Source of the DNA: Bradyrhizobium sp. 141
Lineage (GTDB): Bacteria; Pseudomonadota; Alphaproteobacteria; Rhizobiales; Xanthobacteraceae
Direction of reading: 5' to 3'
NCBI RefSeq assembly: GCF_023074055.1
Contig: NZ_JADPKR010000027.1
Span: 1 to 64,000, forward strand
DNA length: 64,000 nt
Positions 1-64,000 of the stretch are shown in pieces. Position 1 is the first letter of the stretch. Each line of letters starts with the position of its first letter. Under the pieces are notes generated by a model. That model ran no database searches and was not told the DNA's origin. It worked only from the letters and a program-made list of their open reading frames with translations. The position numbers and the translations under genes are program-made.

Positions 1-1
1 C

Positions 2-79
2 ATCAACTGGATGTTCACAACAGAAAAGGCCCGCGCCAAAATGGGACGCGCCTACCCAAACTCCTCCAAAGAGTCATAA
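2..79 (+). mobile_element. C-terminal end of an IS630-type transposase (cut by window edge)
   Basis: The frame opening at the window edge reads NWMFTTEKARAKMGRAYP and ends in TAA at 77-79. This matches my memory of the IS630-family DDE transposase tail (NW-FTT-DAR-KL-RLYP). Only the last 25 residues are present, so completeness cannot be judged. It lies directly left of a polX remnant that has lost its front, which fits truncation at an element boundary. The call rests on a short stretch. Confidence 0.5.
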
Positions 80-89
80 TCACTGTGCA

Positions 90-1101
90 GAAGTACTAGG
101 AGCCCGCCGTCATGGAGTCCGGCGGCTGCAGGTCCATGTCGGCGACCGCGGGCATTTTGGCGCCGCCCTGTTACATGCTACAGGAATCGACCGCTCACCT
201 GGAAGGCCTTCGCGTACTCGCCCAGATGCAAGGCATGAGCCTCGAACTCGATGGCCTGCACAAGGCCGATATCGTCGTTGCCCGCAAGGAGGAAGACATC
301 TATCGCGCTCTTGGTCTGCCCTTCATAGAACCGGAATTGCGCGAGGGGCGCGGCGAGATCGGACATGCCCTGGAAGGGAAGCTACCCAAGCTCGTCGCGG
401 ATCGCGATCTTCACGGCATCCTGCACTGCCACACCGACGCTTCGGACGAGACGGAGACCCTGGAGATGATGGCGAAGGCCACACGCGAGCGCGGCTTCGC
501 GGCGCACTCGTCGGCAGACTTTCGATCGAGCAGATCGAGGAGCAGCACCGCGAAGCGGATCGCCTGAACAAGGAGTTCGGCAAGGACTTCCGGATCCTGA
601 AGGGCATCGAGTCGGACATCCTGGCTGATGTACCGCGAAGAGGTGCTCGATCGGTTCGACTTCGTCATGGCCAGCACCCACGGCCGCTTCAAGCTTGACT
701 GGATGGCGCACCGATCGCCTCCTCCGTGCAATCTCGAATCCGCACACAACTATCCTCGGCCACATGGCGGGACGGCAGCTTCAGCGTCGACCGGGCTACG
801 ACATCGACGTTGAGAAAGTGCTGCGCGCCTGCACCAGGCACGGCGTGGCGGTGGAGATAAAGGTCCACCCGTGGCGGCTCGACATGGACTGGCGCTGGCA
901 CCAGACCGCACTGGATTTCGGATGCATGATGAGCATCAATCCGGACGCCCATTCGATCCGCGAGCTCGACCACATGCACTGGGCGTCGAGATGGCCCGAA
1001 AGGAAGGCGTTCCGGCCGACCGTGTCCTGAACGCGATGTCGCTGCCGCAAATTCAGCAGCATCTCAGGCGCCGCCGCCCGGCGTTAGCGCGGGCCGACTG
1101 A
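90..1101 (+). pseudogene. polX: DNA polymerase X / PHP-domain protein, frameshifted remnant
   Basis: PolX-type proteins join a small repair polymerase to a C-terminal PHP phosphoesterase. Pieces of the family can be read in order but in different frames: FGAALLHATG around 150-180; then STAHLEGLR, ALGLPFIEPELREGRGEI and LHCHTDASDETETLEMM (the PHP metal-binding motif, about 290-470); then DRFDFVMASTHGRF at about 650-690; then the final ILGH..GR, YDIDVEKVL and DAHSIRELDHM region, ending at 1101. At least four frame changes are needed. The N-terminal polymerase half is missing, with an IS630 end beside it. It is a dead gene, and the family call is firm from the PHP motifs. Confidence 0.75.
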
Positions 1102-1123
1102 CATTCGCTCCGAAGAGAGGACG

Positions 1124-1315
1124 ATGATTAGAACTGTTGCTCGAAGCTCAGTGGTTGCGGCGCTTCCAATTGCGGCTACCGCTCTAGTCAGTCCGGAGGC
1201 CGAAGGGGCGAACCAGGGCCTGCTTCCACAGGTGAGCAGCGCCTTGCTGCCGGCGCGCCCCCATAGTCAAATCCGAGGCCGTCAGTTCGTCCCTCTAGAC
1301 GCCCAACGTGCCTGA
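1124..1315 (+). CDS. Possible small secreted protein of unknown function
   Basis: A 63-codon frame begins with ATG after a good ribosome binding site (GAGAGGA). The first 28 residues look like a signal peptide: basic start, hydrophobic core, then a small-residue cleavage region around SPEAEGA. The remainder has no recognisable domain, so it could be the 5' remnant of a longer exported protein. The setting, next to a dead polX, makes either reading possible. Confidence 0.25.
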   Translation: MIRTVARSSVVAALPIAATALVSPEAEGANQGLLPQVSSALLPARPHSQIRGRQFVPLDAQRA

Positions 1316-1786
1316 AAGATTGCCTCAGAGGCTGCGTAGAGGCTGAAGCGCTCGGCCTTCCACCGGCAGGTGCTCGACGGCCTTAAATCATTCCGCCGGA
1401 TCCACCAGCACGTCATGCGGCTGTCGGCGGGCTGACAAGAGCGCCGGTGGTCAATGTCGCACTGAAACGATGGAAGAGACTTGCTTGGGCCCGAGCCTCG
1501 GCTCGCGCGATCAGGAAATCGTAGCATCGGGTCTGATTAAGGCCTTCGGGCCTTCCGGCCTATCCCAAGTGGACCGTCCAGCTCACGGCAGCCTGACGAC
1601 ATAGACGGCAACGGCGAAATTCGACTGAACACCACAGCCCCGCTCATGTTTCCCGCGCCCCGGAGACCGGCCTTCTTGATAGGCCGGCCCTAAAGGCACG
1701 AAATTCAAGGCTGGGCCGACGATCCAGATCCATCGCGCAATGCCCTCGCCATAGGAACCGAGCAACCTGCAACCGATTGAAACTGG
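1316..1786. other. Intergenic stretch with no supported gene
   Basis: About 470 bases between the small possible secreted ORF and the SIR2-like gene. Neither strand gives a frame with family-like composition. I saw no tRNA, clear terminator or EcfG-type promoter. Confidence 0.5.
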
Positions 1787-2644
1787 ATGGACAGTTCGGT
1801 TGGAAAGAAACAAGTATCATCGTCCAAGAATATCTTGGCTGGTGCGATCAAGCGACGCCAGGCGATCCTGTTCGTTGGCGCAGGGGTTTCGATGGCTGTT
1901 GGGCTGCCGTCGTGGCAGACCCTGATAGACCATCTGTTAAAGGAGCTCGAACTCGATCCCGCGGTGATAGACGGAATGAGCGACGGCTATCAAATGCTCG
2001 CCGAATTCTATCGGCTGAAGCAGGGTGGAATGGGCCCGTTACGAAGCTGGCTTGATCGAAACTGGAAGGTCGCGACAGACAAAGTCTCGCACTCGGAGCT
2101 GCACAAACTCATTGTCGAACTCGACTTCCCAGCTATTTATACCACCAACTATGATCGAAACCTCGAGACAGCGTTCGAAGTCCACCATAAGCCTTATGCG
2201 AAGATTGCGAACGCCAAGCATATCGCAGACGCTGCCCAAGGCATTACGCATATAATTAAGTACCACGGTGATTTCGATGACGATGCATCACTGGTTCTTA
2301 CCGAGACCGATTTTCTGGATCGACTATCCTTCCATTCACCGCTGGATATCAAATTCCGCGCGGATGCTCTCGGTCGCACCATTCTCTTCATTGGCTACAG
2401 CATGTCCGATCCCAATATCCGCCTGCTATTACACAGCATTTGGCAGACTTGGGAAAAATCAGGTCATAAGGACGATCGCCCGCCCTCGTTTGTGTTCATG
2501 CCAGCGTCTAACCCCGTGCAAGAGGCGATACTGGCACACTGGGGGATTACGCTTTTAACCCCCGAAAGCGGAAGCTGCCGGAGTGACTCATTGACGGATT
2601 TCCTTGCCGATATCCGCGCGAGAATTCGTTACACTGATGATTAA
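1787..2644 (+). CDS. SIR2-like domain protein (SIR2_2 type), possible NAD-consuming defence protein
   Basis: A 285-residue stand-alone SIR2-fold protein. The NAD-binding glycine motif FVGAGVS is at residues 29-35, the TTNYD motif at 119-123, and the catalytic-His motif KYHGD at 158-162 (His160). A later GYSMSDPNI segment is typical of the SIR2_2 group. It lacks the zinc-binding cysteine quartet of classical sirtuin deacetylases. Related domains form the NADase part of anti-phage proteins such as ThsA and DSR, but no partner domain is fused and no partner gene adjoins, so defence is an inference. AT content is higher than in neighbouring genes, hinting at transfer. It converges with the next minus-strand gene, overlapping by 3 to 4 bases. 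Confidence 0.8.
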   Translation: MDSSVGKKQVSSSKNILAGAIKRRQAILFVGAGVSMAVGLPSWQTLIDHLLKELELDPAVIDGMSDGYQMLAEFYRLKQGGMGPLRSWLDRNWKVATDKVSHSELHKLIVELDFPAIYTTNYDRNLETAFEVHHKPYAKIANAKHIADAAQGITHIIKYHGDFDDDASLVLTETDFLDRLSFHSPLDIKFRADALGRTILFIGYSMSDPNIRLLLHSIWQTWEKSGHKDDRPPSFVFMPASNPVQEAILAHWGITLLTPESGSCRSDSLTDFLADIRARIRYTDD

Positions 2645-2874
2645 ACGTGGGAGTCCGGGATCCCGCTGCGAGCCTTGCGCTCGGCCACCATGATGCGCCA
2701 AACCTCTTCCTTTAATTCGTCGAGATCGTAGTCGTCGCCGGTATCCAGGTTAAGGCGACCCCGCTCGCAAGCCAGGACGTCCTTCTCGCCCAGCCAGAAC
2801 GTGGCGCCAGTCGGCGTATGGGTAAGCTTGTCGCCGTCAAGCACGAACTGCTCCTTCATCACTTTCATATGCAT
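2641..2874 (-). CDS. Small acidic protein of unknown function
   Basis: A 77-residue protein. The start chosen is MHMKVMKEQF at 2874, because AGGAGG lies 8 bases before it; a longer frame upstream has no such signal. It is rich in Asp and Glu, with a likely beta-rich N-terminal half (LDGDKLTHTPTGATFWLG) and a helical tail (DLDELKEEVWRIMVAERKA). No family is recognised. It could be the downstream end of the minus-strand series of small genes that starts near 4307, although the intergenic gaps are large. Confidence 0.6.
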   Translation of the reverse strand: MHMKVMKEQFVLDGDKLTHTPTGATFWLGEKDVLACERGRLNLDTGDDYDLDELKEEVWRIMVAERKARSGIPDSHV

Positions 2875-3183
2875 GATATTGTCCTCCTGACGAGCGTCCC
2901 GTACTAACATCGCCGGGATTAGCGACGACCTTTGTTGCTGCCACGACGAGGTTCCTTACCTGCCGGCTGACGGCTCGCCCGTCCCACTTTGTTGGCGCCT
3001 CGTTCGCGCCCACTGCGGTTCCCGCCGCGTTTGCTAATTCTTTGCCGGGCTCTGCGGCTGTCTTGTCTTGACCATGTTCAGCTCTTGGCACTCGAATTTT
3101 GGTTCTGTTTGCCGGACCGGGGGAGCAAAGCGAGCTGCCTGTGGTCCACTTATGGAAGGCGCGTCCTGCAGGCGTCTCACGCT
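2875..3183. other. Spacer with a possible degraded small basic ORF
   Basis: On the minus strand a frame reads SKRGGNRSGRERGANKVGRASRQPAGKEPRRGSNKGRR in overlapping short pieces before a stop near 2922. The composition is protein-like, but the frame has no ATG, GTG or TTG start with a binding site, and it opens after an in-frame TGA. It may be a decayed relative of the neighbouring small hydrophilic genes. Nothing else was seen. Confidence 0.2.
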
Positions 3184-3330
3184 CTAGCCGCGGTTCTTGT
3201 TGGCAGCGTGATCTTTCAATTGTTCGGTTTGGGTCCACTTACTGTCTTGTCCCCGATCTTTGGAGTGCTCGGTTTTATCACGGTTGGAAAGCACCATGTT
3301 ATCGCTCAGGTCGTTCTGAACGTCAGTCAT
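3184..3330 (-). CDS. 48-residue hydrophilic protein of unknown function
   Basis: Reading leftward from 3330, the frame starts MTDVQNDLSDNMVLSNRDKT and ends TAG at 3184-3186. It is strongly hydrophilic, rich in Lys, Asp, Asn, Gln and Thr, with no hydrophobic core, so probably disordered. An in-frame stop lies just upstream, fixing the first ATG. The binding site is weak (GGGACTGG). It resembles its neighbours in size and composition, which is the main support. No family recognised. Confidence 0.45.
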   Translation of the reverse strand: MTDVQNDLSDNMVLSNRDKTEHSKDRGQDSKWTQTEQLKDHAANKNRG

Positions 3331-3412
3331 GGCACCAGTCCCGGCGACTTTACCCTTGGCTCACAGACCCCAAAATGCTTGCCATCTCCCTTTGATCCAC
3401 GTGTCATGATAT

Positions 3413-3919
3413 TTATCCCTGTGGCTTTTGAGGCCTATGGCCCGACTCCCCCGGATCATTGTGCTTATTGTGCTTGCTTTCCTGGTTGAGGCCGCCACGG
3501 CTCACCGGAAATTCCGATTGGCGTCCACTACGCTTGGCGGTCTTTGCGCCGCCATCGTGTTGTGTACGTGCGATCTCCTCCTCGATCTGCCTTGCCTCAG
3601 GAACATCAGGCTTTCTTTCAAGGATGCGCAGTTGCTGCTCGTGCGTCTTCTTACTCTGCAGTGCCGTCTTTCGCGGACCGCTGTTCCGATCGTTCAGCGG
3701 AGGGCCGCGACGCCGATCCCGGACCTCTGCTCTATCGATGCCACCCTGAGGGTTAGTGTCGTTCTCGATGTCGCCCTCAAAGGTATTGGCGCCTGCGAAT
3801 TCCTCCAGCTCGTCCGGCGTGACGCCTGCCATCGTCGTTCCCTTCGAGCCGCCGATCAACGGGTTGCGTACAAGGTCGACGTTAGTCGGCCTGTTCAGTT
3901 TCACATGCTTAGTGCTCAT
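3413..3919 (-). CDS. Hydrophilic, probably disordered protein of unknown function (168 aa)
   Basis: It starts MSTKHVKLNRPTNVDLVRNP at 3919, with GGACAGG about six bases upstream, and its start overlaps the end of the preceding small gene. The first 50 residues include a Gly/Pro-rich stretch (GVTPDELEEFAGANTFEGD). The rest is charged and low in hydrophobics (DRRRGPPLNDRNSGPR, KTHEQQLRILERKPDV), with a short predicted helix. No catalytic motif or membrane segment. The overlap implies co-translation with the gene at 3909-4112. Function unknown; the composition is like stress-associated hydrophilins, which is only a suggestion. Confidence 0.6.
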   Translation of the reverse strand: MSTKHVKLNRPTNVDLVRNPLIGGSKGTTMAGVTPDELEEFAGANTFEGDIENDTNPQGGIDRAEVRDRRRGPPLNDRNSGPRKTALQSKKTHEQQLRILERKPDVPEARQIEEEIARTQHDGGAKTAKRSGRQSEFPVSRGGLNQESKHNKHNDPGESGHRPQKPQG

Positions 3920-4112
3920 GACCTGTCCTTCGAAGCTGGATGGGTGCCGCCACCTTTTCTTTCCGCATCATGAGTATGGTGACTATTGCTGTGCCGGCGT
4001 TGCGGATCGTGCCCGGCGGTTTCTCGACGTGGAGCGGCTCCTTGGCGTTTTCATGAGAAGCGCCCGGACCGCCCTGGCGGATGCTCGCCGGCGTCTTTGT
4101 TGAAGTCGACAT
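3909..4112 (-). CDS. Small protein of unknown function (67 aa)
   Basis: The frame begins MSTSTKTPASIRQGG at 4112 with AGGAG upstream at good spacing. Its stop codon lies inside the start region of the next gene (start at 3919), an arrangement typical of translational coupling. The sequence is basic and hydrophilic apart from one short hydrophobic run (GTAIVTILMM) too short for a confident membrane span. No family recognised. Confidence 0.5.
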   Translation of the reverse strand: MSTSTKTPASIRQGGPGASHENAKEPLHVEKPPGTIRNAGTAIVTILMMRKEKVAAPIQLRRTGHEH

Positions 4113-4127
4113 TGGTCTCGCTCCTGA

Positions 4128-4307
4128 CTAGCGATCCTGCTGATAGCCTTGGTGAGTGGTGTTCTGCGCGGTATTGCCAAGCTGTCCCTGCTCCCGGGGA
4201 TTTTCGATATGGCTGCGGCCTTTCTGGACCTGATGGGCATTGCCGGTTTTGGGATCACCGGTGCCCTTGCGGCTTCGATTATCCGGCGGCACGGGGGGCT
4301 TGGTCAT
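4128..4307 (-). CDS. Small hydrophilic protein (59 aa), first gene of the minus-strand series
   Basis: It starts MTKPPVPPDNRSRKG at 4307, with GGAG about eight bases upstream. It is rich in Gly, Asn, Gln, Thr, Pro and Lys with almost no hydrophobic residues (GNTAQNTTHQGYQQDR at the end), so almost certainly disordered. It is followed after 15 bases by the gene at 4112. A near-consensus EcfG-type promoter lies 31 to 55 bases upstream, suggesting stress induction of this set. No family function known to me. Confidence 0.5.
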   Translation of the reverse strand: MTKPPVPPDNRSRKGTGDPKTGNAHQVQKGRSHIENPREQGQLGNTAQNTTHQGYQQDR

Positions 4308-4337
4308 TGTTGGCTCCGTTGTTGCTTGCAACAGGAC

Positions 4338-4362
4338 AACGCCCGGTGAACACGAGGGTTTC
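4338..4362 (-). promoter_or_regulatory. Near-consensus EcfG-type promoter before the small-protein series
   Basis: Read on the minus strand: GAAAC (consensus GGAAC), 16-base spacer, CGTT, placed 31 bases before the ATG at 4307. One mismatch in the -35 element. The spacing matches the two perfect sites at 6575 and 11889. Confidence 0.4.
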
Positions 4363-4781
4363 TTCTAGATTCGGGGACCGAGTCACATGTCGCATAGGGC
4401 GGCCAACGAAACCGGATATCGGCAAGCCACTCACGGCGATCGCTCGTGGCCATGCGAGCGCAATGGAGCCCATTTGGCGGTTGAGATATCCGTTAATTAC
4501 ACGCGTTGATGGCGGCCACGCAAATCGGAGCAAATTTCAAACTAGGCGACCTGCACTTCGCTGCGCTGCCCGTTGACTCGGTCAATCTAGCCAGCAAGCT
4601 CCGCCCCACTATGGAGCAATATTTTCTTACGTCTCGGCCATTGGCCGCACTTTCCACACGGTTCGAAACCGAGAATTCATATTCGAGTTCGGCAGAACGA
4701 AAGGTGAGGCTATGTTCCATCCAAGGAACGCTTCCGTTTGCGTGCAGTTTTGCTCCCAGTCCGCATATACGGAGGTGGGCC
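4363..4781. other. Intergenic stretch with no supported gene
   Basis: About 420 bases between the divergent small-protein series and the broken gene at 4782. Short frames exist on both strands, but none has family-like composition or a convincing start. Confidence 0.5.
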
Positions 4782-4975
4782 ATGCAGAAACGAAAGCATT
4801 TCGAACGAGTCCAGTCCCTCGAAGAACTCTTGCTGAAGAGGCGAAGTGCTTGCGTGAGGAAGCCGAATTGCTTCCCCAGGGCAATCAGTGCGATGAGGTT
4901 GAAACGAAGGCCCGTCGGGCCGAGAGCGGCTTGCGCATTAGCGATTGGTTGCAGTCGCCCGGCTTGAGAGGCGTC
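4782..4975 (+). pseudogene. Small rhizobial helical protein, frameshifted paralogue of the gene at 42644-42853
   Basis: It starts MQKRKHFERVQSLEELLLK with GGAGGTGGGCC upstream. After about 16 codons the family sequence continues in another frame: TLAEEAKCLREEAELLPQG, then KARRAESGLRISDWLQSPGL. The intact relative at 42644-42853 has the same layout (LTLKEGLLESAEQARTLA, then RKARLAETTAALDEWVRSPGL), which supports one lost or gained base near 4830. The family is a short helical protein common in Bradyrhizobium, of unknown function. Confidence 0.6.
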
Positions 4976-5102
4976 GGCGGAGCGGCGCGCATGCCGCCAA
5001 ACTCCACTACCCCCCCCGCGAGGCGACAAAACTTGAACTCGAATCGGCCGACACCACCACTATGTCTCGTCGAGAATGGAGGGACCGAACGGAGTTCAGG
5101 AC

Positions 5103-5279
5103 ATGACCGGGAGACCCAGACTCTGTCCGAAATGCAATCAGTCCATGAGTTTCGCGCCGCAGCCCGGCGGCAAGCTACCGAGGACCTGGCGCTGCCTGGA
5201 ATGCGAGATGTCCGATCCGCTGCAGTCGCCCGAAATTCAAGCCCTCGTTGAGGGCCTTCTGAGGGAAGCTCCGCGGTAG
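5103..5279 (+). CDS. Small zinc-ribbon-like protein (58 aa)
   Basis: It starts MTGRPRLCPKCNQSMSF at 5103. Two Cys pairs (CPKC near residue 8 and CLEC near residue 40), separated by about 30 residues, form a likely zinc ribbon; the tail DPLQSPEIQALVEGLL is helical. An earlier in-frame ATG at 5076 exists, but the residues it adds do not look conserved. Such proteins are frequent in Bradyrhizobium and have no assigned role. No operon partner is apparent. Confidence 0.6.
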   Translation: MTGRPRLCPKCNQSMSFAPQPGGKLPRTWRCLECEMSDPLQSPEIQALVEGLLREAPR

Positions 5280-5576
5280 CGACTTGCCCAGCCATCCGCG
5301 CTGGCCGCCGGCTTCTTCCCGTCGTCTAGCGCAAGGTCCATGCGGGAGATCGTGCGTTCACTGAATTGTTCGGTGATCAGCATCATGTCCTCTCTGCCTG
5401 ACTCAGGCCACCAGATCGTGGACTGCGCCGGCCCAGCTGATCCAACAGCCGCATTCGTCCCGAAGCTTAGAGCGACCCGAAGCCTTGCTCATTCACAAAG
5501 GTTAACTCCCGCGGCGCGCTTACTCGAACCCACTCGTTCGATGTCCTCCGAGATCGCGGTCCGCACATGGAGCAGC

Positions 5577-6448
5577 CTAGCGGGGATGCGCAGGCAAGAT
5601 CCTGTGAATGCGTGTGGCAGCGATCGCGGCATGGCCGGTGCCGACCGCGATCTGGTGAAGGCCCGAGACCACGTCGCCGGCCGCGAAAACGCCGGCCGGC
5701 GACGGTTGTGCATTGATGCTCGTCCACCTTGAGGCAATCGGTCTCACCGGTCGCGGCGCCCAGCTTTACGGCAAGGTCTGATCTGACCTCGCAGCCCAAG
5801 GCCGGATAAAGCACGTCGAAGCTCTTCTCACCTTCATTCGTGGTGACCCGGATGTTCTGGTCACTCATCTTGAGCTCGCCGATCCCTGTCGCAACGACAA
5901 CGCCGGCTTCATCGATATCCTTCCGATCATCCGGTCCTGAACCATTCTGCCAGAGCAGCGTCACATCCTTCGAGTAGTTGCGCAGAAACTTCGCCTTGCC
6001 GATCGCGACATCACTCGCCCCCATGACCGATGCGTCGATCCGCAGCCTCGAAGGCGTCGCAAACGGGACAGTAGCGCACGAGACCGCTGCTGTCCGCCTC
6101 GTCGAGACCATCCATCTGCGGCACGATGTCCACGATGCCGGTCGCCAGCAATACGGTGCGCGCACTGACCTCGCTCTCACGACTGGTTGCATCGCGGGAC
6201 TTGTCGAGGCTGGTGATCCAGGCACGCCCGATGGGCATCTCTTAGAACGCGACCTGCTGGGCCAACCGCCCGAGCAGCTCGGCGCCGGAGAATCCTGTCG
6301 GGAAAGCCGGATAGTTATGGCTTTTCGGGATCAGCGCGGCGCGGCTGTGGCCGGCGTCATGCACGGTGATCGATTTCCGATAGCGTGCGAGATCGATGGC
6401 GGCCGTAAGTCCGGCGGGGCCCCCACCGATAACGAGACAATCAAGCAT
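5577..6448 (-). pseudogene. Thioredoxin-reductase-like NAD(P)/FAD oxidoreductase, multiply frameshifted
   Basis: The gene starts at 6448 with GGGAGAG upstream and reads [23 protein letters not shown], a standard FAD-binding Rossmann motif. It is broken after about 70 codons. The next segment (VSARTVLLATGIVD, then VRYCPVCDAFEA, where CPVCDA occupies the place of the redox CxxC) lies in a second frame. The NAD-binding half (VMGASDVAIGKAKFLRNYSKDVTLLW) and the end (FAAGDVVSGLHQIAVGTGHAAIAAT) need further frame changes before a TAG at 5577-5579. At least three breaks over its length make it non-functional. Confidence 0.75.
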
Positions 6449-6574
6449 GGGCTCTCCCTTGATCCCTCGCGAAGAGGCGCCACATCTCATTAAGGGTCCA
6501 TGGCCGAGAAACCACCGATCCAGCGAAATCGCTGTGTCTCGGGTGCGACGGCATCTTGCTTGCCAGACTTCACA

Positions 6575-6599
6575 GGAACCTCGCCGCAGTGCCAACGTT
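6575..6599 (+). promoter_or_regulatory. EcfG-type general stress promoter, perfect match
   Basis: GGAAC at 6575-6579, 16-base spacer, CGTT at 6596-6599. It lies 8 bases before the ATG at 6608, so the transcript would be nearly leaderless or translation starts at the next ATG, 6650. Confidence 0.65.
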
Positions 6600-6607
6600 G
6601 GCGCCGT

Positions 6608-7144
6608 ATGCGGAACGATCTGACTTACAAAACGCCACCCCCCGAAGGAATGAGCCCTGTTCTCGAGCGGAATATTCAGGCGCTCGTCGAGCGCCGTCGT
6701 CGCGAGCAGGCGGATGCAACCGCTCAAGAGAAGCTGGCTGACTCCATCACCGCCTTCGCGGGCAGCATGAGGTTTGTCTACTTCCATCTCGCGGCATTCG
6801 GCTTCTGGATCGTCGCAAATTTGCAGTGGATCCCGGGGGTGACCGCGTGGGATCCGACTTTCGTCGTGCTTGGCATGATTGCGTCCGTCGAAGCCATTTT
6901 TCTTTCGACGTTCGTGCTGATCTCGCAGAACCGGATGGCCGCCGAGGCCGACAAGAGGGCGGATCTTGATCTGCAGATCAGTCTCCTGACCGAGCACGAG
7001 CTTACCAAGGTGGCCGACGTGCTCAATCAGGTCGCGCGCCGCCTGCAAATCGACTCCAGGTCTCAGGCAGATCTCGACGAAGCGTCCCGCAGTATCGCTC
7101 CCGAGCGCGTGCTGGACAAGATCGAGGAAACGAGCCGGCGGTAA
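6608..7144 (+). CDS. DUF1003 membrane protein, probably general-stress induced
   Basis: About 178 residues. After an N-terminal charged segment ([20 protein letters not shown]), two membrane segments at roughly residues 58-78 and 86-108 carry the DUF1003 pattern ([17 protein letters not shown] and [29 protein letters not shown]). A hydrophilic helical tail follows. The ATG at 6608 was chosen because the family-like sequence begins there; the frame is open upstream to 6500, but that would place the start before the EcfG-type promoter at 6575-6599. DUF1003 proteins are common in rhizobial stress regulons; no molecular activity is established. Confidence 0.75.
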
Positions 7145-7175
7145 GCCGACGAGCGGCCTCGTCGAGGCGCCGGCG

Positions 7176-7376
7176 TTACCTCCACATGGTCGGGGCGTCT
7201 ACCAGCGCCCGTTGGGCGACCAGCTTCAGGCCTTCAGCGGAGATCTCGCCCTTGCTTGCGCTTTCGAGCAGCGTCGATGCCACGTGGACCCGCGCACCGG
7301 GTTCGTCACGAGAAACGGCAGCGCAGACTTCATCGAGAATTTTCCGCAGTAGCGCGGTCGTTTCGGCATCAAGCAT
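7176..7376 (-). CDS. Small conserved rhizobial protein (66 aa), unknown function
   Basis: It reads [20 protein letters not shown] with later [18 protein letters not shown] and the terminal motif DAPTMWR. I remember near-identical small proteins in many Bradyrhizobium genomes, all without function. It is predicted all-helical and soluble. The ATG at 7376 begins the conserved part; an ATG at 7412 would add 12 residues. Convergent with the DUF1003 gene. Confidence 0.6.
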
Positions 7377-7571
7377 GGCGCCCCACCACTCCCGCTTTGT
7401 GGGACCATGCACGAAAGCAGCGGGACGCGAATTCGCAAATGTTAAAGTTTAAGAAATGACGGCCCGCTCGACGTCCTCGGAAGAGCGCCACCAGCAGCGC
7501 CGGCAACTCCGCTCGAACATCGGGCTCGCGCCGCGGGTGTCAGCGGCGCCGGCCCGATAGCATTCGGCAGG

Positions 7572-7806
7572 TCAGGCGGCCCGGCGCTGGTGCTCCAGGA
7601 ATTCCATGGTGACTTTCTCGACATTGGAGTCGATCCAGGCCGTCATGCGTTGCTTCTCCTTGCGAGGTCTCGAGGTCTGCTTTCGCTCCCTACCGCCGCT
7701 GACTCACAGAGCGTGAGAAGAGGCTTGTAGGCGGCGATCTCGAAATTCTCGAATGCGCTGTTGGCGAACGTATTCTTGAGGATTTCGTCGCCGGCGGTGG
7801 CGTGCG
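7572..7806 (-). pseudogene. DUF892 (YciE-like ferritin-fold) protein, C-terminal remnant
   Basis: On the minus strand one frame reads GDEILKNTFANSAFENFEIAAYKPLL, the last helices of YciE-type ferritin-like proteins, and then runs into unrelated sequence and a stop. A second frame gives the family tail WIDSNVEKVTMEFLEHQ, ending TGA at 7572-7574. The four-helix core is missing upstream and the segment between the two pieces is shortened. This is a fragment. In rhizobia these proteins usually belong to the general stress response. Confidence 0.6.
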
Positions 7807-7881
7807 CCCCATTGCTTGCATATTGGCGAGGACAGATTGGGGTGGTGTCTTTGAGCGTCGATGTGCTCTCGAATCGAGCCG

Positions 7882-9200
7882 CTGGACGATCTTGCCAGCG
7901 GCGAGCCGCTATTCCTGGTGCTTTTCGCCGACCAGCGCCCCGTGCTCAGCCGGGCTCAGAACCGGGTCCAGATCGGTCATGGCGATGCGGCAGCGCATAT
8001 CGAGCGCGAGCTGCGCGAGACCCGGGATCGCCTGTAATCCATGATCGAGGAGTACGAGACCGCGCTCGAGGAATTGAAGTCCTCCAATGAGGAGCTCGTC
8101 TCCGTCAACGAAGAGATGCAGTCCACCAACGAAGAGCTGGATGCTTCAAAGGAAGAGTTGCAGTCGGTCAACGAGGAACTTCATACGGTCAATGCCGAGC
8201 TTCACGGCAAGATCGACGCGCTGGATCGGGCCAATAGCGGCCTGCAAAACCTGTTCGAAAGCACGGACGTCGCAACCATTTTCCTGGACAGGAAGCTCGT
8301 CATTCGAAGTTTTACCCCCGCGGTCACGCAGGTGTTCAACATGCTTCCGACGGACAAGGGACGGCCGATCACGGATCTGTCGAGCCGACTGAACCTGACC
8401 GGCTTTTCGGACGGTATCGTCAAGGTGTTCGCGGGTGCGGATCCGATCGAGAGAAGGGTCGGCGGCGAGGGACAAAGGTCCGCACTATCGTGCCACTGGC
8501 GCCCTACCGCGACGGCGATCGGAAAATCCGGGGCGTCGTCGTGACCTTCACCGACGTGACGAGCCTCACTCGTTCGGAAGCAAGGCAGCGCGTTCTCATT
8601 GCCGAGCTGCAGCACCGGACCCGCAACCTGTTTTCGGTGATCCAGGCGCTTGCTCAACACGCTCGGAAACGGCGGGATCCCTGCAGGAATTCTCGACCCG
8701 GCTTGCAGCCCTCGGGCGCGTCCAGAGTCTCGTCACCAAGGCGAGCGACGACCAGCTCGATCTTGCGATATCATCCGCTCGGAACTGCAAGCGGTCGGTG
8801 CCGCCGAGGACAAGGTGTCGGTCTCCGGTCCCGCGGTTCCCTTGGGATTCGAACTCGTCCAAACGATCGGACTTGCCCTGCATGAACTGACCACGAACGC
8901 AGTCAAACACCGCGCTCTCAAGGAGAACCAGGGCCGCCTCGATATCTCCTAGCGTATTCAACCGAACGATCAGAGCACCACTCCCAATCTATTGCTGACC
9001 TGGAAGGAGAGCGGGGTTCTCAAGCTGCCCAAGCCTTCGTGGAACGGATTTGGACGCAACCTGATCGAGCGGCCGCTCGCACGCAGCTCGGGCCCAAAGT
9101 CCGAATTTCGGTCGGCGAAGATGGAATTTTGTGCCAGATCGAACTGCCGCTATCGGGGGAACTGATGTCGCCGCGAACCAGGAAGCGGGCGAATGACACC
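7882..9200 (+). pseudogene. PAS / HWE-type sensor histidine kinase (C-terminal part of a CheB-CheR-PAS kinase), broken
   Basis: The first piece (LDDLASGEPLFLVLFADQ) runs to an in-frame TAA at about 8038. A heptad-like coiled coil (EEYETALEELKSSNEELVSVN and repeats of that pattern) and a PAS domain (LQNLFESTDVATIFLDRKLVIRSF) follow. A frameshift near 8460 leads to VVVTFTDVT, then the H-box-like AELQHRTRNLFSVIQALA. More shifts bring ALHELTTNAVKHRAL (N-box) and a degraded tail. This order is known from the large CheB/CheR/PAS/HWE kinases of rhizobia. One stop and at least three shifts rule out function. Confidence 0.7.
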
Positions 9201-9629
9201 AGAAGCCGTAGCGCTTCTCGGAGCGGGGCTGTCCGTAAGCGGCGCGCTGTTATGTGACCATCATCCAAACGATCGCGGCGACCATCACCAGAAAGCCGCG
9301 ACCGCAGTGCCGATGAAGATGCATTCCCACGCGGTCCATGCCGCTGCTCCCCCCGCTCCAGGCCGAGAGCTTTGACAGCTTGGGAAGAGTGAACGTTTAA
9401 TATATGTGAATCGGCCGCTTCATTTTTGAATCCGCGGAGATGAGATACGCATCCTACGCCGTTCAGGGTTCCCTGACTGCAGCAACTGATTTGTCGAACC
9501 GATCCACAAATGTTGGATCGCCGATTACTTGCGACAGAGAGCGCCGCAGCCGGCAGACTTTATCAAACGTTAATGCAAGTTTCGTCGGCGTCCGCCAAAT
9601 GGAAAGGGACAACGTGTAATGGACGCGTA
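9201..9629. other. Intergenic stretch with no supported gene
   Basis: About 430 bases. A minus-strand mini-frame reading MHLHRHCGRGFLVMVAAIVWMMV (near 9250-9330) could encode a one-span peptide, but it has no binding site I trust. Nothing else was found. Confidence 0.4.
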
Positions 9630-10388
9630 ATGCAAGCAGGGCTCCCTTTCTCCAAGCTCGCAGACCGATTGGCGACTCTAACCGATCTGACCCTCCAAGA
9701 TCTCGAGCAGCTGGCGGATATGCCGAGTGCCATTGCGCACGTTGGAGCTCATCAAGCGGTTCTCCGGCGCCATGACGAAAGTGCTTCAAGGCTACCTCGC
9801 GTGGTACCTTGCCGAAGGCCAGCAAGACAAATTACGTCCATACATGTTCCCCGGTGACATTCCCGATCTGCAGACGCTTTATCAACCGCATGCCGAAGGC
9901 AACCTTGTCGCGCTCGGATCTGCCATCGTTGCCTTGGTTCCCTATAGCTTCTTTCATGAGCTGTCCGCGAGATCCGCCGCAATGTCTCGCGCGCTGCTTC
10001 TCATGCGGCTCACTGATCTCGCGATCCAGCGAGACTAGACGTTGAACCTCGGCAGCCGCGATGCTCTCGCGCGTGTCGCCCATCTGATCTGCGAAATCAC
10101 CGAGCGTCTCCAGGCCGTCCGACTTGCGAGGGACCTCAGTCTCGCATCGCCGTTCACGCAGTCCGACCTCGCTGCAGCATGCGGCATATCTCCGGTGAAA
10201 ATCGCACCGTTCAGGAACTGCGGCGCCGCAACTTGCTGCGATGGCATGGAAAAATCATGACGATAGTAGACTGGCCGGGCCTGGTCCGTCTCGCGGGCTT
10301 AGATCCGGCCTATTTGCGGACCCGATCTCTCGCCGACAGAGCGCCTTCGCAATGCGAGCCGGTATCGACAGCCGTCGCGGTCGCATGA
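9630..10388 (+). pseudogene. Crp/Fnr-family transcription regulator, broken
   Basis: The N-terminal piece (FSKLADRLATLTDLTLQDLEQLA) is followed by a frameshift near 9720. The cyclic-nucleotide-binding fold then continues (YMFPGDIPDLQTLYQPHAEGN, ALVPYSFFHELSAR) to an in-frame TAG at 10036-10038, and picks up again as NLGSRDALARVAHLICEITERL. The helix-turn-helix (FTQSDLAAACGISPV, then NRTVQELRRRNLL) needs another frame change near 10190. The typical tail IVDWPGLVRLAGLDPAYL ends at 10388. Two shifts plus a stop make it a pseudogene. Confidence 0.7.
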
Positions 10389-10392
10389 CTGA

Positions 10393-11310
10393 TCATCCAG
10401 CCCGCCGCGTCAGCTCCGCGCGGGCGAGCAGCATCTGCCGCACCTCCTCGATAACGTCGTCCCAATTGCCTTGGGTCCTCTGGTGGAAAAGGCGCAAGCT
10501 CGGGTACCAGAACGTGCGAGAGCCGGAGATCGGCCAGCGCCAATCGCAGTCGGCATGCAGCAGCACCCATGCTTCACATCCCAGCGCCCCCGCGAGATGC
10601 GCGACCATGGTGTCAACGCAAATGACGAGGTCGAGCTGCCGGATCAGATGACCAAGAGCCACGATGCCGGGCGTGCTGATATCCCGCGCGACCGTCTCGG
10701 GGAGCGGCTCAGCCCCTCCTCCTCGCTGAAGTGAATATAAACTTCTGCCCTCACCGGCAAGGCGTCTCAACAGCGCCGGCGGAACGGCACGCCGCTTGTC
10801 CCAGGCACCGACCTCCCAGACCAGACCGACTGCCAGGCCTTGGCAATGTTGAAGTGGCCCTGCGGATGGGTCGGCGGGAGGCAGGGTCAAATAGGGCGCG
10901 GGCATTTCAACCGTTCCGCGTCCGGCCCTGATTGCGTGCGGAACCTCCATGATCTCGATATCGGCATCGAACTCGGTGCAAGGCGCACCGTCGTGAAGCG
11001 GAATGGCGAGACGGACCCCTTCGGTTCGCTCGACCAGCGGCAATAGCTCGGCTTGGCACCAGACCGTCACGCTGCGAGCTATCATCCTGAGCGCAGGCAT
11101 GAAGCGCAGGAACTGGATGGTGTCCCCGAGCCCGTGATAGCAGCGGACCAGCACGCGTTTGTTTGCCAGTTCCTCCCCGCGCCATATCCGCTGCAGATGG
11201 CGCGGACCAGTGTGCTTGGGAGCAACGGCAAGCGCTGGCAGATCGCGATCGGTCATGGCCCAGGCGCAAGCGAAATCCCCCGCTCGCATCGCCTCCCTCC
11301 AGTTGTTCAT
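10393..11310 (-). CDS. GT9-like (ADP-heptose transferase-type) glycosyltransferase
   Basis: About 305 residues, apparently intact. The N-terminal half carries RVLVRCYHGLGDTIQFLRF, the GT9/heptosyltransferase opening (GlyAsp loop followed by a helix). The C-terminal half carries LGHLIRQLDLVICVDTMVAHLAGALG, the donor-binding region, and then WVLLHADCDWRWP. Proteins of this type often occur fused to TPR repeats; here the TPR part is absent and only a short helical N-terminus remains. It lies 0.6 kb left of the glycan cluster but on the opposite strand, so a role in that pathway is possible but not shown. Acceptor and donor unknown. Confidence 0.65.
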   Translation of the reverse strand: MNNWREAMRAGDFACAWAMTDRDLPALAVAPKHTGPRHLQRIWRGEELANKRVLVRCYHGLGDTIQFLRFMPALRMIARSVTVWCQAELLPLVERTEGVRLAIPLHDGAPCTEFDADIEIMEVPHAIRAGRGTVEMPAPYLTLPPADPSAGPLQHCQGLAVGLVWEVGAWDKRRAVPPALLRRLAGEGRSLYSLQRGGGAEPLPETVARDISTPGIVALGHLIRQLDLVICVDTMVAHLAGALGCEAWVLLHADCDWRWPISGSRTFWYPSLRLFHQRTQGNWDDVIEEVRQMLLARAELTRRAG

Positions 11311-11335
11311 GCTTGCCCCGTCGGGCGCATCCCTC

Positions 11336-11632
11336 CTAGGCTTTCACGAATTTATGGAAGCGACTGAGCTCGCCGTCCTTGGTCCGGTCCTGATGAAGGA
11401 ACGCGATGCCGGCATCGTCGAATTTCTCGAAGAACTCGTCCCAGCTGATCCGGTCGAGACCTTCGTCCGGAGGGTCGAAGTCGATCCGCAGGATGCCGGC
11501 ATGCCCGCCCTCCTCGGTCGCCTTCACGGTCGCCGGCTTGCCACCACGTTCTTCCGCCCATTTTCGAATAACCTCGTAGTTGGTGGTGTGCTGCGCTTCG
11601 CTGCTGTGCGTCTTCGAATGAGTTGAGTTCAT
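11336..11632 (-). CDS. Small conserved protein (98 aa), unknown function
   Basis: It starts MNSTHSKTHSSEAQHTTNYEV at 11632 with GAGGAAGG at good spacing. The body (WAEERGGKPATVK, GGHAGILRIDFDPPDE, ISWDEFFEKFDDAGIAFLHQD) is a compact alpha/beta protein that I recall as widespread in Bradyrhizobium and often next to stress genes. No function is known. It ends 25 bases before the glycosyltransferase at 11310 and may be co-transcribed with it. Confidence 0.6.
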   Translation of the reverse strand: MNSTHSKTHSSEAQHTTNYEVIRKWAEERGGKPATVKATEEGGHAGILRIDFDPPDEGLDRISWDEFFEKFDDAGIAFLHQDRTKDGELSRFHKFVKA

Positions 11633-11888
11633 TTGACACCTTCCTCGTTGCCGCTGGAACTCGACATGACGACGAGTTCGTCCGCTTTCGCTGAACGTCG
11701 GCCGACAGGATTTGTTCTTGTTACAATTGGCCGGCGCGCGACTGCATCATCAGCTTCATCTTCTTCTTGTTCTTCAACCGGGAGAAGATCGTTCCTTGAA
11801 AGCGCCCGCAGATTCTAATCCAGGTTAAGACTATCGCTTTTTGTCGGGGTTTGACGCGATCATCCTGTTGCACAGCATGATCGACACA

Positions 11889-11913
11889 GGAACGAACATA
11901 CCTTCCGCACGTT
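11889..11913 (+). promoter_or_regulatory. EcfG-type general stress promoter before the glycan operon, perfect match
   Basis: GGAAC at 11889-11893, 16-base spacer, CGTT at 11910-11913, 49 bases before the ATG of ino1. Spacing and orientation are ideal. The stretch around it (ACAGGAACGAACATACCTT) is closely matched by the one at 18542, upstream of the second block. Confidence 0.75.
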
Positions 11914-11962
11914 CGCCGATCTACTTACGTTGACCGCGCTGGTTTCCGGAGGGCATCAATTC

Positions 11963-13063
11963 ATGCATTCACGTCTTCAAGACGGGCAACGCGTACGCGT
12001 CGGCATCGTCGGCGTCGGCAACTGTGCCAGCTCCCTGGTCCAGGGACTCACCTACTACCGGAACGCGGATTCGAACGAGCCGGTGCCCGGATTGATGAAT
12101 GCAGATGTCGGCGGCTACTACATCAGCGACATTCAGATCGCTTCGGCATTCGACGTCAACGCCGACAAGGTCGGGCGCGATGTTGCCGAAGCGATCTGGG
12201 CCAGGCCGAACAACACGCAACGCTTTTCCGACGTCGCCGCGACCGGCGTGATCGTGCAGCGCGGGCCGGTCATGGATGGCGTCGGCCGCTACCTCCAGGA
12301 CGACATTCCGATTTCCAAGGCGCCCGAAGCGGACGTTGCGGAGGTTCTGGCGATGTCGCGCACCGACGTCCTGGTGTCCTATCTTCCGGTCGGTTCGCAG
12401 CAGGCAAGCGAATGGTATGCCGCCCGCGCGATCGAGGCCGGTTGCGGCTATGTCAATTGCATCCCGGTCTTCATCGCCTCCAATCCGGATTGGCGAGCAC
12501 GATTCGAGCAAGCCGGCCTGCCGATCATCGGCGACGACATCAAGAGCCAGGTCGGCGCTACCATCCTCCACCGTGTGCTCGCCAACCTGTTCCGCGACCG
12601 CGGCGTCCGCCTCGACCGCACCTATCAACTCAACGTCGGCGGCAACACCGATTTCAAGAACATGCTCGAACGCGAGCGCCTGACATCCAAGAAGATCTCG
12701 AAGACCCAGGCCGTCACCAGCCAGTTCGACGTCCCCATGGACGCCGACAACATCCATGTCGGGCCGAGCGATCACGTCCCCTGGCTGACCGACCGGAAGG
12801 TCGCCTATATCCGGCTGGAGGGCACGACCTTTGGCGGCGTTCCCTTGAGCGCCGAGGTGAAGCTCGAGGTCTGGGATTCTCCGAACTCGGCGGGTGTAGT
12901 CATCGACGCGGTGCGTTGCGCCAAGCTCGCCATGGACCGCGGCATGGCCGGCGCACTGACCGGGCCTTCGAGCTACTTCATGAAGTCGCCGCCGCAACAG
13001 TTCACCGATGAGGAAGCCGGGCGCCGAACCCGCGCCTTCATCGACGACAAGGCCTACGCGTGA
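11963..13063 (+). CDS. ino1: myo-Inositol-1-phosphate synthase (actinobacterial-type Ino1)
   Basis: This enzyme makes 1D-myo-inositol 3-phosphate from glucose 6-phosphate using bound NAD. The 366-residue protein opens with a Rossmann motif ([16 protein letters not shown], residues about 13-28) and keeps the family landmarks [28 protein letters not shown], and the C-terminal [17 protein letters not shown]. The length matches the short actinobacterial form rather than the 500-residue eukaryotic one. The ATG at 11963 has GGAGGG nine bases upstream; an in-frame TTG at 11930 has no such signal. It is the first gene of an operon and overlaps the phosphatase gene by one base. A perfect EcfG-type promoter lies 50 bases upstream. 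Inositol synthesis is uncommon in this group and sets the theme of the cluster. Confidence 0.9.
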
Positions 13064-13659
13064 TGGCGAGAATCATTCATCTCGTGCGTCATGGTCGTCA
13101 CCCCCTGCTCGGCCGCACGCTGTGCGGCCGGATGAAAGGTGTCGCGCTCGACGAACTCGGCTGTGAGGAGATCGCGTGCTGCGCCGATGCGATCAGCCCC
13201 CAGCCGACCCTGGTTCAATCGAGTCCACAGCGGCGCTGCCTGCAGTCAGCCTGCATCCTGGCCGCGCATTACGGTCTCGCGGTCGAGATCGTGCCAGCTC
13301 TCGATGAACTGGAATACGGCGATTGGACCGGGCGATCGTTTGACGACCTTGCCCGGGATCCGCGATGGTCGGTCTGGAACACGCAGCGCGGCACGAGCCA
13401 GCCACCCGGCGGCGAGAGCATGCGAGCTCTTCAGCAACGCGTCGTCGACCATCTCGAGCATCTGCGGAGCGACCCCGGCAGCGACACCGTCGTCGTCGTC
13501 AGTCATGCAGAGCCGATCCGTACCGCGCTCCTGCACTATCAGGGCATTGAGCTCGACGACTTTCTCTCCGTCGAGATCGAACCGGGCAGCGTCAGCACGC
13601 TCACTGTCGATCACAACAAGGTCAAGATCACCGGAATCAATCAGCGGGTAAGAGCGTGA
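13063..13659 (+). CDS. Histidine phosphatase superfamily protein, possible inositol-phosphate phosphatase
   Basis: A 198-residue phosphoglycerate-mutase-fold phosphatase. The catalytic RHG motif (HLVRHGRHPL) is at residues about 5-14, SSPQRRCLQSA follows, the acid residue sits in ELEYGDWTGRSF, and the second catalytic His is in VVVSHAEPIRTAL. The ATG overlaps the ino1 stop (TGATG), so the two are probably co-translated. Placement directly after ino1 suggests it removes phosphate from inositol phosphate, a step usually done by an unrelated IMPase. This is inference, because family members act on many phosphorylated substrates. Confidence 0.8.
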   Translation: MARIIHLVRHGRHPLLGRTLCGRMKGVALDELGCEEIACCADAISPQPTLVQSSPQRRCLQSACILAAHYGLAVEIVPALDELEYGDWTGRSFDDLARDPRWSVWNTQRGTSQPPGGESMRALQQRVVDHLEHLRSDPGSDTVVVVSHAEPIRTALLHYQGIELDDFLSVEIEPGSVSTLTVDHNKVKITGINQRVRA

Positions 13660-14759
13660 GGATCGTCATATTCGGACTGACTATCTCCTCCTCCTGGGGC
13701 AACGGTCACGCAACCTTGTGGCGGGGCCTCTGCAAGCACCTGGTGCGACTGGGGCACACCATCGTGTTTTTCGAGCGCGACACGCCTTATTATTCCGGCG
13801 CTCGGGATCTCTACGAGCTGCCGGGTGGTCAGTTGAAGTTGTTTTCGGATTGGGAGTCCGTCCGCCCGGTTGCAAAGCAATATCTCCGCGATGCGGACGT
13901 CGCGATCGTCACGTCCTATTGTCCGGATGCAATCGCGGCGACTGACTTGATCCTCGCGGAGGGACGCGCGATTCCGGTATTCTACGACCTCGACACTCCG
14001 GTGACGCTGTCGAGGATCGTGGCGGGAGAGGCAGTGCCGTATATTGGTCCGCGCGGCCTCAGGGATTTCGATCTGGTCCTGAGCTTCACCGGCGGTCCGG
14101 GCATCTCGCATGAATTCCGCTCAAGGCTCGGCGCGCGCCACATCGAGCCGCTCTATGGTCATGTCGATACCGACATTCATCGGCCGGTCGCACCGCAGCC
14201 GCATTACCGTGCGGATCTGTCCTATCTCGGCACCTACTCCGATGATCGTCAGCGGACGCTCGAGGCGCTGTTCGTCGCGCCCGCGCGTAACAGGCACGAT
14301 CTGCGCTTTCTGATCGGCGGCGCCCAGTATCCGGACGATTTTCCATGGTCCCCGAACATTTATTTCGTCCGGCATCTGCCGCCGTTCGAACATGCCGCGT
14401 TCTTCGCGTCGTCCCGCCTGACGCTCAATGTCACGCGCCGGGCGATGGCGGAGATGGGGTGGTGCCCCTCCGGCCGTCTGTTCGAGGCCGCAGCCTGCGG
14501 AGTTCCTCTGCTCAGCGACAGTTGGGCGGGCCTTGATACGTTCTTCGTCCCCGGCGACGAAATCCTGCTTGCGAAGAACCAAGACGATACGCTCGCCGCC
14601 TTGGCGATGTCTGATGCCGAGCTGCAACGCATCGCGCAACGGGGACGCGAGCGGACCATGGACCAGCACACATCGGACAAGCGAGCCAATGAACTTGTTG
14701 CGCTACTCGAACGCGCAGCGTCCGGTCGCAGGTGCCAGCGGCAAACCGAGGAGGCCTAG
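13656..14759 (+). CDS. CgeB-type glycosyltransferase (GT-B fold), copy 1
   Basis: A 367-residue cytoplasmic GT-B protein. The N-terminal motif [15 protein letters not shown] (residues 11-25) is shared with the copy at 25447. Landmarks are [12 protein letters not shown] (about 110-121), [21 protein letters not shown], and the donor-binding region [18 protein letters not shown] followed by HTSDKRANELVALL. These match the CgeB/DUF3880 plus Glyco_trans_1_2 architecture. Translation starts at GTG, overlapping the upstream stop (GTGA). It is one of four CgeB-type enzymes in the cluster, hence probably one of several sequential transfers. Donor and acceptor unknown. Confidence 0.8.
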   Translation: MRIVIFGLTISSSWGNGHATLWRGLCKHLVRLGHTIVFFERDTPYYSGARDLYELPGGQLKLFSDWESVRPVAKQYLRDADVAIVTSYCPDAIAATDLILAEGRAIPVFYDLDTPVTLSRIVAGEAVPYIGPRGLRDFDLVLSFTGGPGISHEFRSRLGARHIEPLYGHVDTDIHRPVAPQPHYRADLSYLGTYSDDRQRTLEALFVAPARNRHDLRFLIGGAQYPDDFPWSPNIYFVRHLPPFEHAAFFASSRLTLNVTRRAMAEMGWCPSGRLFEAAACGVPLLSDSWAGLDTFFVPGDEILLAKNQDDTLAALAMSDAELQRIAQRGRERTMDQHTSDKRANELVALLERAASGRRCQRQTEEA

Positions 14760-14762
14760 ACC

Positions 14763-15572
14763 ATGTGGGGAATCGTCCCGGCTGCCGGTCGCGGCAGCCG
14801 CATCCAGCCGCTCGCTTTTTCAAAGGAACTGCTTCCCGTCGGCAGCCGCGGCGATGACGGCACCGCGCGTCCTTGCGCGGTCTCCGAGTATCTCCTCGAA
14901 CGCTTGATCATGGGCGGAGCTGACAAGATCTGCTTCGTCATTTCGCCGGGCAAGTCCGACATTCTCGAATATTTCGGCGACCATTACGGCAGCGCCCAGC
15001 TCGCCTATGTGGTGCAGCCGGAGCCTCTCGGCCTGTGCGATGCCGTGTTCAGAGCGAGTACGGTTGTCGGCAGAGACGAGGACGTGACAGTGGGGCTGCC
15101 CGACACGGTCTGGTTTCCCGCCGCTGCCCTGCGCGCGCTGCCGGGCGCCGATCTGTCGTTCCTGCTATTTCCGGTAGAACATCCGGAATTCTTCGATGCC
15201 GTGGTGCTCGATGGCGATCGTGTGACCGAAATCCAGGTCAAACAAGGCAGCGCATCCTCAAAATGGATCTGGGGCGCCTTCCGAATGTCCGCACGCGGGT
15301 TTCGCGAGCTGCAGGCTTTGTGGAATGAGCGCGACCGCTGCGACGAATATTTTGGAACGTTGGTCAATGCTTACCTCGCCGCCGGCGGCCGCGGCACCGG
15401 GGTCAAAGCCGGCGAGTCCTATGTCGATGTCGGCACGATCGATGGCTATCGCACCGCGATGGCGCTGCTTGCCGAGACCAGCGCCGGCAATGGTCGTGCG
15501 CGCCTGCGGGCCGGCGCATCGGCGGAAGCAACCCCGGCAGCACCCATGACGAACAACGGAGTGATCGCATGA
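14763..15572 (+). CDS. Sugar-1-phosphate nucleotidyltransferase
   Basis: A 269-residue member of the RfbA/GalU-type NTP_transferase group. It would activate a sugar 1-phosphate with an NTP, releasing pyrophosphate. The N-terminal signature is IVPAAGRGSRIQPLAFSKEL, in which the G-x-G-S-R loop binds the nucleotide and the Lys contacts phosphate. VVQPEPLGLCDAVF and VTVGLPDTVWFP follow, with Asp of LPDT at the metal site; the tail contains YVDVGTIDGYRTAM. Strong binding site GAGGAGG. The last four bases overlap the methyltransferase start. Which sugar it activates is not visible. Phosphopentomutase in the same block raises the possibility of a pentose. Confidence 0.8.
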   Translation: MWGIVPAAGRGSRIQPLAFSKELLPVGSRGDDGTARPCAVSEYLLERLIMGGADKICFVISPGKSDILEYFGDHYGSAQLAYVVQPEPLGLCDAVFRASTVVGRDEDVTVGLPDTVWFPAAALRALPGADLSFLLFPVEHPEFFDAVVLDGDRVTEIQVKQGSASSKWIWGAFRMSARGFRELQALWNERDRCDEYFGTLVNAYLAAGGRGTGVKAGESYVDVGTIDGYRTAMALLAETSAGNGRARLRAGASAEATPAAPMTNNGVIA

Positions 15573-16333
15573 CCCGATCGGCCCTTTCCCGTGACGAAAT
15601 CCGCCGGCGCATCGATGCGCTCGGTCCATGGTTTCACAATCTCGATCTCGATGGCGTCCCGACCGCGCCGGCACATTTTCTTGGCGATTATCCGAACGTC
15701 AAGTGGCGACGTTTCTCGGGAATCATCCCGGACCGGCTCGAAGGCAAGACCGTGCTGGACATCGGCTGCAACGCCGGCTTCTACGCGATGGAAATGAAGC
15801 GGCGTGGTGCCGAGCGCGTGCTCGGCCTCGACACCGACGAAGAGTATCTGGCGCAGGCCCGCTTCGCCGCGGAAGTCAACGGGCTGCGTATCGAATTCCG
15901 CAAGATGTCCGCCTACGACGTCGGGCAGCTCCGCGAAAAATTCGACCTCGTGATCTTCATGGGTGTGCTCTATCACCTGCGGCATCCCCTGCTCGCGCTC
16001 GACCTGATCCACGAGCATGTCGCCGGCGATCTCCTGCTGTTCCAGTCGATGCTTCGCGGCGACAGCCAGGTCGAGCCGATCGAAAAGAACTATGACTTCT
16101 GGACCACGGATCAATTCGACGCTCCAGGCTATCCCAAGCTTCACTTCGTCGAGCACAAATATGCGGACGATCCCACCAACTGGTGGGTTCCCAATCGTGC
16201 CTGCGTGGAAGCCATGCTTCGCAGCTCCGGCTTTGCCATCACGGCGCATCCTGAAGGCGAGGTCTATCTCTGCAGACGAACGGAGCGGCCGCAGGCCGAT
16301 GGCCCCATTTACCCGTCGCGGAAGGTGGGCTGA
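15569..16333 (+). CDS. SAM-dependent methyltransferase, CmoB-like class I fold
   Basis: A 254-residue Rossmann methyltransferase. Motif I is VLDIGCNAGFYAMEMKRRGA (about 66-85), with VLGLDTD after it, FDLVIFMGVLYHLRHPLLAL (motif IV region, about 126-145), and a C-terminal Trp-rich segment (DDPTNWWVPNRACVEAML). The general layout recalls the tRNA-modifying CmoB family, but the context of glycosyltransferases and epimerases argues for a small-molecule or glycan substrate. From memory, close relatives recur beside B12-binding radical SAM enzymes in rhizobial glycan cassettes; this was not checked. ATGA overlap with the nucleotidyltransferase, TGATG overlap with the next gene. Confidence 0.8.
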   Translation: MTRSALSRDEIRRRIDALGPWFHNLDLDGVPTAPAHFLGDYPNVKWRRFSGIIPDRLEGKTVLDIGCNAGFYAMEMKRRGAERVLGLDTDEEYLAQARFAAEVNGLRIEFRKMSAYDVGQLREKFDLVIFMGVLYHLRHPLLALDLIHEHVAGDLLLFQSMLRGDSQVEPIEKNYDFWTTDQFDAPGYPKLHFVEHKYADDPTNWWVPNRACVEAMLRSSGFAITAHPEGEVYLCRRTERPQADGPIYPSRKVG

Positions 16334-17283
16334 TGATCGAAGCTGCCAAGATCTGGAACGAGCCGAATAACAAATCGCATTGGGACCTCCTGATCGACCC
16401 GGACTGGGCGATGTTTGCCGACACCGCGATCGCCGCGGGCAAGGCCATCCGTACGGCACATCCGACCTTGCCGCGCGTGCTGGGCGGCATATCGCCGATC
16501 GATCCATCCTTCATCCGCAACATGCAGGCGCGCGGCGTTCTCGATCATGTCGATGCGGTGGCGGTGCATGGCTTTCCACTTGACTGGAATCTCTGGCAGA
16601 TCGGGGAATGGCCGAACAAGCTCGACGATATCAAGGCGGCGACTTCGCTCCCCGTCTGGGTTACCGAAGTCGGCGTTTCATCGTTCGGTGCTGAAGAGGT
16701 CCAGGCCTGGGGCCTGTCGCGCACCGCCGAGCTCCTGATCGGCCGCGCGCCGCGAATCCACTGGTACAGCCTTTACGACCTGCCCGCCGCCTGGGAGGCA
16801 ACGACCCGGCACAAGGAAGCCGAAGGGTCCTCCTATTACCGGCATTTCCATATGGGGCTGCTGCGGGAAGATGGCACGCCAAAGGCCGCGCTAGACAAGT
16901 TCGGCCAATACGCGCGTGACCTCGGACTTTGCCAGTGGTTTCACTTTGAGGATCATCGCCTGCATCAGGCAGCCGAATGGATGCGCCGTCTTGGCGTGGT
17001 CCATCTCCGGACGGGGCTCTCCTGGGCCGACAGTTTCCGTCCCAATGCCCTTGATTGGTTCGACCGTCAGATGGACGCCCTGGCCGAATTCCAGGTCACC
17101 GTGACATTCTGCTTCACGCCGGAACATCGCGGGCTCGCGCCCCACCACACCAGCCCGCCCAAGGACGCGAACGAGTTCGCCGATTTTTGCGCCCAGATGG
17201 TCGAACGCTATTGCCCGAGGACCGGGTTGGCATCCGCGGTCTCGCCGCAACCGGCCGCGACGGAGCCGACATGCGCGCCCTGA
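16333..17283 (+). CDS. Glycosidase-like TIM-barrel protein (GH39/beta-xylosidase-like)
   Basis: A 316-residue protein. The start [11 protein letters not shown] carries an Asn-Glu-Pro like the acid/base Glu motif of clan GH-A glycosidases. [11 protein letters not shown] (about residues 111-121) supplies a second Glu where the nucleophile would be. Further along, [15 protein letters not shown] and [11 protein letters not shown] close the barrel. The last 100 residues begin what looks like a second barrel ([20 protein letters not shown]) that stops short. The front strands of a normal GH39 enzyme before the NEP motif are missing, so the gene may encode a shortened or repurposed protein. No signal peptide, so it is cytoplasmic, odd for a degradative xylosidase and more like a biosynthetic or quality-control role. 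Confidence 0.6.
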
Positions 17284-18476
17284 TCCTGGTGATGGATTCC
17301 GTCGGCATCGGCGCGGCGCCCGACGCTGCACGCTATGGCGATGAGGGCGCAGATACGGTCGGCCACATCGCCGAAGCCTGCCTCGCCGGCAAAGCCGACA
17401 ATGCGAGCCGGGAGGGGCCGCTCCGGGTTCCCAACCTGCTCGCGCGCGGCCTTGGCCAAGCCTGCCAACTGGCCACCGGGCGCACACCGCCGGGCCTCGA
17501 TGTTCGCGCCACGACATCGCAATTTGGATGTGCGACCGAGCTATCGAAAGGCAAGGACACCCCTTCGGGGCATTGGGAAATCGCCGGCGTACCCGTCCCC
17601 TTCGAGTGGGGGTATTTTCCGAGAACCGTGCCCTGCTTTCCCGGCGACCTGATGCGGCGCCTGTGCGCGGAGGCCGGTTTGCCCGGGATTCTCGGAAACT
17701 GTCATGCATCGGGGACGCAAATCATCGCCGAATTTGGCGAGCGCCACATGCGAAGTGGCGAACCGATCTGCTACACCTCCGCCGACAGCGTGTTCCAGAT
17801 CGCAGCGCATGAAGCCACCTTTGGGCTCGAGCGCCTTTACGACGTATGCCTGACCGCGCGTAGACTGGTTGATCCCCTCAATATCGGGCGCGTCATTGCG
17901 CGGCCGTTCGTCGGCGGTCCCAGCACCGGCTTCAGGCGAACCGGGCACCGCCGGGATTTCTCCGTTCCTCCCCCGGAACGCACGCTCCTGGACATCGCCG
18001 AAAGTGAGGGTCGTGACATCGTAACCATCGGCAAGATCGACGACATCTTTGCGCATCGCGGGACCGGACGGAACATGCGAGGTGATGGTAACGACGCTCT
18101 GTTTGATGCCACCCTTGATGGGCTAGATGGCTTGGCAGAGGGCGGACTGTTGTTTGCCAACTTCGTCGATTTCGATACGACCTACGGGCACCGCAGGGAC
18201 GTCGCTGGATATGCCGCGGCCCTCGAAGCATTCGACGCAAGGCTGCCGCAACTGCTCGATCGACTACGAAGCGATGATCTCCTGATCATCACGGCGGATC
18301 ACGGCTGCGATCCCACTTGGGCTGGCACAGATCACACGCGCGAACAGGTCCCTGTTCTCGTGGCGAATGCCAAGCGCTCTTGTTATATCGGTCAACGCAC
18401 GGGCTTTGCAGATATCGCGGCCACCATCGCGAGACATCTCGAACTACCCGCCCCGCTCCACGGTATCGGTTTTTAA
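17271..18476 (+). CDS. deoB: Phosphopentomutase
   Basis: DeoB interconverts ribose (or deoxyribose) 1-phosphate and 5-phosphate using two Mn ions in an alkaline-phosphatase-like fold. The 401-residue protein shows [16 protein letters not shown] at the start (metal Asp), [13 protein letters not shown] (catalytic Thr region), [29 protein letters not shown], and [19 protein letters not shown] (metal Asp/His) near the end. All key residues appear intact. It starts at 17271 with GGAG six bases upstream and overlaps the preceding gene by 13 bases. A nucleoside-salvage enzyme inside a glycan operon is unusual. Supplying pentose 1-phosphate to the nucleotidyltransferase two genes earlier would make sense, but that is inference. 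Confidence 0.9.
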
Positions 18477-18543
18477 ACCTCGGTCGGCGATTCACTCAGG
18501 TTATTGATCCAGGTTAGAGAAATTTTCGTTTGTACATTTTGCA

Positions 18544-18568
18544 GGAACCAACATTCCTTGCACCGCTT
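18544..18568 (+). promoter_or_regulatory. Degenerate EcfG-like promoter before the second glycan block
   Basis: GGAAC at 18544-18548 with GCTT in the -10 position, 16 bases later (consensus CGTT). The sequence around it closely matches the perfect promoter at 11889. It lies in the only sizeable gap of the cluster (18477-18678), about 110 bases before the next ATG. Confidence 0.35.
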
Positions 18569-18678
18569 CTAACTTCGAACGTGACTGGCGCGCGGGTCGC
18601 CCGACCGAAAGCAGAGCGCGCTTCCACACTCATCCAGGTCGATCCCGCGGGATCGGTCTCATGCGCACGGAGCGGTGA

Positions 18679-19791
18679 ATGACGCGAGCATTGATCACGG
18701 GTGGCGCGGGATTCATCGGATCGCATGCGGCCGACAGCCTTTTGGCCGCTGGCTACGAGGTCAGACTACTCGACAATCTTTCGCCACAGGTCCACGGCGA
18801 CAACCGTCAGCGCCCCTCCTATCTCGCCGCCGACGCGGAGCTCATCATCGGAGACGTGACCGATGCCGACGCTGTCGAACGCGCTCTGCGAGGGGCCGAC
18901 ATGGTCCTGCACCTCGCCTCCGTAGTCGGCGTCGGCCAGAGCATGTACGACATCGAGCCCTATGTCAGGACCAACGAGGTGGGCACCGCCGTGCTGCTGC
19001 AGGCGCTTTCAAAGGGTCCCGTCGAACGGCTGGTGGTGGCCTCCTCGATGAGTATCTATGGCGAAGGCCTCTATCGCAGTGCCGATCAAAGCGTGATCGC
19101 TTGTGAAGAACGGCCGATCGAACAACTCCGCAACGGCGACTGGGAATTGCGCGACAAGGCCGGCAGTCCCCTTGAGCCTGTTCCCACTCCCGAGACGAAG
19201 CAGCCTTCGCTGAGCTCGATCTATGCGTTGAACAAATATGCGCAGGAGCGGATGTGCCTGATCACGGGCAAGGCGTACGGCATTCCGACCTTGGCGCTGC
19301 GCTTCTTCAACGTGTTCGGTCCTCGCCAGGCCCTCTCCAATCCCTACACCGGGGTGCTCGCGATCTTCGCCGCCCGGCTGCTCAATGGACGACGACCTCT
19401 CGTGTTCGAAGATGGCCTTCAGCGCCGCGATTTCGTTCATGTGCATGACGTGGCTCGCGCGTGCCGCATGGCACTCGAGGCTGATCACGCCCAGGACGTC
19501 TTCAACGTCGGTTCGGGCCAGAGCCGTAACATCCTGTCGGTCGCCCAGGACCTCGCGGACGTCATGGGGCGGCCCGACATCGAACCCGAGATCACCCGAA
19601 AATATCGTGCAGGCGACATTCGACACTGCTTTGCCGATATCGGCAAATCTCGCGACGTGCTCGGCTTCATTCCGCACATCCACTTCAAGGACGGCCTTGA
19701 AGAGCTGGCAGAATACCTTGGCGACCAGATCGCGGACGATCAGGCCGAGCGAGCAACCCACGAGTTGCTGCAACGAGGATTGGTTGCGTGA
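18679..19791 (+). CDS. NAD-dependent sugar-nucleotide epimerase/dehydratase (extended SDR), copy 1
   Basis: A 370-residue extended SDR. It has the GGAGFIGSH cofactor loop at residues 8-16, HLASVVGVGQSMYD, the catalytic Ser region VVASSMSIYGEG, and the YxxxK pair in SSIYALNKYAQE (about 177-188). RRDFVHVHDVARA and the NVGSGQSRNI donor-binding loop follow. An insertion of about 40 residues between the Ser and Tyr motifs is larger than in GalE. Likely a 4-epimerase or related enzyme acting on an NDP sugar; the substrate is not visible. RBS GGAGCGG. First gene of the second overlapping block. Confidence 0.8.
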   Translation: MTRALITGGAGFIGSHAADSLLAAGYEVRLLDNLSPQVHGDNRQRPSYLAADAELIIGDVTDADAVERALRGADMVLHLASVVGVGQSMYDIEPYVRTNEVGTAVLLQALSKGPVERLVVASSMSIYGEGLYRSADQSVIACEERPIEQLRNGDWELRDKAGSPLEPVPTPETKQPSLSSIYALNKYAQERMCLITGKAYGIPTLALRFFNVFGPRQALSNPYTGVLAIFAARLLNGRRPLVFEDGLQRRDFVHVHDVARACRMALEADHAQDVFNVGSGQSRNILSVAQDLADVMGRPDIEPEITRKYRAGDIRHCFADIGKSRDVLGFIPHIHFKDGLEELAEYLGDQIADDQAERATHELLQRGLVA

Positions 19792-20849
19792 TGACTGACA
19801 ACAGACCTGTCCTGATCACCGGAGGCTGCGGCTTCATCGGCTGCAATCTTGCCGACCGGCTCGCCGAGCGAGGCGATAACGTGCTGGTACTCGACAACCT
19901 TGCCCGCGCTGGCGTGCGTGAGAATGCTCAGTGGCTGAAGTCGAGGCACGGAGACCGGGTGGCGGTGACCATCGCCGACATCCGAGAGCCGATTCCCGTC
20001 ATCGATGCCGTGCGCGAAGCCCGTGCGGTTCTGCACTTGGCCGCGCAGGTCGCCGTCACCGACAGCGTGAGCGATCCCGCTTCCGATTTCGAGATCAATG
20101 CCCGCGGTACGCTGAATGTGCTTGAAGCCGTTCGCCTGCACAATCGGCCGGCGCCTGTCATCTTCGCCTCGACCAACAAGGTGTACGGTCGTCTGATCGA
20201 CGACAGCGCGATCACGCTGTCCGGCCGGCGCTATGTGCCGACGAGCGATGGTCTGGCTGGCGGTGTTTCCGAAGAGACGCCGCTCGATTTCTATAGCCCC
20301 TACGGTTGCTCCAAGGGCACTGCGGACCAGTACGTTCACGATTACGCCCGCGTGTTCGGGCTTCGTACGGTCGTGATGCGCATGAGCTGCATCTACGGCC
20401 CGCGTCAGTTCGGCACCGAGGACCAAGGCTGGATTGCACACTTTTTGCTGAGCGCGATTCGAGGAAATCCACTCACGATCTATGGCGACGGCAAGCAGGT
20501 TCGCGACGCGCTCCACGTTTCGGATGCCGTCAGCGCCTGGCTTGCGGCGCTTGACCGTATCGAGCTCGTCAGCGGACGCGTGTTCAATCTCGGTGGCGGT
20601 CCGCGCAATGCAATCAGTCTGCTGGAATTGATCGACCGGATCCGCGACCTGACCGGTCGAGGCGTCGCCTACAGTTTCGCTGACTGGCGTCCCGGCGATC
20701 AGCCCTGGTACGTCACCGATACAGGCGCCTTGTCCACTTCGCTTGCTTGGGCGCCGCAGGTTGAGGTCGCCGAAGGGCTCCGTTCGCTCTACACGTGGGT
20801 GCACAGCCGCTTCGGAGCATCAGGCAACAGCCGCGAGGCCATGGCATGA
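19791..20849 (+). CDS. NAD-dependent sugar-nucleotide epimerase (extended SDR), CDP-paratose 2-epimerase-like
   Basis: A 352-residue extended SDR. It shows ITGGCGFIGCNLADRL near the N-terminus, HLAAQVAVTDSVSDP, FASTNKVYGR (Ser/Thr site) and the catalytic Tyr-x3-Lys in SPYGCSKGTADQY (about 176-188). MRMSCIYGPRQFGTEDQGW is characteristic of the RfbE/CDP-tyvelose 2-epimerase branch, and NLGGGPRNAISL is the sugar-nucleotide loop. The ATG overlaps the preceding stop (TGATG). RfbE-type enzymes epimerise C2 of CDP-paratose. Here no other paratose genes are present, so a different 2-epimerisation is more likely. Confidence 0.8.
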   Translation: MTDNRPVLITGGCGFIGCNLADRLAERGDNVLVLDNLARAGVRENAQWLKSRHGDRVAVTIADIREPIPVIDAVREARAVLHLAAQVAVTDSVSDPASDFEINARGTLNVLEAVRLHNRPAPVIFASTNKVYGRLIDDSAITLSGRRYVPTSDGLAGGVSEETPLDFYSPYGCSKGTADQYVHDYARVFGLRTVVMRMSCIYGPRQFGTEDQGWIAHFLLSAIRGNPLTIYGDGKQVRDALHVSDAVSAWLAALDRIELVSGRVFNLGGGPRNAISLLELIDRIRDLTGRGVAYSFADWRPGDQPWYVTDTGALSTSLAWAPQVEVAEGLRSLYTWVHSRFGASGNSREAMA

Positions 20850-22132
20850 CGCGGGTCGCCCTTATCAATCCCAACTGGGAGTTCGGCGGCAGCATCTATT
20901 TCGGCTGCCGGTCGCCTCACCTGCCGCTGGAGTTCGGCATCTCCGAGCACCATCTGAAGGCGGCTGGACACGAGACGCTGCTGATCGACGCCCACATGTT
21001 CGACCTGTCGCTTACCGACATCGAAGCCGAGCTGCGCGCGTTCGGTCCAGATCTGGTCGCCATTAGTACAGCCCCAACTTATCTGTTCTGGCGTTGCGCT
21101 CCTCCTGAGGTCCGCGTGCCGCAGCAGCTCGCGCTCGCGGTACGGGACCTCGCACCGGTCCTGGTCGCGGTCGGCCCTCACGGCTCGACCACACCAAAGG
21201 CGGCGCTGAAGAAGCTTGGTGCCGACATCGTCATCATGGGCGAATGCGAGATCTCGTTGCTCCGCCTGGCCAACGGCGAACGCGACTTTGCTGGCCTGTG
21301 CTTTAGGGACGGAGCTTCCATCCAGGTCAATGGTGGCCCGCAGGCTGCCCGCTTTACGGATCAGCCGCCGCTGCATTGGCCCGACGAGATGATCCGCCGG
21401 CATCACCATCACCATCATCGCTTTGAAGCCGAGCCGCTTGCACCTGGTGCCGAGGTCGAGGCCTCGCGAGGCTGTCCTTACAGCTGCACGTTCTGCGCCA
21501 AGGAAAACTTCCGCAACGCCTATCGCAGGCGTCCGCCCGCCGTCATTCTCGATGAGATCGACGGCCTCCGTGGTCAGGGCGTCGAATATGTCTACTTCAT
21601 CGATGAGATCTTTCTCCCGAACGCCGAGCTGCTGCAGGAGCTGACGACGCGGGATCTGAAGTTCGGCGTGCAGACCCGGATCGACCTTTGGAAGCCCGAC
21701 ATGCTGGCCCTGCTCGGCCGCGCCGGCTGTGTTTCGATCGAGGCCGGGATCGAGAGCCTGACAGTTGAGGGGCGCGCCGCGCTTGCCAAGAACTGCAGAA
21801 TGAGCACTGATCAGCTGACAGAGCGGCTGTCCGAAGCGCGTCGTCACGTTCCCTTCGTGCAGGCCAATTTGATTGAAATGCCCGAGGACGACGATCCGGT
21901 CGTGCAGCGCTGGCGTCGCCAGATGCAGGACGCCGGGGTCTGGGCCAATGACCCCGTCCCTCTCTATCCCTATCCGGGATCACCGGATTATCGCAAATTA
22001 TGGGGCGAGCCCGACGACTTCGCCTGGGAGCGCGCCCATCAGCATTATCTCGCGATGTTCGACCGGTTCAGCGACGTCCAGAACGATCGCCCCGTCCCGC
22101 TCGATGCGCTCGAACTCCAGGTGGCGCCATGA
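20846..22132 (+). CDS. B12-binding-domain radical SAM enzyme
   Basis: A 428-residue cobalamin-type (class B-like) radical SAM protein. The N-terminal B12-binding-like domain covers about residues 1-150 (FGPDLVAISTAPTY, VAVGPHGSTTP, GADIVIMGECE). The 4Fe-4S cluster motif C-x3-C-x2-C lies at C210, C214 and C217 (RGCPYSCTFC), followed by YVYFIDEIFLPN and SIEAGIESL, core-barrel strands. Members often methylate unactivated carbons or rearrange skeletons. A run of six histidines, H186-H191, sits between the two domains just before the cluster motif. The gene overlaps both neighbours by four bases. In a glycan context it could build a branched or C-methylated sugar, or a methylated cyclitol; substrate unproven. 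From memory, similar enzymes recur in a conserved rhizobial gene set. Confidence 0.85.
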   Translation: MTRVALINPNWEFGGSIYFGCRSPHLPLEFGISEHHLKAAGHETLLIDAHMFDLSLTDIEAELRAFGPDLVAISTAPTYLFWRCAPPEVRVPQQLALAVRDLAPVLVAVGPHGSTTPKAALKKLGADIVIMGECEISLLRLANGERDFAGLCFRDGASIQVNGGPQAARFTDQPPLHWPDEMIRRHHHHHHRFEAEPLAPGAEVEASRGCPYSCTFCAKENFRNAYRRRPPAVILDEIDGLRGQGVEYVYFIDEIFLPNAELLQELTTRDLKFGVQTRIDLWKPDMLALLGRAGCVSIEAGIESLTVEGRAALAKNCRMSTDQLTERLSEARRHVPFVQANLIEMPEDDDPVVQRWRRQMQDAGVWANDPVPLYPYPGSPDYRKLWGEPDDFAWERAHQHYLAMFDRFSDVQNDRPVPLDALELQVAP

Positions 22133-23241
22133 GCCGCAGTTCGCACATTAGGCTCCTGATGACCACCGACACCGTGGGAGGCGTGTGGACCTATTCCTGC
22201 GGTCTCGCCGCCGATCTCGCAAACGCCGCTGTCGACGTCGTCCTGGTCACGATAGGTCCTCACGCGCGGACAGACGATCGGGCGCGCCTGCAGCGGTCCC
22301 GCGTGCGTCTGATCGAGACGGATCTCGCGCTCGAGTGGCAGGATCCTGAAGGCGCCAATGTGGCCGACGCGAGCCGCGTGCTCGCCAGCCTCGAAGCCAA
22401 GCTCAGGCCGGATGTCGTTCACCTCAATAGCTTCCGCGAAGCGTGTTTCGGCTGGCATGCGCCGACGGTGCTGGTGGCGCATTCCTGCGTCAATTCCTGG
22501 GCGCAAGCGTGCCGGGACACGACGTGGCTTGAGGAGCCGCGGTGGCGCCGCTACACCGAAGGCGTTGCCGCGGCTCTCGACCAGGCGCAGGCCTGGGTGT
22601 GCCCGAGCCAATCCTTTCACGACATGATTAGTGATATCTATGGTCCTCGTTCCAGAGGCACGGTGATCTGGAACGGGATTGCACCGGGCGATTTCGTCGG
22701 GCGAAAACAGGAGCTGATCTTCGCGGCCGGACGGCTTTGGGATCGTGCCAAGAACATCCAAGCTCTTGCGGCGGCCGCGCGTGGATTGGCCTGGCCTGTC
22801 GAAGTCGCGGGTGCCGCCGATGCGAGCCCCTCCGCCTCGGTGACCTGGCTCGGGCACCTGCCGCCGGAAGCCCTGCACGCCCGCCTACGGCATGCTGCAA
22901 TTTTCGTAAGTCCGGCGCTCTATGAGCCGTTCGGCCTCTCGGTGCTAGAGGCCGCGGCAGCCGGCTGCGCGCTCGTCCTGTCCGATATCCCGACGTTCAG
23001 GGAGCTTTGGAACGGAGCTGCCATCTTCGTCGATCCGGCCGACACCGCCGCGCTGCATCATGTGCTCGCCGGCCTCTGCGTCGACGCGCGCGAGCGCTCG
23101 CGGCTCCAGCGTGCCGCCTACGAGCATTCGCTGACCTATTCGCAGGCGCGAATGACCAGCGCTTATTTGAGACTCTACGAAAGCTTGCTCTCATCGCAGC
23201 CTGTTGCGACCGGAGAAGACCGGATCGAGGTGCGGGCATGA
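22129..23241 (+). CDS. GT4-type glycosyltransferase
   Basis: A 370-residue retaining GT-B enzyme. It opens MTTDTVGGVWTYSCGLAADL, the GT4 acceptor-side glycine loop; FAAGRLWDRAKNIQALAAA begins the donor domain, and VSPALYEPFGLSVLEAAAAG (about 290-309) is the E-x7-E donor motif. No membrane segment. It overlaps both neighbours by four bases. It is the only ordinary GT4 enzyme among four CgeB-type transferases, so it probably forms a different linkage. The acceptor may be the inositol made by the operon, as GT4 enzymes use inositol in mycothiol and phosphatidylinositol-mannoside synthesis; that is an analogy only. Confidence 0.8.
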   Translation: MSRSSHIRLLMTTDTVGGVWTYSCGLAADLANAAVDVVLVTIGPHARTDDRARLQRSRVRLIETDLALEWQDPEGANVADASRVLASLEAKLRPDVVHLNSFREACFGWHAPTVLVAHSCVNSWAQACRDTTWLEEPRWRRYTEGVAAALDQAQAWVCPSQSFHDMISDIYGPRSRGTVIWNGIAPGDFVGRKQELIFAAGRLWDRAKNIQALAAAARGLAWPVEVAGAADASPSASVTWLGHLPPEALHARLRHAAIFVSPALYEPFGLSVLEAAAAGCALVLSDIPTFRELWNGAAIFVDPADTAALHHVLAGLCVDARERSRLQRAAYEHSLTYSQARMTSAYLRLYESLLSSQPVATGEDRIEVRA

Positions 23242-24365
23242 AATGCGTTCTGTTCTACCATGCGTTCACCTCGTGCTGGAACAATGGCAACGCACACTTT
23301 CTCCGCGGCTACGCGCGCGAGTTGCATGCGCTGGGTCATGAGGTCGTCGTCGTCGAGCCGATCGATGGCTGGAGCCGATTGAATGCGATACGAGAAGGCG
23401 GTCCGCATGCACTCGACGACATCCCGACGCTGCTGCCGGGGATCGATATCCGCCGCTACGATGCCTTCCCCGACCTCGACAACGCCGCCGACGGTGCAGA
23501 TCTTGTGATCGTCCACGAGTGGAATTCCCCCGATCTGATCGCGCAGCTCGGACGCAGGCGCGCGCAAGGGGCCCCCTCCACGCTGCTGTTTCACGATACT
23601 CACCACCGCGCCGTCAGCGCGCCCCACGAACTGGCGCAGTTCGATCTCGATGGGTTCGACGGCGTGCTTGCTTTCGGCGAGGTGCTTCGGCAGACCTACC
23701 TGAAGCTCGGATGGGCGGATCGCGCCTTCACTTGGCACGAGGCGGCGGATACCGCCTTGTACCATCCGCTGCCGGACATCGCGCGCACCGACGACCTCAT
23801 CTGGATCGGCAATTGGGGCGACGGCGAGCGCGGGGCCGAGCTCAACGAGTTCCTCGTCGAGCCGGTTGCCGACTTGAAACTCCGGGCCAGCATCTATGGC
23901 GTCCGGTACTCGGACGCGGCTCTCGAGACGATTCGAACGGCCGGTATCCGATACCGCGGCTGGCTGCCGGCACATTGGGCTCCCGCAGCCTTTGCCAGCG
24001 CACGTGCGACGGTGCATGTGCCACGGGCGCCCTATGTCCGTTCTCTTCCGGGCATACCCACCATCCGCATCTTCGAAGCGATGGCGTGCGGCATTCCCCT
24101 GATCTCCGCCCCCTGGTCGGATGCGGAGGGCCTGTTCCCCGCGGGCGCCTATCTCAGCGTTGCCGATGGCGCACAGATGAAACAGGCATTGCGCACCCTC
24201 CTGGATGACCACGAGATGTCGTCAGCGATGGTGCAAACAGGGCTCCGTGTGATCAGCGAAAAGCACACCTGCCGCCATCGCGCGCACCAGCTCCTTGATA
24301 TCGTCGAGAGCATCCGGGCCACGGGCCAGTCGCAGCGCAAGTCAACCGTCGGAGCGGTCGCATGA
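23238..24365 (+). CDS. CgeB-type glycosyltransferase, copy 2
   Basis: A 375-residue GT-B protein opening YHAFTSCWNNGNAHFLRGYAR, the same S/T-x2-S/C-x-W-x-N-G-x-A layout as the other CgeB copies. VIVHEWNSPDLIAQL and LLFHDTHHRAVS occupy the central acceptor side. The donor domain shows IPTIRIFEAMACGIPLISAPW (split across about 300-320) and ends KHTCRHRAHQLLDIV, equivalent to the H-T-x3-R-A tail of its paralogues. It diverges more than copies 1 and 4 do from each other, so it probably has a different specificity. ATGA overlaps on both sides. Confidence 0.8.
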   Translation: MKCVLFYHAFTSCWNNGNAHFLRGYARELHALGHEVVVVEPIDGWSRLNAIREGGPHALDDIPTLLPGIDIRRYDAFPDLDNAADGADLVIVHEWNSPDLIAQLGRRRAQGAPSTLLFHDTHHRAVSAPHELAQFDLDGFDGVLAFGEVLRQTYLKLGWADRAFTWHEAADTALYHPLPDIARTDDLIWIGNWGDGERGAELNEFLVEPVADLKLRASIYGVRYSDAALETIRTAGIRYRGWLPAHWAPAAFASARATVHVPRAPYVRSLPGIPTIRIFEAMACGIPLISAPWSDAEGLFPAGAYLSVADGAQMKQALRTLLDDHEMSSAMVQTGLRVISEKHTCRHRAHQLLDIVESIRATGQSQRKSTVGAVA

Positions 24366-25450
24366 GGATCTGTTTCTTCGGATCGAGCCTCGTATCGTCC
24401 TACTGGAACGGCGCCGCGACCTACTATCGCGGCATGCTGAAAGAGATTGCGGCGCTCGGACACGAGGTCACCTTCTTCGAGCCGAACGCGTTCGAACGGC
24501 AGGCGCATCGCGACATCGACGACCCCGACTGGGCGCGCGTGGTCGTCTTTCCGGCAACATCGGACGGCTGGCGCGGCAGCCTGGAAGCCGCCGCCAAATC
24601 CGCGGACATGCTGGTCAAGGCCAGCGGCGTCGGGGTCTTCGATGAGGAGCTTGAGATCGCGGCCGCGACCATCCCCTCCAGAGCCATGCGCGTCTACTGG
24701 GATGTCGACGCGCCGGCCACGCTCGAAGCGATGGACCAGAACCCGCGGCATCATTTGCGCCGCGTCATCGCGTCCTACGACATGGTGCTGACCTATGGCG
24801 GCGGCGAGCCGGTCGTCTCCGCATACCGCGCCAGGGGTGCTCGCGATTGCATACCGATCTACAATGCGCTCGATCCGGCAACCCACTTCCCCGCACCGCG
24901 GATCGAGCGCTACGCCTGCGATCTCAGTCTACTGGCGAACCGGCTTCCCGATCGAGAGCAGCGCGTCGAGCGGTTCTTCATCGAGGTCGCCCGTCACTTG
25001 CCGGAAAAGAGCTTCGTGCTTGGCGGCTCCGGCTGGGAGACCAAGGACACGCCGGCCAATCTGCGCAAGGTCGGACACGTCGGCACCGCCGATCACAACG
25101 GCTTCTTCGGCTCGGCTCTCGCCACGCTCAACGTCAATCGCGACAGCATGGCGCGCTACGGCTTCTCGCCGCCGACACGCGTGTTCGAGGCCATCGGCGC
25201 CGGCGCCTGCCTGATTACCGATCAATGGGACGGGATTGATTATTTTCTGGAGCCCGACCGCGAGGTTCTGGTCGCGGCGACGGCGGCGGAGGTGGCCGGC
25301 CACATCAACACTTTGACCCCCGATCGCGCTCGGGTAATCGCCGGCCGCGCCCGCGCGCGCATCCTCGATCACCACACCTACCGGCATCGCGCGCGCCAGT
25401 TCAACGAACTCTTTGTCGGAAGCAGCTCACGCATCGAGGCAGCAGAATGA
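24362..25450 (+). CDS. CgeB-type glycosyltransferase, copy 3
   Basis: A 362-residue GT-B protein. It starts FFGSSLVSSYWNGAATYYRGM, again the shared N-terminal motif, then YWDVDAPATLEAMDQNP (acceptor-side loop) and MVLTYGGGEPVV. The donor side shows FSPPTRVFEAIGAGACLITD with the typical Glu, and the tail is HHTYRHRARQFNEL. No membrane segments or signal. It overlaps the previous gene at the start and the next one at the end by four bases each. Function as for the other copies: transfer of an unidentified activated sugar. Confidence 0.8.
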   Translation: MRICFFGSSLVSSYWNGAATYYRGMLKEIAALGHEVTFFEPNAFERQAHRDIDDPDWARVVVFPATSDGWRGSLEAAAKSADMLVKASGVGVFDEELEIAAATIPSRAMRVYWDVDAPATLEAMDQNPRHHLRRVIASYDMVLTYGGGEPVVSAYRARGARDCIPIYNALDPATHFPAPRIERYACDLSLLANRLPDREQRVERFFIEVARHLPEKSFVLGGSGWETKDTPANLRKVGHVGTADHNGFFGSALATLNVNRDSMARYGFSPPTRVFEAIGAGACLITDQWDGIDYFLEPDREVLVAATAAEVAGHINTLTPDRARVIAGRARARILDHHTYRHRARQFNELFVGSSSRIEAAE

Positions 25451-26571
25451 ACCTCAACATCGTCGTCATCGGTCTTTCGGTCACATCCTCATGGGGCAAC
25501 GGTCACGCCACGACCTACCGCGCCCTGATCGAAGCCCTGGCACAGCGAGGCCACCGCGTCAGCTTCCTCGAGCGCGACGTCGCCTGGTATCGCAATCATC
25601 GCGATCTGGTCAGTCCCTCCGCGTGGAACGTCCACCTCTATCAATCGCTCAGCGACATCCCATCACGCTTCGGATCGCTCATCCGCGCGGCCGATCTGGT
25701 GATGGTCGGTTCGTACGTGCCTGACGGCATCGCGATCTCTGACTGGGTGACGAGCCAGGCTCAGGGAATTACCGCCTTCTACGACATCGACACGCCGGTC
25801 ACGCTGTCTCGCCTCGAGCAAGGCCTCGATTACATTTCTGCGGCAATGATTCCGCGTTTTGATTTGTATCTGTCCTTTACCGGCGGTCCGGTCCCGCAGA
25901 TGATCGAGGAGAACTGCGGCAGCCCGCTGGCGCGCGCGCTCTACTGCAGCGCTGATACGAAGCTATACGCACCCAGGCGAGCGGAGCCAAAATGGTCGCT
26001 GGGTTACCTCGGAACGTACAGCGACGACAGGCAGCCTATTCTCGAGGAGTTGCTTCTGGCACCTGCCCGCGCCCTGCCGGCCGAGCAATTTGTGGTCGCA
26101 GGGGCACAATACCCCGAGCACATCAGTTGGCCCGCCAATGTGACCCGGATCGAGCATCTCACGCCGCAGCAACATCCGACGTTCTATTCCGAACAGCGCT
26201 TCACCCTGAATGCGACGCGGAGCGATATGCGCGCGCTTGGCTTCTCACCCAGCGTTCGCCTGTTCGAGGCCGCGGCCTGCGGAAGACCGATCATCTCGGA
26301 CCGATGGCCGGGCATTGAAACAATATTCGAGCCTTCGTCCGAAATCCTCATCGTCTCCGAGCCAAATGAGGTAATCGAGATCCTGCGGGACATGCCTGAA
26401 GAACGCCGGCGAAAGATTGCGGAGAACGCGAGACGGCGGGTTCTTGCTGATCACACGTCAGAGCATCGGGCGCAGCAACTGGAGACCTACTATCTGGAGG
26501 CTCGCGCGCGGCTGCGTCGGAAATCCAAGAGAATGCCTGAAATCCGGACTGTGCAGGTCGCCGAGCTCTGA
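25447..26571 (+). CDS. CgeB-type glycosyltransferase, copy 4 (closest to copy 1)
   Basis: A 374-residue GT-B protein. Its opening [20 protein letters not shown] and the segments [40 protein letters not shown] and [16 protein letters not shown] match copy 1 (13656) nearly position by position, so the two are recent duplicates placed at opposite ends of the cluster. The tail [18 protein letters not shown] is also shared. A basic extension of about 20 residues ends the protein. A 13-base gap separates it from the decarboxylase gene. The duplication suggests that the same kind of linkage is made twice, or on two acceptors. Confidence 0.8.
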
Positions 26572-26584
26572 AGGGAGAATAACC

Positions 26585-27649
26585 GTGACGTTTCAAACTC
26601 GCATTCGTGCTCCGCGCCTGACCTCGACCGCCTTGATCGCCGGCGGTGCCGGCTTTATCGGCTCGCACCTATGTGATGCGCTGCTGCAGCGCGGCCACAG
26701 GGTGATTTGTCTCGACAACCTCTTCACCGGCACGATCGCAAACATCCGGCCCCTGCTCAACCACCCGAAGTTTCGCTTCGTCGAGCACGACGTTCGTGAG
26801 CCGCTGGACATCGACGAGCCGGTCGATCGGATCTACAGCCTGGCCTGCCCGGCCTCGCCGCGTCATTATCAGAAGGATCCGATCGGCACGATGAATACGT
26901 GCGTGATCGGCACCATGAACATGCTCGAGCTTGCGCGCCGCAAATCGGCTCGCGTGCTTCAGGCATCCACCAGCGAGGTGTATGGCGACCCCGAGATTCA
27001 CCCTCAGCCGGAATCCTACTTCGGCAACGTCAATCCGATCGGTCCGCGCGCCTGTTACGACGAAGGCAAGCGCGCCGCAGAGACGTTGATGTTCGACTAC
27101 CACCGGCAGCACGGAATCGAGATCAAGGTCGCGCGCATTTTCAATACTTACGGGCCCCGCATGCTGGAGAACGACGGACGGGTCGTCTCGAACTTCATCG
27201 TGCAGGCCCTGCGGGGCGAACCGATCACGATCTACGGCCGCGGGACTCAGACCAGAAGCTTCTGCTTCGTCGACGATCTCGTGCGCGGATTGCAGCTTCT
27301 GATGGAGAGCCCGGCCGAGGTCACCGGGCCATGCAATCTGGGAAACCCGCATGAGGTCACGATCGAAGCCATCGCCCGCGAAGTTCTGTCGTACACCCGT
27401 TCGGCGTCCCCGCTTCGGTTCGAGGCGATGCCCAAGGACGATCCCAAACGTCGCAAGCCCGTCATCGACATCGCCGAACGGTCGTTGGGATGGCGTCCGC
27501 GCGTGCCGCTGAAAGACGGGCTGCAGGCGACCATCGCCTATTTCGCGCTTCGCATTGCGACCGATGCCCCGGCGTTGACGCCGGCAATCTCCGCGGGCAG
27601 GACGGGCCGTACGGCCCGCGGACGACTGACCCTTGCGGAGCGCACGTGA
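26585..27649 (+). CDS. UDP-glucuronate decarboxylase-type SDR (UDP-xylose synthase)
   Basis: Makes UDP-xylose from UDP-glucuronate through a 4-keto intermediate. The 354-residue protein has [17 protein letters not shown] at the N-terminus, [19 protein letters not shown] (a strong UXS-family signature), [10 protein letters not shown], the catalytic Tyr-x3-Lys in [13 protein letters not shown], and [11 protein letters not shown]. Start is GTG at 26585 with GGGAG eight bases upstream. The C-terminal 25 residues are Arg/Thr/Ala-rich and beyond the normal family end. Last gene of the cluster. Because UXS supplies a pentose donor, it fits a xylose- or arabinose-containing product. Confidence 0.85.
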
Positions 27650-27849
27650 TGACGTTCTAAAACGCTAAAACAACCCCATGCACAGTAGCCGGGCCAAGCA
27701 AAATCAAAGACTTGACTGCGCGTCGCCGGACGTTGCGGATTTTGCGAACTCCTGATTGCGACGTCGGGCAAATCAGGTGCATGATGTCATCCTCGCTCGC
27801 TGCCGTTTGGAAGACGGCCGATGCTTCATCCTCGGCCGTCCTGGCCCCA

Positions 27850-28320
27850 TCAAACGTGGTCGAGGTCGTGGATGACGGGACGGAGGGGGCCGTCCTTGTC
27901 CAATTCGAGCGTTGCCAGTGTGATCGGCAGCTTGAATCGCCGCCGCCCGGCGCTTCCCGGATTGAGGTAAAGCACGCCCTCCTTGGTGCTGATCTGCACA
28001 CGATGGGAATGGCCCGACACCACGATGTCGATACCGAGATCAGCCGGTATAACGGTCAGATCGTTGAGGTCATGCAAAATGTAGAAGCAGTGACCGCCCA
28101 GGCGCAACGTTTGCGTGTCAGGATAGGATTTTGTCCACGCGCCTCGGTCGACGTTCCCCCTGATCGCGGTGACCGGCGCTATTCGGCGAAGCGCCTCCAC
28201 GACTTCGGGAGCGCCGATGTCGCCGGCATGGATGATATGGGACACGCCGGCGAAGCAGCGTTCCACCTCCGGCCTCAGAAGCCCGTGCGTGTCAGAGATC
28301 ACTCCGATCGTGAATGACAT
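27850..28320 (-). CDS. YfcE/MJ0936-type metallophosphoesterase
   Basis: A 156-residue calcineurin-like phosphoesterase. The metal-ligand motifs occur in order: GVISDTHG (residues 6-13), HAGDIGAPEV (about 31-40), IRGNVD (about 53-58), HDLND region, and VSGHSHR (about 100-106). Length matches the small YfcE group, which cleaves phosphodiesters in vitro with unknown natural substrates. It converges with the glycan cluster, separated by 200 bases, and is not part of it. All metal ligands look intact. Confidence 0.8.
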   Translation of the reverse strand: MSFTIGVISDTHGLLRPEVERCFAGVSHIIHAGDIGAPEVVEALRRIAPVTAIRGNVDRGAWTKSYPDTQTLRLGGHCFYILHDLNDLTVIPADLGIDIVVSGHSHRVQISTKEGVLYLNPGSAGRRRFKLPITLATLELDKDGPLRPVIHDLDHV

Positions 28321-28361
28321 GCCAGATCAAGCCTTGTCGAGGCGCCTTGCCGGATCAAACC

Positions 28362-28647
28362 TCACTGCAGGACGTCCAGACGCACACGGCCGATCTCCTC
28401 ACCATCCTGATTCGTCACAGGATCGAGAAGTGACGCCCCGAAGGTCGGGACGCTCTTTCAAAAGACGCCGTGCAATCTCTTCAGCAACATCCAGCGCCTG
28501 CATGTCGTCCGCCAGCTCAGCGCCCCCTTCGTCGGTCACTGTCTCGGAATCCACCAAATCGAAATGATAGGGCGGCACGTTCGACTCGTCGAGTTTCCCG
28601 TCGGGAACGCCCGCTGTCATGGCTTCGTTCCGCACGACACGGGGCAC
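28362..28647 (-). pseudogene. DUF6894-like small rhizobial protein, frameshifted near its end
   Basis: The frame from 28647 gives PPYHFDLVDSETVTDEGGAE, DDMQALDVAEEIARRL and ERPDLRG, like the small family that begins MPRY-FDLIDGE. It then slips: RHFSIL and TNQDGEEIGRVRLDVLQ, the usual ending of such proteins, lie in two other frames, closing with TGA at 28362-28364. Two small indels explain this. The truncated protein might still be made. The N-terminal extension before PPYHF is unusual. Function unknown. Confidence 0.5.
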
Positions 28648-28729
28648 CGATGGCCAGACCGCCGCAGAACAGGAACCGCCCGGTCAGCACAATATTGCTG
28701 AACAGGACATCGGCGTCAGGAGTCAACAC

Positions 28730-28852
28730 ATGCCGGAAGAATTGCGCGTGCTTGCCCAACCCGGCGCGATGATCGCCACGCTCGCCGTGCTGCTGCTGAT
28801 GGCCGCCGGCGATGCAGCCATCTTCGGGGCCGTCAAAGGCTGGCCGTTCTAG
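28730..28852 (+). CDS. 40-residue single-span membrane protein before the oxidase genes
   Basis: It starts MPEELRVLAQPGAMIATLAV at 28730 with AGGAG seven bases upstream. Residues 13-34 form one hydrophobic helix; the end is AAIFGAVKGWPF. It lies 68 bases before the caa3 oxidase subunit II gene in the same direction. Small single-span subunits often accompany haem-copper oxidases, but no family is recognised and the assignment is positional. Confidence 0.45.
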   Translation: MPEELRVLAQPGAMIATLAVLLLMAAGDAAIFGAVKGWPF

Positions 28853-28864
28853 GGGTCCCGATTA

Positions 28865-28889
28865 GGAACCTTTGTAGGATTGGTCGGTT
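28865..28889 (+). promoter_or_regulatory. Near-consensus EcfG-type promoter before the oxidase operon
   Basis: GGAAC at 28865-28869, 16-base spacer, GGTT at 28886-28889 (consensus CGTT, one mismatch). It lies 31 bases before the oxidase subunit II ATG. Confidence 0.4.
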
Positions 28890-28919
28890 CCGCCCTGAAG
28901 CGGAGTACGGCGAGCGTCG

Positions 28920-29930
28920 ATGCCAGCCTGGGTGCAAAAGGTTCTGGTGCTATGCACGACCTGGCTGCTGGCCGCATGCGCGGGCCGGCAGTCCGCACTC
29001 GACCCGCAGGGGCTGCAATCCGGCCAGATCAGATCCACGTTTTTCATTTTCCTCGCCGTCTCGGCGATGGTCTGGATCGCGGTTGTCCTCGTCCTCGCCG
29101 TTGGAATGCTGCGCCGGAAGCGTGCCACCCATACACCGCTCGACCTCCACGAGGGCTTCGAGCAACGTGCAGGCCGCCTCGTCCTGGGGCTCGGCGTGGC
29201 AACAACCGTGATCGTGCTCGGGCTCTCCTTTGTCAGCTATGCCGGCCAGCGCAACGTCTTCGCCAAGGACGAGCACGCCCTCACACTCAAGATCATCGGC
29301 CACCAATGGTGGTGGGAGGTTCACTATGAAGCCGACAGTCCGCACCAGAGCTTCGTGACTGCGAACGAGATCCGGATCCCCACCGGTCAACCGATCAAAG
29401 TCGAGCTGGAATCGGCCGATGTGATCCACAGCTTCTGGGTGCCCAGCCTGACCGGCAAGATGGACCTCATCACCGGCCAAAAAAACGAGCTGCAGTTCAC
29501 GGCGAAGAATGCCGGGGTCTATCGCGGACAATGCGCCGAGTTCTGCGGCCTCCAGCATGCCCACATGGCTTTTGATGTCATCGCCTTGCCGCCGGACGAA
29601 TTCGGCCGCTGGCGCGATCACCAGAACCAGAGCGCGCAAAGCCCTGCAGATCAGCTCGGCAGGCAGGGCGAGGCGTTGTTCCGCGCGCGGGGCTGCGCGC
29701 TGTGCCACAACATTAGCGGCACGCTGGCCGGCGGGCAGCTTGGTCCCGATCTCACGCATGTCGGCAGCCGCACGACCATCGCGGCGGGAACGCTGCCGAA
29801 CAATCCAGCGACGCTCGGTGCGTGGATCTCCGACCCTCAGCATATCAAGCCGGGCAATCTCATGCCGAAGATGCCGCTGCAATCGAACGAGCTCATTGCG
29901 ATCCTTCACTATCTGGAGCAGCTCAAGTGA
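28920..29930 (+). CDS. ctaC: Cytochrome c oxidase subunit II with fused cytochrome c domain (caa3 type)
   Basis: Receives electrons and passes them through CuA to subunit I. The 336-residue precursor has a lipoprotein signal (TTWLLAACAG, lipobox Cys at 20), two membrane helices (about 40-62 and 84-104), the WWWEVHYE segment, and the CuA ligands in HSFWVPSL and C205-AEFC-GLQHAHM (C205, C209, His213, Met216). A cytochrome c domain follows with CALCH (C259, C262, H263) and a Met ligand in NLMPKMPL. The fused cytochrome defines caa3-type oxidases, which can take electrons directly from other c cytochromes, such as those encoded 8 kb downstream. Two bases separate it from subunit I. Confidence 0.9.
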   Translation: MPAWVQKVLVLCTTWLLAACAGRQSALDPQGLQSGQIRSTFFIFLAVSAMVWIAVVLVLAVGMLRRKRATHTPLDLHEGFEQRAGRLVLGLGVATTVIVLGLSFVSYAGQRNVFAKDEHALTLKIIGHQWWWEVHYEADSPHQSFVTANEIRIPTGQPIKVELESADVIHSFWVPSLTGKMDLITGQKNELQFTAKNAGVYRGQCAEFCGLQHAHMAFDVIALPPDEFGRWRDHQNQSAQSPADQLGRQGEALFRARGCALCHNISGTLAGGQLGPDLTHVGSRTTIAAGTLPNNPATLGAWISDPQHIKPGNLMPKMPLQSNELIAILHYLEQLK

Positions 29931-29932
29931 GC

Positions 29933-31840
29933 ATGGCCGCTGAAAAAAACCAGCTGCGCGACGACGTCCTGAACGGCTTCCAGCTCTCCCAGCAGCTCGA
30001 GCGGATCTGGCGCACACCATCGGGGCTGCTCGGCGCGCTCATGTCGGTGGATCACAAGGTCGTGGGGCGCCGCTACATCGTGACCGCGTTCGTCTTCCTG
30101 CTTCTCGGCGGCATTCTTGCGGTCCTGATGCGCATTCAACTCGCCGGCCCCGAGAACACTTTCCTGTCGGCGGACAAATACAACCAGATCTTCACGATGC
30201 ACGGCTCGACCATGATGTTCCTGTTCGCCGTGCCGGTCATGGAGGCGTTCGCCGTCTACCTCGTGCCGCTGATGGTCGGCACGCGCAACATCGCCTTCCC
30301 ACGCCTGAATGCCTTCAGCTACTGGATGTTCCTGTTCGGAGGCTGCTTCCTCTGGATCTCCTTCGCGCTCAATGTCGGTCCGGACGTGGGTTGGTTTGCC
30401 TACGTTCCGCTGTCCTCGTTGCAGTACACGCCGACGAAGCGTCCAGACGTCTGGGCGCAGATGATCACCTTCACCGAGGTCGCCGCGCTCGCCGTTGCCG
30501 TGGAGATCATCGTGACCGTGTTCAAGCAGCGCGCACCCGGCATGACGCTCGACCGCATCCCCCTCTTCGTCTGGGCGATGCTGGTCACGGCCTTCCTGGT
30601 GATGTTCGCAATGCCCTCGATCATGGTGGCATCGACGTCGCTGATCCTCGACCGCCTCGTCAATACGCGCTTCTACGACTCTTCCTCGGGGGGCCATCCC
30701 CTGCTCTGGCAGCATCTGTTCTGGTTCTTCGGCCATCCCGAGGTTTACATCATCTTAATTCCGGGCACCGGCATGGTCTCGGCAATCCTCGCGACGTTCG
30801 CCCGCCGGCCGGTGGTCGGCTATCCCGTCGTCATTCTCTCGCTGATCGCGACCGGCTTCCTGTCGTTCGGTCTGTGGGTCCACCACATGTTCGTGACGGG
30901 CCTGCCTCAACTTGGCGCCGGCCTGTTCACGGCGTCCAGCATGCTGATCGCAGTGCCGAGCGGCCTGCAGATCTTCTGCTGGCTGGCGACGCTCTGGGAC
31001 GGACGGCCGGTCTACCGGACGCCGCTGCTGTTCGTGCTCGGCTTCATCGTGATCTTTGTGCTCGGCGGGCTGTCCGGCGTGATGGTCGCCTCGGTGCCGA
31101 TCGACACCCAGGTGCACGACACCTATTTCGTTGTCGCCCACTTCCATTACGTGCTGATCGGCGGCGCCGTCTTCCCGCTGATCGGCGCGGTCTATTACTG
31201 GTTTCCCAAGATCACCGGGCGCATGCTGAGCGAAAGGCTCGGGCGCTGGAATTTCTGGCTGGCCTTCATCGGCTTCAACATCGCGTTTTTTCCGATGCAT
31301 ATTCTCGGACTGATCGGAATGCCGCGCCGGGTCTACACCTACACCGCCGACATGGACTGGGCGCATCTGAACCTGCTGTCCAGCGGCGGCGCGCTCATCT
31401 TCGCGCTCAGCTTCGCGCTGCTGCTCATCAACGTCGTTTACAGCGCGCGAAAGGGCACGCTCGCCGGCGACAATCCCTGGAACGCCTCGACGCTGGAATG
31501 GGCGACCGCCTCGCCGCCGCCGCCGCAGAACTTCGACCGCATTCCCGTCGTCAAGCACCGCGACCCGTTGTGGGCCGATGGCGAAAGCCTGCCCGTGGTC
31601 GCGGGCCTCAGTGCAGAGCGGCGGGAGGTGCTGCTGACGTCGCTTGCGGAAGCCGAGCCGCAGGTCCGCGAGGCTTCGCCCGAGCCGAGCATCTGGCCGC
31701 TGCTCGCGGCGATCGCGATGACGATCTTCTTCATCGGATCGATCTTCACGCCCTGGGCCGTGCTGTGGGGCACGCCGCCGATGGCCATCGCCCTGATCGG
31801 CTGGTTCTGGCCGACCGGCAGCAAGGAGGACGAGGCGTGA
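29933..31840 (+). CDS. ctaD: Cytochrome c oxidase subunit I (caa3 type)
   Basis: The haem-copper catalytic subunit, about 635 residues. Haem and CuB ligands are visible: FTMHGSTMMF (low-spin haem His), FFGHPEVYI (CuB His, with the cross-linking Tyr two residues on), WVHHMFVTG (CuB His pair) and VVAHFHYVL (haem His pair). Twelve membrane helices can be traced, plus an extra C-terminal pair after a hydrophilic loop (about 530-590), ending PMAIALIGWFWP; this extension resembles the subunit III-like tail of some caa3 enzymes. The start at 29933 was chosen as the first ATG after the subunit II stop. GTGA overlap with the next gene. Confidence 0.9.
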   Translation: MAAEKNQLRDDVLNGFQLSQQLERIWRTPSGLLGALMSVDHKVVGRRYIVTAFVFLLLGGILAVLMRIQLAGPENTFLSADKYNQIFTMHGSTMMFLFAVPVMEAFAVYLVPLMVGTRNIAFPRLNAFSYWMFLFGGCFLWISFALNVGPDVGWFAYVPLSSLQYTPTKRPDVWAQMITFTEVAALAVAVEIIVTVFKQRAPGMTLDRIPLFVWAMLVTAFLVMFAMPSIMVASTSLILDRLVNTRFYDSSSGGHPLLWQHLFWFFGHPEVYIILIPGTGMVSAILATFARRPVVGYPVVILSLIATGFLSFGLWVHHMFVTGLPQLGAGLFTASSMLIAVPSGLQIFCWLATLWDGRPVYRTPLLFVLGFIVIFVLGGLSGVMVASVPIDTQVHDTYFVVAHFHYVLIGGAVFPLIGAVYYWFPKITGRMLSERLGRWNFWLAFIGFNIAFFPMHILGLIGMPRRVYTYTADMDWAHLNLLSSGGALIFALSFALLLINVVYSARKGTLAGDNPWNASTLEWATASPPPPQNFDRIPVVKHRDPLWADGESLPVVAGLSAERREVLLTSLAEAEPQVREASPEPSIWPLLAAIAMTIFFIGSIFTPWAVLWGTPPMAIALIGWFWPTGSKEDEA

Positions 31841-32436
31841 GGCAGACCATCGTACGCGACGTCTCTGACCTGCCGACCTTCGGCTTCGGCCCGCGCAGCG
31901 GACCCTGGTGGGGCGCCATGGGCTTCATGGCCCTGGAGGGCATGGGCTTCGCGATCGCCGTCGGCGCCTACCTCTACCTCTATGCCATCAATTCGAGCTG
32001 GCCGATCGGTGCGTCACCGCCCGATCTATGGCCCGGCACGCTCGAGGTCGTGCTTTATCTGCTCAGCATCATTCCCAACGAGTACACCAGCCGCGCGGCC
32101 CATCGGTTTGATCTGCGCAAGGTCCGTGTCGGCCTGATCGTGATGTCGCTGATCGGCATCGTGCTTCTGGTGCTCCGCGGCTTCGAGTTCGCGCATCTCA
32201 ACACCCGCTGGGACAATTCGGCCTACGGGTCGATCGTCTGGCTCATCCTTGGATTGCACACCACGCATCTCGCAACGGACCTGGGCGACACCGTCGTGCT
32301 GGCAGTGCTGATGTTCACGCGGCACGCCAAGCCGCGTCGCTTCAGCGACGTGACCGACAACGTGTTCTACTGGAATTTCGTCGTGCTTGCCTGGTTGCCG
32401 CTCTATGTCCTGCTCGATTGGGTGCCGCGCCTATGA
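31837..32436 (+). CDS. ctaE: Cytochrome c oxidase subunit III
   Basis: A 199-residue membrane protein with about five helices. It reads GPWWGAMGFMALEGMGFAIA, then ALYLLSI-type helices, NTRWDNSAYGSIVWLILGLH and HLATDLGDT, the subunit III core with its conserved Glu and His/Thr residues. It lacks the first two helices of seven-helix forms, as is usual in caa3 oxidases where subunit I carries extra helices. Start GTG at 31837 overlaps the subunit I stop, with AAGGAGGA upstream. Ends overlapping the next gene by four bases (ATGA). Confidence 0.8.
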   Translation: MRQTIVRDVSDLPTFGFGPRSGPWWGAMGFMALEGMGFAIAVGAYLYLYAINSSWPIGASPPDLWPGTLEVVLYLLSIIPNEYTSRAAHRFDLRKVRVGLIVMSLIGIVLLVLRGFEFAHLNTRWDNSAYGSIVWLILGLHTTHLATDLGDTVVLAVLMFTRHAKPRRFSDVTDNVFYWNFVVLAWLPLYVLLDWVPRL

Positions 32437-32786
32437 CCGACACTGACGGACGCAGCAGACTGCTGTATTGGGCCGGCGTCGCCCTTGGGCCGCTGGCATG
32501 GGGAGTCAATCTGCAAGGCATCTACGCGCTCGCGCATTTCTCTTGCGAGACCACCAGAACCTCCGGCGCGATCATGAGCGCTGCTCTGGCTATTATCGCC
32601 CTTTTGGGCACGGCCATTTCGGCCCGCGCGGTTCGGCGCAGAGCCGGGGCTGAATGGGCCGATGCACAAGGCGGCGGGCCGAGCACCTTCATGGCCTGGC
32701 TCGGCGTCGGCAGTGGCGTGCTGTTCGCGCTGGTCATTGCCAACCAGCTCGCCGCCTCCCTGATGATCAGCCCATGCCTGCGCTGA
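32433..32786 (+). CDS. Small membrane protein of the caa3 operon (117 aa), unknown function
   Basis: Three predicted membrane helices (LLYWAGVALGPLAWGVNLQG; IMSAALAIIALLGTAISAR; FMAWLGVGSGVLFALVIANQ). The conserved Cys in AHFSCETTRTSG and another in ISPCLR are spaced as in a membrane protein with a periplasmic loop. It sits between subunit III and CtaG with overlaps on both sides, so it is very probably an accessory or assembly component. I recognise no named family. Confidence 0.65.
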   Translation: MTDTDGRSRLLYWAGVALGPLAWGVNLQGIYALAHFSCETTRTSGAIMSAALAIIALLGTAISARAVRRRAGAEWADAQGGGPSTFMAWLGVGSGVLFALVIANQLAASLMISPCLR

Positions 32787-33697
32787 GGATTACGATATTG
32801 TTGTTGGCGCTGCTTGCGCAGCCGGCCCTTGCCCACGGCCTTTCGGATGTCGATACCGGATCGCTCTGGAGCTACGATCCCTGGCTGCTCGCTCCGCTCT
32901 ACGCGGTCGGCATCGCCTTCTATATCGGGACGCAGCGTCTGTGGCGACAAGCGGGCGGAGGCCGGGGCGTCAGCTTCCGCCAGGTCGGCGCATTCTGGAC
33001 CGGCTGGCTGATCACGGCGCTTGCCACGACTTCGCCGCTGCACTGGCTCGGCGAACGCCTCTTTACCGCCCACATGGTCGAGCACGAATTGCTCATGGTC
33101 GTCGCCGCTCCGCTGATGGCCTATGCACGGATCAACGGCCCTCTGCTGTGGAGCCTGCCGTCATCACTTCGACCGGCAGCCGGCCGGTTTCTCAATCTGC
33201 CGATATTGGCCGTGCCGTGGCATTTCATCAGCCATCCTGTCAGCGCAACAGCGCTTCATGGCGCAGCGCTGTGGGCCTGGCACGTCCCGCCTCTGTATGC
33301 CTGGGCCTTGGAAAATCCCGGGGTGCATCGTTTCCAGCACATCAGCTTCTTTGCGACGGCGCTGTTGTTCTGGTGGGTGCTGCTCTACGGCCGTGGACAG
33401 GATCGCAGCAGCCGCGTGCGCGACGGCATCGCGATCGGCTGCCTCTTCATCACGATCCTGCATTCCGGCGTGCTCGGCGCCCTGCTGACGGTGTCGCCGC
33501 GGCTCTGGATTCCGGCTCAGGGCGCATTGGCCGGTGAATTCGGCCTGTCGCCGCTTGAAGATCAGCAGCTCGCGGGCATCCTGATGTGGGTGCCGATGGG
33601 CATCCTGTACACGGGCGCGGCGTTGTTCTTTGCTCATCGGTGGCTGACGGCGAACGATGCGCATACGCGCCTGTCGCTCGCGCGGAATGCCGGCTGA
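32774..33697 (+). CDS. ctaG: Cytochrome c oxidase assembly protein CtaG (caa3_CtaG type)
   Basis: An integral membrane protein of 307 residues needed for copper insertion or assembly of caa3 oxidases. It shows a signal-like first helix, then SYDPWLLAPLYAVGIAFY, FTAHMVEHELLMVVAAPL (conserved His/Glu pair in helix 3), WHFISHPVSATALHGAALWAWHVP and HRFQHISFFATALLFWWVL; the His-rich helices are the family hallmark. It starts at 32774, overlapping the previous gene by 13 bases. This is the caa3-specific CtaG and is unrelated to the Cox11-type CtaG. Last gene of the oxidase operon; a small terminator-like hairpin follows its stop. Confidence 0.85.
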   Translation: MPALRITILLLALLAQPALAHGLSDVDTGSLWSYDPWLLAPLYAVGIAFYIGTQRLWRQAGGGRGVSFRQVGAFWTGWLITALATTSPLHWLGERLFTAHMVEHELLMVVAAPLMAYARINGPLLWSLPSSLRPAAGRFLNLPILAVPWHFISHPVSATALHGAALWAWHVPPLYAWALENPGVHRFQHISFFATALLFWWVLLYGRGQDRSSRVRDGIAIGCLFITILHSGVLGALLTVSPRLWIPAQGALAGEFGLSPLEDQQLAGILMWVPMGILYTGAALFFAHRWLTANDAHTRLSLARNAG

Positions 33698-33712
33698 GAG
33701 AGGCTCTCTTTT
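33696..33712 (+). terminator. Small terminator-like hairpin after ctaG
   Basis: GAGAG, 3-base loop, CTCTC, followed by TTTT, directly at the ctaG stop. The stem is short (5 bp), so strength is doubtful. Confidence 0.35.
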
Positions 33713-33716
33713 CATA

Positions 33717-33742
33717 GGAACCGCAGGTTCGAGTCCGACGTT
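33717..33742 (+). promoter_or_regulatory. EcfG-type general stress promoter before the GlcG/HbpS-like gene
   Basis: GGAAC at 33717-33721, 17-base spacer, CGTT at 33739-33742, 32 bases before the ATG at 33775. A stretch inside the spacer (GGTTCGAGTCC) looks like a tRNA T-loop but has no supporting cloverleaf. Confidence 0.55.
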
Positions 33743-33774
33743 CGCCTGCCAAACATCAGATCCCCGGAGGCGAT

Positions 33775-34566
33775 ATGGGTAAACTCTCCGTCATGGCGGC
33801 AGCTGTAGTGGCAGCCGCCGCATCTTCGATGTCGGTAAGCTCCCTCGCACAGGACCAGCCCCATCCGGCACTGTCCTGCCCAGTCGACCATGATCAGCTC
33901 GCCGACACGCTCAAGAAGAACGTGAAGCCGGGTGGCGGGCCGAGCAATGGCGGATTGGACAACAACGAATGGGCTGCCGTCGTCAATCGGCAGGGCATTG
34001 TCTGCGCGGTCGCCTATAGCGGCAGCAAGGTCGACGACCAGTGGCTGGGCAGCCGGGCCATCGCGGCCGAGAAGGCCAACACGGCCAATGCATTCAGCCT
34101 CAAGGACAAGGCGATCGCGACGGCCAACCTCTATGCCGGCGCGCAGCCTGGCGGGTTCCTGTTCGGTGCGGCCCTCGGCAACCCGCCGTCCCCGGAGGTC
34201 CTGTACGCGGGAACACCGGAGCAATTCGGCACGTCCCACGATCCGATGGTGGGCAAGCCGATCGGCGGGACGATCGTGTTTGGCGGCGGCTTGGCCCTCT
34301 ATGACGGCAACGGCATTGCCGGCGCGCTGGGCGTCAGTGGCGACAGCTCCTGCGCGGATCACAACGTGGCCTGGCGCGTGCGTCATCAGCTCGGGCTCGA
34401 CCGCGTGCCGGCCGGCGTCAGCCCCAACATGAAAGACGCGATCATCTATGACATCGGGCCCGACGGCAAAAGCCCCTCGGGATTCGGGCATCCCAAGTGT
34501 AACGGCAAGGAAGATCAGATCGCAGTCGATCTCGGCGCCGGCGTATCCGGCAATGTGGTGAGATAG
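33775..34566 (+). CDS. Secreted GlcG/HbpS-type (DUF336) protein
   Basis: A 263-residue exported protein. The signal peptide runs to about residue 26 (VVAAAASSMSVSSLAQ). The body has the GlcG/HbpS landmarks QGIVCAVAYSG, ANTANAF, ALGNPPSPEVLYAG and GGTIVFGGGLALYDGNGIAGALGVSGDSSC. Family members bind haem or small acids; several occur beside PQQ alcohol dehydrogenases, as here. Conserved Cys residues (CPVDHD, GIVCAV, SSCADH, HPKCNG) could form disulfides in the periplasm. RBS CGGAGG. It has its own EcfG-type promoter, ahead of the alcohol dehydrogenase genes. Confidence 0.75.
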   Translation: MGKLSVMAAAVVAAAASSMSVSSLAQDQPHPALSCPVDHDQLADTLKKNVKPGGGPSNGGLDNNEWAAVVNRQGIVCAVAYSGSKVDDQWLGSRAIAAEKANTANAFSLKDKAIATANLYAGAQPGGFLFGAALGNPPSPEVLYAGTPEQFGTSHDPMVGKPIGGTIVFGGGLALYDGNGIAGALGVSGDSSCADHNVAWRVRHQLGLDRVPAGVSPNMKDAIIYDIGPDGKSPSGFGHPKCNGKEDQIAVDLGAGVSGNVVR

Positions 34567-34581
34567 CCCGCCTCTGCTCTT

Positions 34582-34605
34582 GGAACCAAGCGGAGGCGCA
34601 ACGTT
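34582..34605 (+). promoter_or_regulatory. Weak EcfG-like promoter candidate before xoxF
   Basis: GGAAC at 34582-34586 and CGTT at 34602-34605, but the spacer is 15 bases, one or two short of optimal. About 65 bases before the xoxF start. Confidence 0.25.
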
Positions 34606-34669
34606 TGTACGTTCGCAAACCGGCCTGCAACGCGGCACGGCCTCATCACTGCCGTGGAGATCTTTACAT

Positions 34670-36517
34670 ATGTTAGTGCGTGGTCTCACGCGTTTGCTGA
34701 AGCGGATTCCAGTTGTCCTCTGCGCTTGCTGTGCCGTGCTGTCGTCGGCGTCCGCCCAGAGCGATCTCGCCGGCCGCATGAAAGATCCGGGCCAATGGCC
34801 GATGGCGGCGCGCGACTACGCCAATACGCGCTACAGCGAGCTCGACCAGATCAACGCGTCCAACGCATCGCGCCTTCAGCTTGCCTGGACCTTCTCGGTC
34901 GGAGCCGACCGCGGCCAGGAGGCGGCGCCGCTGGTGGTCGACGGCACCATGTATGTGGTCGGCCCCTATGCAGGCCCCTACCCCAACCGCGTCTTCGCGC
35001 TCGATGCCACGACAGGCGAGTTGAAATGGTCCTATGCGCCGAAGCCCGAGCCTGCGGCCGCAGGGGTTGCCTGTTGCGACGTGGTCAGTCGCGGGCTCGC
35101 GTTCGACAACGGCAAGATCTTCCTGAATACGCTCGACAACCACACCGTCGCGCTCGACGCCAAGACCGGCAAGGAGCTGTGGCACACCAAGCTCGGGGAG
35201 ATCAACAAGGGAGAGACCATCACGATGGCGCCCGTGGTGGTCAGGGGCAAGGTGCTCGTCGGCAACAGCGGCGGCGAGATGGGTGTGCGCGGCTGGGTCA
35301 CCGCGCTCGATGAAGACACCGGCGCGATCACGTGGCGCGCCTACGCCACAGGGCCGGACAAGGACGTCCTGATCGGCGACGACTTCAAGCCCTTCTATGA
35401 CAATCTCAGGGGCAAGGATCTCGGCGTGAAGACGTGGCCCGCCGACCGCTGGCAGGTTGGCGGCGGCACCATGTGGGGATGGATCTCCTACGATGCCGAG
35501 CTCAATCTGATTTACTACGGCACCGCCAATCCGAGCCCGTGGAATGCCAACCAGCGCAGTGGCGACAATCTCTGGAGCACCACGATCTTTGCCCGTGATC
35601 CGGACACCGGCCGCGCCAAATGGGCCTACCAGATCAACCCGCACGATTTGTTCGACCACGACGAGATCAACGAGAACGTGCTGGTCGATCTCGAGCTCAA
35701 CGGGCAGACGCGCAAGGTTCTCATCCACCCGGGCCGCAACGGCTATATGTACGTGATCGATCGCGCCACCGGTGAAGTGATCTCGGCGGACGCCTTTGAA
35801 TTCATCAACGCCTATAAGGGCGTCGATCTCAAGACCGGCAAGATCATTCCGAACGAGGAGAAGACGCCGCTCGCCGGCAAGACCGTCGAGAACATCTGCC
35901 CGGCCGCGCCGGGCGCCAAGGACTGGCAACCGACCGCATGGTCGCCCCGCACCAAGCTGCTCTATGTGCCGCACCAGCATCTCTGCATGAATTTCAAGGC
36001 ATCGCAGGTCGGCTACATCGCCGGCACGCCCTATGTCGGCGCCGATGTCGACATGTACGCAGGTCCCGGCGGCCATCGCGGCGAGTTCATGGCGTGGGAC
36101 CCCGTCGCACGCAAGAAGGTCTGGGAGATCCGCGAGAAGCTGCCGGTCTGGAGCGGCGCGCTGGTGACTGCCGGCGACGTCGCCTTCTACGGCACCATGG
36201 ATCGCCTGTTCAAGGCAGTGGATGCCAAGGATGGGCATGTGCTCTGGCAATTCCGCGCCGGCTCCGGATTCATCGGCCAGCCGATTTCCTATCGCGGATC
36301 CGACGGACAGCAATACATCGCGATCCTGTCCGGCGTCGGCGGCTGGCCGGGCGTCGTCGCCAATGCGGAGGTGGATCAACGCGTGCGCAACGGCGCGCTG
36401 GGCTTCACCGGCGCCATGCAGGACCTGCCGTTTTACACCGCAGGTGGCAGTGAGCTGCTGGTGTTCAAGCTTGGCGGCGCGAATGGTGAGGAGAGCAGCC
36501 ATGCGCCTGCGAAATAA
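34670..36517 (+). CDS. xoxF: PQQ-dependent alcohol dehydrogenase of the lanthanide (XoxF) type
   Basis: Oxidises methanol or a similar alcohol in the periplasm, passing electrons to cytochrome c. A 615-residue precursor with a signal peptide (about 1-26, ending SSASAQ) and eight W-motif propeller blades. Adjacent cysteines C135-C136 (GVACCDVV) form the disulfide over PQQ. Metal ligands are E203 (NSGGEMGVRG), N287 (TANPSPWN) and the catalytic D329. D331, two residues later (LFDHDEIN), is the extra Asp that known lanthanide-dependent enzymes have and calcium-type MxaF (Ala) lacks. The start ATG has GGAGA upstream; earlier in-frame codons lack a signal. xoxJ overlaps its end by 17 bases. No mxa genes are in the window, consistent with the lanthanide form. 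Confidence 0.85.
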   Translation: MLVRGLTRLLKRIPVVLCACCAVLSSASAQSDLAGRMKDPGQWPMAARDYANTRYSELDQINASNASRLQLAWTFSVGADRGQEAAPLVVDGTMYVVGPYAGPYPNRVFALDATTGELKWSYAPKPEPAAAGVACCDVVSRGLAFDNGKIFLNTLDNHTVALDAKTGKELWHTKLGEINKGETITMAPVVVRGKVLVGNSGGEMGVRGWVTALDEDTGAITWRAYATGPDKDVLIGDDFKPFYDNLRGKDLGVKTWPADRWQVGGGTMWGWISYDAELNLIYYGTANPSPWNANQRSGDNLWSTTIFARDPDTGRAKWAYQINPHDLFDHDEINENVLVDLELNGQTRKVLIHPGRNGYMYVIDRATGEVISADAFEFINAYKGVDLKTGKIIPNEEKTPLAGKTVENICPAAPGAKDWQPTAWSPRTKLLYVPHQHLCMNFKASQVGYIAGTPYVGADVDMYAGPGGHRGEFMAWDPVARKKVWEIREKLPVWSGALVTAGDVAFYGTMDRLFKAVDAKDGHVLWQFRAGSGFIGQPISYRGSDGQQYIAILSGVGGWPGVVANAEVDQRVRNGALGFTGAMQDLPFYTAGGSELLVFKLGGANGEESSHAPAK

Positions 36518-37340
36518 TCGTGCCGCCATCATCGCCGGCGTTGTCCTGTCGCTCGCGACGAGTGTGGCGGCAGCCACGGACGGCGCGGTTCGGGTTTGCG
36601 CCGATCCGAACAATTTGCCGTTCTCGAACAGCGCCGAGGCGGGATTCGAGAACAAGCTTGCCGCCATGGTGGCCGCGGCTTTCGGCGAGCAGGTCTCCTA
36701 CACCTGGTGGGCGCAGCGACGCGGCTTCATCCGCAACACGCTGAAAGCGGGAAAGTGCGATGTGGTGATGGGCATGCCCGCCGGCTACGATCTCGTGGAG
36801 ACGACCAGGCCCTATTATCGCTCGGCTTATGTCTTCGTCACGCGCCAGGATCGCCAGCTCGATCTCTCCTCGCTGCTTGACCCGCGCCTGCACGATCTTA
36901 CGATCGGCGTGCATCTGATCGGCGATGACGGCAACAATCCGCCGCCTGCCCAGGCGCTCGGCAACCACGGCATCGTCGACAATTTGCGCGGCTACTCGAT
37001 CTACGGCGATTATCGCGAGGCCAATCCGCCGGCGCGCTTGATCGAGGCCGTGGAGAGCGGCGAGATCGATGTCGCCGCCGCCTGGGGACCATTGGGGGGG
37101 TATTTCGCGCAGCGCTCCCCAGTGCCGCTGACGGTCACGCCGATCCGGGACACCGAGCGCTTTGCGCCTCAGCAATTCCAGTTCGCCATCGCGATGGGCG
37201 TGCGCAAAGGCGACCAAGCCCTGCGCGATCGGCTCAATGCCTTCATTGACGAGCACCGGTCCGAGATCAACGCCTTGCTGCGAACCTACGGCGTGCCTCT
37301 GGTGAATCTGCCCGTCACGGCCTCGGGAGGACATCAATGA
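36501..37340 (+). CDS. xoxJ: XoxJ-type periplasmic solute-binding-like protein
   Basis: A 279-residue exported protein with a signal peptide ending about ATSVAAA. The body is a family-3-like binding fold: RVCADPNNLPFSN, FENKLAAMVAAAFGEQ, YTWWAQRRGFIRNTLKAGKCD, then DVAAAWGPLGGYFAQ and the C-terminal LLRTYGVPLV. This is the MoxJ/XoxJ group (quinoprotein-dehydrogenase-associated binding protein), thought to help activate or mature the dehydrogenase rather than import a nutrient. It starts inside the end of xoxF and overlaps the cytochrome gene by four bases, so the three are co-translated. Confidence 0.8.
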   Translation: MRLRNNRAAIIAGVVLSLATSVAAATDGAVRVCADPNNLPFSNSAEAGFENKLAAMVAAAFGEQVSYTWWAQRRGFIRNTLKAGKCDVVMGMPAGYDLVETTRPYYRSAYVFVTRQDRQLDLSSLLDPRLHDLTIGVHLIGDDGNNPPPAQALGNHGIVDNLRGYSIYGDYREANPPARLIEAVESGEIDVAAAWGPLGGYFAQRSPVPLTVTPIRDTERFAPQQFQFAIAMGVRKGDQALRDRLNAFIDEHRSEINALLRTYGVPLVNLPVTASGGHQ

Positions 37341-37966
37341 TGTCGTTGCGCGCAAGCATGCTGTCGTTGCTGCTGTTGTTCGCGCCCAGCGGCGCAACAT
37401 TCGCCCAGCAGACCCTGCCGCAATCCCAGGAGGCGCAGCAGCCAGTGCTGGGGCCGCGCCCCAATTTCGGCGGCAGCGTCGGCAACGGCAGGCCCGGCGT
37501 CTTCATGCAGGTTCCGGTCAGCCATCTGTTTCCCGGCGCGCAGCCGGACCCGCCGCAGATCAAGAACCCCGTGCAAGGCGATCCGAACGCCGAGCAGCGC
37601 GGCATGACCTATTACGTCAACTTCAACTGCGTCGGCTGCCACGCGGCCAATGGCGGCGGCGGCATGGGTCCGGCGCTGAGCAACAGTACCTTCACCTATG
37701 GTGCGCAGCCCGCGAATATCTATCTCTCAATCTACCAGGGACGGCCGAACGGCATGCCGGCCTGGGGTGGCGTGCTGCCCGACAGCGTGATCTGGGATCT
37801 CGTCACCTATATCGGCAAGCTCAGCAACGAGCCGAGCCGGCAATGGGGCCGCACCTTCTCGGCCAACCCGCTGTCGCCCGAGGTCGAGCAAGTCCCGACC
37901 GAGCAGGTCTCGACGACCGATCCCTGGTCCGCCACCAAGGCCTTCAGTTTCGGCCAGAAGCCGTGA
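37337..37966 (+). CDS. Periplasmic c-type cytochrome, likely electron acceptor of XoxF (XoxG-like)
   Basis: A 209-residue precursor with signal peptide (LLLLFAPSGATFAQ). One haem-c site, CVGCH, lies in TYYVNFNCVGCHAANGGGG (about residues 99-110), and a distal Met appears in NGMPAWGG. The long N-terminal arm (ALxPRPNFGGSVGNGRPG, PDPPQIKNPVQGD) and the C-terminal extension are typical of cytochromes linked to PQQ alcohol dehydrogenases. RBS GGAGG. It follows xoxJ by overlap. The likely path is XoxF to this protein, then to the second cytochrome or the caa3 oxidase. Confidence 0.75.
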   Translation: MMSLRASMLSLLLLFAPSGATFAQQTLPQSQEAQQPVLGPRPNFGGSVGNGRPGVFMQVPVSHLFPGAQPDPPQIKNPVQGDPNAEQRGMTYYVNFNCVGCHAANGGGGMGPALSNSTFTYGAQPANIYLSIYQGRPNGMPAWGGVLPDSVIWDLVTYIGKLSNEPSRQWGRTFSANPLSPEVEQVPTEQVSTTDPWSATKAFSFGQKP

Positions 37967-37982
37967 TTGAACGGAGATGTCG

Positions 37983-38360
37983 ATGATGAGCCCCGTCGCA
38001 CGATTGCTCGTTGCCGCGCTACTCGCGCTCGCGACCGCTTCTTGCGAGCAAGGCAAGGCTGCGGGCCCGGACAATTTCATGGGCGACGCGCGTCGTGGCG
38101 CCGACCTCGTCAAGCAGTACCGGTGCGGCGGCTGTCACGATATCCCGGGCATCGCCGGCGCCGAAGGCAATGTCGGTCCACCGCTGCATCGCATTGGGGC
38201 GCGGACTTACATTGCCGGCTACATCCAGAACTCGCCGGACAACATGGCCGACTGGATCGAGGATCCGCAGCGGGCGTTGCCCGGCAACGCGATGCCGAGA
38301 ATGGGTATCCCGCAGAAGGACGCACGCGACATCGCGGCATTCCTCTATACGCTGAAGTAG
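37983..38360 (+). CDS. Small class I cytochrome c, probable lipoprotein
   Basis: About 125 residues. The N-terminus MMSPVARLLVAALLALATASCE has a lipobox-like end (TASC), suggesting membrane anchoring by lipid. The haem motif is CGGCH (KQYRCGGCHDIPGI), NVGPPLHRIG follows, and the Met ligand is in NAMPRMGIP; the end FLYTL is the normal class I helix. Start chosen at 37983 for spacing from GGAG; an ATG at 37977 is too near the binding site. It lies ten bases after the previous cytochrome gene and may relay electrons to the oxidase. Confidence 0.75.
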   Translation: MMSPVARLLVAALLALATASCEQGKAAGPDNFMGDARRGADLVKQYRCGGCHDIPGIAGAEGNVGPPLHRIGARTYIAGYIQNSPDNMADWIEDPQRALPGNAMPRMGIPQKDARDIAAFLYTLK

Positions 38361-38365
38361 CCATC

Positions 38366-40755
38366 ATGACTCCGACATCTCGTTCAACACACTGGTTCCG
38401 GGACGCGTCATGGCTGGCCATTACCATCGTGGTTGTTGCCATCATGGGCCTTGCGCTTGCCGGCGGCGGAGCCTGGCTCGCCGCGCTCGGCGGCTCGGTC
38501 TAGTATCTGGTCGCTGGCGCCGTGCTCCTGCTCACGAACTGGCTACTCGCGATCCGCCGCGCCGAGGGTTCTGGGTCTATGCCGCGCTGCTGCTCGGCAC
38601 GATGGTGTGGGCGATCTGGGAAGTCGGCCTCGATTTCTGGACGCTGACGCCGCGCGGCGATGTGCTGGCGCCGCTGGGCGTATGGCTGATGCTGCCGTTC
38701 ATCGCGACCCATCTTGGGCCGCGCTGGCGTATCGCGCGATGGGCCCTCGGTGTCGTTCTGATCGCCGCTGCCGTCGTCCTGGCCGTCTCCCTCACCAGCG
38801 ATCGCCACGACCTCGCGGGCACATTGGCGGAGGACCAGACAACCGGCGCCATTGCCGCGTCCGAGCCGGCCGTCAGCTCGGCCGCCGAGAACTGGACCGC
38901 CTATGGCCGCAGCGGCTTCGGCACGCGCTATTCGTCGCTGAGCGAGATCACCGCGGACAACGTCAAGAACCTGAAGCTCGCCTGGGAATTCCGCACCGGC
39001 GACCACAAGGGTCCGGGCGATCCCGACGAGATCACCAACCAAGCGACGCCGCTAAAGGTGGGCGATCTGCTCTACACCTGCTCGCCGCATCAGATCGTGT
39101 TCGCGCTCGAAGCCGCCAGCGGGAAATTGCGCTGGAAGTTCGATCCGCAGGTCCGGCACAACAGGGCCTCCCAGCACATGACCTGCCGCGGCGTAGCCTA
39201 TCACTCTACCAGGCCCGGCGCAGTGACGGCCGACGGCACGCCGGCGCCAGCCGAATGCGCCAAGCGCATTTTCCTCCCGACCAACGATGGACGGATGTTC
39301 GCGCTGGATGCGCAGAGCGGCAAGCCTTGCGAAAGTTTCGGCAATCATGGCCAGATCGATCTCAAGGAGGGGAGCGAGATCCAGATGCCCGGCTTCTACG
39401 AGGGCACCTTGCCGCCCGTCGTGATCGACAAGGTGCTGATCGTCGGAGGCGCGGTGATCGACTTTATTCCGACCGCGTGCCGTCAGGCGTGATCCGCGGC
39501 TTCGACATCTATTCCGGCCGGCTGATCTGGGCCTTCGATGCCGGCAATCCTGATCCGAACGAAATGTCCTCGGCCTCGTATCATTTCACCGCCGGCTAGC
39601 CCAATTCCTGGAGCATCGCCGCAAGCGACGAAAACGTCGGTCTCGTCTACGTCCCGCTCGGCTCGAGTTCGCCGGATATCTGGGGCGGCGGCCGCTCGCC
39701 CGAGAAGGAACGTTACGATTCGGCGATGGTGGCGCTCGAGATCACGACCGGAAAGCTGCGCTGGTCGTTCCAGAACGTACACCACGATCTCTGGGACATG
39801 GACATGCCCTCGCAGCCGAGCCTGGTCGATCTGCGGTCCAGCAACGGCGTGATGCTGGCGATCTACATCCCGGCCAAGACCGGCGACATCTTCGTGCTCG
39901 ACCGCCGCGACGGGCATCAACTGGTGCCTGCGCCCGAGAAGCCGGTCCCCCATGGCGCTGCGCCCGGCGACCGCCTCTCCGCGACCCAGCCCTTCTCCGA
40001 TCTGAGTTTCCGTCCCCGCGCCATGCTGACGGATGCGCAGATGTGAGGCAGCACGATGTTCGACCAGCTTGTCTGCCGCATCAAGTTCAAGCGCCTGCGC
40101 TACGAGGGGCCGTTCACGCCCCCATCGGAACAGGGCACGCTGGTCTTCCCCGGCGATTTCGGCATGTTCGAATGGGGCGGCATTGCCGTCGACCCCGAGC
40201 GTCAGATTGCCATCGCCAATCCGCAATCCATTCCCTTCATCTCGCGCCTGGTGCCGCGCGGAAAAGACAATCCGGCCGCGCCGAACGCGGCGCATCTGCC
40301 GGGCACCGAACTCGGGGTGCAGCCGATGTACGGCGTTCCCTACGGCGTCGATCTCGGCATTTTCCTCTCGCCGCTCGGCATCCCCTGCCTCGCGCCACCC
40401 TGGGGCAACATCGCGGCGATCGATCTCAGGACGCACAAGGTGGTCTGGCAGCACCGCATCGGCACGATCCGCGACCAGGCCCCGCTGCCGTCGCCGTTCA
40501 AGTTCGGCGTCCCCATGTTGGGTGGGCCGATCGTGACGGCCGGCGGCGTCATCTTCATCACGGGAACGATGGACGGGCGTTCAACGTTCGCGATGGCAGG
40601 CAGCTATGGGAGGATCGCCTGCCGGCCGGCGGCCAGTCGATGCCGATGACATACAAGCCGGCGGCAAACAATACGTCGTGACGGTGGACGGCGGCCATGG
40701 CTCGTTCGGCACGAAGCTCGGCGATTATGTCCGCGCCTACGCGCTGCCGAAATGA
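38366..40755 (+). pseudogene. gcd: Membrane-bound PQQ glucose dehydrogenase, inactivated
   Basis: The five-helix N-terminal domain is readable (ITIVVVAIMGLALAGGGAW, then WAIWEVGLDFWTLTPRGDV) but interrupted by TAG at 38501-38503, where the family normally has Trp or an aromatic. The PQQ propeller follows (ENWTAYGRSGFGTRYSSLSE, SPHQIVFALEAASGKLRW), with a frameshift near 39470, a TAG at 39597-39599 (just after HFTAG), a TGA at 40044-40046 in place of the Trp of DAQMWG, and a late frame change near 40590. The normal end (VVTVDGGHGSFGTKLGD) is present. With three stops and two shifts, the gene is dead. It follows the intact xox genes directly. Confidence 0.85.
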
Positions 40756-42525
40756 TCACGCCCGGCGTCGCCTCGCCCGCGCCGGCCCGCGCGGCGTGCG
40801 AAGAACCTGCGAGGCGGCGACGGCGACGCAAGCCGCAATCCCGAGCGCGGCAAGGCCCGTGCTGATCACGCCGGCCGGTGGAAGTTGCTTCCGCGCCAGC
40901 CAACCGCCATCGACCGATCTGCCCTGCGGACCCGCTTCGACCATGGTGCCCTCGCTGCTCCTTGCGGGGCGCGCACGCGACAGCAGGAATTGGAAAGCTG
41001 CCCCCAGCACATTCTCGGTCGCCTGCGGAGCCATCGCATATGCGAATTGACCTACACGCGCGGGCCAGCCGACTGCGACCTCGTCACGCGGCGCGCGGAC
41101 AAGGCGAACGAATGTTTCGGCAACGTCATCCGACTGGTAGAGCAGCGGACCCGGATCGAGCGTCCGCCCCGACATGTTGGCGCCGTGGACGAAGCCCGGC
41201 GTATCGACCATGGCGGGAAAGACGCCGCAGACGTGGATGTCGCGATGCGCCCGGAGCTCCTGGCGCAGGCTTGCGGTGAAACCGCGCAGGCCGAACTTGC
41301 TCGCAATATACGCTGCAGCGAATGGTGTCGGCGCCCAGCCGCCCAGCGAGATGTTGGTGATCAGGACGCCGCGCTTCTGGCGCAGGAAGATCGGCAGCAC
41401 CGCGTGGGCACCATGCATGGTGCCGAGGAGATTGACCTCGATCGTCCGGCGGTGAAGCGCGATATCCGCATCCTGGTAAGCCCCGAAAACACCTGTGCCG
41501 GCGTTGTTGATCCAGACGTCGATGCCGCCGAAGGCATCTTCGGCCTGCTTCGCCAATCGCTGCACCGCCTCGGCGTCGGTGACATCGGTCGGGACGGCCA
41601 GCGCGCGGCCGCCCAAAGCCTCACATTCTGCCGCGAGGCTCGTCAGGATCACACCACGGCGCGCCGCCAGGATCACGCTTGCACCTTTGCGGGCAAACGC
41701 CAGCGCCGTGGCACGGCCGATGCCGCTGGAAGCGCCGGTGATGACGACGCGCGTGCCGGTGATCTGTCCCTGCTCACGTCCCGCAGCATCCGCGGGAACA
41801 AGCCAGCGCAACGATTGCCGCAGACGCTCGGTCCCGTCCGTTTGGAACCAGTCGCCATGGCCGAAGATCACACGTTCGGGCGCCAGGCTCAAAAGCCGCT
41901 CAGCCGCAGCCCGGACCGAGCGGCCCCCGAGACGCAGCAGAAGGCGAAGGTAGACCGGCGCCTTGCCGTCCGGCCTGGAGATGCCGAGCAGGTTTGCCGC
42001 AGGCTGGTTCGCAGTGCTGAGATGGCCGGGATCGAGGTTCTGCACGAGATCTGTCAGGACCAGCGTTCGGCTGCGCCTGTCGAACAGCTCGATCTCGCAG
42101 AACATCGGGGCATTCACCGCCACGGTCTGGAAATCGCCGCTCCATTCCTCGGGCGTGACGTCGCCCAGCTCGCGGTCGATGCGGATGCCCGCCGCGCGAA
42201 CCTGCCTGCGCTGGGAGAGACCGCGGGCGGCGAATATCCTCGCTTGCGGCAGTGCCCGCTGCCAGTCGGCGAGGAACATCCAGTGGGCGATGTTCGGCGC
42301 CAACAGATATTTTATCGCGCCCAACCGCTCCAGCTCGTGACGCAGAGCCGGGGAATATCGCACTGGCGAATGCAGCACGAGATCACCGTTCGACAGCCGG
42401 AGGACGACCATGCGGATGGGCAATTCCAGACCGGCGGCACTGATCGGCTGGTCATCGACAATCCAGACGTCGTCTGTCACCCGGAACAGTGTGGCGAGCG
42501 ACGAAACGGCATCGAGGTTTTGCAT
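40756..42525 (-). CDS. DUF4336 (metallo-beta-lactamase-like) domain fused to a short-chain dehydrogenase
   Basis: A 589-residue protein in two parts. Residues about 1-230 are the DUF4336 domain: VWIVDDQPISAAGLELPIRM, LLAPNIAHWMFLADWQ and VIFGHGDWFQTDG, a metallo-hydrolase-like fold without the full HxHxDH motif. Residues about 255-510 are a classical SDR: VVITGASSGIGRATALAFA (cofactor loop), NNAGTGVFG, NISLGGWAPTPFAAAYIASK with Ser, Tyr and Lys in place. The C-terminus is Arg-rich with one hydrophobic stretch that may contact membrane. The ATG at 42525 has GGAAG seven bases upstream; a TTG 30 bases earlier is less likely. It meets the gcd remnant stop to stop. Substrate unknown. Confidence 0.8.
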   Translation of the reverse strand: MQNLDAVSSLATLFRVTDDVWIVDDQPISAAGLELPIRMVVLRLSNGDLVLHSPVRYSPALRHELERLGAIKYLLAPNIAHWMFLADWQRALPQARIFAARGLSQRRQVRAAGIRIDRELGDVTPEEWSGDFQTVAVNAPMFCEIELFDRRSRTLVLTDLVQNLDPGHLSTANQPAANLLGISRPDGKAPVYLRLLLRLGGRSVRAAAERLLSLAPERVIFGHGDWFQTDGTERLRQSLRWLVPADAAGREQGQITGTRVVITGASSGIGRATALAFARKGASVILAARRGVILTSLAAECEALGGRALAVPTDVTDAEAVQRLAKQAEDAFGGIDVWINNAGTGVFGAYQDADIALHRRTIEVNLLGTMHGAHAVLPIFLRQKRGVLITNISLGGWAPTPFAAAYIASKFGLRGFTASLRQELRAHRDIHVCGVFPAMVDTPGFVHGANMSGRTLDPGPLLYQSDDVAETFVRLVRAPRDEVAVGWPARVGQFAYAMAPQATENVLGAAFQFLLSRARPARSSEGTMVEAGPQGRSVDGGWLARKQLPPAGVISTGLAALGIAACVAVAASQVLRTPRGPARARRRRA

Positions 42526-42643
42526 GAACGGCTTCCAAAGCGAGACCTTGCTCAAACCGCCGGAGCGAAGCTCGTTCCTAGGAGGCCCGCCTCAAGGAAG
42601 CGACCGGATTCGCGGACCTGCTGACGGATGCCGCAGCGCTGCG

Positions 42644-42853
42644 CTAGTCCGGCGAGCGCAGGCCGGGCGAGCGTACCCATTCATCGAGGGCTGCCGTGGT
42701 TTCAGCCAGGCGGGCCTTGCGGATCAGACTTTCGCGTTCCCCGCACGGCGCCATTTGCCGCGCCAGCGTCCGTGCCTGCTCCGCTGATTCCAGCAGCCCT
42801 TCCTTCAGGGTCAGGATCCGCTTACGTCGATTGCGCCTTCTGATTTCTGTCAT
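42644..42853 (-). CDS. Small helical rhizobial protein (69 aa), intact paralogue of the broken gene at 4782
   Basis: It starts MTEIRRRNRRKRILTLKEG at 42853 with AGGAGG six bases upstream. A basic head leads into a long charged helix (EQARTLARQMAPCGERESLIRKARLAE) and the terminal motif WVRSPGLRSP shared with the copy at 4782-4975. Unknown function; possibly nucleic-acid binding judging by the basic head, but nothing firm. Confidence 0.6.
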   Translation of the reverse strand: MTEIRRRNRRKRILTLKEGLLESAEQARTLARQMAPCGERESLIRKARLAETTAALDEWVRSPGLRSPD

Positions 42854-42996
42854 TGTACGCCTCCTGGTCGCGCTGGGCGCCCTTTCGTTGTCGGCGACCG
42901 TCGCATCAGGTGGGAGCTCGCGCATTCGCATAAGTGAACCAGCCGTCCAGAATTGCGAAAAAACCCGCCGTCACACGGGCTGGCGAAGTGCACATC

Positions 42997-43441
42997 GTGT
43001 CCCCGATGGTGGTGTAGCTCGGTAGAGCAAAGCCGCCCGAACGCGTCGCCCATAAATAGCGCCGTAGCGGGCGGGCGGCATTGCGGTGGTCATCGGCGGT
43101 TCTCCGGTAGGATCTGCCTTGCGACACGCCAACGCAACCGAGGAACCACCGATGACCGACAACATGATGAACCTGCGCACGCTCGTAGAGAAGACCCCTG
43201 ATGCCGATCTGCTGCGCGAGATGATCGGCTTTGCTGCCCAAAGGCTGATGGAGATGAAAGCCAAAAGCCAGACCGGGGCGGCCTATGGCGAGAAGAACCC
43301 GAGCGTCTGGCCCAGCGCAACGGTTACCGGGAGCGGATCTGGGAGACCCGCGCCGGCGCGGTCGAACTGCGATTCCAAAGCTGCGCAAAGGCTCTTACTT
43401 CCCGGGCTTCCTGGAGCCCCGCCGCATGGCCGAAAAGGCGC
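42997..43441 (+). mobile_element. Left part of an IS256-family element, transposase broken and truncated
   Basis: The transposase start [20 protein letters not shown] at 43152 and [17 protein letters not shown] are the standard opening of rhizobial IS256 transposases. After NPSVWP the frame slips, and [19 protein letters not shown] continues in another frame. Family sequence ends at about 43441, where a minus-strand recombinase fragment begins. About 150 bases of typical IS256 left-end sequence (starting GTGTCCCCGATGG) precede the ATG. The DDE catalytic part is missing. Confidence 0.65.
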
Positions 43442-44095
43442 TCAGGTGGCGAAGCCACTGTCGGAGCGTCGCGGCCGTTGCCTTCCAGAGTGGGACGCTT
43501 CGGCGTTTTCTCCCCTTGCCATGGAGGTGAGCGACTGGCGAGACGTCCAGCCCCACGTCGCCGACCCGCAGGTTGACCACTTCGGACACCCTGGCCCGGT
43601 GTTGAAGGACTAAGTGCCTGATCACGCCGCCCGGCGCAGGTCGCGCAGTCCGGCGCGGTCATGATCGCTCCATTTCGGGCCTGGTCAGGAAGCCGAGCAC
43701 GGCGCTGTCACGACGCTTCTGCGGAATGGCGAGGCTGCGTTCAATGACCGCGAGCGCGGTCAGATCGACGTGGGCAGCATACTTCTGGAATGAGCGGATA
43801 GCTGATAGGCGTGCATTGCGGCTCCGCACGGTGTTCTTCCCCTCGCACTCGAGATGGTCGAGGAAAGCGAGTATCAGCGTTGATCCAGGTCGGCCAGGGC
43901 AAGGTCGGTTGGAATCTTACGTATTTCCTTCTCGGCGAAGGCAAGCAGCAGCTTGAACGTGTCTCCGTAGGCCGCGACTGTGCTGGAGCTGACTGCGCGT
44001 TGCTGACGAAGATAATCAACAAAGAAGCGCTGGAGGAGCATCGCCACTCGCACTCCACCGCGTTTTGCGACAATTTGTTCGGTCCAAGCCGCCAA
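43442..44095 (-). pseudogene. Tyrosine recombinase (XerC/phage-integrase type), broken
   Basis: Read right to left: an N-terminal SAM-like domain (MLLQRFFVDYLRQQRAVSSS, TFKLLLAFAEKE), a frame change to LAFLDHLECEGKNTVRSRNA and SAIRSFQKYAAHVD, then another to the catalytic domain start, [15 protein letters not shown] with [14 protein letters not shown], which has the first catalytic Arg and the Lys loop. It stops before the H-x-x-R and Tyr motifs, where IS256 sequence begins at 43441. Such integrases occur as three tandem genes in rhizobial elements; only one copy is seen. Its N-terminus adjoins a truncated kinase. Confidence 0.65.
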
Positions 44096-44902
44096 GTGAG
44101 GGACACAGCCCCATCAGGCACCGAGAGTGCGCCGTATTTCGCAGCGTTCGTCAGAAGTTCGTTCAGCACCATGGTGATGCTCAGCGCGGTTCGGACGTCC
44201 AAATCGACGTGGGGCCCCTTTGTCACCAACCGTCCGCCTGAAATCGGAGCGACGATATCGTGGACCAGCTGTTCGAAAGGTGCCTCCTGCAAGTTTCGCA
44301 CCTGGTGAGCAGGTCATGCGCCGGCAAGCGCAAGCAGCCGCCCAGTGAACGTTGCAGGAATTCCTGCAGGTCAGCGGCGTGGCGCGCGGTCTGGTTCGCC
44401 AAGGACTGTACTGTGGCGAGCATGTTTTTCACACGATGGTTCAGCTCGTCGATGAGGATCTTTTGGGCGTTCTTGGCGCTCTTGCGTTCGCTGATGTCGA
44501 CTGGCATGTTGATGGCGCCCACCAAATCGCCGTCCGCATCGCGCAACGGCGTCGGATAGGGAATGAACGACACACGTCTTCCGTTGCGTCCGGTGATGTC
44601 CTGGAAGCGCGTGGGCGTTCCCAGACGACCTGCCGCGGCCATGGGACGGTCGGCGTGGGCAAGCGGAGTCCATCGAGCAGGTAGAGCTGATACGAACCGT
44701 AGAAGCGCTCCTTCTTGTCAGGGTCAGGTGTTCGCCACGATTCCACGGCCTCGGTGTTGTAGGCGACGAGCAGTCCCTCCGCGTCACAAAGATATACTGC
44801 GCCGGGAATGGCATCGAGCGCGGCGTGGCCGGCCGCGACCAGCGCTTCGAACTCGGTGGTCCTTTGGCGGGCGGACAGCGGGAATTCTTCGACGTTTGAC
44901 AT
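44096..44902 (-). pseudogene. PAS/HWE sensor histidine kinase, frameshifted and truncated
   Basis: It starts MSNVEEFPLSARQRTTEFEA at 44902. A PAS fold follows (ALDAIPGAVYLCDAEGLLVAYN), and after a frame change the PAS-associated end (INMPVDISERKSAKNAQ) leads into the H-box of the HWE/HisKA_2 type (LIDELNHRVKNMLATVQSLA). A further shift gives the N-box VLNELLTNAAKYGALS, and the gene then stops abruptly at the recombinase boundary, without the G boxes that bind ATP. Two shifts and a missing end make it non-functional. This is the second broken kinase of this class in the window. Confidence 0.65.
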
Positions 44903-45085
44903 GAAGCGCTCGGCTCCCGGGGGCGAGAGGAGCGACGGCCCGATGCGAGTGCAACCCAGATCACAGTGAAGCATTCCAAGTTCGCGAGGACACGCACCAG
45001 GCCACTACCGGGCGCATACGAACAGCTCGGCAGCCAGAACGGATCACGAACCGCGGCCGCGCGAACCTCATGTCCTCTTCGGATT

Positions 45086-45134
45086 AAAAGTGTCGGTCTA
45101 GCGCTCGTCTGCAAACTTCGGTCTACCCCTCTTG
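45086..45134 (+). repeat. Imperfect direct repeat, left copy (partner 46168-46220)
   Basis: AAAAGTGTCGGTCTAGCGCT followed by CTGCAAACTTCGGTCTACCCCTCT. The partner reads AAAAGCGTCGGTCTAGCGCT and CTGCAAACTTCCGATCTATC. The copies are about 1.08 kb apart and flank the IS3 remnant and the DUF305 gene. Confidence 0.6.
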
Positions 45135-45515
45135 ACCTGCTCCCCTGAAACGCCCACGGTTTTGAGTTAGGGTTCTGTTCTCCACCGAGAAAACAGACGA
45201 TGCGTAAGAGCAGGTTCACGGAAGAGCAGATCATCAAGGTCTTGAGGAACACGCTGCCGGGATCTCGGCGAGCGATCTGTGCCGGAAGCACGTCATCAGC
45301 GATTCGACGCTCTACAAGTGGCGTTCGCGCTATGGCGGGATGGAGATCTCCGACGCCCGCAAGCTGAAGGCCCTGGAGGAAGAGAACCGCAAGCTAAAGA
45401 AGCTGCTGGCGGAGTCGATGCTGGACGCGTCGACGCTGAAGGAGATGCTCGGAAAAACTTCTGACGCCCAGCTTGCGGAGACGTATGTAGCGGCACCGCC
45501 TCAACGGTAGCGATG
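45133..45515 (+). mobile_element. IS3-family element remnant with broken OrfA
   Basis: OrfA begins MRKSRFTEEQIIKVL at 45200 and continues, after one frame slip, as GISASDLCRKHVISDSTLYKW, EISDARKLKALEEENRKLK and LLAESMLDASTLKEML: the helix-turn-helix and leucine-zipper parts of IS3 OrfA (IS407-like group). OrfB, the catalytic integrase, is absent. The left end may start at about 45133 (TGACCTGCTCCCC). The remnant closes in a 31-base sequence that recurs exactly at 46229. Confidence 0.65.
45485..45515 (+). repeat. Exact 31-base direct repeat, copy 1
   Basis: Begins ATGTAGCGGCACCGCCTCAA and ends GGTAGCGATG; identical to 46229-46259. Probably a leftover IS segment on both sides of the DUF305 gene. 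Confidence 0.8.
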
Positions 45516-45539
45516 AGTCATTTGCCGACAAATGAACTA

Positions 45540-46097
45540 TCAGCGTGGGATTTTGGTGGTGTCGATGCCGGTGCTCTCGTCAGTCTGCGCAGGAGGAGGT
45601 TTGGCGCCGCGTTTACGGTACGATGGTAAATCGCTGGCGTTTGCTGCCGGTGGGTTGCCTTCCAGTCGGGAGATGTTGCGTTCCATTTCGGCGATTTCGC
45701 GAACCTGGGCATCGATAATCCCATCGGCAAGCCTCCGCACCTCTGGATCTTTGATGTGCGCCCGCTCGCTTGTCATAATGGCTATCGAGTGATGCGGTAT
45801 CATGGCTCTCATATAAGCCACGTCACCAATCGTTTGCTGACTGCGCACGAGCCACAGCGAAGCCCCGAATACAATCACAGCGACGGCAAGAATTGCGGCA
45901 TTCAGTCGATAGCTCTTGTACATGCTGAACATGAAGCTGAGCATGACTATCGCCATCGCCGCCCCCATAAGCAGGGCCATATCGACCCGCGTCTCGCTGA
46001 AGCGCACGTGTTCCAAGGCATACGTGTTAAGGTACATCAACACGAACATCACGATGGTCGAGACCGCAATCATCGCGAAGAAGCGCGGGTACGACAT
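45540..46097 (-). CDS. Membrane protein with C-terminal DUF305 domain
   Basis: A 185-residue protein. Three membrane helices (FFAMIAVSTIVMFVLMYLNT; MALLMGAAMAIVMLSFMFSM; NAAILAVAVIVFGASLWL) precede a periplasmic DUF305 part with the signature YMRAMIPHHSIAIMTSERA (about 113-131), IKDPEVRRLADGIIDAQ, and EIAEMERNI. DUF305 proteins have a ferritin-like helical fold with conserved Met/His and are linked to metal, especially copper, handling. The ATG at 46097 has GGAGG six bases upstream; the frame extends further without a signal. Flanked by IS remains and repeats, so probably cargo of a rearranged element. Confidence 0.75.
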   Translation of the reverse strand: MSYPRFFAMIAVSTIVMFVLMYLNTYALEHVRFSETRVDMALLMGAAMAIVMLSFMFSMYKSYRLNAAILAVAVIVFGASLWLVRSQQTIGDVAYMRAMIPHHSIAIMTSERAHIKDPEVRRLADGIIDAQVREIAEMERNISRLEGNPPAANASDLPSYRKRGAKPPPAQTDESTGIDTTKIPR

Positions 46098-46167
46098 GAG
46101 CCACCTCCGCAGAGGAGACGTATTGAACCTTGCGCGGTTCCTCAGCAAGCTCGCAGTTGTCGGCTTC

Positions 46168-46220
46168 GAGTCAAAAGCGTCGGTCTAGCGCTTCACTGCA
46201 AACTTCCGATCTATCCCTCT
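46168..46220 (+). repeat. Imperfect direct repeat, right copy (partner 45086-45134)
   Basis: Matches the left copy with scattered changes. Here it is followed after only eight bases by the 31-base repeat, whereas on the left the IS3 OrfA remnant lies between them. Confidence 0.6.
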
Positions 46221-46228
46221 GAACCAAC

Positions 46229-46259
46229 ATGTAGCGGCACCGCCTCAACGGTAGCGATG
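46229..46259 (+). repeat. Exact 31-base direct repeat, copy 2
   Basis: Identical to 45485-45515, 744 bases apart; the DUF305 gene lies between the two. Confidence 0.8.
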
Positions 46260-46356
46260 GGCTAAAAGCGGGAATGCCAAATGAGCAGCCCCCTTGCTCA
46301 AGCCTCACTACGCAACGAGGGGTGAAGTTCACTTCCTTCAGGGGTGCATCAAGCTC

Positions 46357-47772
46357 TCATCTAAAGAAGACGAGCGTGATCACCACGAATAGTGGAAGCA
46401 ATATTCCGCCAGACCAACGCATGTAGCCGAAGAAGCTTGGCATCCGGATGCCCCGTTCTTCGCAGATAGACTTGATCATAAAGTTGGGCGCATTTCCAAT
46501 GTAGGTGTTGGCTCCCATGAATACAGAGCCTGAAGATATCGCGAGCAAAGTATTGAACAACGGACCCATGAGCTGTGGCGCATCACCCCCTGCAAGATTA
46601 AAGAAAACCAGATAAGTAGGTGCGTTGTCGAGGAAGCTTGACAATGCGCCCACCAGCCAGAAATACGCCGCTTCGTTGGGCCGGCCATCGGTTGTGGTGA
46701 CGAGCGTTAGCAGCGGGGCCAATGGCCCGTCTTTGCCTGCGCGGAGGATTGCCAGCACGGGAATGATGGTGATGAAAATCCCCGCGAAGAGAAACGCCAC
46801 TTCTTGAATTGGAGTCCATGCGAATGCGTTTTCGACGCGGATTGATCGCGAGGTTGTGTGCCACGAGAGATAGCCAAGTGCCAGAAGAACCAGGTCACGG
46901 ACCAAACCTTCTAGTGGCAAGGCGACGCCGAGGCCGAGTGGGACCTCTACGTTCGACTTCCACACTCCACTCAGCAGCACTGCACCCATAATGCCCGCCA
47001 GGTACGCAATGTTGTGCAAACCCTCGATCCTCAATTGACGAGGTACGTGACTGGTTGGCCACTTCGCCTCTGCCTTCCGCCAATAATGGCGGTCGATACA
47101 ATAAAAGAGCGCCAGAAGCATGGTACTCGCGACCACCATTGGCGGAAACATCGCGGTCACGGTCCATAGAAAGTCGACACCCTTCAAAAATCCGAGGAAG
47201 AGAGGCGGATCGCCAAGGGGCGTCAGCGAGCCCCCGATATTGGCGACGAGAAAGATGAAGAATATGAACACGTGCTGGTTGTGAGGCCGGTCCTCATTTG
47301 CGCGAATGAGCGGACGAATCAGCAACATCGCTGCGCCAGTGGTCCCAACAAGACTTGCCGCCACTGTCCCGACACCCAGCAGGGTCGTATTCGTGGCGGG
47401 GTTACCAATGAGATTCCCAACGAGCCGGATGCCGCCTGCCACGACGAAGAGTGAAAAGAGAAGGATAATGAACGGGAAGTATTCTAGCGCGGCAGCGTGA
47501 AGGACTTCAGTTGCGGTGACCCATAATCCGAAGGAAGTGGCGCACGCCAACAACAGTGTCGCGGCCCAAAATGCGGTGATTTTGCCAAAGTGGTGCTCCC
47601 AGAAATGCGGCGCGACCAAAGGGAAGAGCGCGATCGACAAGAGAGTGCCGGCGAACGGCAATCCCCATACCAAGCTTAGCTGAGAGCCGACAAGATGGGC
47701 TCCTTCGCTTGCAGTGGCGGTTGCCGGAAAAACCATCGTCAGCATGGTGCCGATGGCAGCCACGCGGTGCAT
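46357..47772 (-). CDS. NhaD/CitM-like sodium:proton antiporter
   Basis: About 471 residues and 11 to 12 membrane helices. Conserved stretches include FVVAGGIRLVGNLIGNPATNT, FLVANIGGSLTPLGDPPLFLGFL, SSFLDNAPTYLVFFNLAGGDAP and GSVFMGANTYIGNAPNFM; the paired N/D-A-P motifs in discontinuous helices mark the ion-transporter superfamily branch annotated as sodium:proton antiporters. The start is uncertain: ATG at 47772 (used here) has a weak binding site, while a TTG 12 bases upstream is preceded by AAGGG. A signal-like first helix ends ATATASEG. It probably exports Na+ for H+; substrate not proven. Confidence 0.75.
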   Translation of the reverse strand: MHRVAAIGTMLTMVFPATATASEGAHLVGSQLSLVWGLPFAGTLLSIALFPLVAPHFWEHHFGKITAFWAATLLLACATSFGLWVTATEVLHAAALEYFPFIILLFSLFVVAGGIRLVGNLIGNPATNTTLLGVGTVAASLVGTTGAAMLLIRPLIRANEDRPHNQHVFIFFIFLVANIGGSLTPLGDPPLFLGFLKGVDFLWTVTAMFPPMVVASTMLLALFYCIDRHYWRKAEAKWPTSHVPRQLRIEGLHNIAYLAGIMGAVLLSGVWKSNVEVPLGLGVALPLEGLVRDLVLLALGYLSWHTTSRSIRVENAFAWTPIQEVAFLFAGIFITIIPVLAILRAGKDGPLAPLLTLVTTTDGRPNEAAYFWLVGALSSFLDNAPTYLVFFNLAGGDAPQLMGPLFNTLLAISSGSVFMGANTYIGNAPNFMIKSICEERGIRMPSFFGYMRWSGGILLPLFVVITLVFFR

Positions 47773-47888
47773 TCCGTTAACCAACGAATGTCCCTTCTCT
47801 AATGTTCTACACGCCCACAAAACGGCAACGAATGATCGATAGAGCTAGTCAAGACCATAGTCCCGCGAAGCCAATTTGTAGATATCGG

Positions 47889-48170
47889 TCAAGCCACCAC
47901 GCTCGTGCCGAAGCTGGGTTCCAAACGAGCCAGCCACTTCTCGCAGGCCCATGAGCTCTCAGGCTTAAGCTCGAAGACGACAAAGGCGTCCCCAGTTTCG
48001 GAGGCTGCCAGCAATTCCTCTCGAAGCTGGGAGACGGAGAGGTCGCTCTTAAAGACCCATGCCGATTCAAGCACCCTCGTGGCTGCCCAGCTTTGAAGTT
48101 TGTACAGCATGGCATGACGGTTCCGGAGGCGCACCCGGTGTAGATCATAGCTTGCGAGGTAGTGAGCCAT
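47889..48170 (-). CDS. Small Cas2/SinR-like ferredoxin-fold protein
   Basis: 93 residues, AGGAGG five bases before the ATG. It reads MAHYLASYDLHRVRLRNRHAM, the typical first strand of Cas2-like proteins (Y-L-x-x-Y-D-L), then LYKLQSWAATRVLESAWVF and LLAASETGDAFVVFELKP. This matches the SinR-like relatives that occur without CRISPR arrays. No array, cas1 or other cas gene is present, so it is not a CRISPR component here. Possibly part of a toxin-like system; function unknown. Confidence 0.6.
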   Translation of the reverse strand: MAHYLASYDLHRVRLRNRHAMLYKLQSWAATRVLESAWVFKSDLSVSQLREELLAASETGDAFVVFELKPESSWACEKWLARLEPSFGTSVVA

Positions 48171-48185
48171 TGTCGCCTCCTGCTT

Positions 48186-48889
48186 AGTGCGTGGCCTATC
48201 TTATTTGCACCTCCCTGACCAAATGGTGTGGCGGGCTGTCGCAGGGCGCCGCTCCTACTTTATCGTCCAGGCCGGAACAGTCCGACAGACGATCAATCAC
48301 CGCAATTGCAGCGTCGTCACCGACAATGCTGATCTCGCTCCCTCACGTGAGGACTCGCTACTTCTGGTCTGTAGCGGAGCCAGAGACGATCAGGAGCACC
48401 CGTTCCTGCAATGCTCGCTCGCATCCCGCGAGAAGAGCCCGGCGTTCCTTCACTAGCTGACGACTTCGAGCAAGCCCGGCCGGCTGAATCGAGCAGACTT
48501 GGTGCCAGGACGGCCACGTTTATGAGCACAGACCCTTAGCCGGCGCTATCCCAGAAGCTGTCGTACTCGCTTCGCGTCCAAGTGCACCTGATCGACACAT
48601 CTTTGCACCGGTCCCGGATCGTCTCGCTCAATCCAGGGCTCATCGGCTAAGCTAACCTGCCCTGATCTTCGACAACCGAAGGCAGATCCACCTGGCTCGT
48701 GCCGAACGCTTCGTGCTCGAACTTACCTCTAGAAGGAGGGCCAATGCGCGCTCCCCCCCCGGCGGCGTGTCCCAGGATGTAGGGGCAGACCGTGTGCCGC
48801 TCGCCGTCTTGGCCCACGTGAACGCACCGGCGAAGAAGAGCTTGTCCGAGCGCAATGAAAACTTCGCTGTGGCCTTCGGTAAGGATCTG
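48186..48889. other. Long intergenic stretch with no supported gene
   Basis: About 700 bases. Short frames on both strands have no family-like composition. The base composition is like that of the surrounding pseudogene zone, so this may be unrecognisable decayed coding DNA. Confidence 0.4.
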
Positions 48890-49268
48890 GAAGGGTCGCT
48901 TGCGACCGCGGCGGGCCCGGCCCGGTAGGCCGCGAAATCTTCGTTGAACGTGGCCGCCCGCGTTATCCCGATGCGGTCTATCACGGCGAAGCTTGTCCCC
49001 AGTGAAAAGCCTGCGTCCGGAAAACGGCTCTCGATCTGCGCGGCCGCTTCCAGATCGGCGTGAATGACGGGTTCGATCCGAACTCGGCTGTCAAGCAGCC
49101 GCGCCCAGAACGTATCCGCAGTTGGCCTTGAGAAGATGCCATGTCCAGCACCAGGTCGGTGGTGAGGTATTGGTCGATGCTCTGAAGGATCGACTTGGCG
49201 CGCTCATTCTGAGCATCCCGCTTGGCGGCCGCAGCGAACCAGACGGAGCTGTCAACGAACGCACTCAT
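48890..49268 (-). pseudogene. PIN-domain toxin (VapC-like), frameshifted
   Basis: It starts MSAFVDSSVWFAAAAKRDAQ at 49268: the first catalytic Asp of PIN ribonucleases is in FVDSSVWF. The family then continues in another frame as FWARLLDSRVRIEPVIHADLE and FAVIDRIGITRAATFNEDFA, where the later Asp residues lie. The switch falls near 49130. A single indel could restore the protein, so an assembly error is possible. The adjacent gene at 49274, six bases upstream on the same strand, may be its partner. Confidence 0.6.
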
Positions 49269-49273
49269 GCGCG

Positions 49274-49588
49274 TCACTCCTGAACCGGGTACCGCCAAAT
49301 GTCGCGCTTTGGCTCGTTGCCCTCAAGCCATTTTTGCGCGCGCTCTTTCGAGGCAAAGAGCTTGATGCAATCGGGCTCACCGATGGCTCTGGAGGCCGGA
49401 TCGGGCAAGCTGAGCCAAACCGATCCTTCGGCTGGACCGCCTTCCACTTCGTATTCCCAGGCGACGCCTTCGGGGTCGTTGTCCTGCAGCCAGGCGTCGG
49501 CGGCACCCTCCGATGCAAATACCTTCACCCATTCGGGATCGCCCATCGTGCGCGAATCGCCGTTCTCGTAGTCATCAAGGCAGAGCAT
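49274..49588 (-). CDS. Small acidic protein with two similar halves, next to the PIN gene
   Basis: A 104-residue protein. Two repeats can be seen: DPEWVKVFASEGAADAWLQD then GVAWEYEV, and EPDCIKLFASKERAQKWLEG then DIWRYPV. Each begins with Asp/Glu-Pro, a strand, K-L/V-F-A-S, a helix with Trp, and ends in W-x-Y. This is an internal duplication of about 50 residues. The binding site GAGGGCAG precedes the ATG at 49588. It sits directly upstream of the PIN gene, so it could be an antitoxin, but I recognise no antitoxin family and repression is not shown. Confidence 0.55.
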   Translation of the reverse strand: MLCLDDYENGDSRTMGDPEWVKVFASEGAADAWLQDNDPEGVAWEYEVEGGPAEGSVWLSLPDPASRAIGEPDCIKLFASKERAQKWLEGNEPKRDIWRYPVQE

Positions 49589-49779
49589 ACGGTTCTGCCC
49601 TCGTGGCGAGCCGTGTCATGGCGGCAAACCACCTCGTTCACCCTCTGCCGGTCCGAGCGATCGGCTTCAGGCAGCGACGTCACCGCGGCATAGAGTTCGG
49701 CGGGAATGCTGCGCCTGTCGCCCAGAGGCTTGTAGCGCCACTCCACCCATTGATCGAATGCATCCGACTTAGGGCTCAC
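49525..49779 (-). CDS. Small protein of unknown function (84 aa), coupled to the ligD fragment
   Basis: It starts MSPKSDAFDQWVEWRYKPLG at 49779, four bases overlapping the ligD stop (ATGA). The first 60 residues (RSIPAELYAAVTSLPEADRSDR, RVNEVVCRHD) look protein-like and helical; the last 20 overlap the next gene by 64 bases and may be read past the natural end after an indel. No family recognised. Confidence 0.4.
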   Translation of the reverse strand: MSPKSDAFDQWVEWRYKPLGDRRSIPAELYAAVTSLPEADRSDRQRVNEVVCRHDTARHEGRTVCSALMTTRTAIRARWAIPNG

Positions 49780-50378
49780 CTCCTTGGTTTGGCGCGGAAC
49801 GGACTGTCGATGGTGAAGGCGTCCGGCGCGATACCACTCTCGATGCGCTTCCAGGTCACGGGTGCTGCGATCGCAAATCCCTCTCGGGCTCGCGGCGAGT
49901 AGGTGCCGATTGCGGTGGTGCCGCGGCCATTGCGCAGATAATCGAGGAAGATGCGATCGCGACGCTTTGCCTGAGCAGACAGGAGGTAGCGGTCTGGATG
50001 GCGCGCTGCGAGGGCGGAGACCAACTGATGGGCGACCCGATGCGCCTTGTCGTGCAGCACCGGCCGATCCAGTGGCGCCATCAGATGAATTCCTTTGCCG
50101 CCGGTGAGCTTGGGCCAGGTCTCAAAACCCTCTACTTTCATCAGCGCGCGCAGATCGAGCGCGGTCTCCACGACCGCGTTCCAATCGACACCCTCTCCGG
50201 GATCGAGATCGATCACGATGCGGTCGGCATGTTCGAAGTCCCGGCCGCTTCGCTCGGCAGCGCTTTCCGAAGCGCGCCCTAGCACCATCGCGATATTGTC
50301 GACCGTACAGTCCCTGCGTATGTGTTCGACCATTCCACGCAACAGCGGGTTCTTTCCCAAATCGACCGAGATCGGCAT
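49776..50378 (-). pseudogene. ligD: LigD-type DNA ligase polymerase domain, N-terminally truncated fragment
   Basis: The frame contains ADRIVIDLDPGEGVDWNAVV (metal-binding Asp pair of the primase-like polymerase), LTGGKGIHLMAPL, AKRRDRIFLDYLRNGRGTTA and YSPRAREG, all conserved in the LigD polymerase domain of bacterial end joining. Only about 200 residues exist; the first third of the domain and any ligase or nuclease domains are missing, and the sequence before ADRIV is unlike the family. It might be made from an internal start but would lack part of the fold. A broken repair gene (polX) also occurs at the left end of the window. Confidence 0.65.
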
Positions 50379-51492
50379 CTAACCCTCGCTCATTTCGTAA
50401 CCGAGGGCCAAAGAATTCGTTGTCCAACGTCCTCCTACACATGTTCTTGGAAAATTACGTGGAAGACCGAAGCTTCCGCGGTTTTCTAGCTGAAACGCCA
50501 CGATACGGGTGGAAATGTCCTAACAAGTACGCGAAGCATCCGGACAGCTTTCGCGTCCCCGCACGTCATCAAGCGAAAGTCAAAATTGGGATACGAATAT
50601 TGTCATGCGAGATGCAGTTGCGAGCAGACCATCGCTTTTCATGACGCGACGAAGGACGATCCGCTGATGCCGGCGGTATGCTCCCATACACGTGCTTAGG
50701 CAGGTCGGGCTGGCACCATGCCAGTTCAGCGCTCTTTCTCATTCGTCCTTAGCCGCTCTTCATGAGGCGAAGCGCCTTTGTCAGATAGCGGCCGGTGGCG
50801 CGCCTGAACAGAGTTTAGGACATAAGCCGCGCAAGCCGAGACGCAGCGCCATCTCGGCGTCATCGAACGTCAGATCGCGGCGCGCGCCGAACGGCTGACG
50901 ATCACCGAGCGGGCGAAGCGCCGGCAGCACGGCCGGACCGCATCGAGCTGGACGAATGCGGATGAGCGGTTCTTTTAGCAGCATGTCGCGGAGTTCGCCT
51001 TGGCCCTCGCGGCGAGATCGACGCTCTCACGCGCAAGCTCGATCGCCAGGAGCCGGCGATCGCCGAGTCTCGGACGCGTCATCGCTTTTCCGCTGCGTGG
51101 CGGTGAGAGGCGAAGGACCCACCAATTGGAGCGCGAGCGGCGCGCCCGAACACTTCATGTCGAGGCGGAGAGTTTCAGCGGGTTTGGTCCAACCTCTCAC
51201 GGTTTCGGCGGCTCGCTAACCCTTGGCCGTCACTCCCTCGGTTTGTGCTGCGGTCTGAACCGGCCGCGATCCGCTTCAAGGGCAAGTCGCGAGGCGATCG
51301 GCGGCCGCCGTCTCGCGATGGGGGCCGCGTTCTTTGCAGGCCTGAAGGCCCGCACTGCAACCCACCCATGCTCGCCTTGGCAGCCACCGCCCCCTGAAGC
51401 GGCTCGCTGAAGCCGGTTCTGGTCGACCGCACCCAAGGGGGCGACGGACAAGGGCCCGATCGCTTCCCAAGGCGAAACCGAGAAAGGATCTC
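50379..51492. other. 1.1 kb without a supported gene
   Basis: Neither strand shows a continuous family-like frame. A plus-strand segment near 50800-50960 (RHLGVIERQIAARAERLTIT, ERAKRRQHG) has the charged-helix composition of small plasmid mobilisation proteins and runs into a stop, so a decayed gene is possible. The last 250 bases look like an untranslated leader for the gene at 51493. Confidence 0.35.
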
Positions 51493-52083
51493 ATGATGAC
51501 CAAGACCGCCCGTTCCCCCCGCTCCTCCGCCCGTGTCATCCCGCTCCGCCGCGGCACGACGATCGAAATGGTCCGCCTTGTCTGCCCCGACTCCGCACAG
51601 ACATTGCGAATTTCCGAGAGCTTCGGCCTTGCGGTCCTCGACAGCGACGGCATCCGCGACTTGCACGAGCGGCTCGTCGTCGAGACTGCCGACGCACTCA
51701 AGGACGGCCTGAGTGAACGCGCCATGCAGATCCACCTGCAACGGATCGTCGGTGCATATGTCGGGTCGGCCCACGGCGCCGGCCAGTTCTACACCCGAGC
51801 TGTCACTGAAGCGCGAGATGCGACCGCCAAGCTCGCCAACGACAGCCGCGATGAGGACCTCGATGGTCCGGTCGGCTTCGATAGCCAGGCACAGCGCAAG
51901 CGTGAATTCGCCGCCGACATGGGCGCGCAGGCTCACGCGCTTCGCATGGCCGCTGAGGGTGCCGTCGCTGCCTACGAACAGGTCGTGGGCGAGACCTGGA
52001 AGCCTTTCGAGCGTCCCGTCGACAACACGACCGACACCGTCGGCCCGAAAGCGGCCAAGGCGCAGATGTCGGCGTTCGACTGA
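51493..52083 (+). CDS. Plasmid-associated protein of unknown function (196 aa)
   Basis: It starts MMTKTARSPRSSARVIPLRRG with AAGGA upstream. The basic, Ser/Arg-rich N-terminus is followed by LRISESFGLAVLDSDGIRDL, then a long helical region (LSERAMQIHLQRIVGAYVGSA, AGQFYTRAVTEARDATAKLA) and a tail with GETWKPFERP. No signal peptide or membrane segment. The setting, between plasmid leader DNA and an ArdC gene, and a strong tandem hairpin after its stop suggest a highly expressed accessory plasmid gene. No named family. Confidence 0.6.
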   Translation: MMTKTARSPRSSARVIPLRRGTTIEMVRLVCPDSAQTLRISESFGLAVLDSDGIRDLHERLVVETADALKDGLSERAMQIHLQRIVGAYVGSAHGAGQFYTRAVTEARDATAKLANDSRDEDLDGPVGFDSQAQRKREFAADMGAQAHALRMAAEGAVAAYEQVVGETWKPFERPVDNTTDTVGPKAAKAQMSAFD

Positions 52084-52088
52084 CCGCC

Positions 52089-52163
52089 GGCGCGGGGCCT
52101 CGGCCCCGCGCCTCTTCCATTGCCGCCACCTGACGGGCCGGTCCGCGAGACCGGCCCTTCTTC
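52089..52163 (+). terminator. Two strong tandem hairpins after the gene at 51493
   Basis: First: GGCGCGGGGCC and GGCCCCGCGCC (52089-52112), an 11-base perfect stem with a tiny loop, then TCTTCC. Second: GGGCCGGTC, 5-base loop, GACCGGCCC (52135-52157), then TTCTTC. Consistent with termination or transcript end protection. Confidence 0.55.
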
Positions 52164-52360
52164 GTGTCGCGGCTGCACCCAAGCCAGTCGCCCGAACCGC
52201 GCCATCGCCGGCCCCTCCCGGGCCGGGGTCCTGCGCCGGACCCGATGTCCGCGCAACGGCTTCGCCGTCCTTCGCGCTGCTTCGGCCCTTCGGGTGCGCG
52301 CGGTGGCGGACCCCGTGAGGGGCCGCGATGGGCGCGCCCTCCCGAACGGAGGCTATTATA

Positions 52361-53287
52361 ATGAGCAGGAACGGAGAAAAGTCGCGAGGCGACCTGTACA
52401 CCCGCATCACGGACCGCATTATCGCCGAGCTCGAACGCGGCGTGCGCCCCTGGGTTCAACCTTGGACCGCCGCGAATAGAGCGGACCGCATCACCCGACC
52501 GCTGCGACACAACGGCCAGCCCTATACGGGCATCAACGTCTTGCTGCTATGGTCAGAAGCCATCGCGCGCGGCTTCTGCTCGCCGATCTGGATGACGTTC
52601 AAGCAGGCCAGCGAACTTGGCGCGTATGTCCGTAAGGGTGAGACCGGCAGCACTGTGGTGTATGCAAGCCGCTTCACCAAAACGGAGACCGACGCTCACG
52701 GCGACGAAATCGAGCGGGATATCCCCTTCCTCAAAGCCTATACCGTCTTCTGCGTCGATCAACTCGATGGCTTGCCCGCGCATTACTACGGTCGGCCGCC
52801 CGTCGTCGCATCAACGATCGAGCGTAACGCGCACGCCGACGCTTTCTTTGCCAACACCGGCGCGATTGTTCGGCATGGCGGCTCGATGGCGTTTTACGCA
52901 CCCTCGTCCGATCACATTCAGATGCCGCCGATCGAAAGTTTCCGCGACGTGGCATCCTATGTTGCCGTCAGAGCCCATGAGACCGTGCACTGGACCGCTC
53001 CTGCTCACCGCGTCAATCGCGATCTCAGCCGTTACGGCAAGGATCGGAGCGAACGCGCGCGCGAAGAATTGATTGCCGAACTCGGGAGCTGCTTCCTCTG
53101 CGCGGATCTCGGGATCTCTCCCGAACTCGACCCGCGGCCGGATCATGCGAGCTACCTCGCGTCGTGGTTGGAGGTCTTGTCATGTGAGAAACGCTTTATC
53201 TTCTCGGCTGCCGCGCATGCGCAACGCGCCGTCGCTTATCTGCACGACCTGCAGCCCAAAGCAGCTGACGTCGAGGAGGCAGCATGA
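52361..53287 (+). CDS. ardC: ArdC-type antirestriction protein (ssDNA-binding N-domain plus zincin-like domain)
   Basis: A 308-residue protein. The N-terminal half has the ArdC/DUF1738 signature (YTRITDRIIAELERGVRPWV, RPLRHNGQPYTGINVLLLW, KGETGSTVVYASRF). The C-terminal half carries the metal-site motif HETVH (AHETVHWTAPAHR, about residues 207-219) and a downstream Glu in ELIAELGSCFLCADLG, giving a zincin-like HExxH...E arrangement. ArdC proteins protect incoming plasmid DNA from restriction and bind single strands. The start at 52361 follows GGAGG; an earlier in-frame ATG lacks a signal. A plasmid-transfer marker. Confidence 0.8.
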   Translation: MSRNGEKSRGDLYTRITDRIIAELERGVRPWVQPWTAANRADRITRPLRHNGQPYTGINVLLLWSEAIARGFCSPIWMTFKQASELGAYVRKGETGSTVVYASRFTKTETDAHGDEIERDIPFLKAYTVFCVDQLDGLPAHYYGRPPVVASTIERNAHADAFFANTGAIVRHGGSMAFYAPSSDHIQMPPIESFRDVASYVAVRAHETVHWTAPAHRVNRDLSRYGKDRSERAREELIAELGSCFLCADLGISPELDPRPDHASYLASWLEVLSCEKRFIFSAAAHAQRAVAYLHDLQPKAADVEEAA

Positions 53288-53946
53288 TGAGTGCACAGCG
53301 TGATTGGCGCCGGCGCTTACCGACCCTCACTTATCCGGCGATCAGCGCAGGGACCGCGGCCCCTTTGCTTGGCCGCCACGTCGAGGCCCCTTTATTCCTC
53401 GTGCTGCGCGACCTGACAGGGATCTCCCTTCGAGGGCGGCCGCCGTTCTGGCTTTGCACAGGTCGTCGGCTTTGCCGAGCAAATCTGGTTCGCGGCCTGC
53501 GGGTTCACTTTGCGGGTCGCGTGATTCTTGACGGCTGAGCAGCGTGCTTACCTTCCGGGTTCGGGCCTCGACCAGCAAGCTTGAGGAATTGCCAGATGTG
53601 TGCGGTGGGCGGTAATGGGTTCTTTCCTCGGTCAAGGTTTCGATGATCGCAGTTCGTGTTCTGGGCCGTTTCTTCCGGCACACCCACATCGTCCTCGATT
53701 GGCATGTCTGACCGAAGGGCGGCGTCGCTTAAGCGCCGCCTCGCTCTTATCCCCGCAACAGCCGGTTACGACTTTCTTCCCCTGGACCGCTGCGCGTCCA
53801 TTCCTCGCGCAAGACAAGAAAGTCGTGCCCTGGCTGCCCTCTACTGCGTGCCGGCCCCTGCGGGGTGCGGGTCGACCGCCTCCGGTCTGTCGCCAGCCAT
53901 CGAGGCCGCGATGGGCGTGGCCCGGAAACTGAAAAAGGACACGACA
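53288..53946. other. Intergenic stretch of about 660 bases without a supported gene
   Basis: No frame on either strand has recognisable composition. The last 180 bases before 53947 resemble the leader upstream of the gene at 51493 in their GC-rich, phrase-like repeats of CCCTGG and CGGCCC, so they may be regulatory leader DNA. Confidence 0.35.
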
Positions 53947-54258
53947 ATGGCGACCATCGGCACCTTCACCTCGACCGGCAACGGCTTCACCGGCACGGTT
54001 CGCACCCTCGCCCTCAATGCCAAAGCCAAGCTAGTGCGGGTCGAGAACCCCTCCGACAAGGGACCACACTTCCGCATCTTCGCCGGTAATGTCGAGCTGG
54101 GAGCGGCTTGGCAGAAGACCGCCAGGGACACCGAGCGTGACTATCTCTCGATCAAGCTGGACGACCCGAGCTTCCCCGCCCCGATCTACGCCACCCTGAT
54201 CGAGGTGGAGAGCCAGGAAGGTCTTCAGCTCATCTGGTCCCGCCCCAGCCGGGACTGA
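53947..54258 (+). CDS. DUF736 family protein
   Basis: A 103-residue protein: [80 protein letters not shown]. It is a compact beta-rich domain almost always found on plasmids and conjugative elements of Rhizobiales. Function unknown. AAGGA precedes the ATG. A stable hairpin follows its stop. It forms a plasmid-backbone group with the ArdC gene and the unknown gene at 51493. Confidence 0.8.
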
Positions 54259-54270
54259 GGGCCCGCGAGA

Positions 54271-54296
54271 GCGGCCTCGCCAAAAGGCGGGGCCGC
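54271..54296 (+). terminator. Hairpin after the DUF736 gene
   Basis: GCGGCCTCGCC, loop AAAA, GGCGGGGCCGC: an 11-base stem with one G-T pair. There is no T-run after it, so it may act as a stabilising 3' end rather than an intrinsic terminator. Confidence 0.4.
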
Positions 54297-54481
54297 GTCT
54301 GCATTGACAGCAGCAGATGTGCGCATGCTCAGGACCCCAGGCGCGGGTACGTAGCTGTTTAGCTTATCCCTGTGAATCGTCGCATTGCTACGAGGGGATG
54401 AACCGGCCAGTTTGAAACTCGAGGCCAAAGTCGTAGTTGGACTACGATAACGAACATTAATCTAAGCGAGGAGAGTGAGCT

Positions 54482-54625
54482 TTATCGATCCCGCACCAGG
54501 AGCACGATTAGCCGTGCGAGGCCTAGCTCCGCGACGAGATCCTGCGTCGCGTCGGGGTGGCGAGTTGCTCTGCTACCATCCGCCGAGCCGCCCAAACCCC
54601 AGCGAACGCTCGGTTGCTGGCCGGG
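54482..54625 (-). pseudogene. C-terminal remnant of a RHE_PE00001-like protein
   Basis: On the minus strand the pieces RMVAEQLATPTRR and TQDLVAELGLAR align with the end of the intact protein at 55968-57167 (GMIAAELGITPRAAQNLVAELGLREATG). A frame change separates the two pieces, and a TAA follows at 54482-54484. It is a short degraded duplicate, about 1.5 kb from the intact copy, with a toxin-antitoxin pair and a DUF2285 gene between. Confidence 0.45.
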
Positions 54626-54631
54626 CGAGAG

Positions 54632-55135
54632 CTATGTCTTGGGAGCGGCGCGAGCCAGCCGTTGCTTCGCCAAATCTGCGCTCGCCGCCGCGAGCAGGTC
54701 GGTCCAGCTGTCGGGCGGATTGCCGCGATTGAGCATCCTGCGAAAGACCGCGTAGGCGTCGTCTGCGCTCTCATAAGCGCGCAACGTCGTGTCGTCATTG
54801 ACCCAAGCCAGCACTATCACCTTCGCATCCGCGGACTGCTGGTAGCGAAAGAACAGCCGGAACTGCTGCAGGAATTTTGCCCGGAACCAATGCTTGTACG
54901 CATCGCCGAGCGTGCCGCCCTGGCGGTAGGTGTCGCGCGTCGGGTCGCTCGGAATGTCTTCGAACGCGACCTTGAGAACGGCCGCGAGCAGTTTTGTAGC
55001 GCGCTTCTTCTTGTATCCTTGCGGGTCTTTCTTCCGCGCTTTTTCGACGGCGTCGATCATCGCCTCAAGTTGGTCGAGAAACAGCGGGTGTGCGTAGATC
55101 GTCCAGCCGTTGATTTCGAGCGTCTCGTGGCTCAC
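54632..55135 (-). CDS. yhaV: YhaV-type ribonuclease toxin
   Basis: A 167-residue protein matching the RelE-superfamily YhaV toxin: NGWTIYAHPLFLDQLEAMID at the start, RDTYRQGGTLGDAYKHWFRAKFLQQFRLFFRYQQ in the centre (read in two stretches, about 70-103), VIVLAWVNDDTTLRAYES, and YAVFRRML. Basic and aromatic residues of the RNA-cutting face are present. Its ATG overlaps the stop of the antitoxin gene (ATGA), antitoxin first, as usual. It cleaves mRNA when free and supports plasmid maintenance. Appears intact. Confidence 0.85.
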   Translation of the reverse strand: MSHETLEINGWTIYAHPLFLDQLEAMIDAVEKARKKDPQGYKKKRATKLLAAVLKVAFEDIPSDPTRDTYRQGGTLGDAYKHWFRAKFLQQFRLFFRYQQSADAKVIVLAWVNDDTTLRAYESADDAYAVFRRMLNRGNPPDSWTDLLAAASADLAKQRLARAAPKT

Positions 55136-55473
55136 GCCTCGTCGTCCGCAAGCGGCGCGTCGAGATCGACCTTAACGCCCTTGACCAGATCCTTGCCGCG
55201 GGACACGAGTGAGCGCGGCACCGGCCGAATCCGCGACGGTTCTTTCGCCATGTCGCGCGCGAGAAATGAGAGAAACTTGCCGATCACTGGATCGCTATCC
55301 TCGACCTGGGCCACCTTCTTCGCGATCACGACGGTGCCATCCGCAAGCCCGCGAAACACCACCTGATCGCGCTTGCCGAGCGCGAGCATTTTCCGGATTG
55401 CCGCGGGCACGGTCGTCTGGCCACGCTCAGTGATGGTGGCGGGGATTTCGAGAATTTCAGCCGTTTTCGCCAT
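55132..55473 (-). CDS. prlF: PrlF-type (AbrB-fold) antitoxin
   Basis: A 113-residue protein. The N-terminal swapped-hairpin DNA-binding domain reads IPATITERGQTTVPAAIRKML (about 10-30) and VVFRGLADGTVVIAKKV; the C-terminal part (DPVIGKFLSFLARDMAKEPS, PRSLVSRGKDLVKGV) is the toxin-binding region of PrlF/SohA. ATG at 55473 was chosen for CCGGAG six bases upstream; upstream codons do not match the family. An inverted repeat at 55506-55519 is a likely autoregulatory operator. Confidence 0.85.
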   Translation of the reverse strand: MAKTAEILEIPATITERGQTTVPAAIRKMLALGKRDQVVFRGLADGTVVIAKKVAQVEDSDPVIGKFLSFLARDMAKEPSRIRPVPRSLVSRGKDLVKGVKVDLDAPLADDEA

Positions 55474-55505
55474 GGCCGGCTCCGGGGTTGCACACTCTTC
55501 CATGT

Positions 55506-55519
55506 AATGCATTTGCATT
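55506..55519. promoter_or_regulatory. Palindromic operator candidate of prlF-yhaV
   Basis: AATGCA-TT-TGCATT, a perfect inverted repeat, 33 bases upstream of the prlF start in an AT-rich patch. Position fits self-repression by the antitoxin complex. Confidence 0.5.
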
Positions 55520-55679
55520 GTATGTCAAGCCGCCACCGGGCACGATCGGGATACAGCAGCAGCCACGGTGCGCCCGGGATGCCGGTGATGCACCGCGTGG
55601 TGCACATTTGGGATCTATTCGCGGTGCAGCATCTAGCCTACGCTCCGGTCGCCAGAATCTCGTCCGCGAAAGTAGCCCC

Positions 55680-55958
55680 ATGCAGAAGCCCCCGCTTGAC
55701 CCGGATGTCGCCGACGGAGCACCGACCGCCTCCGTTCTGACCGGCTACGACGAAGAGCACCTGGTCACCTACCTGCGCCTGCTCGATGCCGAAGCCGACG
55801 GCGCCGACTGGAAAGAGGTTGCGCGGATCGTGCTGCACCTTGATCCGGCCCAAGAGCCTGATCGTGCCCGCCGCGCCTGGAGATCCCATCTCGCCCGCGC
55901 CCACTGGATGACCGAGCACGGCTATCGGCATCTGCTTTGTGGCGGGGCACCGCACTAA
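55680..55958 (+). CDS. DUF2285 domain protein
   Basis: 92 residues beginning MQKPPLDPDVADGAPTASVL, then TGYDEEHLVTYLRLLDAEAD, DWKEVARIVLHLDPAQEPDR and AWRSHLARAHWMTEHGYRHL. This last segment is the DUF2285 core found at the end of plasmid regulators and alone as a short protein. It probably binds DNA with the helical pair HLARAHWMTEHG. A frequent neighbour of plasmid transfer genes in Rhizobiales. No strong ribosome binding site. Confidence 0.65.
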   Translation: MQKPPLDPDVADGAPTASVLTGYDEEHLVTYLRLLDAEADGADWKEVARIVLHLDPAQEPDRARRAWRSHLARAHWMTEHGYRHLLCGGAPH

Positions 55959-55967
55959 CTGGGCGTC

Positions 55968-57167
55968 CTACAGGATGCCCCACGCCCGATAACGTCCCCG
56001 ACCGGTCGCCTCACGCAGGCCGAGCTCGGCGACGAGGTTTTGGGCGGCGCGAGGCGTGATCCCGAGCTCCGCCGCGATCATGCCGGCCGAAACGATCGGC
56101 CGGGTCAGCACGTAGTCGAGGAGCGCCGGCAGTTTTGAAGTGGCGCGACGGCCGGCGAGCTTGCGGGCGAGCAGGTTTCTGGTCATCAGCCAGCGGTCGT
56201 GGTCCTTGCGGCCGGCCTCGGCCGCGGCCGCCATCGCCTCGAGCTGCACCGCGAGCCGCGCTGCGGCGTCGCGCGGCCGCCGGCGCTCACGCGAGATGCT
56301 TTTCAGCCCGGCATGCAGGCACGGCAGATGCCAGCGTGTCTTGCCGCGCGCGCGCAACACGCCAGCTGCGAGCAGGCGGCCGAGCCAAGGCGTGTGCTCG
56401 AGCGGTTCGATCGCGTCCCAGGCATCCACGGCGATCGCCGCCGCCAGGGTCGGCGGCAGCGTGCGGGTCTCGTCGATAACGGCGCGCCAGTCGTCGAGGC
56501 GACCGCCCTCGTTCCAGTCGGGATCGTAGACGAGGGAATCCCGCTCCGGCCGCGACCGCGCCTCGTCGGCGAGCCTGCGCTCCGCCCTGGCGTTCGCGGC
56601 ATCGACCGCGGCGAAGGCGGCGGTCAGATGGGGATCGGTGTTGATGGCGTCAAGCGGCCCTTCGAAATCCACCTCCTCCCGCTCCGCGTCCTCGTCGACC
56701 CCAAAACTTCCCTCGACTTCCTTCCGGTTGCCCGTCCCCTCCTCTCGCTCGCTCCGTCCGCGGAGGCCAGCGAGCCCGGCAACGGACAGCGCCCAATCGG
56801 GCTTCGCCTCGGCGATGCGCCGACGGGCGCGCAGCACGGCATGAGCCCGGGTCAGCTCGTGGGTCGGGGCGCGGACGTCCATGCCGGCGTCGTGGAGGAC
56901 GAGGTCGTCGAGGTGGACAAGTTCGCCGTCGAGCCACAGACTGGCGCAGGCGTCGGCGAAGTGCATCCGGCTGATCGCGCCGTCGCGTATTGGGCTTTTG
57001 GCCAGCCGCTCGTCGAGGCGGGCGAGCGCATCCTCGGCGACGGTGAGCGGCCCGGCGAGCTGGGCCCAAGGCAGCGGTTCGGGGATTTTGTAGCTGGGCA
57101 GCAAGGTCTTGATAACCTTAACAGGAAGCGGCGCAACGGAAGCTAACATGGCTGTGGCTTCCGTCAT
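55968..57167 (-). CDS. RHE_PE00001-type plasmid protein with C-terminal helix-turn-helix
   Basis: A 399-residue protein often found near repABC on rhizobial plasmids. It contains LPWAQLAGPLTVAEDALARLD, SRMHFADACASLWLDGELVH, LDDLVLHDAGMDVRAPTHEL (a Fic-like N-terminal layout without the catalytic HPFxxGNGR motif), an acidic low-complexity middle (about 130-180) and a winged helix near the end (VSAGMIAAELGITPRAAQNLVAEL). The helix part suggests regulation. The start is uncertain because no strong binding site is seen; MTEATAML is the longest reading. A degraded partial copy lies at 54482. Confidence 0.7.
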   Translation of the reverse strand: MTEATAMLASVAPLPVKVIKTLLPSYKIPEPLPWAQLAGPLTVAEDALARLDERLAKSPIRDGAISRMHFADACASLWLDGELVHLDDLVLHDAGMDVRAPTHELTRAHAVLRARRRIAEAKPDWALSVAGLAGLRGRSEREEGTGNRKEVEGSFGVDEDAEREEVDFEGPLDAINTDPHLTAAFAAVDAANARAERRLADEARSRPERDSLVYDPDWNEGGRLDDWRAVIDETRTLPPTLAAAIAVDAWDAIEPLEHTPWLGRLLAAGVLRARGKTRWHLPCLHAGLKSISRERRRPRDAAARLAVQLEAMAAAAEAGRKDHDRWLMTRNLLARKLAGRRATSKLPALLDYVLTRPIVSAGMIAAELGITPRAAQNLVAELGLREATGRGRYRAWGIL

Positions 57168-57379
57168 AGCGAGGCCTGTTCCCGGCCAGCTCTCCTAATC
57201 GAAACCACCGCTTATCGATGGTGTTGGGAAATCGCGTTTCCAGGCCCCTGAGGTCGACCAAAGGTCGTCCCTCCTCCTCTGGTGCGGGGGAGCCTGTTCT
57301 TCCCGGATGCTCTGTCATCTCGAGTGCCCGCTTGGCGCCAACTATGATAGGCTGGCGTTGCGATGTCGAGGTGAAACGC

Positions 57380-57613
57380 ATGAACGAGTTTAGGCGAATT
57401 ACGCAAGATCCTGCCTTGATGGGCGGGAAACCCTGCATACGTGGCCAGCGCGTTACCGTCGGCATGATCGTCGGCCAGATCGGCGCGGGCCGCAGCATCG
57501 ATGCGCTGCTTGCCGACTATCCCTATCTCGCGCGCGAGGACGTGCTTGAGGCCTTGCGCTACGCCGCCTGGCGGGCCGAGGAGCGCGAGGTCGATCTGCA
57601 GCACGCATCCTGA
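57380..57613 (+). CDS. DUF433 antitoxin
   Basis: 77 residues: RRITQDPALMGGKPCIRGQR, VTVGMIVGQIGAGRSIDALL and YPYLAREDVLEALRYAAWRA. This is the DUF433 helix-turn-helix domain, which pairs with DUF5615 PIN-like toxins. ATG with GAGGTG upstream. It overlaps the toxin gene by one base (TGATG). Probably a repressor of its own operon and an inhibitor of the toxin. Confidence 0.8.
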   Translation: MNEFRRITQDPALMGGKPCIRGQRVTVGMIVGQIGAGRSIDALLADYPYLAREDVLEALRYAAWRAEEREVDLQHAS

Positions 57614-57981
57614 TGCGATTCCTGATCGACATGAACCTGTCGCCGAGCTGGGTTTCTTTCCTTCAGAACGCGGGGTTCGAAGCGGTGCATTGGTCGGCGG
57701 TGGGTGCGGTGGACGCGTCTGATCGCACGCTGATGCAATGGGCGGCCGGGCACGATCATGTAGTGGTGACCAACGACCTCGATTTTTCGACGATCCTTGC
57801 CGCGACGCAGCGCCGCAAGCCGAGCGTCATCCAGATTCGGGCCGATTTGCTGACGCCAGTGGCGATCGGCAGCGCCGTGCTCCGTGCAATCGCACAAACC
57901 GAGCGCGAGCTCGCCGAAGGCGCCTTGATCTCCATCGATCTCGACCGGGCGCGGGTGCGTATCCTCCCGCTCGGGTCGTAA
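57613..57981 (+). CDS. DUF5615 PIN-like toxin
   Basis: 122 residues. MRFLIDMNLSPSWVSFLQNA carries the first Asp of the PIN fold; HVVVTNDLDFSTILAATQRR carries the Asp pair; and the end DRARVRILPLGS is typical. It is the expected toxin partner of the DUF433 protein just upstream. Such proteins are presumed RNases; the catalytic acids are visible, but activity is not proven for this group. Confidence 0.8.
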   Translation: MRFLIDMNLSPSWVSFLQNAGFEAVHWSAVGAVDASDRTLMQWAAGHDHVVVTNDLDFSTILAATQRRKPSVIQIRADLLTPVAIGSAVLRAIAQTERELAEGALISIDLDRARVRILPLGS

Positions 57982-58260
57982 ATTTGATGACAGGGGCGGA
58001 AATCAACCCGCAGAATCGGCGATTCTGGCGCCAAGGCACCTGCAAATCCCGTCCGCCCAGGCCCCGGATGGATGAGAGACGACCACCCCAGCCCCCTCCC
58101 CTTCCGCTGTTTTTTCGGTTGGCGCCGGTCATCTGCGCGGACGCGATCGAGATCAGGCGTCGTCGAATAGACCGTCACTAAGTACCTTATCGGCCCCCCC
58201 CCCGCGCATTGCTGCGGGCACGCAGCTTCCGGCCAAAGTCGACACCAACATCAAGCAGAG

Positions 58261-58464
58261 TCACCCCGGCATCGTCGAGCTCGGCGTTGCTTCCTCGTAC
58301 AGGCTGTCGCGGAACGCCTTGTCGGCAGGTTTGCCGTTTTGCGGATTGACCTTTGTCCTCAAATCGCGACAAAACTGGACGCCTAGGTCGACTAGGGACG
58401 GCCTGCCCTGCTCGCGCTCATGGGCCAGCGCGTCGGTTTCCGGCTTCTTGATATGGAAGGCCAT
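58261..58464 (-). CDS. VapB-like antitoxin, possibly shortened
   Basis: 67 residues, GGAGGAG upstream. The opening MAFHIKKPETDALAHE is the swapped-hairpin start of VapB antitoxins of the MxLxIKDPE type, but it is joined directly to SLVDLGVQFCRDLRTKVNPQ and ADKAFRDSLYEE, the usual C-terminal toxin-binding part, without the middle helices. An internal deletion is likely. No VapC toxin follows on this strand, so it is probably an orphan or remnant. Confidence 0.5.
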   Translation of the reverse strand: MAFHIKKPETDALAHEREQGRPSLVDLGVQFCRDLRTKVNPQNGKPADKAFRDSLYEEATPSSTMPG

Positions 58465-58539
58465 GAGGCGCTCCTCCAGCGCGTATCGTGTATCCTTATA
58501 CAACATTCCGGATGCATCTCGTGAAGGCCGAGGATTCTC

Positions 58540-59717
58540 GCCAAATCTGATGGAGAAGTTCATAAGAAGTCGGCGGAGGCACCTAAATTATTATGGTTAA
58601 CGTTCTATGAGCGCCACCCTCTTCGCATTCCCGATGCAGCCTCAATCGAGGCCGTTCTGGCAGGGCTAGATCCCGCCTCGGCCGACGCGGATCTCATGCC
58701 CGCACTCACCGCGGCCTTTCCGTTTCGATTTCAGCCTAGCCCGCGTCGACGATGATTACTGGCGCGACACCCGATCGGTCATTCGACCCGACTGCACCCG
58801 AGTCGGGGAGCTGCGGCAGTGGATGACGGCCGAGCTCGTCAAAGATTGCGGGGATATCAAGGCGCTCTGGACGCGCCTGAGAGACACTGATCTGCAGATC
58901 ACCGAGTGGCGCGGGACCCGCGCCTTCGTCTTCGCCCCGACCGGATCCGGGGCCGCCGATTATATCCAGATCGCACTTGGACGAGAAATCGAGTGGCGCG
59001 CTGGTCCGATCGTTAATCCGGACTATCGACCTTGGGGCGAAGAGGATCTGCTCGATCCCAGTTGGCCCAGCCAGTCCCTGCCCGAGACGGAGCGGCTCGC
59101 CGGTCCAGTCTACCGCCTGCTCGACCGCGCCGGCGGCGCATTCGTCCATATCCGCAGTTTCCTCGATCGCTGCAGCCGTGTCGAGCGCGAGAAGCGGAAG
59201 GCCAAGCGGCCCGAGATCGAGCGGCGCGTGATCCGTGAAGTCGGCCCTCAGGGAACGCGCGAAACGCCATTCCTCGATGCGGTTCCCGACTGGTTCGAGT
59301 ACGTGCCGCGCGAGGTGCGCTTCATTCAAGACTGGGGGATCGAGCGCCCGTCCCCTGGCGTCTTTGAGCATTTGGGCGCTCGATGTTCGAGATTATAGCC
59401 ACAGGGGCGAGCGCGAAGTCGGTTTCATCCCCCGGCCGCTGAAGCCCCAGAAGGAGCGGCTGCTCATGTCACCGGACGTTTCGGTGCATCTCCTGATGGA
59501 TCGGATTGAGGCCTTGGACAGTGAGGTCGGCCTGTCCTGCGGCTGGTTCTTCCTGATGACCCACGGCCATTGGGTTGATTCCGACATCGGCATGGCGATT
59601 GCGCAAGGCCTGAAGGCGCAGCGCATTCGTCTGCCCGATCCCGACGCTCGTGCTGCTGCGCTAGGCGGATCGAAGCTACGGCTTTTGATGGCGCCGTCCA
59701 TGGACGATCTTAGGTAG
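58540..59717 (+). pseudogene. Plasmid protein of unknown function, split by two frameshifts
   Basis: Three consecutive pieces form one protein of roughly 390 residues. The first reads LLWLTFYERHPLRIPDAASI and EAVLAGLDPASADADLM; after a shift near 58715 comes FSLARVDDDYWRDTRSVIRP with ADYIQIALGREIEWRAGPIV; after another shift near 59380 it continues ALDVRDYSHRGEREVGFIPR, and MSPDVSVHLLMDRIEALDSE to a stop at 59717. The middle has an acidic and Arg-rich segment. I do not recognise the family; the position, just before the parS sites and repA, is typical of plasmid-specific genes. Confidence 0.55.
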
Positions 59718-59752
59718 ACTTCATGAAGGCCGATTCGGCCCAATTCAAGAAA

Positions 59753-59768
59753 GTTGACCGCGGTCAAC
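59753..59768. promoter_or_regulatory. parS site 1 (RepB binding)
   Basis: GTTGACCGCGGTCAAC, a perfect 16-base palindrome, fitting the repABC parS pattern GTT-N4-GC-N4-AAC. It lies 228 bases before repA. Confidence 0.75.
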
Positions 59769-59837
59769 TTTGGCCGGTCTCGCGCGCGAGTTGGCCAGAG
59801 CAAACGGATGAGGGGGCGGGCACGTCGAATCTCCCAA

Positions 59838-59853
59838 GTTGACTGCGGTCAAC
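59838..59853. promoter_or_regulatory. parS site 2 (RepB binding)
   Basis: GTTGACTGCGGTCAAC, one base from the perfect palindrome, 70 bases after site 1. Confidence 0.7.
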
Positions 59854-59996
59854 TTTCCATTCGCATGTGGCAGCCTGAAGTGACCGGTTAAGGATTCGTT
59901 TACCCTTTAATTGTTGCGCGACCGCTCAGAATCGGGCGTAGTAGCTACGCTTTGCGCATGCCCTGCCTCCGAAATTCGTAACTACGCGAGAAAGCC

Positions 59997-61223
59997 GTGG
60001 CCCTGAACGACCAGCAAGCGATGGCGTCAATCCCATCTGCCGCACCCCAGGCGATCCACGATACGATCGCGGCAGACGCGCGGGAACTATCCGCGAAACT
60101 TCACGCCCACCGAACGAAGCTGTTCCCGCCAAAAGCACGCAAGCATCTTCGCCGGTTCACATCTGGCGAAGTCGCTAAACTCGTCGGTATCAATGACGGT
60201 TACCTCCGCCAATTGTCGCTGGAGGGTAGGGGCCCTCAGCCGGACACCAGTCCATCGGGTCGAAGATCGTACACATTCGAGGACATCCAAAGCCTTCGTG
60301 CTTATCTCGACGAATCCGGCAAGGGCGTGCGCCGATACCGACCGCATCGCGTCGCGGGCGAACAGTTGCAAGTCATTGGCGTCGTTAATTTTAAGGGAGG
60401 ATCGGGTAAGACCACCACCGCCGCGCATCTCGCTCAACATCTCACACTGCAGGGCTATCGAGTGCTCGCAATCGATCTCGATCCGCAGGCCTCGCTCTCC
60501 GCGCTGCACGGCTATCAGCCAGAGTTTGACGTCGAAGAGAACGGAACTCTCTACGGCGCCATCCGCTATGACGACGCGCGCCGCGAGCTGAATGAGATCA
60601 TTCGGCAGACTTACTTTTTGGGGCTCGACATTGTTCCCGGCAATATCGAACTGATGGAATTCGAACATGAAACCCCGAAAGCTTTAGCTGCACGCCAGTC
60701 GGGTGACCCGCTTTTCTTCGCCCGCGTTGCGCGTGCCCTCGCCACGGTCCAGGACCGTTACGACGTCGTCGTGATCGATTGTCCGCCTCAACTTGGATTT
60801 CTCACGCTCTCCGCGCTCTGTGCAGCAACCGCAATTCTGATTCCGGTGCATCCGCAAATGCTCGATGTGATGTCGATGTGCCAATTCCTAATCATGACAT
60901 CCGACCTCCTTGCCGTCGTCGCCAAGGCGGGCGGCAACATGAATTACGATTGGATGCGCTATCTCGTCACGCGCTATGAGCCCGGCGATGGACCGCAGGC
61001 CCAAATGGTCGGCTTCATGCGCTCGCTGTTTGGCGACCGCATGGTCACCAATATGATGCTGAAAAGTACGGCGATCTCGGACGCCGGCATCACGAAGCAA
61101 ACGCTCTATGAGGTCAGCCGCGATCAGTTCACACGCGCTACCTACGACCGCGCGATGGAATCGCTGGATAGCGTCAACGGCGAAATCCAAAGCCTTATCC
61201 AGGCTGCATGGGGGAGGGCCTAA
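59997..61223 (+). CDS. repA: RepA, ParA-type plasmid partition ATPase
   Basis: Segregates plasmid copies with RepB and represses the operon. The 408-residue protein has an N-terminal DNA-binding region (FTSGEVAKLVGINDGYLRQL, about 55-74) and the ParA ATPase part: deviant Walker A in VVNFKGGSGKTTTAAHLAQH (about 128-147), VLAIDLDPQASL, DVVVIDCPPQLGF (Walker B region), and VLTRY-like strands (MRYLVTRYEPGD). Length and order are those of repABC RepA. The GTG at 59997 gives the full form; an ATG lies 24 bases later. It overlaps repB by one base. Confidence 0.9.
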   Translation: MALNDQQAMASIPSAAPQAIHDTIAADARELSAKLHAHRTKLFPPKARKHLRRFTSGEVAKLVGINDGYLRQLSLEGRGPQPDTSPSGRRSYTFEDIQSLRAYLDESGKGVRRYRPHRVAGEQLQVIGVVNFKGGSGKTTTAAHLAQHLTLQGYRVLAIDLDPQASLSALHGYQPEFDVEENGTLYGAIRYDDARRELNEIIRQTYFLGLDIVPGNIELMEFEHETPKALAARQSGDPLFFARVARALATVQDRYDVVVIDCPPQLGFLTLSALCAATAILIPVHPQMLDVMSMCQFLIMTSDLLAVVAKAGGNMNYDWMRYLVTRYEPGDGPQAQMVGFMRSLFGDRMVTNMMLKSTAISDAGITKQTLYEVSRDQFTRATYDRAMESLDSVNGEIQSLIQAAWGRA

Positions 61224-62239
61224 TGGGTCGAAAAAACCTGCTTGCTGACCTCATGGACGACAAGTTGACCGCGGTCAACGAACAGCCGTCAGGTGAGCCT
61301 AGCGACAATTGGAGACCATCCCAACCAACACACGGGTCGCGCGGGGCAGTAGGTGCCATGAGCCGTTCGCTCGAGATGCTGTCCGCGGAGCGCGATGCCG
61401 CCAAGGCCTTGACCGAACGACTCACCGCCGGTCAAACCGTCGTTGAAATCGCCCCAGATTTGATTGATGCCTCGATAGTTCCGGATCGCATGACGAGCGT
61501 CGACGAGAAGCACTCCGCTCTCGTCGAATCGATACGCGCCAATGGGCAACTGGTTCCGATCCTCCTTCGCCCGCATCCGACCAGCCCAGGTCGGTTTCAG
61601 ATTGCCTACGGCCATCGTCGCGTCCGTGCGCTCGCCGAACTTGGCCGCCCCGCGCGGGCCGTGGTTCGTGACCTCAGCGACGAAGACCTGGTGGTAGCAC
61701 AAGGCAAGGAGAATGGTGAGCGGGAGGATCTCTCCTTCATTGAGCGGGCAACATATGCCACCGCTCTCGAGGATCGTGGATTCAAACGTGAGATCATCAT
61801 GGCGGCGCTCAGCGTCGACAAGACGGAGCTCTCCCGCCTCATCACTGTCGCGCGAACCCTTGCACGGAGCCTAGTCGATGCGATCGGGCCAGCGCCGAAG
61901 ACCGGCCGCCGGCGCTGGATGGAGCTCGCAGAGCGGATTGTAGGTCGCCACGATCAAAAGGCATTGGCTGACAGCATTGCTAGCGATCGTTTTGTGCGCG
62001 CCACTTCCGATGAACGGTTCGCGATAGCGTTCGCCGCGCTCGCGCCCCGCAAGCCAAAAGCTCCACGGCCGACAACTTGGGCCGATGACGACGGCAAGAA
62101 GATTGTGAAGATTGAACGTCGCGAAGGTCGCGTCACGCTAGCGCTCGACGAAAAGGCCGCGCCTGCGTTTGGAGACTTTGTGATTTCGCGGTTGCCGGAA
62201 CTCTACCGATCTTTTCGCGAGGGGCGCACCGATGAATGA
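61223..62239 (+). CDS. repB: RepB, ParB-type centromere-binding protein
   Basis: Binds parS and stimulates RepA. A 338-residue protein with MGRKNLLADLMDDKLTAVNE at the start, SIRANGQLVPILLRPHPTSPG and YGHRRVRALAELGRPARAVV (ParB/sulfiredoxin-like box), a helix-turn-helix segment (ALSVDKTELSRLITVARTLA) and a C-terminal dimer region (FVISRLPELYRSFREGRTDE). It starts at TAATG with repA, with GGGAGGG upstream. Unusually, codons 14-19 (KLTAVN) encode a full parS palindrome, so RepB binds inside its own gene. Confidence 0.9.
   Translation: MGRKNLLADLMDDKLTAVNEQPSGEPSDNWRPSQPTHGSRGAVGAMSRSLEMLSAERDAAKALTERLTAGQTVVEIAPDLIDASIVPDRMTSVDEKHSALVESIRANGQLVPILLRPHPTSPGRFQIAYGHRRVRALAELGRPARAVVRDLSDEDLVVAQGKENGEREDLSFIERATYATALEDRGFKREIIMAALSVDKTELSRLITVARTLARSLVDAIGPAPKTGRRRWMELAERIVGRHDQKALADSIASDRFVRATSDERFAIAFAALAPRKPKAPRPTTWADDDGKKIVKIERREGRVTLALDEKAAPAFGDFVISRLPELYRSFREGRTDE
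61264..61279. promoter_or_regulatory. parS site 3, inside the repB coding sequence
   Basis: GTTGACCGCGGTCAAC, identical to site 1, at RepB codons 14-19 (read KLTAVN). Confidence 0.75.
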
Positions 62240-62344
62240 CATCACGCGTGTCGCCGCTTTGGATATGGCGCCGACCGGACCTCTCATGGTCGGGCAGCGC
62301 GATGCGTACCCGCGTTTCCGTCCTCTAACCGTAGGAGCATAGCG

Positions 62345-62405
62345 GAAAAGAAAAAGGCCCCCGGAACGTCTCCGTCCGAAAGCCTTCTCTCGTCACGTTT
62401 GGCGA
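62345..62405 (-). ncRNA. Predicted repABC antisense RNA (ctRNA) between repB and repC
   Basis: In repABC plasmids a small antisense RNA in this gap controls repC translation. On the minus strand a hairpin with arms AAGGC and GCCTT and inner pairs CGGA/TCCG (62354-62386) is followed by TTTTTCTTTT, a good terminator. A promoter-like TTGACT lies at 62434-62439 (minus strand) with a weak -10 about 15 bases on, giving a transcript of about 55 bases. The 262-base gap and the absence of another gene fit. Exact ends are not determinable by reading. Confidence 0.55.
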
Positions 62406-62501
62406 CTGACAGAGAATCACTTTCGCGAATCGCAGTCAAGCGTCTTTAGCAACGGCGCCGTTTCGGCGAGCAGATTTTCTTTGCCCGCATGAGGCAAAGA
62501 C

Positions 62502-63734
62502 ATGCAGTCACACTCCCCAACGACGCCCTTTGGGCGGCGATCGTTGACGCTCGCCCATGTGGCAAGCCAGATGGTCGCAACGGAACGTCCTCCCGAAAAG
62601 ATCGTGCACAAGTGGAAGATCTTCCACGCCATCTGCACGGCGCGGCCGCGCCTTGGCGTGTCGGAGCGCGCGCTGTCGGTATTAAACGCGCTGCTGACCT
62701 TCCATCCTGAGACGGCGCTGACAGGGGAGGATGATCTGATTGTTTTTCCGTCAAACCATCAACTCACTCGGCGAGCGCACGGCATGCCGTCATCGACGCT
62801 GCGGCGTCATCTCGCAGTGCTGGTTGACGCGGGCCTGATCGTTCGGCGCGACAGTCCGAATGGCAAGCGCTATGCGCGGAAGGACAATGCCGGCGAAATC
62901 GAGCTCGCCTTCGGCTTCGATCTGTCGCCGCTGGTCGCGCGCTCGGAGGAGTTCGAGAGCCTGGCGGCCGATATCGAAGCCGAGGCCCGCGCACTCAAGC
63001 TCGTTCGAGAGCGCATCACGCTGTGCCGGCGCGACATCGCGAAGATGATTGCAACTGGCATCGAGGAAGCCGTCCCGACGCGAAGGGGAGGGCAGGGGCC
63101 TGCCGATTGGCAGGTTGTGCACGCTGCCTTCCGCGTGATCGTCGATCAGATTCCGCGCACGGCTACGCGCCAGGAGCTCGAGCCGATCGCCGACGAGTTG
63201 TCTCAGCTTGCCGACGACGTGCTCAATCTTCTGGAAGCACACATTAAATCCAAGAATCCGAGCGCCAATGAGTCCCATTCTGAGCGCCACATACAGAATT
63301 CAAAACCAGACAACCCTATTGATCTTGAACCTGTCCTTCGAGAAGACAGGGCGGCGGGAGCTGTGCCCAAACCTCAACCCTCGCGAGTCGGGGAAGGGGC
63401 GTATCCGTTAGGAATGATCCTGAGTGCGTGTCCAGACATCGTCGATTATGCAAAGGGTGGGGTGTCGAACTGGCGCGATTTTCTCGCTACCGCGGCCGTT
63501 GTGCGATCGATGCTGGGCATCAGTCCGAGCGCCTGGGAGGAGGCTCAAAAGGTTATGGGCGAGGTGCCCGCAGCCATCGTCGTGGCGTGTATCCTGCAGC
63601 GCGGGACGGCGATCAATTCCGCCGGCGGTTATCTGCGCGGTCTGACGCGAAAAGCCGAGGTCGGCGAATTTTCGCTTGGCCCGATCCTGATGGCGCAGAT
63701 CAATTCTCGCCGGCGAGACAAGCAGCGGGCGTGA
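62502..63734 (+). CDS. repC: RepC replication initiator
   Basis: Initiates replication of repABC plasmids, with the origin inside its own gene. A 410-residue protein: the winged-helix N-terminal domain includes IFHAICTARPRLGVSERALS, NHQLTRRAHGMPSSTLRRHL and LVDAGLIVRRDSPNGKRYARK; an acidic, Asn/Ser-rich linker (about 250-300) follows; and the C-terminal domain has AAVVRSMLGISPSAWEEAQK and VACILQRGTAINSAGGYLRG. ATG at 62502 with GAGG upstream. It is separated from repB by the predicted ctRNA. The origin probably lies in the AT-rich part of the linker region, near 63230-63320. Confidence 0.9.
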   Translation: MQSHSPTTPFGRRSLTLAHVASQMVATERPPEKIVHKWKIFHAICTARPRLGVSERALSVLNALLTFHPETALTGEDDLIVFPSNHQLTRRAHGMPSSTLRRHLAVLVDAGLIVRRDSPNGKRYARKDNAGEIELAFGFDLSPLVARSEEFESLAADIEAEARALKLVRERITLCRRDIAKMIATGIEEAVPTRRGGQGPADWQVVHAAFRVIVDQIPRTATRQELEPIADELSQLADDVLNLLEAHIKSKNPSANESHSERHIQNSKPDNPIDLEPVLREDRAAGAVPKPQPSRVGEGAYPLGMILSACPDIVDYAKGGVSNWRDFLATAAVVRSMLGISPSAWEEAQKVMGEVPAAIVVACILQRGTAINSAGGYLRGLTRKAEVGEFSLGPILMAQINSRRRDKQRA

Positions 63735-63740
63735 GGCGAT

Positions 63741-63767
63741 GAGGCGCCGTTCCCAGGTTGCCTTTTT
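63741..63767 (+). terminator. Possible terminator after repC
   Basis: AGGC, loop of 14, GCCT followed by TTTTT. The stem is short, so it is only a candidate. Confidence 0.25.
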
Positions 63768-63838
63768 CGTGTGATCAAATTGCCCGTGCCAACCCGGCTG
63801 CTGCGCCGGGTCGACGCAAAGCGTTCGGAGAGATCGTC

Positions 63839-64000
63839 ATGGCAAAACACCCTCCACTCATCCTCACGCCGTTTTTCCAGCCTCGTGATGAAGGGGCTGC
63901 GGAGCAACGGATGTACGTGGCGGGGTTCGCGGACGAGGCGGGCGAGGCCTGGGGGACGCTGATTCCTTTGGATGCGGAGATGGTCGAGCACGCCGTTCTG
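63839..64000 (+). CDS. Plasmid protein of unknown function, cut by the window end
   Basis: It starts MAKHPPLILTPFFQPRDEG with GGAG eight bases upstream, and 54 codons are visible (AEQRMYVAGFADEAGEAWGT, then PLDAEMVEHAVL). The frame is open to the last base. The composition is normal for a soluble protein. Nothing in it is diagnostic, and its direction after repC is typical for the start of a plasmid gene block. Confidence 0.5.
   Translation, partial: MAKHPPLILTPFFQPRDEGAAEQRMYVAGFADEAGEAWGTLIPLDAEMVEHAVL

Follow-up and report, generated by a model that had tools for sequence, protein, structure and literature searches.

The window analysed here, a 64,000-nucleotide stretch of DNA from Bradyrhizobium sp. 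141, probably carries a plasmid-borne XoxF3-type module, in which a chimeric operon would encode an electron path from alcohol to oxygen. The module spans positions 28920–38360 and comprises ten genes, from coxB to a second cytochrome gene, all of which are open in the window and lie on the forward strand. The preliminary description of this DNA had delimited the feature as 34670–38360; the gene content given there was confirmed, but the feature is larger, the oxidase and DUF336 genes upstream going unmentioned there.

Genes of the module

The xoxF gene (34670–36517) reads from an ATG at 34670 to a stop codon ending at 36517 and encodes 615 amino acids. The protein matched TIGR03075 (PQQ alcohol dehydrogenase) with 652.6 bits, well above the cut-off of 480, which rules out a chance resemblance, and it also matched PF01011. 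A motif scan found no CXXCH, as in a PQQ propeller without a fused haem domain. In a scripted alignment, E203, N287, D329 and D331 corresponded to E172, N256, D299 and D301 of PDB chain 4mae, exactly the positions named in the preliminary description. The alignment comprised 90 rows; from the 85 XoxF proteins extracted, L001 (identical to the window protein) and the short L057, L076 and L083 had been removed. The Glu, the Asn and the first Asp of the metal site were present in 90 of 90 rows and the extra Asp in 89, the lone exception being an Ala in 4tqo, the alignment control, which we take to be an MxaF. The extra Asp rules out a Ca-type MxaF and, with the other metal residues and the TIGR03075 score, supports the earlier assignment to the lanthanide-type alcohol dehydrogenases. 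Lanthanide use, and methanol as the substrate, are what we infer from the sequence. The eleven top solved matches were all named methanol dehydrogenase or XoxF, and the nearest relatives, 98% identical, were from Bradyrhizobium. The metal Asp is set in F-D-H-D-E in the window, whereas this stretch ends in Gly in 38 of the 41 rows with 52–68% identity.

Upstream, coxB (28920–29930) encodes a caa3-type oxidase subunit II with a C-terminal cytochrome c domain (CuA motif at residue 205, CXXCH at residue 259; best PDB match 2yev_B over residues 95–336). It is followed by ctaD (29933–31840), encoding subunit I with an HPEV motif at residue 268; TIGR02891 scored above its cut-off on the longer open reading frame 29822–31837, and the start was set from the 1908-base gene annotated in plasmid p195_2. 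The gene for subunit III, coxC (31837–32436), has a GTG start and a homologue annotated in p195_1. A small hydrophobic protein with two conserved Cys is encoded in the interval between coxC and ctaG (32433–32786), and a sequence search found it in 45 of 60 loci of at least 19 kb. The assembly factor gene ctaG (Caa3_CtaG, 32774–33697) matched PF09678 with 174 bits, scored on the longer frame 32654–33694, its start being placed by comparison.

Downstream, xoxJ (36501–37340) encodes a periplasmic binding protein (TIGR03871, 309 bits against a cut-off of 212; PDB XoxJ 6onp, 3.8e-47). It overlaps the end of xoxF and is in turn overlapped by 4 bases by the first cytochrome c gene (37337–37966, CXXCH at residue 98), in line with the overlapping xoxJ and cytochrome genes described earlier. 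The first cytochrome would have an XoxG-like role; it scored 25 bits against the MoxG model, far under the cut-off of 148, and its best solved matches were cbb3 oxidase subunits. A second small cytochrome c (37977–38360) has CXXCH at residue 50.

Next on the forward strand is a membrane-bound PQQ dehydrogenase gene of the glucose/quinate type (38390–40752), likewise absent from the preliminary description. It is broken, aligning as five pieces in three frames with an internal TAG, and was for this reason set aside as a working part of the module. Among ten relatives chosen for having the gene, nine aligned end to end in one frame (all but L017); it is missing from many other Bradyrhizobium loci.

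Phylogeny of XoxF and conserved linkage

The xoxF tree was built from 47 of the 90 aligned rows, picked for spread. Seven rows on the reference side formed a starred group (100/98) with the window protein outside it: the XoxF1, XoxF2, XoxF5 and MxaF references, the XoxF5 encoded elsewhere in the same genome and a Phyllobacterium XoxF5. The clade labels of the PDB reference rows are those that we assume for them. This phylogeny, proposed in the preliminary description as a check, sets the window enzyme apart from the references of all four types, and an XoxF5 identity is ruled out by the tree. The window protein fell in a group of 38 rows (93/69, not starred) together with homologues from Acidobacteriota, Gemmatimonadota, Rokubacteria, Azospirillum and Mesorhizobium. 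XoxF3 has been reported in taxa of this group, including Acidobacteria and Gemmatimonadetes (PMC10875860). The window enzyme thus looks to group with XoxF3, a label taken from the taxa and gene content given in papers, with a tree that includes no author-labelled XoxF3 and no XoxF4 of any kind.

Linkage of the module genes was strongly conserved in the 60 loci of at least 19 kb: coxB and ctaD were each found in 59, coxC in 58, ctaG and xoxJ in 57 each, and the two cytochromes in 60 and 59, with all six core genes in 55. No cox homologues were found at the genome's own XoxF5 region or at one Phyllobacterium XoxF5 locus. As PMC10875860 describes them, XoxF3 clusters likewise contain an XoxF with the lanthanide Asp, XoxG, XoxJ, CoxI–III, CtaG and CytC, and a protein of 110–130 amino acids between CoxIII and CtaG. 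The module is therefore of a kind already known, clusters of XoxF3 with cox and ctaG having been described. It differs from the clusters in that text in its plasmid location, its mixed ancestry and the DUF336 gene immediately 5' of xoxF; the oxidase block is upstream here but downstream in the Acidobacteria and Gemmatimonadota loci compared. Enzymes of this type have been found in soil bacteria but have received little study: a survey of weathered granite and soil assigned 340 of its 411 XoxF sequences to XoxF3, and its authors, in the part consulted, were aware of no biochemical data in 2024 (PMC10875860). In Methylosinus trichosporium, an analogue for expression only, a XoxF3 rose by 7.66 log2 units with Ce (PMC12482762, excerpt).

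Different ancestries of the dehydrogenase and oxidase halves

Trees of the individual genes were in conflict. For the test, groups were taken from the starred xoxF clade and were chosen after both trees had been seen; the ctaD tree had 40 rows (39 in a recheck) and the other gene trees 16–28. The xoxF grouping was rejected by ctaD, coxC, ctaG and coxB (delta lnL 485, 270, 102 and 80, respectively; p-AU at most 9e-8), and the oxidase grouping was rejected by xoxF (p-AU 9e-6) and the first cytochrome (0.009). With xoxJ, the broad xoxF grouping was not recovered (p 0.16) and a Sinorhizobium-type grouping was rejected (3e-4). An earlier version of the test, on the broad grouping (p 0.0002), was withdrawn because it hung on the single row L111: the grouping was not rejected without this row (p 0.10), and p was 0.07 with it held in.

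The dehydrogenase half (xoxF and the first cytochrome) and the oxidase half (coxB, ctaD, coxC and ctaG) accordingly differ in ancestry in most Bradyrhizobium loci seen, which makes the operon a chimera. Gene order pointed the same way: the oxidase genes were upstream in the 26 loci with the Bradyrhizobium type and downstream in nine of the ten with the other oxidase, so that side and type agreed in 35 of the 36 named loci with xoxF at least 68% identical. The oxidase half is probably the one exchanged. This chimeric make-up looks new.

The DUF336 protein

The gene at 33775–34566 encodes a DUF336/HbpS-like protein (PF03928) of 263 amino acids with a signal-like N-terminus, whose nearest solved relative is EfgA. 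The best Foldseek match of its model (pLDDT 74) was EfgA structure 6bws, and the EfgA pocket residues K57, S114 and D121 (6bws/6c0z; PMC8153426, in part) align with K100, S188 and D195 within the common DUF336 fold. EfgA is a cytoplasmic, formaldehyde-binding protein of about 144 amino acids that arrests growth, whereas the window protein is longer and has conserved Cys; its N-terminus, judged by eye, argues for a periplasmic location, and we do not claim membership of EfgA. The K, S and D residues were also present in all three other DUF336 proteins of the genome, and their conservation was therefore rejected as proof of formaldehyde binding. Among 21 positions compared, W90 and a few others were common to EfgA and the window protein and absent from the other three. 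Since its closest solved relative is a formaldehyde sensor, the protein is suggested to be a periplasmic formaldehyde-binding partner of the module, the pocket residues alone being no proof; this link, too, looks new. A literature search returned no paper pairing HbpS with XoxF, and DUF336 together with methanol dehydrogenase only in the EfgA paper itself.

Probable plasmid location and genomic context

The repABC replication and partition genes, with RepA, RepB and RepC in a row, are located at 59997–63734 on the forward strand. RepC had a single match in the 8.51-Mb genome, that of the repABC on the module's contig, C63, which is 67,113 bp long and has ends without terminal overlap. The repABC genes point to a plasmid and bear out the earlier wording, plasmid-like. 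The block at 28.9–43.0 kb of the window was 99% covered at 93.9% DNA identity by plasmid p195_2 of Bradyrhizobium sp. 195, typed as conjugative (MOBP/MPF_T), which has nearly the same cargo (91–100% protein identity). The two plasmids differ in that the second PQQ dehydrogenase is annotated whole in p195_2 and that the near-match in the rep region is limited to repC and an adjoining hypothetical protein; near-identical cargo beside a largely different rep region looks new. Among the 60 listed matches of a plasmid search (593 records with any match), 19 were at least 53% identical to the window XoxF and the next listed were below 49%.

PqqE is encoded on contig C32 and RuBisCO on C77; C31 carries the gene for GSH-formaldehyde dehydrogenase and, next to it, a second xoxF gene, of XoxF5 type, whose product is 49% identical to the window XoxF. 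With these genes on other contigs, methanol growth would not follow from the plasmid by itself, and the module may add a further route to the trait instead of being its source. The earlier suggestion that the trait could spread is thus plausible for the oxidation step, given the conjugative p195_2 and the other plasmid matches, and does not extend to methanol growth by the plasmid alone. The XoxF5 system of Methylorubrum extorquens and Bradyrhizobium (PMC12628762, as excerpted) is similar in enzyme family and metal residues, and its GSH-formaldehyde dehydrogenase and RuBisCO genes also occur in this genome; the XoxF5 genes seen are about 48–49% identical to the window XoxF, and the two XoxF5 loci checked have no adjoining oxidase genes.

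Proposed pathway and alternatives

We infer the metal, substrate, electron path and accessory roles as follows. A periplasmic PQQ dehydrogenase holding a light lanthanide through D331 would oxidise methanol or another small alcohol, with XoxJ helping XoxF to mature. Cytochrome c would hand the electrons on to CoxB, at its cytochrome domain, and so to a dedicated caa3 oxidase, probably proton-pumping, in whose assembly CtaG would be used. PQQ synthesis and formaldehyde handling would fall to genes on other contigs. A wider proposal, unlikely as it stands, is that in the XoxF3 modules of rhizobia and their relatives a secreted EfgA-like DUF336 protein binds, as sensor or buffer, the periplasmic formaldehyde made by XoxF3, and that the dehydrogenase and oxidase halves are exchangeable units that form new pairs over evolution and travel on plasmids. 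Because the module occurs in a cultivable genus, and on plasmids in some strains, the enzyme, its metal and its oxidase partner could be studied experimentally there; should the oxidase half prove exchangeable and the DUF336 protein bind formaldehyde, the wiring of lanthanide respiration and the handling of formaldehyde in the periplasm would both be open to direct tests.

An old duplication of the oxidase block with subsequent loss could mimic exchange between lineages. Two oxidase types do occur across XoxF3 loci, and L048, L055 and L067 each contain an additional ctaD-like site; these three were, however, the only ones among 83 checked loci and all lie outside the 36 named loci with xoxF at least 68% identical, none of which has two ctaD places. 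With oxidase side and type also coinciding in all but one of those 36, we consider duplication rather improbable and prefer exchange. As to the substrate, the enzyme could be lanthanide-dependent and act naturally on another alcohol or an aldehyde, methanol being incidental and methanol growth proceeding via the XoxF5 elsewhere in the genome. That gene adjoins GSH-formaldehyde dehydrogenase, an arrangement tied to Bradyrhizobium methanol growth (PMC12628762, partial text), an unbroken glucose/quinate-type PQQ dehydrogenase comes next in p195_2 and other relatives, and the dearth of XoxF3 biochemistry noted in 2024 (PMC10875860, in part) leans the same way. Against it, the names of the eleven best solved matches favour methanol, and we regard another natural substrate as a possibility to be taken seriously, if not the expected one. 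The broken adjoining dehydrogenase gene and the presence of another XoxF would also suit decaying cargo without function in this strain; with the whole ten-gene stretch that starts at coxB open and an XoxF so close to its nearest relatives, decay is very unlikely.

Scans for regulatory elements in the window gave counts close to those of shuffled sequences (3 against 2.1 sites for promoters and 8 against 6.9 for terminators), and Rfam and tRNA scans gave no matches. Beyond the broken dehydrogenase gene, a DUF4336 + SDR fusion on the reverse strand (40756–42555) adjoins the module in several relatives as well and is treated here as a neighbour.

Identity of the dehydrogenase

The window is well predicted to hold a real XoxF3 methanol-oxidation module on a plasmid (28920-38360, + strand). 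The kind of module is known; its arrangement is new and its ancestry mixed. The xoxF gene named in the preliminary description (34670-36517) matched the family model for PQQ alcohol dehydrogenases and encodes 615 aa. E203, N287, D329 and D331 sit where that description put them and align with E172, N256, D299 and D301 of the solved reference chain 4mae, which we take to be the metal and catalytic residues of that enzyme. The best solved relatives were methanol dehydrogenases, with 4mae at the top (631 bits).

In the xoxF tree, which used 47 of 90 aligned rows, the references that we take to be XoxF1, XoxF2, XoxF5 and MxaF formed a starred group excluding the window's enzyme (support 100/98), and the latter fell in a 38-row group (93/69). 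The accessible parts of PMC10875860 and one further paper report XoxF3 from Acidobacteria, Gemmatimonadetes, Rokubacteria, Verrucomicrobia, Azospirillum and Mesorhizobium; in Acidobacteria it is adjoined by cox and ctaG. Because of the tree placement and the taxa and gene content reported for XoxF3, we call the enzyme XoxF3 with caution, the tree having held neither an author-labelled XoxF3 nor an XoxF4 sequence.

The surroundings of the metal Asp read W-D-Y/F-D-G in four of five PDB references, W-D-Y-A-G in the MxaF control and F-D-H-D-E in the window. Glu at position 302 and His at 300 (4mae numbering) were present in 40 and 39 of the 41 rows with 68% identity or more to the window's protein, in 2 and 3 of the 41 rows of 52-68% identity, and in 1 and 0 of the 8 rows more distant still. 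The F-D-H-D-E signature places an extra acidic residue beside the lanthanide ligand.

Gene content and conserved linkage

Downstream of xoxF come xoxJ and two cytochrome c genes; xoxJ and the first of the cytochrome genes each start within the end of the gene before. The module extends beyond what was first described, with coxB, ctaD, coxC, a small hydrophobic protein gene, ctaG and a DUF336 gene immediately upstream on the same strand. The best solved match of XoxJ was XoxJ 6onp (3.8e-47). Those of the first cytochrome were cbb3 oxidase subunits, not XoxG, so its role is judged from its position. In CoxB, a CuA motif is combined with a cytochrome domain bearing CXXCH; the best solved match, over residues 95-336, was 2yev_B, presumably from the Thermus caa3 oxidase. 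Together, the module genes could form a complete electron path from alcohol to oxygen, one that we infer and that would need no other respiratory complex.

The locus set was seeded with the XoxF query (best 80 matches), so that only close relatives are sampled in it. Seventy-seven named loci encode a relative, 60 of them holding at least 19 kb. Among these 60, coxB and ctaD were each found in 59, coxC in 58, ctaG and xoxJ in 57, the two cytochromes in 60 and 59, the DUF336 gene in 48 and the small-protein gene in 45; the six-gene core was complete in 55. Among the taxa of the loci are Pseudomonadota, Acidobacteriota, Gemmatimonadota, Verrucomicrobiota, Planctomycetota and Rokubacteria. Cox homologues were not found in either of two XoxF5 regions checked. 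The linkage of the module genes is not due to chance.

Different histories of oxidase and dehydrogenase

In the 26 counted Bradyrhizobium loci with an upstream oxidase, ctaD and that of the window shared at least 80% identity. For ten other loci, xoxF was close (70-87%) but ctaD reached only 46-51% identity, with the oxidase downstream in nine; L027 from Bradyrhizobium sp. STM 3843 (xoxF 87%, ctaD 48%) is one of the ten. In 36 loci, xoxF was more distant and ctaD closer (55-80%). The xoxF tree placed the Bradyrhizobium rows and locus L033 in one starred clade, separate from L038-L042 and L110. For topology tests, the xoxF history was expressed by holding the upstream-type rows together with L027, L033, L035 and L072, where the gene was present. 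This grouping was rejected by ctaD (delta lnL 485), coxC (270), ctaG (102) and coxB (80), each with p-AU <=9e-8. The ctaD, coxC and coxB trees joined the four loci to L038-L042 and L110 with support of 100; the ctaG tree did not recover this grouping (p 0.21). In turn, xoxF rejected the oxidase grouping with delta lnL 57 and p 9e-6, as did the first cytochrome with delta lnL 14 and p 0.009; the cytochrome tree supported the xoxF grouping at 86.7, unstarred.

The simplest reading of these sequences is that the oxidase block was replaced on the Bradyrhizobium side. The rival is that the tree conflict arose by duplication and loss of the oxidase; a second ctaD-like place was present in three of 83 loci checked (L048, L055 and L067), none of them in the chimera group. 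In view of the broad tests given below, the source of the new oxidase is less certain than the conflict itself. The Bradyrhizobium type grouped with Sinorhizobium, Mesorhizobium and Labrys in ctaD (99.6) and ctaG (97.6). An earlier broad ctaD test of the chimera (p 0.0002) was discarded, as it hung on the single row L111 (Methylocella); without this row the broad grouping cost 18.4 log units and was not rejected (p 0.10), and with it held in, ctaD gave p 0.07. The remaining broad tests of that earlier round left coxB undecided and gave no rejection at 0.05 for ctaG (0.075) or coxC (0.058). The xoxJ tree failed to recover the xoxF grouping (0.16); DUF336, judged on two Mesorhizobium-side rows, tended towards the dehydrogenase side (0.023).

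L111 is a second case in which xoxF and oxidase type disagree: its xoxF lies in the distant group, its ctaD with the other oxidase type. It is Methylocella tundrae plasmid p1, where the cox genes are oriented opposite to xoxF.

The small hydrophobic protein (32433-32786), encoded between coxC and ctaG, keeps C43 and C120 (alignment numbering) in 11 of 11 rows. Sequence comparison did not detect it in any of the ten loci that have the other type of oxidase, though at L110 and L111 a hypothetical gene is annotated in its place.

Probable plasmid location and spread

The proposed plasmid location is supported by repA, repB and repC at 59997-63734, with no other RepC match in the same genome. Judged by the module, the nearest relatives are Bradyrhizobium. 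Plasmid p195_2 of Bradyrhizobium sp. 195 covered 99% of 28.9-43.0 kb at 93.9% identity (proteins 91-100%) and 83% of the window's first 24 kb at 92.8%; a second copy lies on p195_1 (82.9%). In the rep region, the near match to p195_2 spanned 24% of the query, limited to repC and a neighbouring hypothetical protein, so similar cargo seems to lie beside different repAB there.

The genus survey gave matches at E 1e-200 or better in 39 of 195 genomes, including the present one. In 13 of these genomes, each listed as a single contig, a chromosomal position is therefore the most likely one for the gene. The plasmid matches listed also include genes at least 53% identical from Mesorhizobium, Sinorhizobium, Azospirillum, Methylocella and Methylocystis; in the last two genera, cox genes lie beside them. 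The accessible part of a 2025 paper (PMC12482762) refers to plasmid-borne xoxF-like genes without showing the data.

A cluster at 11930-27650 encodes a TIGR04290 methyltransferase, a TIGR04295 B12-binding radical SAM protein, inositol-3-phosphate synthase, glycosyltransferases and epimerases; it adjoins the XoxF3 module on p195_2 too and was also found on p195_1. The gene at 52328-53287 combines an ArdC-type anti-restriction N-domain with a zincin metallopeptidase.

Functions encoded off the plasmid

Other contigs of the genome encode PqqE (C32, match over the cut-off), GSH-formaldehyde dehydrogenase (C31) and RuBisCO (C77), which the accessible part of a 2025 study places among the steps tied to lanthanide-dependent methanol growth of Bradyrhizobium (PMC12628762). 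C31 also bears an XoxF5-type gene, one of three further PQQ dehydrogenases of the genome that lie around the GSH-formaldehyde dehydrogenase gene at about 83-100 kb; all three have the extra Asp, and two are on long branches.

DUF336 protein

The DUF336 protein provides one testable new idea. It has 263 aa and an N-terminus that is signal-like by eye. Its closest solved relative by sequence was EfgA, at 3.7e-5 for the single protein. A profile of 26 rows gave 3.1e-9 for EfgA and, not much weaker, 2.8e-7 for OrfY and 7.2e-7 for PduO. Foldseek with the predicted structure (mean pLDDT 74; five models 52.6-74) returned EfgA (1.8e-7), OrfY (1.2e-6) and PduO (7.1e-6), and more weakly a putative haem-binding protein (4.0e-5) and HbpS (1e-2). 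K57, S114 and D121, the proposed formaldehyde pocket of EfgA, are termed largely conserved in the accessible part of the EfgA paper (PMC8153426). With an offset between chain and native numbering of 20, deduced from lengths, they align with K100, S188 and D195, which are invariant in 26 of 26 rows. The same residues are common to three other DUF336 proteins of the genome, and a homologue was undetected in 12 of the 60 loci of at least 19 kb; both facts, and the conservation noted in the EfgA paper, count against a specific link. Because of this, the hypothesis that the protein binds formaldehyde rests on context, namely a probably secreted family member beside an enzyme expected to yield periplasmic formaldehyde.

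Genes downstream of the module

A membrane-bound PQQ dehydrogenase gene of the glucose/quinate type (38390-40752) is broken: it aligns as five pieces spread over three frames and contains an internal TAG. It is intact in nine of ten relatives chosen for carrying it and largely missing in L017. The following gene (40756-42555, - strand) encodes a fusion of DUF4336 and a short-chain dehydrogenase and is a recurrent module neighbour in Bradyrhizobium. The protein encoded at 45540-46148 (- strand) partially matched the CopM metallochaperone model (47.5 bits, under the cut-off of 90), and a citrate-type transporter gene (46357-47820) adjoins it.
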